In this document: positions 1-64,000 of the stretch, piece after piece
Position numbering within the stretch: position 1 is the stretch's first letter
How the letters are laid out: every line of letters begins with the position of its first letter
NCBI RefSeq assembly: GCF_040712315.1
Contig: NC_134024.1
Span: 25,494,658 to 25,558,657 of the forward strand
Reading direction: 5' to 3'
DNA from: Castanea sativa
Lineage: Eukaryota > Streptophyta > Magnoliopsida > Fagales > Fagaceae
Length of the DNA stretch: 64,000 nt
The notes under the pieces: model-generated
Seen by the model: the letters and a program-made list of their open reading frames with translations, nothing else
What the model was told of the DNA's origin: nothing
Database searches by the model: none
Made by a program: the position numbers and the translations under genes

Positions 1-1328
1 CTCGAATGTGAGAAAAAAGTAGATTTAAAGAAGTGTAATTAGTTTTTTTTTTTCACAATTCCAGATATACGATGTTTCACATAATATTTATACTTTCATT
101 ACAAAATATCCCCATTTTGCACATAATATGAAAAATGTAAATATAATGTAAAAGTGTGTGGACACGGTTGGATGTGGAACAATAACAAATATGTTTTTTT
201 TTTTTTCCAAATAAACCAACCAATTTTTTTTTTCAATTTGCTCCTATTTTCCATATACTTTTGTATGAAAATTTCATTTTTATATGTTTCATTTGTTCTA
301 GGATTAATTTGTCCTCCCTTACAAGGTTTCCATAGGAAAACAAATTATATATGTTACTATCTGTTTGAGTATATGTTGTGGAATACTGGAATGATCAGTT
401 TAAGCTGTCCAGTCAATTGGGCAAACTAACTATTACAAGAAACTTCTCTTCGTAAGCTTAACCTTTGTATTCTACGAAAGTATTATTAGATGGGTGACAT
501 GTTATTCTAGAGTTGCAACTACTCCTATTTTTTTATTTATAAGAATTCCAATCAAGAAAGAAATTAAAATGGTCAATTGCAATCAAGGTAGCAAACATTG
601 ACATTATAACTGTAAGGGTATTTTATTGTCTCATGTGTTTTATAAGTTTCAACTTTCAATGCATGCATGCCATAAGAATTATACCAAGAATGCAACTCTA
701 AGTGGTTAATGCGGATATGGAAAAAAAAACTATATTGCTTTGACGTGTGGCGTCAAACTTTTTGAAATCGACACTGCAACATTTGCACAGAATCACAGTA
801 TGATAAACCAATATAATAGTTAAACTACCACTTCCAGATAAAGTTTCAAACAATCCCTTTTAATGTACTCAGAAGATATAGGTAGTATCAAGCAAACAAT
901 ATTGCGAAACTATTCAAAATATGAAGTCTGCAAACCTATTCTATGGCTGCTGTATTTTTTCCTTAGTTTAGTATTGCGCTCACTCGTTCAAGTTGTTTTC
1001 TTTGTTTTTGTAAGTTTTTTTTTTTTTTTTTCTTTTCTACTTTGATGGCTTTCGTCATGGATGCATTGCTTGAAGAAATTAAAGAAAGGGACACTTACAC
1101 AAGCAATGTTGAGCTTTTGCATATTCATGTTCGCGGTTTTCTGTAAATGCCATATTCATTGTATCACACGCATGGCCGCTATATTTGAATTCACAAGAAA
1201 GAGAACTAGAGTAAACGTTTGCAGAGACAGTTGATTAACTTGTGTAACTTACAGTTTGTTTCCCTTGGAATTTTTTAGTTGAAATAATGAAGAATCTTAA
1301 GCTCTAAGCCACTAAGAAAGACCCAACC
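1..1328. other. AT-rich intergenic sequence, no gene seen
   Basis: Only short, low-complexity open frames occur here, rich in Phe, Leu and Ile codons that come from T-runs. No recognisable protein motif, RNA gene or delimited mobile element was found. T-runs occur near 45-54, 193-207 and 1015-1031. Confidence 0.6.
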
Positions 1329-1707
1329 TGTTGGAGATATATTAGCTCCATAGTTTAGGCTTACGTCCAATCTTAATTTGTGTGTAAGCCAAGTCTCTCT
1401 CTTGTACAAGAAGCCTATTTACCATAATTAGTGTATGGTTACTTTAGGGTTTAGCCTCATATATATATTCATGTTGGGTTTATTATAACGTAGGATTTGT
1501 ACTACATTTTTATATAACACAAGATTTGTATTACACTCTCATTGTAACACAGTATTTGTACTGCATGGGTATATATAAGAGATTAAATCCTAAAGTAATC
1601 ATATACTAACTATGATTAATAGATTTCTAGTACAAGTAGGAAATTAGGCTTAAACACAAAATAGAATTCGGCTTAAACCTATACTATTGAGCTAATATAC
1701 ATCTAGC
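1329..1707. repeat. Foldback repeat with ~140-nt inverted arms
   Basis: The left arm (about 1329-1475) and the reverse complement of the right arm (about 1575-1707) align along their length with scattered mismatches. Both read through the series ATATTAGCTC, ATAG-TTAGG, TTGTAC(A/T)AGAA, GATTACTTTAGG or GGTTACTTTAGG, then TATATATA. The left end starts TGTTGG, the usual start of copia/TRIM LTRs, so this could be a pair of inverted LTR-like fragments or a foldback MITE. The spacer of about 100 nt repeats the phrase TAACACA-TTTGTA-TAC-C. No coding capacity is present. The family is not identified. Confidence 0.75.
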
Positions 1708-2112
1708 ATTTACTTATAGTTTATCTATGTAACCAAGAAAAATGAAACGTTTTCATTGTCATCAATGTTTAAAGAAAAAATAACTTGTTTTGATCCATGA
1801 ATTGCAAAAAAGGGGGGTGATTTTCAACTTTCAACTTTGGCATAAGCTTTAATTACATTTAATTTTGTACCTTCTATATCATGTGCATGAGAAATATATC
1901 CATGCAAGGGTTAAAGTTTATACATGACTTGATTTGCTCATTATGTCAATCATCTTTACGTTATTTCAAGTAAAAAAACACGTCCCTAAATTTTAAGAGT
2001 ATGTATGTACAGTTGGTATTTTTTTGAAAAATTCCTCAAATTTTGATGGGAGGGGCATCATGCCCTAAGAGTGCACATGACCACATAATACACATTATTT
2101 AGGCTTCAAATT

Positions 2113-2168
2113 ATATATCACTATTCAATTACATATTCATGTAAATATGTAATTGAATAGTGATATAT
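2113..2168. repeat. Perfect 25-bp hairpin
   Basis: Bases 2113-2137 are the exact reverse complement of 2144-2168, separated by a 6-nt loop (catgta). The stem is AT-rich. It could be a short MITE remnant or simply a hairpin; nothing shows that it is a microRNA precursor. Confidence 0.85.
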
Positions 2169-2523
2169 CTCTTCCAAAAAAAAAAAAGAATAGTGAAATA
2201 TAATGAGTGGTCATTAATAGTGTTAGGAATTAAATTGACAATGTAATATGAAAAAGAAAGGGTTGTAAATTGTTTGTCATGTGTTGAAGACCAATTCAAA
2301 TTGGAGACTGCCAAAAGGAGTGCAAATTTGGAGTGCCTGCTCTTGCCAACTTATTCTCACTTGAGTGAAACACCAAGCTCACTCAAGCGAATCTCCTTGT
2401 CACTTGAGTGATACATTAATCCAATCTATGAACTTGTATATCCCAGGCTTTGCTCCAACGAGAGTTGAAAATCTTGTTTCTCGAATTTGATTTGAAACAG
2501 TTTATACATCTATTTATTAGCCC

Positions 2524-2577
<54 letters not shown>

Positions 2578-4039
2578 AGTTTCGAGTTTTAAGTTAAGAG
2601 AGAGGCAGCCATATCGATCACTGAATATCATGAGAACCTTTTCTTTGTTTCAAATCTGTAAATCCCATCCTTTCTAGTTCTTGACTTTACACCTTTATGA
2701 CATATCCTTGATCAAGAATATTGAAAAATATACTGTTGAAACCACAGAAATCTCAACCTCACATAAGTGCATGCGATGTGATCCTAGAGTTTCATAGTGA
2801 AGCAAGCGCTTCTTTCTTGATGGGTTCATATAAAATAAGTCCAATGGTTTAGGTGTTATTGTGATGATATCAAGGAATTGTCTGTTGGGATAGTGGGGTC
2901 TAATCACAAAGGTCTTGTGAGTAGTTTGTAAACTCCCTTTATAGTGAATTGTCTTGTTGGTACTTTACTCTGTATGGATTTTCTATTAAGAAGCTCTTCA
3001 TTAGTATTCCCCTTGGTTACCAAATTGTTGTGTTATTTGCTTGATCTCTTTACTGATATTGTGAATTCTGATTGATTTGGTAATTGAGATTAAATTTTGG
3101 GATTAAAAAAATTTTCTAACAAAATATCTATTTGCTTGGCTTAGATTTTTGTTTTTGAAAGTTTATTTTTATTAATTGTTTATATACAGCTTTTTTAAGT
3201 TTTTTTTATTTATTTTTGGGTGCACGCACACACACTCAAATTAGAATTCACCATCTTTTTGGACAAAGACGACCCTAATTAAATTAATCAATTACCCTAA
3301 CGTGATAATTTTACCACATGCAATAATAATTAACTAACTTCATTCTCACTTAATAATTAAATTAATCAATTACTCAAGTTAGTTAATTAGTCAAATTATA
3401 TATGAAATGTTCCAATCCAATTTCAATGGGCACATCCATATTACCAAAACTAAAACTAAATGTTGTAGAAAAAAAAAATGCACACAAGCAATATGGTCAT
3501 AATGGGAAACCGTAGCAGGAAAAACCCAACAGGTGGTTTGAAGCTTATCGCCAACTTGAAGAATTCACTATGTAGAATGGAAATTTACAATACAAAATAT
3601 CCCAAATTCTAGTATTGCTACCTACAGTAGTAACTTACTCATATGATCACATACAACCTTAACTTGATTGGACTATTCTACAGTGAATATTTTCAATGCA
3701 TGGATATCTAATTCGTGTTTAACTCACCACGACATCTCTTTCATGTAGTAGTCTTAGTGCAATCATCTCCACATGAACACTCTGGATTTTTAATGAACTC
3801 CGGAGATGTGGCTTGGTTCAAAACCCTTGACGCATAATCATTGCAAAAACTTCATCAACTTCCACTGTTCCACAGTGTTCTCTCTTATGTTATGATAACT
3901 TAAAGAAGCTTTTTGTACATCTAAGAACCCTAGTGCACAAATCCCTAGGTCACTTGGTCATCATAGACCACAACCCTAGCTAGAAAATAGAAATCCCAAA
4001 GCTTGATTGGTTGATGGGAGTTAAGGTTGTGGTTGAGAT
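2169..4039. other. Intergenic sequence with a CT/AT microsatellite
   Basis: No supportable gene. A compound microsatellite, (CT)n followed by (AT)n, occupies about 2527-2577. The stretch around 3290-3560 carries TTAATTAAT-rich sequence and the phrase GGAAAAACCCAACAGG, distantly like the tandem units at 4804-6975, so it may be a decayed member of that repeat. Confidence 0.5.
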
Positions 4040-4139
4040 CAAGGAAGTCAATACCGTACCGGAGGTCGTACCGGTTTGGTCACCGGTATGATATATTTCG
4101 GATACCGGTCAATACCGGTGTACCGTTTTGGGTTTACTG

Positions 4140-4174
<35 letters not shown>

Positions 4175-4624
4175 CAAAATCTCTAGGACCATATTTATAA
4201 GCATATAATATTTCACTTATATTATAGTAAATAAAAAATTTTATCATAAAATATTACTTCAATTCAGAACAAATTATTCATAGTTTTAGACTTTAGTATC
4301 AATTAAAAGAAAAAAAAAATACAATATAAAAAATAGAAAGCTTAGTTGTTCATTGTATTTTAAGAAAACAAATAATACTAATAAGTTAATGTAAATAAGT
4401 TACCATTATGCTTTTACAAAAATTCAAAAATTACAAAACTAAAAAAAAAAAATTAAAAAAAAAAAGTTTTTTTCTGTACCGGCCGGTACGTTCGGTATCG
4501 GTCGGTATTGCCTGAAATTGGTCGGTATGGTCGGTACGCGGCCGGTACGGCCGGTATTTTTTTCAGTACAAAATAGAAGTGTATCAGTACCGGTGCACTG
4601 GCCGGTACGGTATCGACCACCCTG
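4040..4624. mobile_element. Non-autonomous hAT-like element, 8-bp TSD GTTGAGAT
   Basis: The 585-bp segment is flanked by perfect 8-bp duplications GTTGAGAT (4032-4039 and 4625-4632), the hAT signature. Its ends are imperfect inverted repeats: the left end reads CAAGGAAGTCAATACCGTAC and the right end, on the other strand, CAGGGTGGTCGATACCGTAC. Repeated CCGGTA/TACCGG words continue inward on both sides. The middle holds an (AC)n run near 4146-4173 and AT-rich filler. No transposase is encoded; the CCGGT-derived open frames on the minus strand are by-products of the repeats. Confidence 0.88.
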
Positions 4625-4803
4625 GTTGAGATGCAATCAAGGTTGCAATAATTGTCAATTTTGAGCAATTTTTTGAGTTGTTTCTTCTTGTCTTCAATGT
4701 AGAACTTTAACTTCATCAAAAAAATGTAGAGCTTTAACCACTATTTAAGACACTGAAATATTACAACTCAATTACATTGAAAAATAGTTTTGTAACTGAT
4801 AGG

Positions 4804-6975
4804 CCAAGAATGTATTAACCCATTATGATGAATTAATTGATTAATTATCTAAGTTTATTAATTAATCAAATTAACATGCAATACGCGTGATAGGACAAAC
4901 AAATCATCAAATAATTAAATGCAGCAGAAATTAAATTTGACACGGGTGATTTGTTTACAAATGGGGAAAACCACCGAGGCAAAACCCTACTGGGTGAATT
5001 TAAGGTCACCACTCCCAAGAATCTACTATTATCAAAACAAGTGGTTATAAGTAAAGGAATCCCAATACCTTATACCAACCTACAAGTGGTTCTGTAGTGA
5101 CAATCTCTCATTTTCAATGCACGACTCTTAGTACGTGACTAATTAATCAATGTGCGGATCCCAGTATTCGGCTTACTTCTTTGCACAAATCTCAGTACGT
5201 GACTAACTTCACAATTTGTAGCAGCTTCACATAGGAACACCAATAAGATCTTTAATGTTGGTGTAAGAGACTTTGCTTGGTTACAGAACCCAAAGGCGTA
5301 CAAGAAACGCAACAAGAACTCTTTCTTCTAAAGGAGGAGGCTAGGGTTTCAAAAATAAAACCTTATGAAACTCTTTAAGGTTAGGTTTATTTATTTATTT
5401 TACCTCCTTTAAATAGGAGCTTAATGGGCTCTCCTATTCCAAATAGGTTTACACAAACCTTGGACTTTCCTTAATCCAATAAGGATTATATCAAGAATGT
5501 ATTGATCCCTTGTGATGAATTAATTGATTAATTATCCAAATTTATTACTTAATCAAATTAACATGCAATATGCGTGGTAGCACAAACAAATCACCAAATA
5601 ACTAAATGCAGCGGAAATTAAATTTGACACGGGTGATTTGTTTACAAATGGGGAAAACTACCGAGACAAAATTCCACTGAGTGAATTTAAGGTCACTACT
5701 CCCGAGAATTCACTATCATCAAAACAAGTGGTTACAAGTAAAGGAATCCTAGTACCTTATACCAACCTACAGTTGAGCCCTTATTTCAATACACAATTGG
5801 ACTTGTTCTGTAGTGACAATTCTCATTTTCAATGCATGACTCCTAGTACGTGACTAACCAATCGATATGCGGATCTCAGTACGCGATTTCCTCCTTTGCA
5901 CGAATCCTAGTACGTGACTAACTCCACAACAACCCTTTGATTGTTGTAGTTGATTTACAGCAGTTTCGCATAAAAACACCAATGAGATTATCTATGTTGG
6001 TGCAAGAGACTTTGCTTAGTTATAGAACTGAAAGGCATACAAGAAATGCAGTAAGAACTCTTTTTTCTGAAGGAGGAGGCTAGGGTTTCAAAAAGAAAAC
6101 CTTATGAAACTCTCTAAGGTTAGGTTTTTTATTTTATTTTATTTATTACCTCCTTTAAATAGGAGCTTAATGGGTTCTCCTATTTCAAATAGGTTTACAT
6201 AAACCTTAGGCTTTCCTTAGTCCAATAAGGATTATATCAAGAATGTATTGACTCCTTGTGATGAATTAATTGATTAATTACCCAAGTGTATTAATTAATC
6301 AAATTAACATGCAATACACATGGTAGCACAAACAAATCACCAAAGAATTAAATGCAGCGGAAATTAAATTTGACACGGGTGATTTGTTTACGGATGAGGA
6401 AAACCACCAAGGCAAAACCCCACCAGGTGAATTTAAGGTCACCACTCCCAATAATCCACAATTATCAAAACAAGTAGTTACAAGAAAAGGAATCCTAGTA
6501 CCTTATACCAACTTACAGTTGAACTCTTACCCTAATACACAATTGGACTTGTTCTGTAATGACAATCTCTCATTTTCAATGCACGGCTCCCAATACGTGA
6601 CTAAACAATCGATGAGCGGATCTCAGTATGCGACTTACTTCTTTGCACGAATCCAAGTACGTAACTAGCCTCACAGCAACCCTTTGATTGTTGTAGTTGA
6701 CTTGCGGCAACTTCACATAGAAACACCAATAAGATCTTCAATATTGGTGCAAGAGACTTTGCTTGGTTGCCGAACCCAAAGGCGTACAAGAAACGCAGTA
6801 AGAACTATTTCTTCTATAGGAGGAGGCTAGGGTTTCAAAAAGAAAACTTTATGAAGCTCTCTAGGGTTAAGTTTTTCTTTTTTCACCTGCTTTAAATAGG
6901 AGCTTAATGGGCTCTCCTATTCCAAATAGGTTTACACAAATCTTGGACTTTGCTTAGTCCAATGAGGATTATACA
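4804..6975. repeat. Three head-to-tail units of ~690-746 bp
   Basis: Three direct copies start at about 4804, 5491 and 6237 with AAGAATGTATT(G/A)A. All read through GATGAATTAATTGATTAAT, ATGCAGC(G/A)GAAATTAAAT, GACACGGGTGATTTGTTTAC, GGGGAAAAC or GAGGAAAAC, AAGGTCACCACTCCC (with variants) and GCTAGGGTTTCAAAAA, ending TAAATAGGAGCTTAATGGG. The first unit lacks about 60 bp in the middle, around 5090. The content resembles the non-coding part of an LTR retrotransposon, but no LTR ends, polymerase or priming site are seen. The short open frames in copies 2 and 3 (from 5638 and 6384) are the same diverging stretch and are not supported as genes. Confidence 0.9.
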
Positions 6976-7997
6976 AACCCATAAACAAATAACCTTTTAG
7001 AGTAAAAATGTTGTTAACTATAGTCTGTATCCCGTAAGCTCAATAAATCGAGACATGTGTTGAGTTTTAATGAATCTCGACAGATCGAGCTTCTGTTGAG
7101 GAGGTATCGAGACCTGCAGATTGCACTTTTCTTGAGCAGTTCTTGAGTAATCTTTATATCTTCAATTTAACCACTTGTAATAATTATTTTGAACCTACTT
7201 AGATTTACCCAAATACAAGTAAAGTGCGTTTTGTCAAAGGATATGTCAATTATATAAAAATATGTCCCTAACAGTATTTTTTTTAAAAAAAGGTTTTGAA
7301 TATGAGTGGGTTTGACAACACTAAACATAATTGAACCTAGCAAGTAGTAAGATGTGCGGTAAGTTATGATTGTTAGAATATAATTTTTTTTTTGAGACAC
7401 ACACACATAGGTGAAAGAATGAAGTTCTAACACAAAGAGCATACTTAATAAATTATAAGGTGAAATATTCAAAAGTAAAACAAATGAATTTTATTCATGT
7501 GATCTCTATCTTGTCTAGTCTACTTGGGCATTATTTCTATGTATTATTATATGCAAATTTTTAGGTAAGGTTTTCCATTTTCCACAACCGACAGTTTCTA
7601 ACCTTTTAAAAAGAAAAAAATAATTATAATAATATAAATGGAAAGCATGTATCCTTTTTCTTTTTTTGACTGAAAGAGGTAGGGAAAGCATGTATCCTTT
7701 GTGGCTCAAATTATTTCATTTTCTTTCTTAAAAAAAAAAAAAAAAAATTCTCTCTGTCTCAGTCTCTGTCTCTCTCTCTCTCTCCAATCTATTGAATTGA
7801 AACTAAACGTGCTGTCAATGACCATTGTCACGGATCCGAACGTATCTCTTGGCAGTTGGCACTTTGGGGCGAAACCATGAAATAATTGTCTCCTACTCTC
7901 CCTCTTTTCTTTTCTTTATTGCTGAATAGTCTCCTACTCTTTTTAGTACACATCATGGGTGATTATATATATACATGTCAAGGTTTTTCAAAAAAAA

Positions 7998-8057
<60 letters not shown>

Positions 8058-8218
8058 CACACACATACATATCAAGAATACGTTTAATTAAAGAAAACGT
8101 GCATTTTTCAGAGTATTTTTATTTTGTACATTAATTAGGAGACTATTAACCATGGTTTCCTAGTTTAGTCGGATTATAGTACTAGAGGTGATTAGAGTAG
8201 AATTATTGGTTTCTTAGT
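6976..8218. other. Intergenic sequence with poly(A)-(TA)n tract
   Basis: No gene is supported. The region has a CT-rich stretch (7750-7785) and a long A-run followed by (TA)n at about 7990-8054, which together produce spurious low-complexity open frames. Confidence 0.55.
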
Positions 8219-8472
8219 ATCCGTTTGGATCCGGATTACTGTGGCTGGGTTTTGCTTATTTGCGTTTTTATTTTATTTTATTTTATTTTTTTCTGCAGCG
8301 GGAGACAAAACGTGTAGTGCGCGTACTGTGCGTGTACTATGCGCATATTGTTCACGCAGTTTTTTAGCAACTTTTTATTAAAAATGGATCTCGCAGTACT
8401 ATTTATACATTTAAAAATTATTTTGCTACAGTGTTTTCAGTTTTCAACAATAAGTTCTATCCAGATGGACCC
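8219..8472 (-). mobile_element. MITE, same family as 30434-30690, opposite orientation
   Basis: Read on the minus strand, this 254-bp segment starts GGGTCCATCTGGATAGAAC. It continues through AACACTGTAGCAAAATAATT and CCATTTTTAAT in the same order as the copy at 30434. The other end reads CCGTTTGGAT. Flanking pentamers TTAGT and TTAAT match at 4 of 5 bases. It is too short to code for protein. Confidence 0.75.
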
Positions 8473-9086
8473 TTAATCTCTAGATGATCTTACATGGATT
8501 AAATTTTTATTACCTTATATTTAATTTTAAGCAAACTTACCATTACTGTTGACTCTTCTCTGTAACAACATTAGTAATACAACATTCACGGTAGGCTCTC
8601 TATCTATCTCTCATTCTCCCTTTCCCCCAAATTTTAAATAAACTCACCCTCGAAACCATTGCATAAAACTCAACACACCCTAATCAAAGATTAAAAAGAA
8701 TATTTAAATGAGAATATTAAAAGAATATGTACATTTGAGCAATGCCCCCTGCTCTGTCCCCATTGATATGAGGTGCATCTAGATATAATATAAGGGCTTC
8801 TGAAGTATTATAATATTATTTTCTCTAGCATTTCTCTATCACGAGTAAAGGTTCGTTTGGTTGGAGGAATTTTAGAAAAGATGAAAAAGAGAAGAAAGAA
8901 AAGGGGAGTAAAAATGGTTTTTGTGGGTGTTTAGTTGGAAAAATGAGAAAAGGAAAAATTGGTGAGTCCAAATGTTTTCTCCGTGATCTTACCAAAAATC
9001 AATCTTCCCAATTTGGAGAGATTCATGTAGAGAAAATTGGAATGGGAAGGAGTATATGGAAAAATGACTCATCTACCCCATATTGT

Positions 9087-9960
9087 TAGGGGGTGTTAAT
9101 TCGGATTAGCGTGTTGAGTTCATGTCGTGTTGAGGTAGGGATATTCGACTAAATGGCTCGAACCCATTTAATAATCGTGTCATGATCCTTCAACTCTAAC
9201 CTGACCTGTTAATAAAGCAGATTGACTTGACCCAACCCATTTGACACGCTTAATAAACGAGTCGTGTTGGGTTGACATGAATGTAACACAACCCATTTCA
9301 ACCTGCATAACATTAAATATAACATCCATCTAGAAATAATTTTTTTTACATCCAAAAAGTAGTGCATACACTTCAAGTCTTCAACCCACATTCAAAATAA
9401 TATAGTTCAACAAAAATATAACATTCATCTAGAAATAAGTTCTTTACACTCCAAAAGAAGTGCATACACTTCAGAAAGAGCAATAGTCGGTTTGAGAGTT
9501 GACATTTTGAGTTTGAGAATTAGGCGTGAGAAGAGTAGTACGGCTGAAAAAAAAATAGATATTTATAAGAAGGTTTAAAGATCTAAGGTTTGTAAAGTTT
9601 CAATTTCGAATTATATCCCTTGTAAAATGTTGTAATTACTCACTTTTCTTTTTAAATTTAAAATATATGTTGGATATAAAAGGTAGTTGACAAATTTAAA
9701 ATAAAATGATTATTTATTTGTTATACAAGTTAAATGAATTGTGTTAAGTGGGTCATTTTGGGTTGACACAAATAAATTGGCGTGTCAAACGTGTCTATTG
9801 CGGGTTACACGGGTTGACCTACTTATGACACGTTTCTTATTTGTCGCTTTCGAGTCAACCCGTTTATGACCCAAACCCATTAAGGCCCAACCCTAACCCG
9901 AAAAAACCCGTGTCGAGTTCGTGTCGTGTTCGCGGGTTGGGTCAAACATTGACATCCCTA
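9087..9960. mobile_element. Non-autonomous hAT-like element, TSD CATATTGT/CGTATTGT
   Basis: The ends are inverted: the left starts TAGGGGGTGTTAAT and the right, read on the minus strand, starts TAGGGATGTCAAT. The flanking octamers CATATTGT (9079-9086) and CGTATTGT (9961-9968) differ at one base. The 874-bp interior is dominated by words such as GTGTCGTGTT, GGGTTGAC and CAACCCGTTTA, common in this type of hAT derivative. A 134-codon open frame starting at 9841 runs out of the right end and is not a gene. Confidence 0.8.
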
Positions 9961-10705
9961 CGTATTGTGTACACGTTGGTTGGTTTTTTTTTTTTTAATC
10001 AAATTGTTAGGCTTTCTTTTATTGTTTTATTAATTAGTCTTTGTTTGTTTGCATCCTACTATCCTGTAACGTTATTTTGCTTCCTCTTTCTTTTATTTTT
10101 GTTCCTTCATATCAGCCGACAACTTTATTTCTTTATTATTAGTTTTTCTTTTGCTAGATGTTTTATTAGTTGTGGTTTTTTATTTTTTATTTTTTATGGT
10201 ATAATGCAAAAACACCCTTTAAACTTAGGGTCAAGATCAAATTGACCCCTGATCTTCTAATTTGAAAATAGAATCCTTTCACTTTGAGAATACCCAAATT
10301 GATCCTTTTCTCAAAATTTGCACCTCCCAAACTTTCATTTTTATTAAAAAATCATTTTAGAGTATATTTTAATTAAAAAAATGTTTAAATTAAATTGGTT
10401 GTAACCTTAAATTACAATTTTTCTCAATATCTTTTTATTAGAGGGAATTTTGACAAATTAAGTATTGGATTACATTTTCTTTTTATATCCTTCATACTTG
10501 CAAAATTTCATGAAAATTAAAAATTAATAGCTATGTTATCAATAAAATTTTTAAATTGAAACTTTTTGTAATTTAAAATTATGTATAAAATATAAGCTTA
10601 TAGGTCATATAGTAAATAATATCCGATTGAAACAAAATTTGACATATGTATTAAGAGCGTAAAGAACATGCAAATTCAACGGTTAAATTTTCAAAATATG
10701 CAGTA

Positions 10706-10739
<34 letters not shown>

Positions 10740-10756
10740 GATTTGGCATAATGATT
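9961..10756. other. Intergenic sequence with (GT)n microsatellite
   Basis: No gene is supported. A (TG/GT)n run occupies about 10710-10738, just left of the insertion site of retrotransposon A. Confidence 0.55.
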
Positions 10757-11560
10757 TGTAGGGATGATAGGCCCAGTAGTATATTTTGGGCTAGGGGTCC
10801 GGTTCGAGGACGCCTAGTTGTTCGAGAACGGGTAAACATTGTTATGGAGGTCGGCGTTGATGAATAAAGTAAGGGGTCTGGTTATGATGATCCGAGAAGG
10901 GGGTCCGAGGAGGGATGCTTCCTTGACTGAGCGAAGCAAAGGTTAGAGGGTACAATCTGCCATCTAGAAACAACGTTCCAAGATATTCTAGTGATAAGGA
11001 TATATATTGTGAGAGCACAGGACAAAGGAAAGCTATGAAATATCTAAGAGTAAGCTGCTACCACCGCATTGAATGTTCTGTAGCTAACTCTCTGGCTGCA
11101 TTAATGAGGAAGTGATACCTAAACAGTAGTTTTCAGCCTTATAGCTACTCCCAAAGATTTCAGGAAGGTGCTGATGGGACAATGATCAACACCAGCAATC
11201 TGATCTACACGTGGACGGTAGAGAAAGAAGAAGGAAGATAGTATAAAAGAGAGAGGGGACCCTAGGGGAGGGGGATCGGGAATGAAGAGAAAAACACTGT
11301 AGAATCAAGAATAATATTTGTAACCAGTCCCTAAAGAAATAAAGAGAAGAATCAACCTTCTCGGATTGTGTCTGGAGTTGTTTTTCCTTAGATAAAATTA
11401 GTTCATCTTTAATCTATTGTCATCTTTACCCACTATGATTTTTGTATAAACTCATTAGAACCTAGTTTTCTAATCTAGTCTTTACAAATTCATTGTATTA
11501 GGCCTCTTGGGCCTACTCCCATTCTTCCTTTGGGCTTAGGCGCTAAATTGCGTCCCTACA
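10757..11560 (+). repeat. Element A 5' LTR
   Basis: This 804-bp direct repeat has short terminal inverted repeats (TGTAGGG...CCCTACA) and is followed immediately by the primer-binding motif. It contains AGTATAAAAGAGAGAGG (about 11240-11256), a good TATA-box candidate, and an AATAAAGAGAAG stretch (about 11338) that could act as polyadenylation signal. It matches the 3' LTR with many single-base differences. Confidence 0.95.
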
Positions 11561-11578
11561 ATTGGCGCCATCTGTTGG
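11561..11578 (+). promoter_or_regulatory. Element A primer-binding site
   Basis: Directly after the LTR comes ATTGGCGCCATCTGTTGG. TGG pairs with the universal tRNA 3' CCA, and TGGCGCC is shared with element B at the same place. I do not assign the tRNA. Confidence 0.8.
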
Positions 11579-11613
11579 AAATCCTGGTGTTTTAGTGAAT
11601 TTAACATTCAATT

Positions 11614-12780
11614 ATGGTAGGTTCAGGTCTGAACCAGGCGGAGTCTATGGGGTCTCAGCGTCAAGATCATTTCCTCAATCTTAAATGAAGAAGGGATTAG
11701 GAGGAAAGTGTGCACACCACCCATACTAACAGGGGCCAGTCTTGGGGTGGGAGCCACGTCTCTCATGAAGAGAATGCTAGAGCCATGCAATTGGAGATCA
11801 ATCATTTGAAAAGGAAGTTGCACCGTGAACGATAGAGGCGAACTCCTTCTAATTTTGACTATTCTTCTGGTGATAATGGGGATGACAGTTACAGGCCCAG
11901 GTTAAGGACTCTAGGAATGAGGCTTTGATGTGCAAGGTATTCCCATCTAATTTGGGACCTGTGGCAATGAGGTGGTTTGATGGCCTAGGAGCAGATTCTA
12001 TTGATTCCTTTAAGGAACTCACCCTGGCATTTGGATCTCGCTTTATTACGTGTAGTAGGGTTCCTCAGCCCTTAGATTCCTTGTTGTTTATGACCATGTG
12101 AGAAGGGGAGACCCTGAAAAGGTACTCAGACAGATACTTGGACATGTTCAATGAGATCGATGGGGACTTTGACGATGTGGCCATAAGGAATTTTAAGGTT
12201 GGCTTACCTGCCGAGCATGATTTGAGAAAGTCACTGACCAAGAAGCCTGTAAGGAGTGTGCGTCGACTCATGGACCGTATTGACGAGTATAAGCAAGTCG
12301 AGGAGGACCAGCAGCAAGTAAAAGGGAAGGCAAAGGTTATCCCTCAAGATAGGAGGGATTTCAGGTCGGACAGATACAATAATAACTGGCCATGTAGAGA
12401 CTTCACTAGGTAGTCTAGGTCTACTGCTAATTAGGTGGTCAGCACAGTGTTCAGGGAACCAGTGCATTAAGTCTTGGAAAAGATTAAGAATGAGCCATAC
12501 TTTAGATGACTAAATAAGATGGGAGGAGACCCTATGAAGCGCAATCAAAGTCTTCATTGTCAATACCACTAGGAGCGAGGGAACACCATAGAAGATTGCT
12601 GAACATTGTGGAATCATTTGGAACAGTTGGTCAGAGATGGTAAGTTAAAACAATTTCTACATCAATCTAGTGGGCAAAGCGGTCATGCAAGGCCCAAATC
12701 TCAAAGAGACGCTTCTTCAAGGCCTCCTTTTGGCACATTAATGTCATCTTCGCTGCTCTAGGGAGAACTAGTTCTCACCT
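11614..12780 (+). pseudogene. Element A gag remnant
   Basis: An ATG at 11614 opens a frame that stops after 24 codons. Homology to element B gag then resumes piecewise: the phrase GPVAMRWFDGL near 11955, MFNEIDGDFDDVAIRNFKVG near 12138, and SLTKKPVRSVRRLMDRIDEY. A degraded zinc-knuckle-like stretch lies near 12560 (HCQYH-ERG-TIEDC). Gag normally forms the virus-like particle and binds the RNA. Several in-frame TAG/TGA codons and indels separate the blocks. Confidence 0.85.
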
Positions 12781-12790
12781 TTCTAGGGCG

Positions 12791-13201
12791 ATGTCTGTAG
12801 CTCGGCCACTAGCCGAGGCCTCCAACCTTGAGCTGAAGAGGGCTAGGACGGAGATCCAACCGGTGTTGAGTTTTTCGAATGAGGACAAAGTTGGAACCAT
12901 ACAGCCACATGACGATGCCTTGGTAGTCACCCTCAGGATAGTGGGGTATGACGTGAAGAGAGTGTTGGTGGATCAGGGCAGCGAGGCAGAGATTATGTAC
13001 CCTAACTTGTACAAGGGGCTAAACTTGAAACGTGAAGATTTGACAACTTATGATTCATCTTTGTTAGGCTTTGACAGGAAAGTTTTTATTCCTATGGGCC
13101 AGATTAGACTACTTGTGCAAGCCGGTTCAAAGGTGATAGAAGTGGACCTTATTGTGGTAGATGCTTATTTTCCCTACATGGCCATTGTAGCAAGACCCTA
13201 G
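12791..13201 (+). pseudogene. Element A aspartic protease domain
   Basis: The 136-codon stretch carries the retroviral-type protease core VLVDQGSEAEIMYP (about residues 53-66), where D-x-G-S is the catalytic aspartate motif. VTLRIVGYDVKR precedes it, and LIVVDAYFPYMAIVARP follows as the flap/second-strand region. The domain cleaves the Gag-Pol polyprotein. The stretch itself is open, but it ends in a stop exactly where the polyprotein should continue (PWLHALGAVSSTLHLKVKYP follows in frame after the TAG). Confidence 0.85.
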
Positions 13202-13390
13202 CTTCATGCCCTGGGAGCCGTTTCTTCAACTCTGCATTTGAAGGTGAAATATCCTTCCGGGGACCAAATTGAGGAGCTGATTGGGAGCCAGTCCGTGGCT
13301 AGGCAGTGCTTGGTGACTGCAATTATGCATCAGCCAAGAGTTGGGTCCTCGGCCTCTGCTGAGAAGGGCTTATAGCAATCAAGGAATCCA

Positions 13391-14480
13391 GTGTTATCTA
13401 CTAACGCTGTTTCAGAAAGGCCAAAGTGTGAGATGTTAGAGAAAATTGTTATTGATGATGATTCGGAAAATTTCTTTCAAGTTGGAGCTCAGCTACCTCC
13501 TCGAGAAAAGGAAGAGCTAATAGTATTGCTTAGGGAGAATATCAATGTGTTTGAATGGAGTGCTTATGAAGCTCTTGGGGTGGGTCTGAGCTTCATTTAC
13601 CATCATCTAAATGTAAATCCAGTTTTTATCCCTAGAAGGCAACCACCTCGGCGCTCATCTAAAGAGCATTATGAGGCTGTCAAGGAAGAGGTGATCAAAC
13701 TTAAGCAGACCGGAGCTATTAAAGAGGTGTTTTATCCTGAGTGGCTTGCTAATACTGTAGTGGTGAAATAAAAAAATGGAAAGTGGCAAGTATGTGTGGA
13801 CTTCACAGATTTGAATAAGATCTGTCCAAAAGACCTTTTCCTTATGCCTCGAATAGACCAGCTGGTGGATGCGTTGGCCATTCTTAGATGAGCTTTTTAG
13901 ATGCATTCCAAGGATACCACCAAATATCACTGGCTCTGAGTGATCAGGAAAAGACAACTTTCGTCACTTCTACTGGAAATTACCACTACAAAGTGATGCC
14001 TTTTGGTTTAAAGAATGCAGGGTCTACCTATCAGAGGATGATGACTAGGATGTTCGAGCCACAACTAAGTAAGAATATTGAGGTTTATATAAATGATATG
14101 GTAGTAAAGAGTAAGGTGGTGTCCAAGCAAGTGGGAGACCTCAGGAATATTTTTGAAATATTGAGGAAACATAAATTGAGCTTCAATACTTCCAAGTGCT
14201 CCTTTGGCGTGGGATCAGGTAAATTTCTAGGCTATATGGTCATTCATTGTGGAATTGATGTCAATTTTGATTAGGTTAAGGCAATTAACAGTTTACAGCC
14301 ACCTTGGAATTCCAAAGAAGTCCAAAAATTAATAGGAAGCCTTGAACCAATTTATCTCTTGGTCTACGAATAGGTGTAGACCTTTCTTCCAGTTGTTGAA
14401 TAAGTGGAAGGGATTTGAATGGACCTAGAATTGTGTTTTAGCCTTTCAATAGCTTAAGGAGTACCTTTCTCAGCCACCTG
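13391..14480 (+). pseudogene. Element A reverse transcriptase remnant
   Basis: Two open stretches (13391-13771 and 13888-14274) joined by a short broken part carry RT blocks in order. These are PRRSSKEHYEAVKEEVIKLK, then WQVCVDFTDLNKICPKD, then SFLDAFQGYHQI, then VMPFGLKNAGSTYQRMM. The catalytic YxDD motif reads YINDMVVKSK, so its first aspartate is asparagine and the enzyme should be dead even without the stops. RT copies the element RNA into DNA. Confidence 0.9.
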
Positions 14481-14482
14481 TT

Positions 14483-15350
14483 ATGTCCAGGCCCAAGGAG
14501 GATGAAGTTTTGTTTGCTTACATTGTCGTGGCTTCCTATGCCATGAGTTTGGTGCTGATACGGGTTGACAGTGGTGTGCAGATGCCAATGTACTACGTGA
14601 GCAAGTCATTGTATGAAGCAGAGGTACATTACCTACCACTGGAAAAAAGTCATTTTAGTAGTGGTGCATCTATGCGTAAGCTCCCCCACTACTTCCAATC
14701 CCATATAGTTGTTGTCTTAACCCAACTTTCGCTCATATCATTACTTTGAAGTGCTAATTACACAGGAAGGATTGCCAAATAGGGTACAATCTTAGGGGCT
14801 TTTGATATTAGGTACATGCCTCGCACCTCTATTAAGGGCCAAGTCCTCGCAGATTTGGTGGCTGAGTTTGCTGAATCCCCATGGGAGGAGAAAGTTGAGA
14901 AGTAGAACATGGATGAAAATTCAATTGGCATGGTCTCCTTGCAAAAACCTTCATCCTGGAGGGTATACATTGATGGTGCAGGCAAATTAAAGAGGATCTA
15001 GAATGGGGCTAGTCATAATTTCTCCTGAGATGATCATTATAGAAAAATCCTTAAGGTTGGGTTTCTCGACCACAAATAATGAAGCTGAGTATGAGGCTCT
15101 ATTGGTAAGGATGATTATGGTTTAGAAAATGGGAGGAAAAACAGTGGAGATGTTCTCAGATTCGAGATTGGTTGTAGGCCAAGTGAAGGGAGAGCTGGAC
15201 CCTAGAGATCGAAAGATGCAAGAGTATTTGGATCAGGTTAGGCACTTGCAGTTAGGGTTTGAGTCTTTTGCCTTATTGTAACTTCCTAGAAGCAGAAATA
15301 CCCATGTTGACTCTCTAGCCACTCTTGCAACATCCTCGGCGCAGAGTTTA
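14483..15350 (+). pseudogene. Element A RNase H plus archaeal-type RNase H remnants
   Basis: The classical RNase H part (14483-14910) includes EDEVLFAYIVVASYAMSLVL and YYVSKSLYEAEVHY. A second RNase H follows: WRVYIDGAG (about 14958), then after a one-base shift SLRLGFSTTNNEAEYEALLV, MFSDSRLVVGQVKGEL, and RNTHVDSLATLATSS near 15295. The D-G, E-A-E, S-D-S and D-S-L positions are the expected metal-binding residues of the archaeal-type RNase H found in Tat elements. Stops and frameshifts interrupt both domains. Confidence 0.88.
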
Positions 15351-15399
15351 CCTTAGGTTATCCTTATTGAAGACTTGTGTAAGCCTACCGAAATGAAGG

Positions 15400-16610
15400 G
15401 AAAGATAGTCCGTATTCATCAGATCAAAGTGGGACCTAGTTAGATGGACTTCATTGTGCTATTCCTTAAAGAAGATATCTTGCTCAAGGGGAAGTCCAAG
15501 GTTGACAAGGTACATAAGAAGGCTCCTTGGTTTTGGCTGTCTAAGGACCAAAAGCTATACACGTGGTCTTTTTCTTGACCATATTTGCTATGCATACACC
15601 CTAAGGCAGTAGAACTACTCCTAGAAGAGTTACATGAAGGGATTTGTGGAAGCCACACAGGAGGCAGATTCTTATCTCATAAGGCCCTCACTCAAGGATA
15701 CTAGTGGCTGAACATGCAAAATGAAGCACAAGAGTATACGAAGAAGTGCGACCAATGCCAGAGGTTTGCTCCAAACATTCATCAGCCAAGAGGCGTTCTC
15801 AATCCTCTGTCCAGCCTTTGGCCTTTTGCTCAATGGGGCTTGGATATTGTAGGGTCTTTCCCTAAGGCAGTAGGGAATAAGAGATGGCTGCTAGTTAGCA
15901 TAGATTATTTCATCAAGTGGGTTGAAGCTGAACCATTGGCAAATATTAAGGACATGGATGCCAAGAGGTTTGTTTGGAAAAACATTGTTACCCAGTTTGG
16001 GATTCCTCATACCCTTATCTCGGACAACAGCATTTAGTTTGATAGAAAAGCTTTCAGGAGGTATTGCTGCGACGTGGGCATTACAAATAGGTATTCCACC
16101 CTGGCTTATCCACAGGGGAATGGATAGGCCGAGGCTGTCAATAAGGCCATAGTGAATGGACTCAAGAAGAAATTGGATGATGCAAAGGAAATATGGGTGG
16201 AAGAGTTGCCACACGTCCTTTGGACATATCGGACTATAACTCGCAGATCTATTGGGGAGACACCCTTTTCAATGGCTTACGGGGTTGAGGTTGTAATTCC
16301 TCTTGAGACCGGATTCCCAACATTGAGGATGAGCTCTTTCACTCCGAGCGACAATGATGGGCTGTTAGAGCTTAGATTTGATTGAAGAACAAAGGGAAAA
16401 TGCCATGGTTCAATTGGCTTATTATCAACACAAACTCAAGCAAGGGTACGACTCAAACGTAAGGTTAAGGCCATTAGCGTCTGGAGATTTAGTATTAAGA
16501 AAAGTTTTGGGTATTGCAAAGAACCCAGCATGGGGAAAGTTAGGGCTCAACTGGGAAGGGCCATATCGCATCACCTCCATATTATCTTGAAGATTTAGAT
16601 GAAAATGTCG
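15400..16610 (+). pseudogene. Element A integrase remnant
   Basis: The HHCC zinc-binding part reads HEGICGSHTGG ... KCDQCQRFAP (about 15635-15770). The core has WGLDIVGSFP, TLISDNSI and, after stops, AEAVNKAIVNGLKKKLDD, giving the D,D35E arrangement. The C-terminal part (ALASGDLVLRKV-like near 16470; WGKLGLNWEGPYRITSI) ends near 16590. Integrase inserts the DNA copy. Stops replace Trp or Gln codons at several conserved positions (for example GYxWL and NGxAEA), a typical C-to-T decay pattern. Confidence 0.9.
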
Positions 16611-16699
16611 TACCACGCCCCTGGAATGTAAATAACTTGTGAAAGTATTATTATTAATGAAATTCCTTTTGGTCATATATCATTTATCACATTATGCGT

Positions 16700-17470
16700 T
16701 ACATTTCTTACTTACTTAAGTATTAAATAGAACCTTAGTTGTGCCAGGTTTCTCGGACCACCTACTTTGGGTAAATTATTACTTAATGTCATTTGACTTA
16801 ACTATCAAACAGAATCTTGGTCATGTCTGGCTCATCGAACCACATACCTTGGGTAAATTGATATTTTTTTTAATCATTTTTCTATGTGTTAAATAGAACC
16901 ACAGTTATGTCTGGTCCCTCGGACCACCTACTTTAGGTAAATTAATACTTCATGTCATTTGACTTATGTATTAAATAGAACCTTGGTCATGCCTAACTTC
17001 TTAGACCACATGCTTTGGGTGAATTGATATTTTTTTTAATCATTTTTCTTAGTGTTAAATAGAACCTTAGTTATGCCTGGTTCCTCGGACCACGTACTTT
17101 GAGTAAATTAATACTTCATATCATTTTTCTAAGTGTTAAACGGAACCTTAGTTATGTCTGGTTCCCCGGACCATATACTTTGGTAAATTAATACTTCATA
17201 TCATTTTTCTAAATGTTAAACAGAACCTTAGTTATGTCTAGTCCCTCGGACCACCTACTTCGGGTAAATTAATATTTCATGTCATTTTACTTAAGTATCA
17301 AGCAGAACTTTGGTCATGCCTGGCTCCTCGGACCATATACTTGGGGTAAATTGATATTTTTTATCATTTTTCAAAATGTTAAATAGAACCTTAGTTATGC
17401 CTGGTTCCTCAGACCACATACTTTAGATAAATTAATACTTTTTATTATTTATTTAACTTTCAAATAGAAC
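16700..17470 (+). repeat. Element A tandem repeat, ~9 units of ~82 bp
   Basis: The phrase CCTCGGACCA(C)CTACTTTGGGTAAATT, with variants, recurs at about 16752, 16834, 16917, 16999, 17085, 17164, 17245, 17327 and 17407. The intervals are near 82 bp, each with GTTAAATAGAACCTTAGTTATG before it. The block lies in the untranslated part after integrase. Element B has a related array in the same place. Tat-type elements are known for variable tandem repeats here. Confidence 0.9.
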
Positions 17471-18291
17471 CATCCATGCTGAATGGCAAGGACCCTCACA
17501 GTAGTGACTTGAACAAATGGGCATTTATGAGCACCATTTAAAGCATTGTAAGTATATCAAATATATTTATTATCTATTTGAGATTTGATTGTCCCCCCAA
17601 GTCCTTTAAACTTATTGACAAGTGGGGGGTTAAATGGAGTCTGATGTGGATGAATGCTCTGTTATTGTGTATATTTTTGAAGTTAAAGGTATGCTTTGAT
17701 GAGGTTGTGGACTTAACCTGTTCTGTTGCTAATCAGGAAGGTGTGATAACTGTGCTACCACTTATATAGATAACCAAATGGAGCTACATCTCATTACTAT
17801 GTTAGTTAAGTGTTAAGTAAAACAAAAACTATGTTAGGATCAATATAAATCTCACAATTATGAAAGAAAAACTTATAATTATCATTGATCTGAGCCTTCG
17901 AAAAAGGCAAGTTGCTTACAAAGGAGCAAACTGAATTACAAGTTCAAGAAACAAAAACAACAGTTTTTTTTTTTAATTTTTAAAAAGGGGACAACTCATG
18001 GTTTCATCTTTATTACAAGTTTGTCCTTTGGAGTCTTGGCAAGCTGGGTGGTTGCTGCTGCCGAGGATGTCTAACCCATACCCTTAGGATCTTCCTTGGC
18101 AGGAATGGGGATAGTTGCCAAAATCAACTCGTGGCTTTGAGAAACCACCCTTCCCTTGGAAGAATCCTTGGGTGCATCCGACAGCTTCGTCATCTCGGGG
18201 GAGACCTCCTTGGGGACTTCTTTCTCCTTATCAGGTGCACTGGTTTGCTCTGCCCCTTTTTGAGGACTTCTGGAAGGAGGAGGGTCCTTAG
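17471..18291. other. Element A internal non-coding stretch
   Basis: This part lies between the tandem repeats and the end of the antisense gene. Minus-strand codon bias continues to about 18060 (Pro/Glu/Ser-rich reading, with phrases like SPEMTKLSDAPKDSS). The 3' end of the antisense gene may therefore reach about 18050, but the frame is broken. Confidence 0.45.
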
Positions 18292-21200
18292 TTAGGACCT
18301 TTTCAATAGGGATTGTAACGTTGGGGGTTGCGTCATCCTAGGAGGCTGAGGAGCTTGATGCCCGTATTGTAGGGGGTAGTATACATTTTTCGCTCTCCTA
18401 AGTGCCGAAAAGGCCTCAACCCCTACCAAGTTGAGGGCCTCGTTCCACACCAGGAGGCAGTATGCTCTACATACCCTTGAAACCTCGGACCTGAGGGCAT
18501 CCTCAGTTTTAGCTTCCCCTACGTTGTAGCTGTCTTTTTCGGCCTGATCCTTAGGTTTCTCAGCCTCCTCTAATTTCTTTTGTAACAGTTTGATTTGCTC
18601 CTTGGCAGCAGCAAGCTCACTCCCAGCTTGGCGGAGTTGCTTGCGCTGAGTCTCGGCCTGTCTCTTCGCCCCTTCCAGTGCCACCTCAGCATTTTTCTTC
18701 TCCCTTTTAGCCTCAGTGAGCTGGGCGTTCAACTCCTTCACCCTCTTCTCAACCACATTAAAGGCCTCAACAGCAGCAATTTGTCTGCCCTCCTCATCCT
18801 TCATCTGGTGGTGAGAAAGATCCACCAACTCCTTGACTTTAAAAGTGGCTTGGACAGCCTGAAAAGGGAACTTAGCAAGTAAGTAAAGGCAAGAGTAAAA
18901 AAAAATAATAATAATAATAAATAAAAGTAAACAAATAAATAACAAATTTGGCTTAAACAACTTACCATAGCAAGGTTTCTCTTCAGACTTAGAAACACCT
19001 TGTGTTTCTTCATGGTCCTTAAATCAGTTATGTCATCGTGTAGTAGTAGTGCTTGCTCTATAGCGTTTGCCACGTACCCGGCCTTTCCCTGCTGGCAGTC
19101 CCTAATTGAGGAGTTCATAGGGAGAGGTGGCCCGTCTAACTCCAAGGGGGGATTCTAGTTTGGTACCTTGGTGCAGAGATCACGTCCTCTGTCTCCAGGT
19201 ACCCCATCACTTAGGGATCATGTTTGGGTAGTCTTGGCTACCTTGGCCCTTTTTTGAGGCTCATTCTCCTTGGAAGGAACACCTCGGCCTTCCTCCATCA
19301 CATCCTTCCCCTTCTGTTCTCGTTTCCTCTTTTTATCTACAAGTTCTTACTGAGGATCATAAGAAGTGGGAAAAGAGGGGTGTTTGGCTTGACCAACCAC
19401 CTCAGGCGCCTTGCCCCAAACTTGAGATTCCATTACCTCCATAAGGCCGGCCCTGGTTTTGTGTTGTATCCCTATTGCTTTAGGAACAATGGTGTCTTCT
19501 TGGATGCTACTTACTTGGGCCAAAGGAAGGTGGCTAGGATTGCGGATCTAAGTCTCTGGAGATTGGGGCTGGTTGAAGATGGCAAACTTGTCTTTCGATT
19601 CAGACACTTCAACTACGTCTTTTTCTTTTTCTTCTTCTTGTCCCCTTATGGTGGCTGGTTGCGAAGGGGTTGCTTCGTCCTCGGCCTTGTATTGAAGGAG
19701 TGGTTCTACCTTTAGTACACCTTGTGGTCCCAGACCTGGGTTGAGAAAACCAAGCACAGCGACATTGATTAGGGGCAGGCGCGGGTCCTTTTCCTTTATC
19801 ACACACTTCAGTGCTTGTAAACTAGATGAAAGTGGAGTGTAGCTGAGGATCAGATGTGCCACTCGTAATTGACCGTCTGTGTGGACAAACACCTCGGCTT
19901 GAAGTATTTTGTCCAAGCTTTGTTTGTTGACAAGGCTGAGGTTCGGTTTGGCGACGTGCTTATCTGCGAAACCATTAAGAAAACAAAAAAAGAGATCATT
20001 AGTACTAGAATAGCACAAATCAAAGAAGAGTTCATTTACAAGCACAAACAAGGAAAGATGGGTACAAAGTATGGAAAAGAAAAATAAAGGTTGATTTAGA
20101 AGCAATAAACCTAGGCCTACAACCCCACCTGGTTTCCCCTCTCTCGTCGGATAGGGGAGGCCATAATGCCACTCCCTAGAAATGATTAGAAAGTCCTTAT
20201 TCATGCCTTTGTTGGATTCAGGGAGGCATGAGATAAGCCTAAACTCGGGGTACCTAGTTTTTAGGAATAACTCAACCCTTTTAAGTGGTGGAGGTTATAA
20301 ACCCAGTTGACGTTGTGATGGGTAAGGTTTAAGCCCATTTTCTCATTAAGGGCATCTACACTACCCAAAATCCTAAACATGTGTAGGGCACATTGGGTAG
20401 GGGCTAATCTATGAGCCCTAAGGTAATCTTTAGTGACTGTGCCCATAGGGATTCTCATCCTTCCTTCTATAAAGGTAGGGATTGCAACTTCTACCCGGCC
20501 CAATAAAGAATAGGGTCAGGTTTGGGTTTAAAAAAAAAACCGGAAGCGAGTCGGGCCAGACCTGACCTGGTTATACACTAATTACTAAAATATCCTCATA
20601 TATATATAGATAAACTTATCCCTAACCCATCTCATTCTCCCACTCTCATCACACAGCCGCCACCCTCTCTCTCTCAAATCTCCAGCACTCTCACGGCCAC
20701 GGCCACGGCCACGACCACGACCACAGCCACACGGCCACAGCTTCACTGTCACGGCCCTCAACTCCTTAAGCAGTCATTCTCACCGACCGGCACAGCCACA
20801 CTCACGGCCTCAGTGCCTCTCTGCCGCCCCCCTTAATTGCTCACATTTCCCCCTGCGCCTTCAATACGTTCTTCTTTCTTTTGTTTTTGCCATTTCTGTT
20901 TAGGTTCGAGTTCGTTAGGATTTAGGATTGTTAGGGGTTTGGGTCCCTCTTTTTTTTTTTTTTTTTTGAGAATCTGGTTTGGGTTCCTATTGGGTTTGGG
21001 TTCGTTGCCATTCCTATTTCTCAATGATATGTTCTTCACCTTTTTTTTGTGATTTCTATGTTTGTGTTTGTGATTTTGAAAGGGAAAATAAAAAATCTAA
21101 AATTTTTTTGTTTGTGTTTGGAGTTTTGGTGGCTACTCAGGTCCGATTGAAGAGCATAATCCTAGAGTTTGTTTTTGTTTTTGGGTTTTTGATCTAAATT

Positions 21201-21638
21201 GATGATCATGATCCTGCCCTCTTGGGGTTTATTTTTTGGGTTTCTAATCTAGGTTTGTGGAGGTTTAGGGCTTTAGACAAATATTTTTTTTCTTTTTGAT
21301 TGGCCCACGGATTGGGCCTAGAGTGGCATGGGCTGGTGGGGCCCGCGGGGCGAGTTTGGGCCCTTCATAAAAAACCCATTTATTAAACAGGTCGAGTCCG
21401 GGTTGTGGGGGCAGACTCGTGGGTCAGGCTTGGGTATGGAAAAACCCGGCTCGAACCCGACCCGTTGCCATTCCTATATAAAGGCAAGCATCGGGATTAC
21501 CACTTCTCCCTACTGCCTTTCAGTATGCCAATCCCCTTACTTACAATGCCTAATGGAGACTCCTAGAGGGATTCTATATTGAGCTTTAAAGCTCTCTATA
21601 CCCTCCGCAGAGTCTACCAAGTAGACGAATCTACCCAT
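18292..21638 (-). pseudogene. Element A antisense multi-exon gene (broken)
   Basis: On the minus strand an ATG at 21638 opens MGRFVYLVDSAEGIESFKAQ, homologous to MGRFKYLVDIATRMEGFRAK in element B. The domain continues through YRIPLGVSIRHC and FIEGRMRIPM...VTKDYLRAHR to RILGSVDALNEKMGLNLTHH. The next exon begins near 19963 after a GCAG acceptor (DKHVAKPNLSLVNKQS...). It continues with a proline/acidic low-complexity stretch to FLSLKRNLAM, where a GTAAG donor (18961-18965) and a CTTTTCAG acceptor bound a 107-nt intron (18859-18965). The last exon (18858 down to 18292) is a Lys/Glu/Ala-rich heptad-like coiled coil, about residues QATFKVKELVDL through EEAEKPKDQAEK. In-frame stops and a nested hAT element break it. 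Function unknown; such antisense frames are known in Tat-type elements. Confidence 0.8.
20476..21476. mobile_element. hAT-like element nested in element A, TSD TATAAAGG
   Basis: Perfect octamers TATAAAGG (20468-20475 and 21477-21484) flank a 1001-bp segment. Its ends pair as TAGGGATTGCAAC on the left and, on the minus strand, TAGGAATGGCAAC on the right. The interior has a (CACGGC)n-like run (about 20692-20750), CT-rich sequence and T-runs, and GGGTTTGGG/CCCGACCCG words near the ends. It splits the antisense gene between the codons for GEVVIPMLAF and FIEGRM; removing it and one TSD joins the homology to element B. No transposase is encoded. Confidence 0.92.
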
Positions 21639-22100
21639 GTGTGAAAAAAGGTTGAAGGTGCTATAATGGTGAAGGGGAACTAAGAGTGCCGAGGAGAAAA
21701 GGACACTGTGTAAAGAAAAGTAGAAGGAAAAGTAAATAAAAAGGGATGAAAAGACTTACGTGAAGAAAGAAACTCTCCTTGGACTAGCTCATGATATTTA
21801 TGAGTGCAAAAGTGAAGGGAAGGAGGGGTTCAAGTAATATTTGTATCAGGGAGAGAAACAAGTGGGAAAATTCCCACCTGAGTTCCAAGAAAATCCCTAG
21901 CCGTTGGATCTGCATCACATCGTAAAACATGGGGAACATGGAGCTACAAAAATTTAATGAAAGCACGTCTCGGATGCCAAAGCGTCAGGAACGTGCATTG
22001 GGTAGTTAAAAAGGTACCTACGCAGATAGGAGTGATGTATGATGAGAGCAGGGTACTTGAGGTAATGTCGAAATCCCCCTTTTCTTCATGAGGAGCTAAG

Positions 22101-22122
22101 GAGGAGGATTTCGAGGGGCTAT
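22101..22122 (+). other. Element A polypurine tract
   Basis: The purine-rich stretch ends GAGGGGCTAT immediately before the 3' LTR. The identical decamer abuts the 3' LTR of element B on the other strand, so this is the plus-strand priming site. Confidence 0.85.
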
Positions 22123-22920
22123 TGTAGGGAAGATAAGCCCAGTAGTATATTTTGAGCTGGGGGCCCCGTCCGAGGACGCCTAGTTATTTGAGGATGGGTA
22201 AACATTGTTATGGAGGTCAGCGTTAATGAATAAAGCAAGGGGTCTGGTTATGATGAGAAGGGGTCCGAGGAGGGATGCTTCCTCGGCTGAGCAAAGCAGA
22301 GGTCAGAGGGTACAGTCTGCCATACAGAAGCAACGTTCTAGGAGATTCTAGTGATAAGAATATACATAGTGAGAGCACAGGACAAAGGAAAGCTATGAAA
22401 TATCTAAGAGAAAGTTGCTACCACCACATTGAATGCTCCGTAACTAACTCTCTGGCCGCATTATTGAGGAAGTGATACCTGAACAGTATTTTTCAGCCTT
22501 ACAACTACTCCCAAAGATTTCAGGAATGTACTAATGGGACAAGGATCAACACCAACAATCTGATCTACACGTGGAGGGTAGAGATAGAAGAAGGAAGATA
22601 GTATAAAAGAGAGAGGGGACCCTGAGGGAGGGGGGTCGAGAATGAAGAGAAAAATACTGTAGAATCAAGAACAATATTTGTAACCAGTCTCAAAAGAATT
22701 AGAGAGAAGAATTAACCTCCTCAGATTGTGTCTGAGGTCGTTTTTCCTTGGATAAAATTAGTTCATCTTTATTCTATTGTCATCTTTACCCACTATGATT
22801 GTTGTCTAAATTCATTAGAACCTAGTGTTCTAATCCACTCTCTACAAATTTATTGTATTGGGTTCTTTGGACCCATTCCCATTCCTCCTCTGGGCTTAGG
22901 CGCTAAATTGCATCCCTACA
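22123..22920 (+). repeat. Element A 3' LTR
   Basis: This 798-bp copy of the LTR begins TGTAGGGAAGATAAGC and ends GCATCCCTACA, followed by the TGATT duplication. Differences from the 5' LTR are mostly G/A and C/T changes plus short indels. Confidence 0.95.
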
Positions 22921-23116
22921 TGATTCATTTAGATACTTATTTTAAATTTGTTAATTTTATTAATTTTGATATTTCATGACTTAATTTTGATGAAATTGGA
23001 ATGTTACATGGTCTTTTAGACTTAAAACAAAATGATCTTAGCTTGACGAATCAACCTGCCAAAAGCATATGGGATAGGTTGGGTTGGACCGAATTCGTGT
23101 TTTTAGCTATCATGGC

Positions 23117-24032
23117 AGGGGTGGTGGCAAGTATTAATCAAGGTGGTCACATGACCACCCTAACTTGAATTTATATATATATCTTTAAAAATTAAAGTTT
23201 AAATTAATATTGGTCTTTGACCACCCTTAAAAAAAAAAAAAAAAAAAAAAAACTTAAACACCCTAAATAACAAATTGAGCCCATTAAAAATAAAATTCAA
23301 CCTCTCCAAAATTTTGGTTAGTTGAATGTTGAACCAAAAACTTACAAGAAATGCTATGTTCACAACATTTTCACAACAAATACTAAGTAGCAGGTTGTTA
23401 CTAATGGACAAAAAAAGAATTTCAGAGGTAGGTTCAAATTAGAACCAATAAAAACTTACCACTTAGGCTTTATTGTGAAAGTATTCCAAAAATGTTGTAA
23501 ATGTAACATTTCTCAAAAATTGCCCAAACAAACAAATTAGCCAAAAAGCTCAAACCAATCGTTTAATTGTGATGTTTTAAATTGTGTTTTCAAATGGCAT
23601 ATTTTAAAATCGCTATTTTTTAATAAAAAATTGCACACTTTCAAATAGCTAGTTTATTAGTGCTTGTCTTAGTTTTTGGCCGATTTATGTGATACATTTT
23701 TTCAAAAAGATAATGCATTTTTTTTTTTATATTGTTACTTATTTAGGCAATATGTTGGCAATTGAATGGGAGATCAATAACTTAATGATTGTTTGGTTGT
23801 GTATATTGAAAAAGATGTAGGTGTAGCTGATAACATTAATAGTGAAACTATCATATCACATAACGATTTCAAAATATGAAAACTTGTGAAATGAAATTTT
23901 AAAACTTTACATATTTGTGTTTTTTTTTTTTTTTTTGTGATGTTAATATATTCAAGTTTTATTTTTATTAAAAAAATTTAATATAAGATTTTTAATGACC
24001 ACTCTGAAAGAAATTTCTAAAACTGCCACTAT
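23117..24032. mobile_element. Non-autonomous hAT-like element, TSD ATCATGGC
   Basis: The octamer ATCATGGC occurs at 23109-23116 and 24033-24040. The left end begins AGGGGTGGTGGCAAG with GGTGGTCAC further in. The right end on the minus strand reads ATAGTGGCAGTTTTAG with GAGTGGTCATTA further in, so the ends match only loosely. Internal poly-A (about 23229-23251) and T-runs cause spurious open frames. The flanks (GGTTGGGTTGG ... TTGGGTTAGATC) suggest it landed in an older repeat. Confidence 0.72.
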
Positions 24033-24892
24033 ATCATGGCTTGGGTTAGATCAACAATTTATCAACCCAAAAAAATTGGGTTGGGTTAAAAAAATATCTC
24101 AAATTGGGTCCAACTAGACACATGCACACCTCAAACCCCAATTAACAAACCAAAAAAAGAAAAAAAAAAGAAAAAGAAAAAAGAAGAATATAGAAAAAAA
24201 GAAAAAGAAAAGTTGAACCCATGTTCTAGAGTTCATCAACCATGCCAAAGTGCAACGTAACGATGATGCTATGTGACCTATGGGCCCTCTAAGGCTCTAA
24301 TTTCAAAAGTTTAGAAGCTTTTTCTATATTAGCCTCCCAACTTTAGCATTTCTTTGTACACATAAATTAAAATGACATAATGAAAAAGCAGGGCCTGTGG
24401 TCCAGTAAGAGTTCACGGGTCGGCTATATAAACTATACATGTGAAGATGCAGTCAAAAATATTTGTGGTTGTGCAATCAATTCTCTTTTTTATAGCACTA
24501 CCATGTTTTGCCCCAAAATCTGCGCATAGATTATGCAAACGGCCCACTTTAATAACTAATAACTATTCCTTTGAAAGCCACTAAACAATCTCATCCTTTT
24601 ACTAAATTTCCTTTCTCTTTACCCCGTGATAATGTTAACTGTAGAATTTTCAACCTGGTGGTTATGGTGGGGTTGTTGAGACAAATTTTTAATCAATAAA
24701 GGTCACCAAATTTGTCTTTAGCTTTGTCCCATTTTTCCAAACTAGTTGGACCCCACGTCTTACTTAGTTTCCTTAACACAATAAAAAGGGTTATTAGAGC
24801 CTCAGTTGTTGGCACTCTCACTCTCAAGTAGCTTTCTTACCACTTTAAACTTCAGCCTTTCCCAGTAAAGTACTATACAGCTCTGCTTCGAG

Positions 24893-26636
24893 ATGTCTCT
24901 GGGAAGAGGCAGTGCAAGTCAAGCCATGGTCATGGTGGTTGTGCTTTTGTGCCTACTTGTTCACTTTGAACACGTTCACGCAGCAACTTACACAGTTGGA
25001 GACTCTGGTGGTTGGACCTTTAACACTGATAGTTGGCCCAAGGGAAAGCGTTTTAGAGCTGGTGATGTGCTCGGTAAGTTTGTCACTAGCTTTGTCCCTA
25101 CTTTCAAATCTAGTTTGTCTACAACATTTATGTCAGAATGAAGTAACTCTAAAACCAATGTCATACAATGTACAAAGTTAACACTTTTTCCGGAGTCTAG
25201 GAAATGTCACAATATGCAATCTTACTCGAGGTTAATTCTCGAAATCAAATTTGCTATCTGTCATTTTTGGTGGAAGACATTTATTGGATTAGGCCCGACC
25301 TCTATGTGTAAATATAGAACATTAACTAAAATAACAAATATTGAGGAATCCACATATATGCAATTCTTAGCACATGCGCTTAAAATTTTTATAAATGCAA
25401 GCACAACTCATTCTAAAGAATATACAGCCAAAACCTTTTTTTGTTAATGTATTCTTACTAGAGTTATGGGGAAAAAAATACACATATGACTAGTCTATTG
25501 ATTATCTATAACCAATTCTAAAATTTTAAGACAAAGCCATGGCTATCACCAGGGACGGAGCTACAGTTTGGCATTGGGGGGCCATTGCCCCCCCTGAGAT
25601 TTTGAAAAACCAACAGCCATATATATGCAATAGGCTTGAGTTACAATTTAGGCCCAAGAAGAATTAAACCTGCCCCCCATCTCCAAACTCTTGGCCCCTT
25701 AAAAAAAAAATGTCTAAGCAACACAACAAACCAACCCAAATAATAAGACAGATTAGCCCAAACAATTTAGTGTACGTGAATAGCAAACATTTCTTTTCAC
25801 TTCCTCCATGCCCATTTATGTATTTTGTTTATCTCTTGGAATCTCCCTCCATACCCATTTATGTTATTTGTGTCTTTGTTTGTGATTGCATTGTTGTTGT
25901 TTTTTTTTAATTTTATTTTAAATTTTTCTTTGTGAAATATGTTGCAAAACTATGAAGTGTTGAGTGTGTGTGAGCGTGACCTATTATAACTTATAAAGAG
26001 AATAGATTGAGTGAGTAATTACTAAAAAGTTACTTAGTAAAGTTAAAGAAACTTATTAAAAAAAGAAGTATAGTTAAAGAAAAAAATAATTGTACAGTTA
26101 ATAAAAACATTTGGTTGGCTAATGGGTTGTCGAGGGAAATGTGTTAACTATAACAAGCTAATAAATTTATAAATTGAAAACTAAATTATGAATTGATAAG
26201 AAATAAATTTATAATTAATTTCTTATGCATACTATCCGCATTCTTATATTTGTCTTTATTTAGTAATAATAATTAGTCCTTTTGTTCTTATAAAAAAAAA
26301 AAAGAGTCTTTTTGTGAGATTCAATCTTAGAAGAATTTTGCCCCCCCTAACTCGAAGTTCTGGCTCCGTCCCTGGCTATCACGTTGTTTTGTAAAACAAC
26401 CCTACATAATTAATAATTTGTTCATGTATGTTGCAGTATTCAATTATGATTCGACAACTCACAATGTTGTAGCTGTGGACCGTGGCGGTTACAGTAGTTG
26501 CACATCTCCGGCGGGTGCGAAAGTGTACAATTCTGGGAATGACCAAATAAAGCTGGCGAAGGGACAGAACTACTTCATCTGCAACTTTTCTGGGCACTGT
26601 GCGTCCGGGATGAAGGTTGCTATTAATGCAGTGTGA
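24893..26636 (+). CDS. Plantacyanin (basic blue copper protein), two exons
   Basis: Exon 1 is 24893-25073 and exon 2 is 26437-26636, with a GTAAGT donor and a TTGCAG acceptor. The joined protein has 126 residues, usual for plantacyanins. Residues 1-30 form a secretion signal ending HVHA before ATYTVGDSGGW, so the product goes to the cell wall/extracellular space. The cupredoxin fold follows, with type-1 copper ligands visible: His in TTHNVV, Cys in YFICNF, His in FSGHC and Met in ASGMKV. The second Cys pair (SSC ... GHC) fits the family disulfide. No GPI-anchor tail or proline-rich extension is present, which separates it from uclacyanins and stellacyanins. Plantacyanins are small electron-transfer-type proteins linked to pollen-tube guidance and lignification (family knowledge). 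A candidate TATA region (AATAAAAAGG, about 24780) lies roughly 110 bp upstream. A single intron between the codons for GDV-L and FNYD is the standard phytocyanin position. Confidence 0.95.
25550..26374. mobile_element. hAT-like element inside plantacyanin intron, TSD GCTATCAC
   Basis: The octamer GCTATCAC flanks the element exactly (25542-25549 and 26375-26382). The terminal inverted repeats are CAGGGACGGAGC and GCTCCGTCCCTG, perfect over 12 bp. At 825 bp it has no transposase frame, so it is non-autonomous. It makes up about 60% of the 1363-bp intron and leaves both splice sites untouched. Confidence 0.96.
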
Positions 26637-26919
26637 TGTGTTATGTGAGACAAGTACTCATAGAACTTATAGTGGTAGTGCTCCTATTACATGTGAGAGA
26701 GTGTGTATTTAAGTAGTATTTGGCTTGAGTGTGACTACTACAAAAAGTGGGTACTACAAACTGGCTAGACGCTAGAGTAACTACAAAATAAGTTTAATGT
26801 CTCTTGCTGTTATGTTGTCACTATTAATTTATGGTTAAAAGCTGTGGTTTCTTGAGTTTTGGAATTTGCTTTGAATTAGGTCCACCAAGATCACGGACTC
26901 GTGTTAATACTTGTTTTCT

Positions 26920-26976
26920 TTTCACATTAAACAACAAGCCTGCAAGTGCTATGGCTGTCAATGAGGCCCAAAGGAT
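26920..26976 (+). repeat. Short fragment shared with 35875-35935
   Basis: CTTTTCACA-TTAAACAACAAGCC, AGTGCTATGGCTGTCAATGAG and GCCCAAAGGA match the minus strand around 35875-35935 almost base for base. Read as protein this is NNKPASAMAVNEAQR against NNKPISAMAFNEAQR. It is a stray piece of a transposon-type coding region just downstream of plantacyanin. Confidence 0.75.
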
Positions 26977-29001
26977 TTTTTTTTTTTTTTTTAAAAGGGC
27001 AATTATTGTGGTTCCATTTCTAATTTGTAACCATCAAATGGTCCTTATGAATTGACATGAAGAGCAGTTGGCCGGTCCATTAAAAGTGAGTTAGATTGAG
27101 GGATAGGCATTCAGATGAAATTATACACCAAATATTCTCGTAGTCAAGTCATGTTACTTTTCCTTGGTTTTTCAACAGGGTGATACGGGATTTATTTCTT
27201 TGCAAGTGTAGGGATTTGGGATTTGGCTTAAGTCTAGTGCATTCTTAGCACTGAACTCGTTAGAATGATAACACATGACAAAAAATTGAGACGTGTCACC
27301 ATCGTAACAAATCCAATGTTAACGGACACTAGACCCAAGTTTTGCTCTAAAATTTGTAATTTAAACTTTCATGGAAATAAGATTCAAGTGTCTTCTTAAT
27401 AGAAAGAAAAAAAGAAAAAAGAAAAAAAGAAAAGCACAAGATCAGAGGTTAAGTCATTAAGTTTCTATTTCAATTGGCTTATTTTTATCAATTTGTTTTA
27501 TTTATTGTGTAAAAATACAGTTATACATAAAATAAGTAAATAAAAGCTTTAGAAATCTACATTAAATAAAATAGGTTGATAAAAGTAACTTCATACAAAG
27601 AAGTATTAGCAGATTTCAAGTCAATATAATAAATTTGGCAAATCCCATTATTACCATATTTGACCTTAGTCAACTAGGGTGTGGTCTCATATGCTGTGTG
27701 AGAATGATATTATGAGAGAGCAATTCTTAGGTAGTTTCGAAGCAGTGTTTCAAGAACTATCTAAGTTTTTTTTCCCTCATGAGATATACTCTCCTAGACT
27801 TGTCGTGGGAATTGGGTGTTTAGGTCTTGATGACATATTTGGGTAGCCATTTTATCAAGTTGGTTGCCCTAGAATCTCATCAAAATGGAAATAGAGCGAT
27901 TTTGGGCTTTTTTTTCCCAGAAAGTGCATACGCCACATAATGGGTGCGTATGCATCATATACTCGTCGTACGCACTTTTGTTAGCTTTGGTCAAATTAGG
28001 TCAAAATGGGCTTTTGGGCTTTGGGCTTCTTTCCTCTTCACAGTTGGGCTTGAACTTGGGCTTGGATTGTATTAGGCCACTTGGGTTCTCATCCTTGTCA
28101 GACTCCACACACAATATTGATCATTTTTCTAGTGATTTGATTTCTCGTCATTGGGATGGGGGTGCTTGGATGTAGGTCAGAATGAAATGGGATGTCTATA
28201 GCTGTATTCAGGCTGAGAAATTGTATAATTCTGGGTATTTATCCGAGGGTGTTGTCCTTCAGCCCCTTTATTGGGCCTAGGCCTTCTCTTTGGACTTGGT
28301 TTGGGACCATGACCTTGGCTCGCTTTATCTTTTGGACAGACTTATGACTAGTAGCTTGTTGGGCACAATTTGAGCCCCCCAATAAGTATATAACTATAAA
28401 AGAGAGAAAATAATAAATGACAAAAAATTGAGAATAGTCCGGGGAGAATTTGAATTTGAGAGATTTTTTGTGAGTAAAATGAGAGAACTATAATGGGTAT
28501 TTAGGATACTTAAAAAATTGAGAATTGAATTTTGTTCCAACGATAAGCATGTTTAAAGGAAATTATTGGAAGAATCAATTATCTTAAAGGAAATAATTTC
28601 ATCCAACAATAAACTTTTCTTCTTATTTCGTTTTAAGAAATTTATTTTATATATTGTAAGGAAATAATATGATTTTATCAAAGGAAAGATTGACCTTTTT
28701 TCTGATGGTCATAATCCTCTCTTCTATTTTTTTCTTACTTATTTATTTATTTATATTTATAATGGAAATAATCTTTAAAAAAAATTAAAGGGAAGACTGA
28801 AAGAGTCAACAAAATTTTTTTAAAGAAAAGAATCAAAGAATTTATAATTTATTTAATTTTTAAGGTCAAAACCTATTTTTTATTAAGATTTTAAATAATT
28901 TTTCTTTTTCTATCCTTCAATAAAAAAAAAAAAAAATGTCCAACAGTTATTTAAAAAAAAAAAATCAAAGCTACTAGACAAATAGCAATATATATATTAA
29001 G
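26977..29001. other. Intergenic sequence, no gene seen
   Basis: No supportable gene or delimited element. The 27885-28175 open frame (96 codons) has no recognisable motif. AT-rich low-complexity sequence fills 28400-29000. Confidence 0.5.
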
Positions 29002-29073
29002 TATAGTTTCTCACAATCACTCCAAGTATTGGCATGGTATAGTTTCTCACAAGCACTCCAAGTATTGGCATAG
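29002..29073. repeat. Two 36-bp direct repeats
   Basis: TATAGTTTCTCACAA followed by CACTCCAAGTATTGGCAT is repeated head to tail with period 36 and one or two differences. Confidence 0.85.
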
Positions 29074-30433
29074 AAACTAACCCATGGCCTGCTTTATTGG
29101 GCTACTGGACTGCCCATGGGCATTAAAAGTACTGGACCTGGCTGCCTGTTAGCCTGATGGGCTACTGGGCTAGCCCATAGGTCGATGACTGTTTGGTCAT
29201 TAGGATGAGGTAAACAGCAGAGGCCTGGTCACTTACAGTTGAGAAAAAGATGAGAAAACAATCTGCAGATTCTTCACTGTGAAGCCCATGAGAAAAGCAA
29301 AAGCAGGCTCAAGAATGACATAAAACACGTAGAAGAAAGTGGCAGCCCCACAAGAAAGAGCTTCTGCAGGACGACCCAAGGATTTGAATCAAGCCTAGAT
29401 GGCGCCAGACTTTTGATAGAAAATATTGGAGGCCCTAGGCATGCCCGAAAATAAAGGGAAAGAACAATGGAGTGGAAGAGCCACAGAACACGAAAGGAGT
29501 ATAGAATAGGAGCATTAAATTCAGTTATGGGCTTCAAGTGGCGAAAAGAAAAGAGCAGGTCCTGCTCCGCCGCACCCCATACCCGGAGAAAATGGAGAAT
29601 TAGCAGGAAAAGAATAACACAACAACAAGAGTAACGCAACAATTGTAAGAGTCACCAAGATTAGTAGAGAGAAATCATAGTAGAGTAGTTTGAAGGAGGA
29701 TAAGAAAGAAAACATTTGGCAGAATATCCTAGCAATCGATATGGTTAAGACTTAAGATTGGTTCGAGTTCCAAACTCCATAATTTTAATTTTGTTCTGGC
29801 TCAAAGCAATGAAATTACTAACTCTCATTCTGTGGAGGGATAACTCTTCTCTTGTACGTGTAGTGTATATGTGTAAATGTATTGAAAAATATATGTGGAC
29901 TCTACTGTGAATTAACAATTATTGGGCTGTGCTGTTGTATTTTACTATTTGTTTTGGAGTGTTTGTTTTGCTGCAGATTGGTTCAGCGGAGCCCATTCTG
30001 TAGTACATACCAGGCCCAATTTCAGCAGGGCCTATTCTGCAGAACGAACCAGACCCAATTCTCAAACCCATCTGTCTTTGTCCAAAGAGTATTCATAGAT
30101 ATTCTGACACGTGTATTTTGACAAAAAGAAAAGGCCCCTTTAGTGTTCCAAAAATTCCTTAAGCCGAAGCTTTGCATTTTGAAGGTAAGGCTGTAAAGAA
30201 AACCAAGACACCGAATGCACTGACCGCACCGAATTCTAATTTTAAGTTTTTTCACGGTTTGGTTTGGTTTCAATTTCGGTTTGTATTTTTGCAAAATCGA
30301 TATTGGTTGGCCCGGTGTCACACCGAAAACGATTGACATATATTAAGTATTAATAAAAACAAAATATATTAGGATTATATTTGTAGCTTAGGCGTTAGGA
30401 GTAAATTTTGGATACAGTTTATTTAGTTTCTTT
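29074..30433. other. Unassigned, retrotransposon-like non-coding sequence
   Basis: The stretch has GGGCTACTGG, GCCCATAGG and AGGCCCAATT phrases and, near 29400, ATGGCGCCAGAC, which looks like LTR/untranslated sequence of a retroelement. No LTR pair or TSD could be fixed. Around 30185-30330 the ACCGAAT/CGGTTTGG-rich words resemble a truncated hAT end. A 122-codon minus-strand open frame (29274-29642) has no motif I recognise. Confidence 0.4.
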
Positions 30434-30690
30434 GGGTCTGTTTGGATAGAACTTATTTTGCTGAAACTGAAAACTGAAAACACTGTAGCAAAATAATTTT
30501 TAAATGTGTGAATAGTATTGTGGGACCCATTTTTAATGAAAAAGTTGATGAAAAGTGAAATTTGTAATCCTACGAACAGTAATTTTGTGTACTGTTCATA
30601 GCTAAAAGTCAATATGTGCGGCTGCTTTAAAAAAAAAAAAAAAAAAGTCTCCAAAACGTGGACGTGGGCTGGACGTGAATCCAAACGCCC
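30434..30690 (+). mobile_element. MITE with TIR GGGTCTGTTTGGAT, TSD TCTTT
   Basis: The 257-bp segment starts GGGTCTGTTTGGAT and ends ATCCAAACGCCC, so 10 of 12 end positions pair as inverted repeats. TCTTT flanks both sides (30429-30433, 30691-30695). It shares GATAGAACTTATT, AACACTGTAGCAAAATAATT and CCCATTTTTAAT with the copy at 8219-8472. It is non-coding. The 5-bp duplication is unusual for the main MITE superfamilies, so the class is left open. Confidence 0.8.
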
Positions 30691-30839
30691 TCTTTATAAT
30701 AATAGTGCGATTGCGCGGACAGTGTTTTAGCATTGTACATCTAGTGTTTTTGCACTGTGCAATACTGTAGTTACAATATTTTTTTTTTAAATTTTTTTAT
30801 TCAATTGGCACTATAGCTATAGTGCCTAAATTTTTTTGT

Positions 30840-32230
30840 TTTTTTCAGTAATCAGTTTGTGTTTTTTTTTTTTTTTTTAATATTGATGTAAGCTGACATT
30901 TATATTGTTATACTGACACAACAAATTTCACAACATTTTCACAATTATTAACGTGTCAATTTCTTACATGTAGAAATAAAATAATAAAATATAATATGAG
31001 ATTGGTTTTTTTTTTTTTTTCTAGTAATCGGTTTGTGTTTTTTTTTCTTTTAAATATTGATGTAAGCTGACATTTATATTGTTATACTGACACAAAAAAT
31101 TTCACAATATTTTCATAATTATTGACATGTCAATTTCTTACCAGTCGAAATGAAATAATAAAATATAAGACTGTAGCTAACCACAACTAAAAATAAATAT
31201 TTTAAAAAAATGTTACAACATTTATTGTTATCACAAGACACTGTAGCACTGTAACTACAACAGTGATTTGGTTTAGTTTTCACAATTATTGACGTGTCAA
31301 TTTTTTACAAGTTGAAATAAAATAATAAAATAAAATATGAGATTGGTTTTTTTTTTTTTTTCCAGTAATTGGTTTGTGTTTTTTTTCTTTTAAATATTGA
31401 TGTAAGTTGACATTTATATTGTTATACTGACATAACAAATTTCACAATATTTTCACAATTATTGACGTGTCAATTTCTTACATGTCAAAATAAAATAATA
31501 AAATATGAGACTGTAGCTAACCACAATTGAAAATAAATACTTTAAAAAAATGTTACAACACTTATTTTTATTACAATAAACTGTAGCACTGTAGTTATAA
31601 CAGTGCTTTAGTTTAGTTTTCACAATTATTGATGTGTCAATTTCTTATAAGTCGAAATAAAATAATAAAATAAAATATGAGATTGTTTTTTAGTAATTGG
31701 TTTGTGTTTTTTTTTTCTTAGTAATTGGTTTGTGTTTTTTTTTTCTTTTAAATATTGATGTAAGCTGATATTTATATTGTTATACTGACACAACAAATTT
31801 CACAATATTTTCACAATTATTGACGTGTCAATTTCTTACAAGTCAAAATAAAATAATAAAATATGAGACTGTGATTAACCACAACTGAAAATAAATGTTT
31901 TGAGAAAATGTTACAACACTTATTATTATCACAATATGTTCACAATTATTGAGATCTCAGTTTCTTATAGATCAAATAAAAAAAATGTTAAGTCTTCAAC
32001 ATTTTAACATTAATTTCTACTGTGCCTAAAGTTTTTTTTTCCCAGTAATCGGTTTGTGTTTTTTTTTTCTTTTAAATATTTATGTAAGCTGGCATATATA
32101 TTGTTATACCGACACAACAAAGTTCACAATATTTTTACAAATATTGAAGTATCAATTTCTTACAAGTCGAAATAAAATAATAAAATATGAGACTATGACC
32201 AACTACAATTGAAAATAAATGTTTTGAGAA
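30840..32230. repeat. Tandem array, ~340-bp unit, about 4.5 copies
   Basis: AATATTGATGTAAGCTGACA with variants starts at about 30879, 31053, 31393, 31751 and 32075, giving intervals of 174, 340, 358 and 324 bp. Each full unit runs through GTAAT(C/T)GGTTTGTGTTTTT, CACAATATTTTCACAATTAT, GACGTGTCAATTTCTTACA, AAATAAAATAATAAAATATGAG and CTGTAGC(T/A). The first interval is half a unit. It is AT-rich and non-coding. Confidence 0.88.
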
Positions 32231-33003
32231 TAACAATAACAATGTTATCAGTTTAAAACCAATAATAACTTGTCATTTAGAATTTGTTTGAAAAATATTA
32301 TGAATGTAGCATTTCTCTCAAATAAAATAAAAAAGGGCAGAGCTCATGTCTAATGAAAATTTTCACTGGACACGGCAAGATTTGGACACGTGTCCACTCT
32401 TGGATACATGTCTCCAATCCAATGTGTCTAGTGAAAACTTTCACTGGACACAAGCCATACCCAATAAAAAATATCTATCGGATCCTAAAAATGAAGATAT
32501 TGTGAAAATATTGTGATATTTGTTGTATTCTTAGACTTTTTTTTTAATATAGTCAAATTGGGTGAGTTAAAATTCATGGTTTCACACAAAATCTATATTA
32601 ATTTTCTCACTACTAGGGCAGCACGTGCCTTGCATGTATAACCAAAAACTAGTTTTATTAAAAGTGTGTTAAAATATAATTGTACCTTAACATTTTTTGA
32701 AAAAAATGAAAAAATGCAAGAAAAATTGAAGTTTTAAAATCTATCCAAAAAAAAAAACTGAAGTTTTAAAAGGTTATACCTAAAAACTAAATGCTAAATG
32801 CCAAACAGGCACATGTTTCATGCCTTTAACCTCCCTTGTTCAAGACTTATCAAACACATTTTTATATTTTGTTTGCCCCTTCTCACTCTTCCTTCTCTCT
32901 TTCATTTCATGCTTCTCCCCCCTTTCTCGGCCTCTTATTTTTTGTATGTCCCTTCGCTCTCCTTCTCTTTCATTCACGCTTCCTACAAAACCCCATCTGA
33001 CTC

Positions 33004-33460
33004 AGATCAGATCTTCGTTGTTGACACTGACAGGTAATTATCTTACTTGTGGGTTTCTATTAATTTAGGGCATTCATTTCCATTATCTTTCTGGTTAACT
33101 CTTATGTTCTTTGTTTGAACCCCTCATTTATTTTTTCTGGGTTGCTCTTATTTTGTCAAATTCTTTGTTCAATTCTTTTCTTTTGAGGATTTTGTAAGTT
33201 TTTTTCATCTGGGTTTCTATTATTTTTGTGTTTTTATTCAGATAGGATCTTTGTTGCTTAACATCTGACAGGTAATTTTCTCACTTGTGGGTTTCAATTA
33301 ATTTAGAGCTTTCGTTTCCATTATCTTTTCTGGTTAACTCTTACGTTCTTTGTTTCAGTCCCTCATTTTTTTTTTTTTTTTGGGTTGCTCTTATTTTGTC
33401 AAATTATTTTCTAGAGGATTTTGTAAGTTTTTCTCATCTGTATTTCGATTGTTTTATTTT
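33004..33460 (+). repeat. Duplicated leader-like segment with two splice-donor-like sites
   Basis: A ~238-bp segment is repeated head to tail. Each copy starts with CAGAT-AGATCTTYGTTG, then CTGACAG/GTAATT (donor-like, at about 33033 and 33271), followed by T-rich intron-like sequence with CTTGTGGGTTTC, TCTGGTTAACTCTTA and GGGTTGCTCTTATTTTGTC in the same order. Upstream (32860-33000) is CT-rich, like a plant 5' untranslated region. No coding exon follows, so this is probably the detached 5' end of a gene or a captured leader. Confidence 0.65.
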
Positions 33461-33499
33461 CATTGCTTACTTGAATATTGAAAGGTCGGATTTGTGTTA

Positions 33500-35316
33500 A
33501 AATATAAGAGCTTGTTCAGACCCTCAATTAAAAACTATAGATGGATTGCTTTTACTCTAACTTAAACTAAGTGCGGAACAAGAGTAAATAAGCATAATAA
33601 ACTGATAACTCTATCTTAAGCCATATTCATCCATTATCAACAATAAAATGAAAGCTTAAAGGGTAGGAAAGGAAGATGAAAACTCAAGATAACATCGAGA
33701 CGTGTTATCGAAGAGGAAATAAAAAAACTCAGCGAAAAACCTTTCCGCAACCCTCCAAGTCGAAATCGATCCACTAGAAAATAAAGTTGAAGTACACAAA
33801 TGAAAAAAAAAAAATCCTCCAAGCCTAGTCTACCCCACGTACTTGAGCCCTCCAAGCTCCTACTACCAACTAACTTCTCAGAGCCTTGTATTCTCTAGCT
33901 TTTCAGATCCCACAATTCAGCCTGATTGTATCCACAAATGAATGACACCTTCCAATGCTTCCCGGTAGGACCAAATTCTCACTTTACACTCAGTATGGGT
34001 GTGGTAAATGTTTAGACTAGCAACCTTTCAAGGATCTAAAGATGGAGAGGTAGGATTTGAGGAAAACCATAAGGAAATGTGTAGATGATTGTGGGTATAA
34101 CAATCTCTAATTCTTAAGTGAATTTTCTAAAGTTTTCTCTTTGAAAAGTACTCCTTACAATTCGTGGGTAATGAGGATACATATAGTGTAAGTAAAGATT
34201 TGGTAAAACAAAACAAAATGCTACTTTTTGCCAAACAAAAACTTTTGCAGGTCCTTCGAAAGTTGGCCTTACCTGCAAGACAGTCGTGAAAAAGATAGCC
34301 TGGCCCGACTCTTCATCTTCCAGTCGTGGGTTGCTTCTCGTGAGACAGTCGCGAAATCCACTTGTTCAACTTTAGAAACTTGATTCTTCACCGATTTCTC
34401 ACAATCATCCCTTACAATTAAACCTACATAAATACAGGGAAAATGATTGAATAAATTACAATCAAATTTGGCACGGAATTAAAGCCAACACAAAATAGTT
34501 GGAAATCACAACTTTACAATCTCCCTCTTTGGCTATTCCATGACAAAACTCCTAAATAGACTCTAGATTTAAACGTGAGTTTGGGAACATAGGTAAAACT
34601 CACTCACACCTAACTCTAGAAACTGTGAAGCAGTTGTACCATATACACCTGTATCCTGAAACATTTGCACGCACATACAATAAGACTTCATTAAGCTCAA
34701 GAAAAGTAGAACACAAGGCATGTATAAGGAACAAGTAAAATGTGATCAAGATACCAAATGAAATATATGACAATAAGCATAACTTGATCAAACATAAATA
34801 GTCATTAGAAAATGACTACAATGACCATTTATCAAGTAAATGATCATCAGGACACGCAATGCAATTAAGAGCAATGCTAAAATAAATTGCATGTCTAACA
34901 AACATATGATGCATTAAAGAAACTAAGGCTATAAGCAATAGAAAAATATTAAGAATAAAAAAAACGGCTATAAAAACCAAGATACAAAACAGTACTAAAG
35001 AAAACTAAGTTTTAAACTAAAGTACTTGAAAGCTTTAAACGAAAGCACTGTAAATTTTTAAAAGCTATAAATGTGTAAAATAAACTAGAAACCACCAAAA
35101 TAAACCAATGTTATACTAAATTTACTACTCCCTCTCAAGCTATACTCCCCCTCAATCTACTCCCCTTTTTTTACCTGAATGGCCAAAGAGACTAGAATGT
35201 ATCAAACTCCGGCTCTGATTTTCTCATCAAGTCATCAACTTGAGATGAGAGGGCAGTGATTTGGCCTTCAAGGTATGTGAATTGAGTTATGGAATAGTTG
35301 ATGTGTGAAGCTAGTA
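33500..35316. other. Non-coding retroelement-like sequence
   Basis: Phrases such as CTCCCTCTTTGGCTATTCCATGACAAAAC (split, about 34521-34549) and the CCCCCT-rich run near 35125-35165 are typical of untranslated parts of plant copia-type elements. No LTR borders were found and no gene is supported. Confidence 0.4.
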
Positions 35317-35935
35317 TTATATGCAACTCTTCAACCCTTCCAATTCGATGATCAAGAAAATCGGGTGCTTTTTCTTGTGCTTGGGAAGAAGGTTGTGCAG
35401 TGTCCTCCGGAACTGAAGTGTATGAATCATTTTCCTCATTAGTGTTCCCTTCTTCTTTTGCTTCTTTATCTCTCGGAATTTGAGATACACTGCTGCTTGG
35501 ACCCGAATATGCGTTTTGCTTTGAAGGATGGTTTGCTCATTAATAGTATCTTCCCTTTGCGTCACCTGAAGTTCGCTTGGAATCTTCACCCGTGCCCTTA
35601 AGACAAGAGACATGACAAGGCTTGGAAATGGTAGAATTAGCCTTGCATTCCTCTTCTTGATGCTCTTAACGAATAGGTGGTAGATGTGACCGCAAATGTT
35701 GATCTCCTTGTGAGTGAAGAGATCATATTGGAAGATGGTCCTTGGTCCTGACAAAGTCATCAAGTTCTTCACCGGGTAGTGGTTGTAGATCATGATGTAG
35801 GCCAAAGCTTGCGTTTTCGGAGTGAACGCAATGGTGTGCTAGGCCTTCTTCTTGAGTTGTCCACCAAGAATTTCCTTTGGGCCTCATTGAAAGCCATAGC
35901 ACTTATAGGCTTGTTGTTTGTGAAAAGAAAAGGTG
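35317..35935 (-). pseudogene. Remnant of a plant transposon-type protein
   Basis: On the minus strand LFTNNKPISAMAFNEAQRKF (35935-35870) leads, after a frameshift, into a 162-codon open stretch (35805-35317). That stretch contains IMIYNHYPVKNLMTLS, DLFTHKEINICGHIYHLFVK and ARLILPFPSLVMSLVLRARV. This arrangement, a 'GHIYH...K..KARLPFPSLV' core followed by a charged tail, resembles the putative plant transposon protein domain found inside retroelements. The match is by eye only. The tail has a frameshift-like change after about residue 110. Function unknown. Confidence 0.5.
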
Positions 35936-36483
35936 TAAATGCATTTTTCATCTCTACATTTTGACCCTATTCCTATTTTGGTCCCTACTTTTTTTATTTT
36001 ACTCCTTTCAGTCCCTAAAAGAGAAAAACATTCCATTTTGACCCTTAACGTTACTCACTTAATGAAAATATCTTTCATGACAAACGGAGTACACTGTTAG
36101 CATAGTAAACGTTGATATGACCATTAAAATAATATTAAAAAAAATGCTACATTAGCATCCACGTCAACCTCTAACTTAAAAAAAAAATTATCAATTTTAA
36201 AAATTAAAAAAATTTAAAAAAGAAAAGAAAAAAAAACATAATTAAAAACAAAAACAAAAAATTTGTGGAATTTAGATCTGTGTCTTTGTTTGTACTTGTT
36301 TCTTTTTTTTCTTTCATCTTCTTTTTCTACCCTTGATCTCTTTCTCTCAGTTTCTCCGCCTCCCATTCTTTCTTTTTCTTCTTTCTTTCTTTCTTCTTTT
36401 TTCCCCCTTCTTCTTCCTTCTTCTTTCTCTCCTCAAATCACTATTTCTCCACCTTTTTTTTTTCTTTCTTCTTTCTTTTTTGC

Positions 36484-36523
<40 letters not shown>

Positions 36524-36881
36524 ATTGAACCCCATGGTTTCTTTCTTCATTCTTCCAAATCGTTGGTGTGACGTGGGTCCTTGGCTAGCAATGGATCAAT
36601 GTGGGATTGGTGGCGTTTGCAAGTGGTGGGTCAATTTTTTGGTTGTGTGTAGTGTGTGGTGTGGGTTTCCAGGTAGATCTAAAGCCCATATCAGTGGAGA
36701 TCGATGGTGAAGGTGGAGAGAAAGGGTTGGGTTGGTTGGGTTTGATGGCTGCGCCAAATCGGTGGAGGTGGAGATTGTGGTGACTAGATCAGATTGGTGG
36801 TGTTGGTTGTGTTTTTATGGGTCGCAAGTGGTGGGTAGATCTGGGTTTTTGGGTCCAAATTGGTTGGTCCATTGGTGGTGT
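35936..36881. other. CT-rich then GGTGG-rich sequence, no convincing gene
   Basis: A 'CCCTATTTTGGTCCCTA' type AT-rich stretch is followed by an extended CT-rich tract (36290-36525, ending in (CT)n at 36488-36518) and a GGTGG/GGGTTTGG-rich part. Open frames on both strands here are low complexity. It looks like transposon or captured 5'-leader sequence. Confidence 0.45.
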
Positions 36882-37680
36882 TGATGCGAACCTCAATCGA
36901 CACGCTTTGAGACCCAACAAAAATATTGGAATATTTACCCAGGAAAGCTAAAATTCAGATTTATGATAGAAACCCTGAGCCAACGTTTATAATCGAAACG
37001 CGAACCAAAGGTATAAGTTGACCTTGACCCAATGATTATAAAGAATCACGAACCAAGGGTATAAAGTTTGAACGCCACAAGAAAGAATCCTTGATAAGTT
37101 CACAGTTCTTGAAGAACCAAAAGAGAGCAAAGCCTCACCTTTTTTGATTTTTATTCAATAACATTATGAAAAACGTTTACAAACTTCAGAGCCTATTTAA
37201 AGGCTCCATAAAACTTGACAGACAAGAAAATATATTCTAAAATAACTCCTAATTGATACCTTACCATATCAGGAATCAAATTTGACCTAAAAAGCATTAA
37301 ATGCATCTAAAAACAACGAAAATACCTAAAAAACGTACTAAATAATAAAACCCTAAATAAAAGTTGATTTGGTCTGAAATTAGCAGATCCAAAATAGGAA
37401 AAAATCTGCCTTAACTGATATAGAACTAGAAAGTCAATCAGCTATTAATTCATGCCATAAATCACTCGTAATTAAGCCAGATCAGCCCTAAATAGCTTGA
37501 ATTAAATATATTACGTTTTCAGCTTCCTTTGGGCCAAGCTTGGAATGTCCTGCGTTAGAATCAGCCCAAATCTCTTGAATCAACCCATTAAGTGCTTCTT
37601 TGATCTTCTTGGATCTTGCTCTTGTAATAGGCCCAACTGGAACATGCAATGGATCCTTGAATGCTTGATGATTCTCATCA
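36882..37680 (-). repeat. Solo LTR (gypsy-type), TSD GGTGT
   Basis: The 799-bp segment begins TGATGCGA and ends CTCATCA, so TGATG...CATCA are the LTR terminal inverted repeats; GGTGT flanks both sides (36877-36881, 37681-37685). On the minus strand it has TTTAAATAGGC (TATA-like) followed by TTGAATAAAAATC (polyadenylation-like), giving the minus orientation. Near its start the minus strand encodes DPLHVPVGPITRARSKKIKE, a motif usual at the C-terminus of plant gypsy polyproteins that overlaps the 3' LTR. No internal region or second LTR is present, so the element was removed by LTR-LTR recombination. Confidence 0.92.
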
Positions 37681-38878
37681 GGTGTTGGTTGGGTTTTCTG
37701 GGTTTGTAAGTGGTTGGGTTTTCTAGGTTTGCAGGTGGTGGTGTTGTGTTTGGTTGCCAAGAAAAATGATTAGTAAAATGTTATATGTTTGATTGTTATT
37801 GATATGAGTTTTGATGTGTTTGATTAAAAAAATAATACAAGGAAGACAAAGAAAAGATAAGAAAATAAGGACTGAACATGAGAGAGAGAAAGGTACGTTG
37901 TTTGTGTTCTAGATTTAGGTTCTTATGTTCTCCCCAAAAAAAAAATGATAAGCTAAAAAAAAAATTATAAGATGAACATGACTAGTCATGTTCTTCAGAA
38001 ATTCAAAATTGGGAAGGCAAAAGATTCTTAGAATAGCTATATGATATTAAACCTAGAGCATTCAATACAAATATCTTGATTTTCATATTTTGAAAGTTAT
38101 TGGAGGCATTATCAGAAAGACCTAGAGATGTTTTAGTGGATGATAATGACAAATGGGTTAGCATTCATGAAGATTTGTTCATTTTCTTCTCCACCTCTTA
38201 GTATAAGCATGTTCTTCGAAAAAACTAATGAACTTTTTTTTTAATTTAATTAACAAAAGTGTAAATCAAATACAATAATATCAATGCAATGAAATAAGAC
38301 TGTAGAGAACAAGAATTTATCGATAGTTGAGGAACGAAACTGAATTTGCTGTCTTTAAGAAGCAATTTCGCCCCCACTGTTATGATATTTGGGGCAAATG
38401 GCTCGGGCAGTTTCTTTCTAGGATATATTGACAACTCTGTTAGTGCGCACTCACAAATAGAACTTTGAACTCGTCATAGGATGCTCAATCAAAATTTTCA
38501 AGTATTAGAGAGAGGGAAAGATATTAGATTTTGTTCTATATTGATCTTTTTGGAACTAGCCTTATATAGAAGAGCTGACTTACATATAATAAGAAATTAC
38601 CCACACTCACACAATTGACTGGCTCCATTTGAATTTGCTCTCCATGAAAAATCCCCAATTACTGTTGGTAGTTTTATGAACATTGAAAGTTGTAACTTTT
38701 TCAAGAGTGAATAAGGAAAGAAAGAAATGATAGAGTTTTGGAGATTCTACCAACAAAAGAGGCATTTAAGGGATTTCATCCCTTTGATAACGTTGCTACC
38801 AAAATCACAAGATTTAAAAAAGGAAAGAGATGATTTTAGGGGATTTATTACTGCTCTCCACATACTAGTTGACTTAAT
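37681..38878. other. Intergenic sequence, no gene seen
   Basis: GGTTTG-rich sequence continues to about 37760, then AT-rich intergenic DNA. Nothing else is identified. Confidence 0.5.
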
Positions 38879-38891
38879 AAGTCATGCGCTT

Positions 38892-39053
38892 ATCATCGCG
38901 CACCCTTGGTGCGGTGGTCACTTCACAAGTCTAAGTGCTTGTAGGGTGTGGGGGGCAAGGATTGTGGTTCAAGTCTCCAGGAGAGAGCTTCACACGTATA
39001 TACACTTAGATTAAGCTAAAGTAGAAATTCTATCTTGTATAAAAAAAAAAAAA
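38892..39053 (+). mobile_element. tRNA-derived SINE with 13-bp TSD
   Basis: The body has a polymerase III A-box-like stretch (TTGGTGCGGTGGTCAC, about 38904-38919) and a good B box (GGTTCAAGTCTCC, about 38967-38979), and ends in a 15-bp A-run. The direct repeat AAGTCATGCGCTT is exact at 38879-38891 and 39054-39066. It is about 160 bp, and no cloverleaf tRNA can be formed. Confidence 0.93.
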
Positions 39054-39279
39054 AAGTCATGCGCTTGGGCTTAATCCAAACACAAAGTTGGGCTTCTAAA
39101 GTAATGGGTTTAGAAAAGTATTAAACATATTCAACAACATCTACTTTACATGGGGTTGAGCTCCATACTTGTGGGTTCTATCTCCCATGTGAGAGAGATG
39201 TTGTATGTAGTCGTTATTTAAAATAAAATTCAATCAAGTTGCAATTTACAAACATAAAGTGTGGGATAGAATTAATTTT

Positions 39280-39870
39280 ACTCCTTCAAGTTTCAAATTT
39301 TGGATATTACATATCGTTTGAATTGAAGCCCTCTCGACCATGTGCTATAACAAGGTGTTTGTTAAATGCCATCTCAACTCAAAACAACATAGTTTTATGA
39401 ATCTAAATTTTGAAACTTTAGGGGATAGAATCAAAATTACCCTATACTTTAAGGGTGTAAATTATAATAAATTCCAAATAATATATGACATGGCTTTAAT
39501 AAGATTCAAAACGACATAGTTTTGAATAAGAAATGATGTCGTTTCAAGCTTAGTTGGCACTTGATGAACAATTCATCACAATGGATTGATAGAACGACTT
39601 AAATCTAAACAACATGTAACATTAAAATTATAATAAATTCCAAATAATATATGACATGGCTTTAATAAGATTCAAAATGACATAGTTTTGAATAAGAAAT
39701 GATGTCGTTTCAAGCTTAGTTGGCACTTGATGAACACTTCATCACAATGGATTGATAGAACGACTTAAATCTAAACAACATGTAACATTAAGGGTATAAA
39801 TCAAAATTTTGAAACTTGAAGGGGCAAAATCAAATTTATACCAAAATTTAAGGGGGAAAAAGTTAATCCA
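39280..39870. repeat. Dispersed repeat with internal 166-bp tandem duplication
   Basis: The units 39461-39626 and 39627-39791 are nearly identical (ATTATAATAAATTCCAAATA ... AAACAACATGTAACATTAA). The whole segment is homologous to 43430-43880, which has only one unit; shared words include CATCTCAACTCAAAACAAC and ATATATGACA.GGCTT. The origin is unidentified. Confidence 0.85.
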
Positions 39871-40367
39871 AACATATTGTGCATTCAATGTATTAGAAAT
39901 AAATCAGCAAAAAAAAGAATTAAAACACAATTGGAATTAGTTATTGGATAAAAAAACCAAATAAATCTTATCTAGAATTACCAAAGAAAATGATAGGTTC
40001 TTTCTCCAAAAAAAAAAAAAAAAAAAAAAAAGAAAAAGAAGAAGAAAATGATAGGTTTGAGAACCTTCTATTTGTTGTGGTAGATACAGATTTTTTTTTT
40101 TCATACTGGTAAATACAAATTTGAGAATAAGAGTTCCGTGACACTTTCTAATTATTTAAGTGAATTTAATGGCCCTAGGAACAATCAAACCGACATTTTC
40201 TCCACCAGAAAAAAAAAAAAAAAAAAAATCATACTTAACCATTAAGAAATTAAAGAAACGTTCCTTAATAGGTGTGTATTGTTTGGCGGGGAGTCAGGGA
40301 CACTCCACATATAAATGGAATGTACGAGAGAGAAATATCATCAGATAAACAGAGAGAAAAGAAGAAG

Positions 40368-42202
40368 ATGGAAAAAGAAAATGAGAGAAACGGTCTGCCC
40401 TGCGTTGTGGACATATCAGTATTACCAGAGGGATGCATATCGGACATAGTTTCATTGACCGCTCCTAAGGATGCTTGCTCAGCATGTGCGGTTTCTCCTA
40501 TATTCCGTGCTGCTGCCGAGTCCAATGCTGTCTGGGAGAGGTTCTTGCCGTCCGACTATCAAGCCATCATTGCTCGATCATCATCATCATCATTGGAATC
40601 CTTGAACTTCTCTTCAAAGAAACATCTCTACCTCAGTCTCTCCGATAACCCCATCTTAATCGACGACAATAAAAAGGTAACATATTTTAACAAACAATTC
40701 CCACAATATTAATAAGTAATATGGGTCGTTTCAAATTCATACATGTTTATAACCTTGGGGGTTGGGCACTTGGGCTGGTGGTTTCCAATTTCAAGTTTGT
40801 GAGATTTATGAGAAAAATTGGAAAATAACACCAAATTTCAAAAATATTCATTAATTAACAACGTTTTCAAACTATTTAGGCAATTAACATTTCAAATTTA
40901 AGAGACTCGCTTTTGGTGTAGTAACGAAATTGTTTAGAATTTGGTGTTATTTTTCAATTTTTGCTAGATTTATGAGGTTCTAGATTTGAAATCTCTAATC
41001 AATATGTTCGATCAACGACTCCTTATAATTACCTAATATAGGAATCACATGCACTCAGAATAGATAGGTTCTAGAAAAGCTCTCAACAAATTTTTTTTTA
41101 AAAATAAACATAAAAATAATTTAAACATGTACAAGATTGGGTGGGTTGATTTCACTATAGGCTCACAAACTTGTGTTTTTGGTTAAATTGGTTTGAATTA
41201 GTTATGTGAGCATACTTGAATTTAGTTAAATACGGAAGAGAAGAAAGGAATAAAAAAAAAAAAAAAAAAAAAGAACAAAAGGAGCCGCTAACTATGAGTT
41301 ATCCAATGCCAAGGTCGTTTAATGTGTGCTTGTAGCCAAAGTATTCTGAATAGATAAAACCATATTTCAACATTTTAAAGGGGGATAGAGTTGATTCTCC
41401 AAAAAAAAGGGGGGGGGGAGAGGGACAGAGTGGATACATGCTTGATAAATTACTCATTGTCTAAAAACTTTAGAGTGATTATAAAATGATAAATTTCATC
41501 ATTCAACCATTATTCAAACCTTTTATGCTCATCTTTTTTTTTTTTTAGCAGTGCTTTTTCTTGGACAAATTGAGTGGTAAGAAATGTTACCTTCTTTCTG
41601 CAAGGGACTTGTGCATTGTATGGGGTGACTCCTCAGTACTGGCGATGGGTTTCTCAATCTGAATCCAGGTCTCTACCTATTCTATTTTATACTCCTTTTT
41701 TTTAAAAAAAATTAGGCTTTTTATTTAATTCTTAATTATGTACATGTTAAAACCAAGCAGGTTCCCGGAGGTAGCTGAACTTAATTATGTGTGGTGGTTT
41801 GACATCCGTGGCAAGATGAGTACTTCCATGCTGTCTCCAAAAACAAACTATGCTGCTTACCTTGTGTTCAAGTTGAGAAGGAGAGCCTCTGGATTCAACC
41901 CTCCTCCAAAGGCTTCAGTTGGAACTACTGGAGGAGTTGAAGATTATAAACAAACTGTTTGTTTGGGCCTGCCTGCAAGGGAGCCAAGGCAGCAACACCA
42001 GATTGAACTGTCACCGCAACAGCAGCACAATTCGCATCCAAAGCGAAGAAGAGATGGATGGTTAGAAATTAAGTTGGGTGAGTTTTTCAATGAGGGAGGA
42101 GAAGATGATCAACTGCAGATTAGACTTACGGAGGTAGAAGCTGGTACCGGGAAGTCTGGCCTCATTGTTGAAGGGATCGAGATCAGGCCAACAAAGGGTT
42201 GA
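40368..42202 (+). pseudogene. F-box protein PP2-B-like, copy 1 (frameshifted)
   Basis: Three exons: 40368-40676, 41552-41668 and 41761-42202, all with GT..AG borders. Exon 1 holds the F-box (ISVLPEGCISDIVSLTAPKD ... VWERFLPSDY). It then enters the phloem-lectin (PP2) domain, which runs through LSDNPILIDDNKK, FFLDKLSGKKCYLLSARDL, VAELNYVWWFDIRGKM and LSPKTNYAAYLVFKL to IVEGIEIRPTKG. Such proteins are SCF ubiquitin-ligase substrate receptors with a carbohydrate-binding C-terminus. Exon 2 is 117 nt against 119 nt in copy 2, and the two bases are missing at IVWGD-(..)SS. The frame then shifts and meets TGA at 41660-41662. With a full-length exon the three exons would give 289 codons plus stop. 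Either a recent pseudogene or a base-calling error. The start at 40368 matches the copy 2 start; an in-frame ATG at 40320 is also possible. Confidence 0.9.
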
Positions 42203-42428
42203 TCAAAATAGGTTTCTTTAAAAAATAAAATAAAATAAAAAAATCACAGAGTGGCATTGATGCACAAAATTGCAATACTGTCAAACTTCTATTGTCTCAA
42301 TTTTTTGCTTTATTGACACAATTTTGTAAATAAAAACGTCAACCTTACTTCGATCAAACCAGTAGTCTTATGGTTCTCCTAATTCTGGCTGCCCTATTTT
42401 TCTATTTTAACCCCTCCAACATTTCTTA

Positions 42429-42567
42429 GGGAGTGTTTGGTAGAGTAGTTTGAGATGAGATTTTTGTAATTTTTTTTAAAATTTGTGTGAGTGAAAAAGT
42501 GTGTGGAAATGTGTATAAAGTTTAAAATGTAAAAATATGAATTTGAGATTGTGTAACAAACAAGCCC
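42429..42567. mobile_element. Small MITE-like element, 139 bp
   Basis: The ends GGGAGTGTTTGGTA and, on the minus strand, GGGCTTGTTTGTTA pair as imperfect inverted repeats. No clear target duplication was found. The interior is AT-rich. Confidence 0.6.
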
Positions 42568-43429
42568 TTTCTCATTGTTCTTGACTTTTGGTTACTGTTT
42601 GAGCTATCATTAAGCCTCAAAACTGTTTGTCTCACTATAAACTAGATATTTATGCTCTTCTGTTTATTGATAGAACCATTAGTCCCAAATTTCTACAAAT
42701 CTACTTGTATAATCAATAATGCTAAAAACGAAAGCATTAGACCATAACCAATGACTCTAAAGGCACCACAATTTTTAGGAAATATTTCTCCGTTCTCAAG
42801 ATGGCAAATTATTAATGGTAGATAAATAAAATGATATTAATAATTAATCAAAATGATATTAATACTTTTTTTTTTCTCAAAAAAATCAAAATAAAACTTA
42901 TCAATACTTGCCAACTCAATTGTTGCAGAAATTATATTGTAGCATTACTCAACTGTAACTCACCTACTAATCAGTCTAATCTCCACATCAACGCCAGCAT
43001 GAGCATCTTAATATTAAGAGCCATTAGTAAACTATCTACCAAAAAAAGAGCCATAAATTGTGGCTCTACATGCATCTTAATATTAAGAGCCATAAAAATA
43101 GTTGAAATCAATTATAATCTTAGGACGAGTGAGTGATTGACCCCTATACGTGCTAAGGCTTTTTTTTTTTTTTTTTTAATTAAAAAAAATTACCAACTTC
43201 TTAAATAGATTTTGATGACGGTCCATCTACCTTGATTTTTTTTGTTGTTGATAAGATACCTTAATTGATATGGAAGTGTTGGTAATTGCATACAATTATT
43301 TTAGAAGATGATTCTTTTTTTTTTTTTATAAGAAGAAGATGAATCTTTGTTATTGAGGAGGTGGTGTTTGATGTAACTGGACATATGACATTTATCTCAC
43401 ATGTGATTGGGTCCTATGGTCATATAAAA

Positions 43430-43880
43430 AAAAATTGCAAATTACACCCATCTTTCAAAGTTTCAAATTTTGGATCCTTACGTTAAGTCTTTAGAGTTGT
43501 ATATCATTTGAATTAAAGCTCTTCTGTCCATGTGTCATAATGAGGTATTCCTTAAGTACCATCTCAACTCAAAACAACCTAGGTTTATGGATCCAAATTT
43601 TGAAACTGTAGGAGAATAAAATTAAAATTACCATAAAATTTAAGGATGTAAATCACAATATAGACTAAATAATATATGACAGAGCTTCACTAGGATTCAA
43701 AATAACATAATTTTGAATGAAAAACGATGTTTAAGCTTATTTGACATTTGACAAACACTTCATCATGACACATTGACAAAATGACAAATTCAAACAATAA
43801 ATAAGATTAGAGGTATGAATAAAAAATTTAAACTTTTTGGGGCACAATCAAATTTACACCAAACTTTAAGGATGTAGATT
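43430..43880. repeat. Diverged copy of the 39280-39870 repeat
   Basis: It follows the same order of phrases as the left copy (TTTCAAATTTTGGAT, CATCTCAACTCAAAACAAC, AATAATATATGACA, GATTCAAAATAACATA) with many substitutions, and it lacks the 166-bp duplication. Confidence 0.8.
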
Positions 43881-43975
43881 ACAATTTAGTTTAACAAATA
43901 ACCATGGAGACCTAATGGATTTAATTAGTATAAGTTTATTTTTAAAATATAACCCTTAATTTTCCCTTAATTGAT

Positions 43976-44564
43976 TTTTTTTGTTGAATAAATACTTTAT
44001 TACTCAACCCGACATAGGGGGATACAATAGAACTAGACCAAATTTCATCTCTATTCAAAGCTTGCAAAATAAAAGAGGGAAAAATTGAGATGAGAATTGA
44101 CCTAATCTAACTTACAAGAACTGTCCATTGGGCCAAAAGATAGACAAAGACATTGCGCTTCCTACAAACAAAAGAAAATTTTACATTGGTAAAAAATTTT
44201 ATAAAATACAAAATGTCATCACATAAAACTTTAATACTCCAGTGGGGATTAACATTTGCATTACGAAGTGACTCAATAACATTCCAACTCCTAGTATAAT
44301 ATTCTCATAGCCTCCACTGGCAACAAGTTAAATGGCACTCCATGCTGCTTTTAACTTCCCCCACCAAAGGATTGCTGGGAACAAACTGGTCAAACCATGC
44401 TTGCAAGGTATTGCCCATTGAATCTCTACTTACAACTGCTAATGCGGTTTTTTCCATCCTTAATGCGGCATCAAAGTTTAGTTTAATCCAACTGGATGGA
44501 GGTAGAGATCAAGAGGCATCTTTATTGGGCCTCATGGACTGCTCACTCCAATCCCGCTTGACAT
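43976..44564 (-). pseudogene. 5'-truncated LINE 3' end with RNase H domain
   Basis: The minus strand encodes, with stops and small frameshifts, WIKLNFDAALRMEKTALAVV and SRDSMGNTLQAW. After a frame change come VASGGYENIIL and NVIESLRNANVNPHW. This is the RNase H-like fold (RVT_3 type) found at the end of plant LINE ORF2; the D of NFDAAL is the first catalytic aspartate. An A-run ends the element (T-run on +, 43976-43982). TTAATTGAT flanks both ends (43967-43975, 44565-44573), which marks a target-primed insertion that lost its 5' part. Confidence 0.85.
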
Positions 44565-44573
44565 TTAATTGAT

Positions 44574-45116
44574 GTTTTTGTGCTACTACGGTGGCAAGAT
44601 TCGCATTACCGTGCAATGCAATATAAAAATATACACCGAATTCTCTTCAATGATTTCAACATGTCAAACTAACTTAATTGCCTTTTTTTTTTTCTTTTTT
44701 TTTTTTTGATGAACACTAACTCAATTGCTATACGTACATATCATTCGGATTCTATTCATAATTTTACAAGTAAAACATTCCTTTTTTTTTTGTGAATTTT
44801 TTTTTTTTTTTTGTGGGCCGAATGACAAGTAAAACATTCCATTAGTATGTGCCAACTAGGGTTCATATAAAAATAAAAAATAAAAAAGTACGTGCCAACT
44901 GCCAAATATCGTTCTATAACACGTGGAACATAAGGCAAACCAAATAATTTATATCTACTATAGGATATTGCACCTGATATATATATATATATATATATAT
45001 ATAGGTAAAATTTAGAGAAAATTCAATTAGATTATACAATTGAAGTCCAATTTTGTGCCATGTGTCCTAAGTCATTTACTTTTAGAGAGAGTTTTATTAT
45101 TTCTTAATTTTGGAGT
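44574..45116. other. Intergenic sequence with T-runs and (AT)n
   Basis: No gene. T-runs near 44683-44706 and 44781-44812, and an (AT)n run near 44979-45002. Confidence 0.55.
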
Positions 45117-45869
45117 TGTAAGCGCACAATTGCACCTGGCCCCAAGAACAGTTATGGGCTCAGGCCCAATGAGCCTTAAACAATATGAATTTGTAGAGTG
45201 TGGGCTTGAAACCTAGGTTAGAAGTGTGTGAGGGTTAAACGACAAACTAAAGATTGCAAATGCTTGGAAACAACAAGGAATATAGTAAATCAGCTTCCTC
45301 GGACGTAAGCCGAGAGTTGTTCTTATATTATCTCTCTCTCTCTTTGTTTCTTTTCTTTTTAGGTTACAAAAAGTCCGTCCCCCTTTCCTGTCTTAGATTG
45401 CCCTTTAAATACTACTCTTTTGAATACTTTGTACACGTGTTGCCCCACCTCCCCCTTAGCCTAGATATTTCTTTTCTCAGTGTCTTTGAATAGTAACCAG
45501 AAGTTTCCCTTCCACTGTTCAGGTGTCACTTCCCCATTAATGCGGCCAGGGCGGTAGGTGCAGGATCTTTAATGTGGAGGTAGCAGCCTTTATCTTTGAT
45601 ATTTCTCCTACATCGGTGCTTCTAGGACATTCAAGGGTTCACCCCCTTTAACCATTGGTTTTGACCGTGTCCTTCCCTAACCTTTACCATGAAGTCCCGG
45701 GTTCTCCGGTGTCAGTCCGAAGGGAAAAATCATCCTCGGCTGGATCCTCGGACTCTCGGCGTATGGGCCGACCCGTAGTACTAACAAGTCCTAAACCCAA
45801 GAGCAGGTCGGCCTTCTTAAGCATGACCCAACGGCCCATATTCCCAACAAGGTCTTTTTACTCCCCACA
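45117..45869 (-). repeat. Element B 3' LTR
   Basis: This 753-bp LTR starts TGTGGGGAG and ends GCGCTTACA on the minus strand. It ends, on the + strand, at CTCCCCACA, next to the polypurine tract. On the minus strand TATTTAAAGGGCAATC (about 45396-45411) is the TATA-like element. Confidence 0.95.
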
Positions 45870-45885
45870 ATAGCCCCTCAAAACT
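45870..45885 (-). other. Element B polypurine tract
   Basis: The minus strand reads AGTTTTGAGGGGCTAT immediately before the 3' LTR. The last ten bases equal those of element A. Confidence 0.85.
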
Positions 45886-46377
45886 CTAATTTTCGACATC
45901 CGAGGAGAAAAATAGGGTTTTGGTCTGACGAGGATCCACTCCACACACTTCGTAAGTGATGACACGTGTGGAAATCGTTTCGCGTCCCAGAAGATGCCAC
46001 TTGGCAGTTTTATTTTCAAAAACGCGCGCATTTATTACTGTAAGTTACTCTTTGTCTCCCATGTTCAACAGTGAGATGGGCATCCAACGGTCCTCGTTAC
46101 TCCACGAAATTTTAGGCGGGACAAACATAATTTCGAGGCCGCCTTTTCGCACGTCGTGACGCTTCGGGAACCTGCGCCTTCATTTAATTCCTCGTGGGCT
46201 AATCCCATCAAAACATCAGCCATCATACCTTACTTGCAGAAAACCGTGGAAATTTGCACACCTTCAACCTTGTAAGTTCTTGCTCCTTCTATTCTTAACC
46301 TTTTCTCCTCGGTATTTGTCCTCGGCTATCACTACAAACATTCTTCCTCTTAGAGTTTAATCTCTCGTTCTTCTGTA

Positions 46378-48948
46378 ATGGGAAGATTCAAGTATCTAGT
46401 TGATATCGCCACTAGGATGGAAGGCTTTAGGGCCAAGTACCGTATTCCCAGCGACGTAGGGTTAAAATATTGCCCGGCAGAAGCCGTGGCCGGTTCTAGG
46501 AAAGAGGGAGAGGTTATCATCCCAATGATAGCCTTTATAGAAGGTGGGATGACCCTCCCAATGAGACCTGTAACTAGGGAGTACCTTCGCAACCACCGGT
46601 TGTGTCCCGATCGCGTCTCCCAAACGTTTTTAGAGTTTTGGGTAGTGTAGATGCTCTAAACGAGCAGATGGGTTTAAACCTCACCTGGCACGACGTCGTC
46701 TTTCTGTACGAGTCCCATAAACTTTCTAAGGTAGGTTATTACATTAAGTCTCGGTCCAGTACCGTTAGGCTGATCTCCTGTCTGCCCAAATCCAACAAAG
46801 GCATGAAGGACGACTACTTGATCGTGTCCGGAACCGGCACGACGGCCCCCATCGGCCCCCGCCAGCGGGGAGATCCGTGTGCGACACCTTAGGATTAACC
46901 TCCCCACCTCGCAACTTCCTTGACACTCACAAACATGCACACTGATATGTGTTTATATTTGTTTAACTTTGTCACTTGTTATGTGAATCTGACCATGTTG
47001 TTCACTTCTTTCTTTACAAATAAGCAGCACGTGCGTCCACGCTCGAGCCACCGCAGCCGTTGCCGATCTAAACCGAGTGCTTCGCTCCGAGGTGTTTGTC
47101 AAGCCGAGGACCTACAACTTAGAGCCGCCCATCCGATTTTAGGATACAATCCCATCTCCTCGACTTCCAAGAAATAGAAAACGCCATAATCGCGGTGACC
47201 GGAGGCAAAGAAAAATAAACGTAGCCCGGCCCAACTTTTTGGACGACCACGATCTCCCTGACGCCCCTGACACCGTTTTATACAACCAGGCCATAGCGGC
47301 AATTCCCCTCGCCGTGCATTCCCAGGCAACTATTGTTCCAGAGGAGCAGGTGTCTTCTTCTCATACAATAGACGAAGAGATAGATCAATTCCAATTCGAA
47401 GACACCGAACGACCTCGAGGGAATCAGTTCGTCGTGCTTTCAGACGAGGAGGAAGAAGCTACCGAGGCCTCCGGAATTGTAGGGTTTGTAGTTGCCCAAC
47501 CGGAAGACGAAGCCGAGGAAGACATGGATAGGATGCAAGATCTCTTAGTCAAAAGAGGTGCGAAGGTCGCCGAGAAGAAGACGGGTGGGTCCAAAGTTCT
47601 TCAAACTTTGCCACCTCCTCCTCCTCTTCCAGCTGAGCCAAAATTTCCCGCCGAGGATCCCAAAAAGAAGAGGAAGGGGGATACCGAAGGGACGATCAAT
47701 AAGGACCCCAAGAAACCACGACAACAACTCCCACCGGTTCAGCAGCAGAAGCTGGACAAAGGCAAGGGTAGGGCCCGCTCAGTTGAAAGTGGGGAAATCA
47801 AGGACGAGGCAGAAGTGCGCCGAGCACCGACCACCTGGTCCCCCGACCTAAGACTGGACGGCGCACCCATCTCCCCGCGCCAAGATAAGGGCGGTTCAAC
47901 AAGGCCATGCCCACCACTTGGCCGAAGTGTTGGAACGCCCTCTCCTGCTGCCCAAGGACATGGAGACCTTGGAAAAAATGAGCCAGCCACAACTATTCCT
48001 CTCACTAAAAAGAGACTTAGCGCTGGTAAGTTTTTCCCCTTTTTAGGAAGATTCCACTTTTAACAATATTTATAAGTTTTATTTTTTATTTTTTATTATT
48101 CCTGATTCCATCATACTTTGTTACAGGCCATTCAGGAGGTCTTTGTAGCCGAGAAGTTTATAGAAGAAACTCGGAAGAAGGCCAGAACTGAGCTTGAAAT
48201 CAGGCTGGAGACTGAGAAGTCCTCGGGGCACACCCTTTGCCGAGAATGAGAAGTTGACCTCGCAGGTGGCTGATCTAAAGAGGGAGAGGAATGGGGCCGA
48301 GGCGAATCCGAAGACCATGAAGACCTGCATAGAAGCGGCAGCCGCAAACTCCTTCGCGAAAGAGATAAAGAGCTCTCCCAAGCCCAAAGCGGAGTGCTCG
48401 GATCCGAAAAGGAACTTCGCGCTCGATGAAGGAAGAAGCCACCATTCCAACGCTCTTAGAGGCAATCAAGCGTACGAGCTACGAGGAAGGGGTAGCAACA
48501 ACCGAGGAGCAACCGACAGAGGCCTTCGCGGCTTTGTGCCGGGGAGTATTGTCGAAAGTCCGGGGGAAGCCCTAAACATAGCCGGAGTTCCTTCTATCTT
48601 CTGGATTCGAGGAAATCCGAGAATGTTTGGCTTCCTCGGGAGATACAAGAGATTGAAGAGGCTCCCGCCGCTACTCCTACCCCCGAGCCAACTCTCCCCG
48701 CTTCCGCCCGATGGTCCCACAAAGAAATTCTCGATCCTACGTAACCTTTAGGTTCCAACAAAGAGAAGGAAGGAGGAGGGGATGCAAAGAAGGACTCGAG
48801 CGTACAAAGGAACCCAACGTCCTTCCAACGAAGACAGCAGATAAAGGAAAGCAAGTCTTGACCCCTTTTGAGCTGGAGTTGAGAAAGACCGGGGGCACCA
48901 GTACCTCTCAGCAAGACCCCCTCCAAAAGCTTAGGACCCATCTTTAGG
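46378..48948 (+). pseudogene. Element B antisense multi-exon gene (frame-broken)
   Basis: The first exon starts at 46378 (MGRFKYLVDIATRMEGFRAK). It continues through YRIPSDVGLKYCPAEA and EVIIPMIAFIEGGMTLPM to, after a shift near 46620, RVLGSVDALNEQMGLNLTWH and STVRLISCLPKSNKGMKDDY. A likely acceptor (AATAAGCAG at 47020-47028) opens the second exon. That exon includes a 274-codon open stretch from 47239, rich in acidic (LSDEEEEATEASG), proline and Lys/Arg-rich segments that may direct nuclear import (DPKKKRKGD). It ends, in another frame, LFLSLKRDLAL at a GTAAG donor. An intron of 101 nt (48026-48126) follows. The last exon is a charged coiled-coil-like region (AIQEVFVAEKFIEETRKKAR ..., ADLKRERNGAEA). 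Element A has the same exon layout. Function unknown; it may be a regulatory or chromatin-related protein, which is speculation. Confidence 0.78.
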
Positions 48949-49249
48949 ACTTCTCTTTTTCCATATTTGAATTATATGTAATGTATATTTGAATGATTAA
49001 TGAAGAACAGTTTCATTTGCTTTTCACTTGGGTTGTATCTGTTTTTACTTTATTCTTTTTGTACTTATTACCGAAGTTTCCCATTAATACATAGCAAAAG
49101 TTTCTCAGAGTAAACAAATCTAACTCCAAGGACTGCACAATCATAACTTCCACATAATCATGCGCATATTATTAAAGATTTAACAAAAGGTGGCATGGTT
49201 GATACATTTGAACAATGCCTCGATTAAAAAGAGGAGAAGACCTCATATA
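48949..49249. other. Element B internal non-coding stretch
   Basis: AT-rich sequence follows the end of the antisense gene; AATGATTAATGAAGAACAG could serve its 3' end formation. Nothing else was identified. Confidence 0.45.
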
Positions 49250-49279
49250 ACGATGAAACCCTTGTAATGCATAGCATCG

Positions 49280-49945
49280 TTTCTAGTAGGATGTAAGGTC
49301 CGAGGACCATTCCTTACACAAATTTGCTTAACACTTAGAAATATAAAACTTAAGAGCCGAGTTAATAAACAACAACGCATTAACACCCAGACATAATATG
49401 GAGTTAACTTTGATCAAAATCGTGGTCCGAAGATAAGACTTAACCAATTTTTCGTTTGATTCTTAAAAATTACAACTTCAAATGTAAAATTTCCCAAAGT
49501 AGGAGGTCCGAGAACCCGGCATAACTAAGGTTCTGTTTAACAAATGACCAGACATCAATTTCCACAAGGTTTGTGGTCCGAGGACTGCACTTAACCAAGT
49601 TTCTGTTTGATTCTTAAAAATGATAACTTCAAATGTTAATTTTCCCAAAGCAGGAGGTCCGAAGACCCGGCATAACTAAGGTTCTGTTTAACAAATGACC
49701 AGACATCAATTTTCACAAGGTTTGTGGTCCGAGGACTGCACTTAACCAAGTTCTGTTTGATTCTTAAAAATGATAACTTCAAATGTTAATTTTCCCAAAG
49801 GTGAGGTCCGAAGACCCGACATAACTAAGGTTCTCGTTTAACAAATGACCGTACATCAATTTCCACAAGGTTTCGTGGTCCGAGGATCGCACTTAACCAA
49901 GTTTCGTTTGATTCTTTAGAATAACAACTGCGAGCATCGTAGCTA
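49280..49945 (-). repeat. Element B tandem repeats, ~75-80-bp units
   Basis: On the + strand GGTCCGA(A/G)GA recurs at about 49292, 49424, 49505, 49576, 49655, 49726, 49803 and 49876. From 49505 the units alternate between a GACCCGGCATAACTAAGG form and a GGACTGCACTTAACCAAG form, giving a ~150-bp higher-order unit. It has the same place and theme (CTCGGACC on the element strand) as the element A array. Confidence 0.88.
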
Positions 49946-50125
49946 CTCATAACTTTGAAATATTAACTCGACAAAAGCACATTTCATTAATAATAATACC
50001 TTCTAAGATTATTTACATTCCATGGACGTGGTACAATTCGTTCGTCTAGGTCGCCTTAGCCTATACGACCCTATGCCTCGCTATTGAAACAATGCGATAG
50101 GGGCCTTCCTTAGCTAGGTCCCGCC

Positions 50126-52156
50126 CTACCCTGCCGGGTTCTTAGAAGTGCCTACAACTTTCCTTAATACAAGATCACCAAGCGCAAGTGGCCTTAGCTT
50201 CACGTGGGCATCATATCCTCGTTTTAGCTTCTGCTGATAATAAGCCATTTGGACCATAGCTACCTCACGCCGTTCTTCAAGTAAATCAAGATCTTTCTCT
50301 AGAAGTCCCTTGTTATTCTCTGGGCTAAAAGAACTTGTCTTTAGAGTAGGAAAACCAGATTCCAGTGGTATCACCGCCTCGGCTCCATAAGTCATAGAGA
50401 ATGGCGTTTCTCCAGTGGACCTGCGCGGTGTGGTCCGATACGTCCACAAGACATGAGGGAGCTCTTCTACCCATTTGCCTTTCGCATCGTCTAACCTCTT
50501 CTTGAGCCCGTTGACTATGACCTTGTTAACGGCCTCGGCTTGCCCATTTCCTCGAGGGTAAGCTGGGGTAGAGTATCTATTTGTGATACCCATGTCACCA
50601 CAATATTGCCTAAAGGCGTTGCTGTCAAATTGAACGCCATTGTCTGAGATAAGTGTATGCGGTATACCGAATCTAGTGACGATATTTTTCCATATAAATT
50701 TCTTGGAATCAACATCTCGGATATTGGCTAAGGGCTCAGCTTCAACCCATTTAGTGAAGTAGTCTGTCCCTACTAGCAGCCATCTTTTGTTTCCAGCAGC
50801 TCTCGAAAATGGCCCTACAATGTCCAAGCCCCATTGCGCGAAAGGCCAAGGGCTGGAGAGAGGGTTGAGAACCCCTCCAGGTTGGTGAATGTTAGGGGCG
50901 AACCTCTGACATTGATCACATTTTCTGGCATAGTCCTGAGCCTCCCTCTGCATATTGGGCCACCAATAACCCTGAGTCAGGGCTCTATGGGCTAAGGACC
51001 TTCCCCCTGTGTGGCTTCCACAAATTCCCTCATGCAATTCCTCCAGTAATGCTTTTGTTGATTCAGGGTGTACACACAACAAGTACGGTCCTGAAAAGGA
51101 TCGTTTGTAGAGCTTCTGATCCTCGGACAACCAGAAACGCGGCGCCTTTCGTATCTTTTCTGCTTCAGCCCTGTCCTCGGGAAGGATGTCATTCTTAAGA
51201 AAAAATACGATCGAATCCATCCAGCTAGGACCAGGCCTTATTAGATGGATGCGAGGCGCGTTAGTAGTTACAAGAGAAGGTGCTACCAAATCCTCAACGA
51301 GAATAACCCTTGGTAAACCTTGAGCCGAGGATGTTGCCAACGTAGCCAAAGAATCTGCATGAGTGTTTCCACTCCTAGAGACGTGAGCTAAGGCAAAGGA
51401 GTCGAATTCAGCCTGCTGACGTTTGACCTGGGCCAAATATTCCTGCATTCTGGGGTCTCTAGCCTCCATGGTCCCTATGACCTGGCCGACCACTAACTGA
51501 GAGTCCGAGAACACATGGATTTCCTTGCCACCCATCTTATGTACCATTTGCATGCCTACCAAGACTGCTTCATACTCGGCCTCATTATTAGTAGCCGAGA
51601 AGGTCAATCTCAAAGATTTTTCGAAGACAATTCCTTCAGGGGACATTAGAACAAGTCCAACACCTGACCCTTTCTGATTAGCGACCCCATCCACATACGC
51701 TCTCCAAGCCGAGGGCAATACGGCCGTGATCAGACCAACTGATTTTTCACCCATGTGTGCTTCTTTTGAAGTTTCTTCTAACAATGGTTCGGTAAACTCC
51801 GCCACCAAATCAGCGAGGACCTGACCCTTCACCGAGGTGCGAGGCTTGTATTTAACATCAAAGGCTCCCAAAATGGTTCCCCATTTTGCCACCCCGCGAA
51901 TAATCAAGATCGCGCAACACAGCGCCGAGAGGCAACTGGGTCGAACAACCACCGTACGAGATTGGAAATAACGAGGAAGTTTGCGCGTGGCGTGACCACA
52001 CGAAGCGCTTTTTCCAAGGGCGTATAGCGCAGCTTCCTCATTCAAGGACTTACTAACGTAGTAGATCGGTCTTTGCACTCCGCTTTCATTCCTTATAAGG
52101 ACTAAGCTCACCGCGTGGACAGCCACGACTGCATAAGCGAACAAAACCTCGTCCAC
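50126..52156 (-). CDS. Element B Pol: RNase H, archaeal-type RNase H, integrase
   Basis: One open stretch of 676 codons; the first codon used here lies inside the polyprotein, so it is not a real start. Residues 1-125 are the end of the RT-linked RNase H (YVSKSLNEE; ILGAFDVKYKPRTSVKGQVL). Residues 150-275 are a second, archaeal-type RNase H with D156 (YVDG), E192/E194 (NNEAEYEA), D218 (FSDSQ) and D268 (HADSL). Integrase follows: H375 and H382 with C413 and C416 as zinc site, then D445 (GLDIVG), D505 (ISDNG) and E541 (QAEAVN), 35 residues apart, the D,D35E triad. The C-terminus ends early (TSKNPAG then stop), where element A continues with WGKLGLNWEGPYRI, so the last integrase segment is frameshifted. 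Catalytic residues look intact. Confidence 0.93.
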   Translation of the reverse strand: MDEVLFAYAVVAVHAVSLVLIRNESGVQRPIYYVSKSLNEEAALYALGKSASCGHATRKLPRYFQSRTVVVRPSCLSALCCAILIIRGVAKWGTILGAFDVKYKPRTSVKGQVLADLVAEFTEPLLEETSKEAHMGEKSVGLITAVLPSAWRAYVDGVANQKGSGVGLVLMSPEGIVFEKSLRLTFSATNNEAEYEAVLVGMQMVHKMGGKEIHVFSDSQLVVGQVIGTMEARDPRMQEYLAQVKRQQAEFDSFALAHVSRSGNTHADSLATLATSSAQGLPRVILVEDLVAPSLVTTNAPRIHLIRPGPSWMDSIVFFLKNDILPEDRAEAEKIRKAPRFWLSEDQKLYKRSFSGPYLLCVHPESTKALLEELHEGICGSHTGGRSLAHRALTQGYWWPNMQREAQDYARKCDQCQRFAPNIHQPGGVLNPLSSPWPFAQWGLDIVGPFSRAAGNKRWLLVGTDYFTKWVEAEPLANIRDVDSKKFIWKNIVTRFGIPHTLISDNGVQFDSNAFRQYCGDMGITNRYSTPAYPRGNGQAEAVNKVIVNGLKKRLDDAKGKWVEELPHVLWTYRTTPRRSTGETPFSMTYGAEAVIPLESGFPTLKTSSFSPENNKGLLEKDLDLLEERREVAMVQMAYYQQKLKRGYDAHVKLRPLALGDLVLRKVVGTSKNPAG

Positions 52157-52299
52157 TTCGGGCGAGACAAAATGGGTGGCCGAGAAAGATATTGCTTAAG
52201 CCGTTGGAAAGCTAACTCGCGTCCTCGGTCCATTGAAACCCTTTCCACTTGTTCAACAACCGAAAGAAAGGACGGCACCGGTCAGCCGACCGAGAGATA

Positions 52300-53230
52300 A
52301 ATCTATTCAACGCAAAGAATCATTCCAAATAATTTCGAATCTCTTTTGGGTTCCTAGGCGGCCGCAAGTTCCGAATAGCCTTAACCTCGCACCGGGTTTA
52401 CCTCTATGCGCCCTACGAGTAATCATATATCCCAAAACTTTCCACCCCACGCCAAAAGAACACTTGGAGGCGTTAAGGCGCAACTTATACTTCCTTAGCA
52501 TCCGGAAGGTGTCGGCCGCATCCGTCATGTGTGAAGGTACCGTCTTACTCTTTACCACCATATCATCCACGTATACTTCTATGGTTTTCCCCGCTGTCGT
52601 TCAAACATTCGGGTCATCATTCTTTGGTAAGTAGCCCCGCATTTTTTAATCCAAATGGCATGACCTTATAATGATAGTTCCCGCTGGAGTAACGAAAGCA
52701 GTTTTCCCCGATCTTCTAACGCCAAGGAATTTGGTGGTAACCTTGAAAGGCGTCCAAGAAACTCATCCGAGGATGTCCGACAGTAGTATCTACCGCGCTG
52801 ATCAATCCGTGGCATCGGGAACGAATCTTTAGGACAGCCTTGTTTAGATCAAGAAAAGTCCACACATACTCTCCACTTGCCGTTCTTCTTTTTAACAACA
52901 ACAAGTGCGAGCCAACCATTCGGTAAAAAACTTCTTTAATAGCCCCCGCCCTTTTCGAGTTTAAGAACTTCTTCATTCACAAATTTCGAATGTTCTCGGA
53001 AGATCGCCGAGGTGGCCGCCTCCTCGAAACAATGGCAGGATTCACGTTTAAACGATGACAAATGAAGTTTCGGGTCTACGCCCTCGGAGCCTCATAGGGG
53101 TCCCACGCAAAGACATCTATATTATCCTTCGTAAATTTCAATAACTCCATCTTCTCTTGGTGTGGCAAACGTATGCCAACTTGGAAGAACCTCTCTCGGA
53201 TCATCTCGCTATTACAAACTTCTAACTCCT
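52300..53230 (-). pseudogene. Element B reverse transcriptase, frame-broken
   Basis: Recognisable blocks in order on the minus strand are KKFLNSKRAGAIKEVFY, then WTFLDLNKAVLKIRSRCHGL, then RMSFLDAFQGYHQI (52976-52716). YVDDMVVKSKTVPSHMTDAA and FRMLRKYKLRLNASKCSFGV follow (52580-52307). The catalytic YVDD is preserved, unlike element A. The blocks fall in different frames because of many one- or two-base changes, most of which create CG; these may not be biological. Confidence 0.85.
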
Positions 53231-53419
53231 CACAAACAAACCCTCATCTCTCGTCATCGCTCCGGTGCCTCTCGGAGCCGTTAATTGCGCGACTCCCGGA
53301 CGGGCAAAGTCGATGACTCAATTTCGACCGACGAAGCACCGCAGCTCGATATGCATTGTCCGGCCACTACCCGGCCGCCGAGGATTTCCTCAACATGATC
53401 CCCCGAGGGGAATTTAACT

Positions 53420-53760
53420 TTAACGTGCAAGGTAGAGGAGACAGCTCCAAAGCGTGGCAGCCATGGCCTCGGCGAGGATGGCCGTATATGGAGAGTACGC
53501 GTCAACCACAATGAAATCCACCTCGACCGTTTCAAAGGCCGGATTGAACGGGTAAACGGACCGTCCCTTCGCACAACGGCTCTCCCTTCGAAGCTTATGT
53601 TGGGAGTCGTAAGGAGTTAGATCTTCCAACTCCAACCTTAGCTCCTTAAATAGATCGGGGTACATGATATCCCGCACCGCCGCCCGATCTATCATCACCC
53701 TCCTCACATCATAGTTCCCTATCCCGAGGGTAACCACAAGAGCATCGTCACGGGGGCCGG
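53420..53760 (-). pseudogene. Element B aspartic protease domain, altered active site
   Basis: VTLGIGNYDVRRVMID leads to the active-site position, which reads DRAAVRDIMYPDLF instead of the D-x-G-S-A form seen in element A. EVDFIVVDAYSPYTAI follows. The active-site glycine and serine are lost in this reading, in a CG-dense part of the sequence, so it could be an error. Confidence 0.8.
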
Positions 53761-53828
53761 ATAGTCCCTATTTTATCCTCCTCGAGAAACCCAAGACGGG
53801 TAAAGTGCCCTTCAATCTCTTCGGCTCG

Positions 53829-55297
53829 CTACCCACATCCTCGGCCTCGAGGATGGGAAACCGCCAACACCCCAGCGGACTCCGAGCCGGTCCTACTGTG
53901 TGCAGCGAAGATAACGTTAATTGTTCCCAATGCGGGCCGAGATGAATTGTTCCTCTGGTTATTTGAACCAACTTGACTGACTTGCCCAGTGGGCTGACAC
54001 AAGTGTTGCTTCAACTTTCCCTCACTAACGAGCTGCTCTAGATGGTTCCACAGGGTCCGACAGTTCTCGGTAGTGTGGCCTACATCCTGATGGTACTGGC
54101 AAAAGAGATTTTGGTTTCTTTTCGCAGGGTCCCCTGCCATCTTGCCCGGCCATCTGAAGAAAGGCTCTTTACGAACTTTCTCTAGTAACTGATGCACTGG
54201 TTCTTGGAACACAGTATTTATAGCCTGAGGTGCTGCCGAGCCGGATTGCCCGAAGTAATCCCTCCTCGGCTTGTTGTTGTGGTATCTGTCCGACCTGAAA
54301 TCCCTTCTCTCCTGCGGGATAACCTTTTCCTTTCCCTTCCCTTGCTGCTGGTCTTCTTCTACCCTCTTGTACTCATCAATACGATCCATAAGGCGGCGTA
54401 CGCTGCGGACGGGCTTTTTCGTCAAAGACTTTCTTAGGTCGTGGCCGCAGGGAAGACCTACCTTAAAGGTATTAAGCGCTACCTCATCAAAGTCACCATC
54501 TATCTCGTTAAACATCTCCCAAGACGGCTCGGAGTATGCTTTCGTGTCTCCCCTTCCTTCATGGCCATGGATAGCGCCGAGTCCAATGGCCGAGGGACTC
54601 TGCCACACGTAATGAACCGCGAAGCGAATGCCCTAGTTAACTCCCCAAACGAGCCTACGTACCCCGATTTCGAGACCGTTTAAACCATCTTATAGCCACA
54701 GTCCTAAGCTGGAGGGGAAAACTTTACACATCAGAGTCTCATTGTGAGAGTGCACTGCCATCCTCTGGTTGAAGTGACTCACGTGCTCCACCGGATCAGT
54801 CCGGCCATTATAGATGGTAAAGGTGGGCTGGGTGAACCTCTTGGGAAGTCTTCCCCTCTCAATCTTCCGTGAAAACGGAGATTTAGAGAGTTGGTGCAAC
54901 GCCCTACTCATAGTATCGTTGCCTAAGCCCCTAGAACGAAGCTTCTTATGTCTGCGGGTTGGCTGGTCGCCCTCCTCACCGGAGGACGTTACACTGGTGG
55001 GGGGGCGCGACCTTGAGCTGTAGCCAACTCCCCTATCCTTCTCCGAGGAAGAACTAGACGAGGACGGTGAAAACTTACGTTTAGCACGACGTAACTTCCT
55101 TTTCAAACGATTGATTTCCTTCTGCATGGATTTAGATCCCTCCTCGTGGGTGGTGCTACCCCCGCCATGAGTATGGCTAGCGCCTGGGTATTCTGTATGG
55201 ACACTCCCTTCACGATCCCTTCGACGTTCAAGACGTTCGAAATGATCCTCCGGCTAGATCCCCGTGACTCCGCATGGTGAGAGCCTAGGCTCGCCAT
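53829..55297 (-). pseudogene. Element B gag
   Basis: Three overlapping open stretches (55297-55103, 55127-54690, 54608-53829) on the minus strand together cover gag. The N-terminal part is basic and Ser-rich (MQKEINRLKRKLRRAKRKFS). The capsid-like part has QPTFTIYNGRTDPVEHVSHF, ETLMCKVFPSSLG, EMFNEIDGDFDEVALNTFKV and SLTKKPVRSVRRLMDRIDEY. A zinc-knuckle-like end, FCQYHQDVGHTTENC, sits near 54090. Frame changes occur near 55110 and 54690-54600. Gag packages the RNA. Confidence 0.88.
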
Positions 55298-55324
55298 AAT
55301 ATCCCTACCTCTTCTAGACTAGAT

Positions 55325-55343
55325 TCCCACGTACGGCGCCAAT
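55325..55343 (-). promoter_or_regulatory. Element B primer-binding site
   Basis: The minus strand reads ATTGGCGCCGTACGTGGGA directly after the 5' LTR, matching the TGGCGCC motif of element A. Confidence 0.82.
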
Positions 55344-56093
55344 TGTAAGCGCACAATTGCACCCGGCCCCAAGAATGGCAAGCATGGGCTCAGCTCCAAT
55401 GAGCCTTAAACAATATGAATTTGCAGAGTGTGGGCTTGAAACCTAGGTTAGAAGTGCAGCGAGGGTTAAACGACAAACTAAAGATTGCAAATGCTTGGAA
55501 ACAACAAGGAATATAGTAAATCGCCTTCCTGACGTAAGCCGAGAGTTGTTCTTATATTATCTCTCTCTCTTTGTTTCTTTTCTTTTTTAGGTTACAAAAA
55601 GTCCGTCCCCCTTTCCCGTCTTAGATTGCCCTTTAAATACTACTCTTTTCGAATACTTTGTACACGTGCCGCCCCACCTCCCCCTTGGGCTAGATATTTC
55701 TTTTCTCGTTGTCTTTGAATAGTAACCAAGTTTCCCTTCCAATCGTTCGGTGTCACTTCCCCATTAATGCGGCCGTGCGAGAGGCAGGATCTTTAATGTG
55801 GAGGTAGCAGCCTTAATTTTTGATATTTCTCCTACATCAGTGCTTCTAGGACATTCAAGGGTTCACCCCCTTTAACCATTGGTTTTGATCGTGTCCTTCC
55901 CTAACCTTTACCATGAAGTCCCGGGTTCTCCGGTGTCAGTCCGAAGGGAAAAATCACCCTCGGCTGGATCCTCGGACCCTCGGCGTATGGGCCGACCCGT
56001 AGTACTAACAAGTCCTAAACCCAAGAGCAGGTCGGCCTTCTTAAGCATGACCCAACGGCCCATATTCCCATCAAGGTCTTTTTACTCCCCACA
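55344..56093 (-). repeat. Element B 5' LTR
   Basis: A 750-bp copy of the LTR. Most of it is identical to the 3' LTR. Differences cluster in short spots such as 55455-55465, 55525-55535, 55649-55669, 55741-55752 and 55773-55786, where this copy has CG-containing words. Confidence 0.95.
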
Positions 56094-56098
56094 GGAGT

Positions 56099-58607
56099 CA
56101 AATGTGAGGTCAAATCATAAATATTCATCCAAGTGAGTTATTGCATACAAAAACCAAAGTGTCTAGAATTAATGAATATTAAAATTAATTTACATTTTCT
56201 ACCTAATAATATTCTTACAAGACTTTTTAAAGAGTTTAAAAAAAATATAAGAATGACAATTAATAATATTTAAATTATATATGTAAGAATTAGACTATGC
56301 ATCTTAATATATATATTTTTCAAGTATATCTATACATATGCATAATGTTACAAGCTAATAGCTCTTAATATCTAAGATTGAGAATTAAAAAGAATTTTAA
56401 TTTTAACTATTGAATAAATAATAAAAGTGAAAGTGTTGAAAAAAAAAATTGTGAATAAGGTGGTAATTGAACCAGGAGTATTGCACCCGATCCTAATTCT
56501 TAGTCTAGAATTACTTTGAAAAGTTTATTAATTCCTTGAAACCTTTTTATATTATTTAAATTAATTTAAAAACATACCATAACAAGATTGAAGGCCCTAG
56601 AACATTTAATCAAACCAACTGTTCTTCTCCCGAAAAAAAAGAAAAAAGAAAAAAAGTCAAATCGATCGGTGGGCTGCCTTTGCAATTTGGCCCAAGTTTT
56701 CTTATCTTAAATTAAAGGAAATGAAATTAGGATTTCCATTGGGTTGTCAATCTAGTTTACTTGGATTCCCAAAAAAAAAAAGAAAAAAAGAGGAAGACCT
56801 ACTTTATTTGTTTTGCAAGGTATATAAGTGGTTTTAAATAAAAGGAACTTTGCTTGCTGGCCAAGGGATAGTTTTAAACAAATTATGAGGAAGCCGGTGT
56901 TTTGCTTTTTTCATGAAACAACATTTTTTTTTTTTTAACTTTGTATTTAAAAAATCATTTTTCTAGTTAATTAGTGGCGAGTACATGAATTTTTTCTAGG
57001 GTAGTCCTTAAGAAGCACAAATGACACAATCTAATAATATGATAAATTCGTATATTAAAAAAAAAAAAAGCAAATACATAAAGTTTTACAATTTCCTTTT
57101 ACGAGTTTTCATATTTTGAAATCATTGTATGATAATCTCATTATTGAGAACAGGTTGACAAGGGCCTTTTTGTAAATAATATATTCTTATTTCATCATGA
57201 TCATCAGGATGATAAGATGATATCTTTTCTCATAGCCTAGAATCTAAACGAAAATTTTCTAAGTTAAACTCAACACAAATTTGCTTAGAAGATGAAGATG
57301 AAGATAAATCTTGCACAGGAAATGAATATTGGGTATGTAATTTTCTTATCAAATATTTGTCCATGATACTAGCAAAAAATAAACAATAAACTATAAGTTC
57401 ATTTGAAATATTAATAAAATTATTAATTATTGTTGTTCAATTGTTTTATTAGTTTTCTTTGCCTAACATAATTTAAATTTTTGTCTTTTATAATGTCTTA
57501 TTCACTAACTTTTAATGCCTCCACTACCTTAATCCAAATATCCAATGCTACGGCTGGCCCTATCCACCCCCACTCAAGAGACAAGAGCCAACGCCAACCA
57601 ATCAACACAATTTAACAATTACATTACATACAGGCTATATAGTCATACACTTACACAAAACATTAAAGAATTATAAAACATACATAAAACGACAAACTCA
57701 CAAACCAATAAAGTCAAACAAAGGCAATTAGGCAGAGATATTCAATTGAATCAATTCCAAAGAGATTTAGAGAACTAGATATTTTAGTTTCAGAGAGAGA
57801 GAGAGAGGATGGTCCCATCATGAATTTAATTAGTGGGACTCACCATTCATATGAGAGGAGAGAGTACGTATTTATGGTACTTCGAAAGTACCTAATAATT
57901 GGCTTAATTATTTGGGCTTAAGTTGGCTTAATTGCTCAATTTGCTTGACAAGTTTTGACTTTTGGGAGTTCGGGTATAAATTTTTAGTAAAAAATAAAAA
58001 AGGTGGGGGAATAATATGTCGACAATACTTTAATAAAAAATTAATTGTAGGAGGTTATTATGGAATGTCATTTGTAAGTAAAAAGTATTTTCAATAGTAT
58101 GTATAAATTAAAACTAATAATAATTTATCAGCTATTATTTATTGTGAAAATATTGTAGAAGTAATATTTCTAAAAAAAGAGTAGTATAAAATTACTTTTT
58201 TGAGTCCCATTATAGTTTTTGCACAAAAATATATGTGTCATGTTATTTAAACAACATTACCAAATGGGCCCTAAGTTTTCTTTATTGATATTGTGGGTCT
58301 CATTCTAATTTTTTGTTGCAGTACTTTAAGAAAAAAAAGAAATCAACTTTCAGCCAAAAAAAAGAAAAAAGTAAATTTCACTAACATATCTTGAGATTTG
58401 GGCTAATACTAATCAGGTCTAAATTTTTTTAAAATTAGCCAATTTAATCCCTAAAACCAACTTAGTCCTTAAACAATTAGTTATTTTTTTCAATTGTTTT
58501 AGGAACTAAATTAACTATAAGGACCCGATTGGTTAGTTTTGAAAAATCTTGAATCTAATTAGTATTAACCTAAACTTCAGCATAGGTGAATGAAACTTAC
58601 CTCTTTT

Positions 58608-58650
<43 letters not shown>

Positions 58651-58850
58651 TGAGCACAAAGCTAGGCAAGCTATTATTGCCTGTTTCTAGCATAGGACAA
58701 AAAAAAAAAGAAAAAAAAAGAAAAAAGAAACTTAGCCATTAAGTTCAAGTCCTTCGCGGACCCACTCAATTTGATGATATATCATGAAAACGGAGTGAGA
58801 CCACCCAGTTTTCATGATATCCAAACATCCTCTTAACCGTCAAGGACGAA
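56099..58850. other. Intergenic sequence, no gene seen
   Basis: AT-rich DNA with A-runs (56761-56790, 57058-57070), a (GA)n near 57798-57808 and (AT)n near 58616-58647. No delimited mobile element or gene could be supported. Confidence 0.5.
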
Positions 58851-58964
58851 GCAATAAAGCAATTAAAGAAGCGCTCCTTCATTTAAAAAATGGAGAATAT
58901 ACGTAAGACTGACACAGTGAGAGAGACAGAGAGAGAGAGAAAGAAAGAGACAGAAAAGAAGATG

Positions 58965-61900
58965 ATGGAAAAAGAGAAAGAAGGAGAAAAGAATGGTCCT
59001 ACCTCCAGCGGTGCGGACATGGGCATGTCAGTATTACCAGAGGAGTGCATATCGAACATAGTATCATTGACGAGTCCTAAGGATGCTTGCACAGCTTGTG
59101 CGGTTTCTCCTATATTCCGTGCGGCTGCCGAGTCCAACGTTGTCTGGGACAGGTTCTTGCCGTCCGATTATCAAGCCATCATTGCTCGATCATCATCATC
59201 TACAAAATTGGATTCCTTGAACTTCTCTTCCAAGAAACAGCTCTACCTCAGTCTCTCCGATACCCCCATCTTGATCGACGACAATAAAAAGGTACTCTAT
59301 TGACAAACAGGCCCATTATATTATGTTAATATTATTAACTTTGTCTGATAGGTAATAGCGCACTTATTACTACTGCTTCACTTTATTAGACTTTCAAATG
59401 AGTAAAGTTGTGTATAATGCGTCTTTTTGGGAGTTACTCTGTTACCGTCTTACTGAACAATTAATCCAGCTGAGATGTTTTGTCTTTTTGTTTTGGTGTG
59501 TTTGGTAACTAGAGAAAACAGAGGGGGTGTTTTCCACCAGGGGCATGGGCCACAAAAAACAATTCACCCATAATGCTTCTTGTTCATACTTTATAAAGTC
59601 AGTTTTTCCTTTTATTTCACTCTCACAGTAAGCAACGCATTATTATATATTTACTTTGCTTGACACTAGACTAGAGTACCAGCTTAGTAAAGTAGCTTAC
59701 CATGAACCTTTCTTCTCAAAACAAAAACGGAAACAAAAACAATAAACAAAAAACAAAAAGCTTAACTTGAATCAATGCTTTTTCCCCTCGTAAACGAGAA
59801 ATATTATACCGATTTCGTCACTTCATTTGTTCACTATTCTACTAAAATACTCTCACTTGTTTAAAATTGCTTAGTCTGTTGAATAATTTTTTTTTCTTTT
59901 AATTGTAAGTTAACTCAATAATTTTAAACAGATGTAATAGAATGGTAGATAAGTAACATGGTTCAATACGAGGACAGTATAATTTTTTTTATAAACATTT
60001 AATACCGGTCCACCAAAAACAGCCACCACTAGTCTTTCTACATGGCTTTTTAATAATAATTTGAATAAGTAAAAAAATATGTTAATGAGTATTATAAAAA
60101 AAAATTAGGTAAAAATGCAAAACTGATCTTCTAATTTTCAGAATTTGTCATTTCAGTATTCTAAATTTCAGTTTTATCATTTCAGTCCTTTAAGTTTCAA
60201 ATATAATCAATTTAGTCATCCGTTAATCTTCTGTTAAGTAATACTGTCAACTAACCAAAATGACGTCGTTTTGGATTATTTATTTATTTAAAATTTTTAA
60301 TTTAAAAAAAATAAAAAAACGTTAATTAAAAAGAAAAACTAAGGGAATGATGTCGTTCCCTGCCCACTGAAAAAGAAAACAAATCCCCACCCTTTCGATA
60401 CAAAGGAGTAGACGTCAGCCACTCCAAGTTTAAGCAATGGGACGAAGGGCACGTTGTAGTGGCGAAGGGGGGCCTCGGCTAGAGGAGGAGATTAGGTGGA
60501 GAATTCTAAGCCACTTGAGCAGCGTAGGTGGCCTGGTAGGACCCGGCAAGCAAATTTGGCGGCTAATTTGAGTTCGAAGAATCCGTTGTTGTTTAGGAGT
60601 TTGGATTGTGGGAATTTTGTTAGTGTTGTTGATAAGAAGATAGGTGGAATGGGATTTAGGATGGTTGTTAAGGCATTGCAGAATTCAATGATGATTGATT
60701 CTTTTGATGGTAGATTGAGTTTGTATCTGGACAAATGCTAAGTTATTGAAAGTTTCTCAGCAAAATCCATATTCCAAAACGACATCGTTTTGGTTAGTTG
60801 ACGGTAGCACGTAACAGAAATCTAACAGTATATTGAATTGATTATATTTAAAATTTAAAAGACTAAAATAACAAAACTGAAATGACAAAATGTGAAATTT
60901 AGAGGGTCAATTTTTCATTTTGGCCAAAAAATTATAATGTTTTATGTAATAGTATTAGAGTAAATTTGTACATACTATTTTTTCCATCCTTTAACCTCTC
61001 TTCTCAAATCTCAACCAAACAAAAAAGTTTTTTTCATCCCTTCACATTTTCACCCACAATCAAACACAAATATAGGAAACTAAAATCTCTTATAATTTTT
61101 TCACTTTTTCATCATTAATTTTCTATACTCTCATTTTTTCATCTCTCTAACAAAACGGTCCCTCAGAGTTACTTGATGGAATGGCTACTGGTATGCTTAA
61201 CAAGTAGGTAATTAAAAAAAAAAAAAACAATTAGATAATAAGATTAAATATGTCACACCCATGGGAGTCATGACACACTGCACATTATTGAATGGATGAT
61301 ATGCACAGACACTATTTGGTTAATGTCATAGTGAGATTTTCTATTTATAAAGAAGTGGTGTCAAAACCTTTGCTCAAACTATTATAAAGTGATATCAAAA
61401 CTTTTCTGAAATGGTCCATTAACAAATGCCCTAAAGGCACCATTAACGAGACCCTTTAACCGAATAGCTTAAAGCTTTGATTCTTTTGTCTATTTGTTTA
61501 ATTGAGTGGCCTGATCTTACTATTTTTATTTTGTAAGTGTCTATTTGCTGCAGCTTTTAGTTATGATGATTTTCAAGATTTAAAAGAATGCTAACTTCCT
61601 TTTTGATAGATGATTGTTTCGTAATGTATCAAAAAATAGTTATTTGTGTCTCTTCATTTGTTGACAATTTTTTTATAAAATTAAAATGGCAAACCATTTG
61701 TTATTCTAAATGGATGTTAGTTTGGATTTTTAAGAATTTTTTGGTTCATACCTTGGCTCGCTCGTAGAACTCTGGCTCTATCCCTGCACACACGAACTCT
61801 GGCTCTATCCCTGCACACACTTAGGAAATAGTTAGCCCCAAAAAAGCAATGAACACCCTCTTTAGTAATAAAAAGTAAAAAGAAAATTCAAACATGTTGG

Positions 61901-63138
61901 AGGTGCTTCATTTTAATAGCTATAAAGAAGATTAATAACCAGGTAAGCTTGATCCACATGGACGGAGTGAGATTGGGTAGGTTGGTTTCACTATGGACTC
62001 TCAAAATTGTGTTTAGTTTGAATTTGTTACGTGAGCATGCTTTAATTTAGTTAAATAAGTGAACATAAGAAAAGAACCAAAAACAAAGAACAAAAGGAGC
62101 TGCTAACTCTTGAGATCAAATTTTGAAAGATTCCATTGAATGTATGCTGGTGCCAATGATAGCAACACCATGTTGAATAGATATAAATATATTTTTCATA
62201 AATTAACGATTGTCCCAAAAGTGTAAGCTATTAATAAATGATAAATTTAATTGTTTAACCATAGTTCCAACTCCTATCTCACATGTGAGCCTATACTTCG
62301 ATTTATTAAATGGGGTTTAACACGTGAGATTTTTAACATTTTAAAGGGGAGATTGAGTGGGGACAGGATTCAATTACTTGATAAATTACTCATTGTTTCA
62401 AAAGTTTGAACTCTTAAGAAATGATGAAATTTTAATTTCAACCTTCTGTGCTCGTTTTCTTTCTTTCTTTCCTTCTTTCTTTCTTTCTTTCTTTTGAGCA
62501 GATCTTTTTCTTGGACAAATTGAGTGGAAAGAAATGTTACCTTCTCTCTGCAAGGGACCTGTCCATTGCAGCGGGTCACGATAATATGCATTGGCTATGG
62601 TTTTCTCTAGCTGAATCCAGGTCTCTACCTAAACCCAAGCCTGTCCCCTATGTATGTGATACTTATTTATTTATTTAAGGCTTTTTATTTAATTCTTATT
62701 ATGTACATGTAAAAATCAAACAGGTTTCGAAAGGTAGCTGAACTTCATCATGTGCGGTTGTTTGATATCTGTGGCAAGATGAATACTTCAATGCTGTCTC
62801 CGAAAACAAACTATGTCGCTTACCTTGTGTACAAGTTGAGAAGGCAAACTCATGGATTTCATCGATTTCCTCCAATGGCTTCAGTTGGAACTACTGGAGG
62901 AGTTGAAGATTGTAAACAAACTGTTTGTTTAGGCAGGCCTAAAAGGGAGCCAAGGAAGCAGCACCCTTCGCTTCCAAAGTGGAGAAAAGATGGATGGTTT
63001 GAGAGTAAGTTGGGTGAATATTTCAATGAGGGAGGAGAAAATGATGAACTGCAGATTAGACTTATGGAGGTAGAAGCTGGTACCGTTAAGTCTGGCCTCA
63101 TTGTTGAAGGGATCGAGATTAGGCCTGCAAAGGGTTGA
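58965..63138 (+). CDS. F-box protein PP2-B-like, copy 2, three exons
   Basis: Exons 58965-59291, 62502-62620 and 62724-63138 join to 286 codons plus TGA with intact frame. The F-box is near the N-terminus (MSVLPEECISNIVSLTSPKD ... VWDRFLPSDY). The PP2 lectin-like domain follows: KKQLYLSLSDTPILIDDNKK, IFFLDKLSGKKCYLLSARDL, SIAAGHDNMHWLWFSLAES, LSPKTNYVAYLVYKLRRQ and LIVEGIEIRPAKG. Expected role: substrate receptor of an SCF ubiquitin ligase that binds glycans or glycoproteins (family knowledge). Compared with copy 1, exon 2 diverges at the usual IVWGD segment (IAAGHD here), which may affect the lectin part. An upstream in-frame ATG exists at 58890; the chosen start gives the usual length. Intron 1 is 3210 nt against 875 nt in copy 1, partly because of the MULE at 60108. 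Confidence 0.9.
60108..60925. mobile_element. Mutator-like element with ~165-bp TIRs, 9-bp TSD
   Basis: AAAAAATTA flanks both ends (60099-60107, 60926-60934), the 9-bp duplication of Mutator elements. Both ends, read inward, follow the same order over about 165 bp: TTTGTCATTTCAGT, TTTCA/TTTTAAATATAATCAATT, CTGTTA, GTCAACTAACCAAAA and CGTCGTTTTGGA. Between them (about 60275-60770) is GC-richer sequence unrelated to the arms. No transposase is encoded. It sits in intron 1 of F-box/PP2 copy 2. Confidence 0.93.
60437..60740 (+). other. Possible captured gene fragment inside the MULE
   Basis: Two overlapping frames are open. One starts with ATG at 60437 (MGRRARCSGEGGPRLEEEIR, 44 codons). The other runs open to a TAA at 60739-60741 without an ATG at its beginning (SSKNPLLFRSLDCGNFVSVV ... 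KIGGMGFRMVVKALQNSMMI ... DSFDGRLSLYLDKC). Codon use and GC content differ from the arms, as in Pack-MULE cargo. I do not recognise the parent gene. The antisense open frame is a by-product. Confidence 0.5.
61767..61820. repeat. 27-bp tandem duplication at an hAT-like end
   Basis: GAACTCTGGCTCTATCCCTG followed by CACACAC occurs twice in a row. GGCTCTATCCCTG resembles the right end of the hAT at 25550-26374 (GGCTCCGTCCCTG), so this may be a terminal remnant plus target sequence that was duplicated. No left end was found. Confidence 0.6.
62457..62494 (+). repeat. (TTTC)n microsatellite before exon 2 of copy 2
   Basis: The pyrimidine tetranucleotide run lies directly upstream of the AG acceptor of exon 2 and doubles as its polypyrimidine tract. 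Confidence 0.85.
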
Positions 63139-64000
63139 TAAAAATTGTTCTTTTTTATCACTTTTAGTGGCAGCGATACACTAAATTGCAGTACTTTCTA
63201 ACTTTTATTGTGTCTTAATTTTGTGCTAAACTTCAACCTTACCAGTAAAACCATTTTAGTGTCTTAATTTTGTGCTTTATAGACTCCAGTAGCCATATAA
63301 TTCTCCTAATTCGGGCCTGCACTTCTTTTCTATTTTATTTCCTCGAACTTTTCTTAGCCATTGTTCTTAAGTTTTGGTTACTGTTCGAGTTATCATTAAG
63401 CCTCAAAACCGCTTGCCTCATAGTGAACTAGATATTTAATTATTTATGCTCTTCTGTTTATTGGTAGAACCATTAGTCCCAAATTTCTACCAATCTAGTA
63501 GTATAATGGTAAAAACAAAGCATTAGACTACAGCCAATGAATCTAAAGCCACAATTTTTTTTACTAAATGTTTCCCAGCAGTTGAAGTGGCAAGTTGATA
63601 ATGATAGATGACAAAGTATTGTCATTTCTAGAAAGGAGTCCAGATCAAAACTTATCAGCTTAATTGTTGTGAGAAATTGTTATACTCCACTATACCTAAC
63701 CTGCTAATCTCCACATCAGTATCAACATAATCATCCAAGTATTCAGAGACACAAAAAGTAATTGCACATCAGCATATTAATATTAAGAGCAATTAGTAAC
63801 TATCTACCAAAAAAGAGCCAGAAATTGTGGCTCCACATCAGCTGCATCTTAACATTAATAGCGGCGAAAATGGGCAAATGCCCATTTCGCACAAAAAAAA
63901 AGGGCAAATGCCCCATTTTCCAAACTAATTAGAGAAATGCCCCTCTTTTGAAACTCGATTTTCTCAATTCTTGCAAATGTGAATGAGTATTGTTAATTCG
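63139..64000. other. 3' flank of F-box copy 2, homologous to copy 1 flank
   Basis: Phrases such as CTTCTGTTTATTG, AACCATTAGTCCCAAATTTC and TTAATATTAAGAGC(C/A)ATTAGTAA occur in the same order after copy 1 (42655-43040). The duplicated unit therefore extends well past the coding part. After about 63860 the sequence changes to GGGCAAATGCCC-type words that run out of the window. Confidence 0.7.

What the first reader, a model, noticed from the sequence alone, without database searches (positions are those of the whole stretch)
18292..21638. Conserved, intron-containing antisense gene in two divergent Tat-type retrotransposons
Elements A and B have different LTRs and differ greatly in age, yet both carry an antisense gene between integrase and the 3' LTR. 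It has the same N-terminal domain (GRF-YLVD, RVLGSVDALNE or RILGSVDALNE), an acidic/proline-rich middle and a coiled-coil end. The last intron falls between the same codons in both: FLSLKRNLAM|AVQ in A with 107 nt, FLSLKRDLAL|AIQ in B with 101 nt. Introns on the antisense strand would be removed only from antisense transcripts, not from genomic RNA, so this protein must have its own promoter. Antisense frames in Tat elements are known (for example in Grande and Retand). A shared spliced three-part architecture would be a more specific claim and points to selection on an unknown function.
Basis: partly seen in the sequence, partly recalled or inferred. Interest (0 to 1): 0.88.

Follow-up and report, generated by a model that had tools for sequence, protein, structure and literature searches.

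The report
Spliced antisense gene in chestnut retrotransposons
Two old jumping elements in what appears to be the sweet chestnut genome carry, on their reverse strand, the same intron-containing gene, which selection has kept intact across many copies and which may make a protein that recognises a short DNA word scattered through these elements.

Summary
Elements A (10757-22920, +) and B (45117-56093, -) are full LTR insertions with 5-bp target duplications, each carrying an antisense three-exon gene. Intron 2 splits the same codon pair (A 107 nt, B 101 nt); an earlier intron is also shared. Antisense ORFs with a Transposase_28 (TRP28) domain are a known hallmark of Retand elements (PMC11963269). 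New here: the TRP28 exon, acidic/proline exon and coiled-coil exon form one gene with conserved introns. All 30 genome copies examined keep a GTAAGT donor at intron 2; 28 of 29 unspliced public ORFs crossing the junction read an in-frame GTN. Median dN/dS among the 30 copies is 0.08, 0.13 and 0.14 for the three exons, so a protein was selected. Unexpectedly, one word, TCCTCGGC, is highly enriched in both elements, in LTRs, antisense upstream region, tandem arrays and coding DNA (CCTCGG: 60 of 63 window sites lie in A or B). I propose that the antisense protein is a dimeric nuclear factor binding this motif, comparable to VANC of VANDAL transposons. Transcription, splicing and binding are untested, and both window copies are broken.

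The parts
10757..22920 (+). Element A, LTR retrotransposon (LTRs 10757-11560 and 22123-22920, target duplication TGATT)
   Evidence: self-BLAST; edges; RT domain
21477..21638 (-). A antisense gene, exon 1 first part (MGRFVYLVD..., two in-frame stops)
20489..21476 (.). insertion of about 1 kb inside A exon 1 (approximate borders)
   Evidence: homology breaks off here:
20129..20488 (-). A exon 1 second part (RILGSVDALNE, TRP28-like region; one frameshift near 20260)
19964..20128 (-). A intron 1 (165 nt, phase 1, GTGGGG..TCGCAG)
18966..19963 (-). A exon 2 (acidic/proline-rich; stops inside)
18859..18965 (-). A intron 2 (107 nt, phase 0)
17996..18858 (-). A exon 3 (coiled coil and C-terminal tail; frameshifts), stop at 17996
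16715..17471 (+). A tandem array (82-bp unit) between pol and the antisense gene, carrying CCTCGG
45117..56093 (-). Element B, LTR retrotransposon (3' LTR 45117-45869, 5' LTR 55344-56093, target duplication GGAGT)
   Evidence: pol domains
46378..46878 (+). B antisense gene, exon 1 (MGRFKYLVD..., RVLGSVDALNE; one frameshift)
46879..47019 (+). B intron 1 (141 nt, GTGCGA donor as in the genome copies; acceptor decayed to CAA)
47020..48025 (+). B exon 2 (acidic/proline-rich; a stop and a frameshift)
48026..48126 (+). B intron 2 (101 nt, phase 0)
48127..48947 (+). B exon 3 (coiled coil; frameshifts)
49422..49930 (-). B tandem array (151-bp unit), homologous to A's array, carrying CCTCGG
46307..46325 (+). 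two CCTCGG sites 50-70 nt upstream of the B antisense start codon; one counterpart in A at 21689-21694

Best explanation
Each element carries, between pol and its 3' LTR and on the reverse strand, its own three-exon accessory gene. SHOWN: the exon-intron layout, its recurrence in many copies and in a distantly related element family, and purifying selection on all three exons. INFERRED: it is transcribed from a promoter near the inner edge of the 3' LTR, spliced by the host and translated; because the introns lie on the antisense strand they stay in the genomic RNA and are copied with the element. INFERRED: the protein is a nuclear dimer or oligomer (long coiled coil) whose N-terminal TRP28 domain recognises a TCCTCGGC-like motif dispersed over the element (LTRs, antisense upstream region, tandem array, coding DNA), and so controls the chromatin or transcription of its own family, as VANC proteins do for VANDAL transposons. 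How likely: spliced and selected protein gene 0.95; DNA-binding regulator of its own family 0.6; this motif as its target 0.35.
For: Introns: 28 of 29 raw ORFs and 30 of 30 genome copies have the donor; 9 of 9 read-through ORFs have CAG (Q) before exon 3. Selection: dN/dS 0.08-0.14; third-position excess A vs B. Protein: TRP28-like N-domain, predicted helix of about 150 residues. Motif: 63 vs 8.7 expected in the window, 60 in A or B; 47 vs 8.1 after masking repeats; 10 vs 1.36 in non-coding parts; 21 vs 7.7 against synonymous shuffles; decay products in excess in old A only; 429 vs 59 in 30 genome loci. Analogy: VANC21/VANC6 bind short words arrayed in their own elements (PMC5735166 passages).
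Against: No transcript, splicing or binding data. Fold searches gave no significant match; most TRP28 matches are under the Pfam cut-off. All 7 motif sites in B's pol ORF share one codon phase. Exon 1 and the introns of A and B hold no CCTCGG. Under a maximal-order Markov model the hexamers do not stand out, as expected if the word is longer than six, but not proof. Many motif sites among the 30 copies are shared by descent. The motif was checked in only two independent families. The 30 copies are top-scoring ones.
Confidence: 0.5

Rival explanations
1. The protein is real and selected but acts on RNA or particles (for example export or packaging of genomic RNA, as the spliced-mRNA protein CERV does for the nematode element Cer1). 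The CCTCGG motif is then a separate cis signal, such as a site for a host transcription factor.
For: Coiled-coil accessory protein of an LTR element; CERV is needed for export of unspliced RNA (PMC10309623, abstract). Motif clusters in the LTR and just upstream of the antisense start codon.
Against: A host-factor site would be expected mainly in promoters, yet the motif is also dense through gag-pol and exceeds synonymous shuffles there. Antisense placement and TRP28 are unlike CERV.
Confidence: 0.25
2. The motif excess is inherited composition: an ancestral sequence happened to contain it, and codon or amino-acid preference (GCC GAG G, CC TCG G) keeps it; the protein does not read it.
For: One codon phase in B pol, 7 of 7; sites shared between A and B and among the 30 copies.
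Against: Survives masking of arrays and one LTR, synonymous shuffles and restriction to non-coding DNA. A and B are saturated at synonymous sites, yet 4 of 5 A sites in aligned gag-pol are identical in B against 15 of 69 composition-matched hexamers; from B's side 4 of 18 against 15 of 295.
Confidence: 0.2
3. The useful product is the antisense RNA itself (dsRNA or siRNA control), and the ORF is incidental.
For: Proposed as possible for antisense transcripts of plant LTR elements (PMC7264820).
Against: dN/dS of 0.08-0.14 and conserved phase and frame across both introns.
Confidence: 0.04
4. Chance ORF or decayed captured host gene with no function.
For: Both window copies are broken.
Against: Same gene in thousands of candidate places in the genome (8508 first-look candidates, 95 scored), in other Fagaceae, under purifying selection.
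Confidence: 0.01

Closest known systems
Antisense TRP28 (PF04195) ORFs of Retand elements (PMC11963269; Silene Retand ORF4 in PMC7264820)
   Same: Place between pol and 3' LTR, antisense strand, TRP28-type N-terminal domain, tandem arrays beside it, long pol-3'LTR region.
   Different: There described as ORFs found by ORF finder, with coiled-coil type (Smc and others) ORFs listed separately and no mention of introns; here one three-exon gene with conserved introns and measured dN/dS.
gene23 of maize Grande
   Same: Antisense gene between pol and 3' LTR, reported with its own promoter and a nuclear protein (PMC7264820).
   Different: No sequence comparison was made here; whether gene23 has introns is not known to me, since the original paper is not held.
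VANC anti-silencing proteins of VANDAL (MULE) transposons
   Same: Accessory protein of a transposable element; a short word enriched in the cognate element, also in tandem arrays; rare elsewhere.
   Different: DNA transposon, different protein family (recalled, not compared); binding and demethylation shown for VANC (PMC5735166), not here. The word here is also in coding DNA.
CERV of Cer1 (C. elegans)
   Same: Nuclear accessory protein of an LTR element made from a spliced mRNA (PMC10309623, abstract).
   Different: No homology tested; not reported as antisense in the abstract.
HBZ/APH-2 antisense proteins of HTLV
   Same: Antisense nuclear accessory proteins of retroviruses (as cited in PMC11963269).
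   Different: No relation tested; named as an analogy only.

Membership tests
Tat/Retand lineage of plant Ty3/gypsy elements | Gypsy order with integrase after RNase H, plus a second, RVT_3-type RNase H (the second RNase H as a Tat mark is recalled) | tested here: met
   B pol: RT_RNaseH (weak, under cut-off), RVT_3, Integrase_H2C2, rve in this order; A only RT identified as a domain
Tat/Retand lineage of plant Ty3/gypsy elements | RT falls in the Retand clade of a tree | not tested
   no RT tree was built
Tat/Retand lineage of plant Ty3/gypsy elements | pol-3'LTR region of 2.9-6.6 kb with antisense ORF and often tandem arrays (PMC11963269) | tested here: met
   about 5.5 kb in A including the insertion, about 4.3 kb in B; antisense gene and arrays in both
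Transposase_28 / TRP28 (PF04195) | Pfam match at the curated cut-off | tested here: inconclusive
   window pieces: no match; 4 of 4 chestnut copies 16 bits vs cut-off 26.2; 16 of 62 relatives at E<=0.1, best 9.3e-07; 11 of 47 rows carry a precomputed PF04195
VANC-type anti-silencing system | short word enriched in the cognate element and rare elsewhere, also in tandem arrays | tested here: met
VANC-type anti-silencing system | protein binds the word and causes loss of DNA methylation | not testable with these tools
   no binding or methylation data
VANC-type anti-silencing system | gene of a VANDAL MULE transposon, VANC protein family | tested here: not met
   the carrier is an LTR retrotransposon; so an analogue at most, not a member

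The most novel reading that the evidence does not exclude
Retand-type retrotransposons run a sequence-specific, self-directed regulatory or anti-silencing system: a spliced antisense gene encodes a TRP28-coiled-coil dimer that recognises the TCCTCGGC motif written throughout the element's own DNA. It would be a VANC-like system evolved independently in an LTR retrotransposon.
Probability: 0.3. Interest if true: 0.92.

Novelty: new variant of a known kind. Interest (0 to 1): 0.72.

Why it matters
Antisense genes of this type were described in the late 1990s (Grande, RIRE2, as cited in PMC7264820) and recur in Retand elements of many flowering plants, yet their role is unknown. Showing one intron-containing, strongly selected gene tells annotators how to recover the full protein, which an ORF finder would split into pieces. 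The dispersed motif turns 'function unknown' into a direct binding and methylation experiment. The introns are also a natural reporter: no intronless copy was seen among those listed, so the spliced antisense mRNA does not appear to be used as a template.

Tried and rejected
Pfam scans of the window's broken pieces gave no TRP28 match; relatives were needed. Viral contigs and genome contigs gave no relative. Foldseek gave nothing better than E 3.1 in PDB and 0.6 in BFVD; VIA-align, a second look at 128 chains, matched only the long helix; a PDB sequence search gave two matches at E above 0.6, both to the coiled-coil part.

Rejected: 'intron 2 is always a multiple of three, so it is also translated'. 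My boundaries gave multiples of three in 30 of 30 copies; by eye L005 is off by one base, so 29 of 30. 29 of 30 introns have an in-frame stop, window A and B are 107 and 101 nt, and I think that the first look of the genome search favours copies with both exons in one frame; I treat it as ascertainment, without a test. Rejected: chance or dead ORF.

Literature searches: for antisense genes, introns and splicing, and 91, 99 for VANC and the motif. Nothing I saw in their listings or in the nine papers opened reports an intron in the antisense gene of these elements, or this motif. Three older papers, looked up by DOI or PubMed id (Gomez-Orte 2013, Kejnovsky 2006 and one recalled DOI for a Steinbauerova paper), are not held, so an earlier mention is not excluded.

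Not achieved: genome searches with other families (P0013, P0109, P0004), because the machine did not answer; so neither motif nor introns were tested at DNA level in a third independent family. No transcript data were available.
Full report
WHAT IS THERE. The window holds two complete LTR insertions with 5-bp target duplications: A (10757-22920, +, LTRs 88.8% identical) and B (45117-56093, -, LTRs 94.0% identical). B's pol ORF shows RVT_3-type RNase H, integrase zinc-binding and integrase core domains; A shows reverse transcriptase. Between pol and the 3' LTR, on the opposite strand, both carry the same gene in three exons. Read by homology, A has exon 1 21638-20129 (broken by an insertion of about 1 kb), intron 1 20128-19964, exon 2 19963-18966, intron 2 18965-18859, exon 3 18858-17996; B has exon 1 46378-46878, intron 1 46879-47019, exon 2 47020-48025, intron 2 48026-48126, exon 3 48127-48947. 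Both window copies are dead: frameshifts and stops, A's insertion, B's decayed acceptor of intron 1.

HOST. Genome G000 (716 Mb, 13 contigs; window at C12:25494658-25558657) has contigs C6, C10 and C11 whose lengths equal those listed for Castanea sativa proteins P0001, P0002 and P0003. I take the host to be sweet chestnut; this is inference.

THE INTRONS. Three protein searches (each scored only about 8000 candidates; every hit with an organism name is from Fagaceae) gave 117 relatives. By their source column I sorted them into 46 raw ORFs (ENA, JGI; unspliced) and 71 annotated proteins (NCBI, UniRef, nr). Of 29 raw ORFs that carry the exon 2 end motif and continue, the next two residues are VS in 24, VR in 2, and VN, VG and II in one each: 28 of 29 have an in-frame GTN, as a GTAAGT-like donor predicts. 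Nine read through the intron, and all nine show Q (CAG) just before exon 3. Of 46 annotated proteins with the motif, 38 continue with an expected exon 3 start (GV 24, IT 8, AI 4, VT 2), 8 differ, none starts VS. Intron 1: in 7 raw ORFs the stretch between its flanking motifs is 71-84 residues; in 7 annotated proteins it is 35-37, save one with 17. A Fagus-type family, about 25% identical to the Quercus protein P0004, has intron 2 at the matching place, seen in 7 raw ORFs, so this intron is old. In the genome, 30 of 30 copies examined start intron 2 with GTAAGT; 27 of 30 end in AG at the computed boundary, two read CAA, and L005 is off by one base; lengths run 78-132 nt. Intron 1 matched a splice pattern in 26 of 30, and the four others show GTGCGA and GCAG by eye. 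No row listed spans both exons without a break, although an intronless copy would score highest; not all 190 matches are listed and only 95 of 8508 candidates were scored.

SELECTION. Between A and B, codon positions 1/2/3 differ at 135/99/206 of 318 aligned codons; synonymous sites are saturated (pS 0.80) while pN is 0.36 (0.27 in exon 1); the integrase comparison gives pN 0.18. Among the 30 copies (medians over pairs): exon 1 dS 0.37, dN 0.029, ratio 0.08; exon 2 0.44, 0.061, 0.13; exon 3 0.42, 0.063, 0.14; 26, 24 and 23 of 30 copies have no stop in the aligned codons. The 30 are the best of 95 scored out of 8508 first-look candidates, so the ratios are biased low; I judge that such a choice could not turn a ratio near 1 into these values when dS is about 0.4.

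THE PROTEIN. The N-terminal domain matches PF04195 (Transposase_28, TRP28), mostly weakly: 16 of 62 relatives at E<=0.1, best 9.3e-07; 11 of 47 rows carry a precomputed PF04195; 4 of 4 chestnut copies tested match at E 0.011-0.013, below the curated cut-off (two of the six first sent were left out). AlphaFold2 of P0004 gives a mixed helix-strand domain of about 130 residues (pLDDT blocks mostly 65-92, one loop at 42), a low-confidence middle, and one helix of about 150 residues (437-587) at up to 96; intron 2 falls about 13 residues into it. The Fagus protein P0072 gave a poor model overall, with a similar long helix. Fold searches found nothing significant; several of the 17 rows, all at E above 3, are bacterial or viral DNA-binding domains such as CodY and SaeR, a lead only.

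AN UNEXPECTED MOTIF. CCTCGG occurs 63 times in the window against 8.7 expected (largest of 100 shuffles 16); 60 lie in A (19) or B (41). After masking arrays, one LTR of each element and A's insertion, with a dinucleotide model, TCCTCG, CTCGGC and CCTCGG, overlapping pieces of TCCTCGGC, are the three most enriched hexamers in B; CTCGGC and CCTCGG are the top two in A, where TCCTCG is fifth. Over both, CCTCGG is 47 vs 8.1; the rest of the window has 3 vs 2.4. With a maximal-order Markov model they do not stand out, as expected for a word longer than six. All 15 TCCTCGGC sites are in A or B. Not only coding: 10 vs 1.36 in non-coding parts, though introns and exon 1 of both copies have none. Not only amino acids: 21 in coding pieces vs 7.7 in 1000 synonymous-codon shuffles, maximum 15. 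In old A the deamination products are also in excess (CCTTGG 16 vs 8.2, CCTCAG 12 vs 6.9), but not in young B (8 vs 7.1, 1 vs 5.8), so the word was probably denser when A was active. In aligned gag-pol, 4 of 5 A sites are identical in B against 15 of 69 matched hexamers; from B's side 4 of 18 against 15 of 295 (small numbers). In the 30 antisense-gene loci it is the top hexamer (429 vs 59 expected); coding 138 vs 88.7 in 200 shuffles, maximum 112; upstream of the start codon, a stretch that includes part of the 3' LTR, 166 vs 13, most sites there being shared by descent. The gag-pol side of four more copies has 23-27 per 8-9.5 kb against about 2.7 expected; four arbitrary 6-kb stretches, of low G+C, have none. 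Against a pure DNA-level reading, all 7 sites in B's pol ORF share one codon phase. The arrays of A and B are homologous (blastn E 6e-45) and carry the motif, although Retand arrays are reported as highly variable (PMC11963269).

HOW IT MAY WORK. An element-borne protein with a putative DNA-binding domain, a long coiled coil, and a short word written all over the cognate element and its tandem arrays resembles the anatomy of VANC21 and VANC6, which bind YAGTATTAY and AGTTGT[CA]C words arrayed in their elements and remove silencing (PMC5735166, passages). I therefore commit to a self-directed DNA-binding regulator; the link from protein to motif is inference, and so are dimer and nuclear site. 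A possible 5'-UTR intron donor (GTAAGT about 105 nt upstream of the start codon in 28 of 30 copies) hints that the transcript starts further upstream, near the LTR; no TATA word is conserved there (2 of 30).

RELATION TO WHAT IS KNOWN. Antisense TRP28 ORFs are known in 97% of Retand clusters, found by ORF finder, with Smc-like and other ORFs listed separately; the word 'intron' does not occur in that text (PMC11963269; parts 1-3 of 5 and a word search). The 2020 review asks for a search for antisense and spliced transcripts and reports an own promoter and a nuclear protein for Grande gene23; 'intron' does not occur (PMC7264820; parts 1-2 of 3 and a word search). A December 2025 review says plant LTR elements generally lack introns, naming Ogre and EVADE as exceptions (PMC12786077, passages). 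That the separately listed coiled-coil ORFs are exon 3 of the TRP28 gene in other species is my inference. Other papers were seen only as passages (PMC6317226, PMC11728184, PMC3091746, PMC13317346) or as abstract and outline (PMC10309623).

Noticed in passing
10757-22920 and 45117-56093: TCCTCGGC/GCCGAGGA is dispersed on both strands through both elements and nearly absent from the rest of the window; possible target word of an element-encoded protein.
   Followed up: yes
16715-17471 and 49422-49930: The tandem arrays between pol and the antisense gene of A (82-bp unit) and B (151-bp unit) are homologous at about 66-76% identity and carry the motif.
   Followed up: partly
L001-L030, about 105 nt upstream of the antisense start codon: A conserved GTAAGT (28 of 30 copies in one 5-nt bin) could be the donor of a 5'-UTR intron; A has one about 120 nt and B about 106 nt upstream.
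   Followed up: partly
20489-21476: Insertion of about 1 kb in A's exon 1; a flanking stretch of roughly 30 nt looks duplicated, longer than usual for DNA transposons. Not identified.
   Followed up: no
L001-L030, intron 2: Intron 2 lengths are multiples of three in 29-30 of 30 copies despite poly-T length changes; probably an effect of how the search picks copies, but not tested on random copies.
   Followed up: partly
4699-6976, 30822-32360 and 39459-39791: Other local direct repeats outside the two elements, not identified.
   Followed up: no
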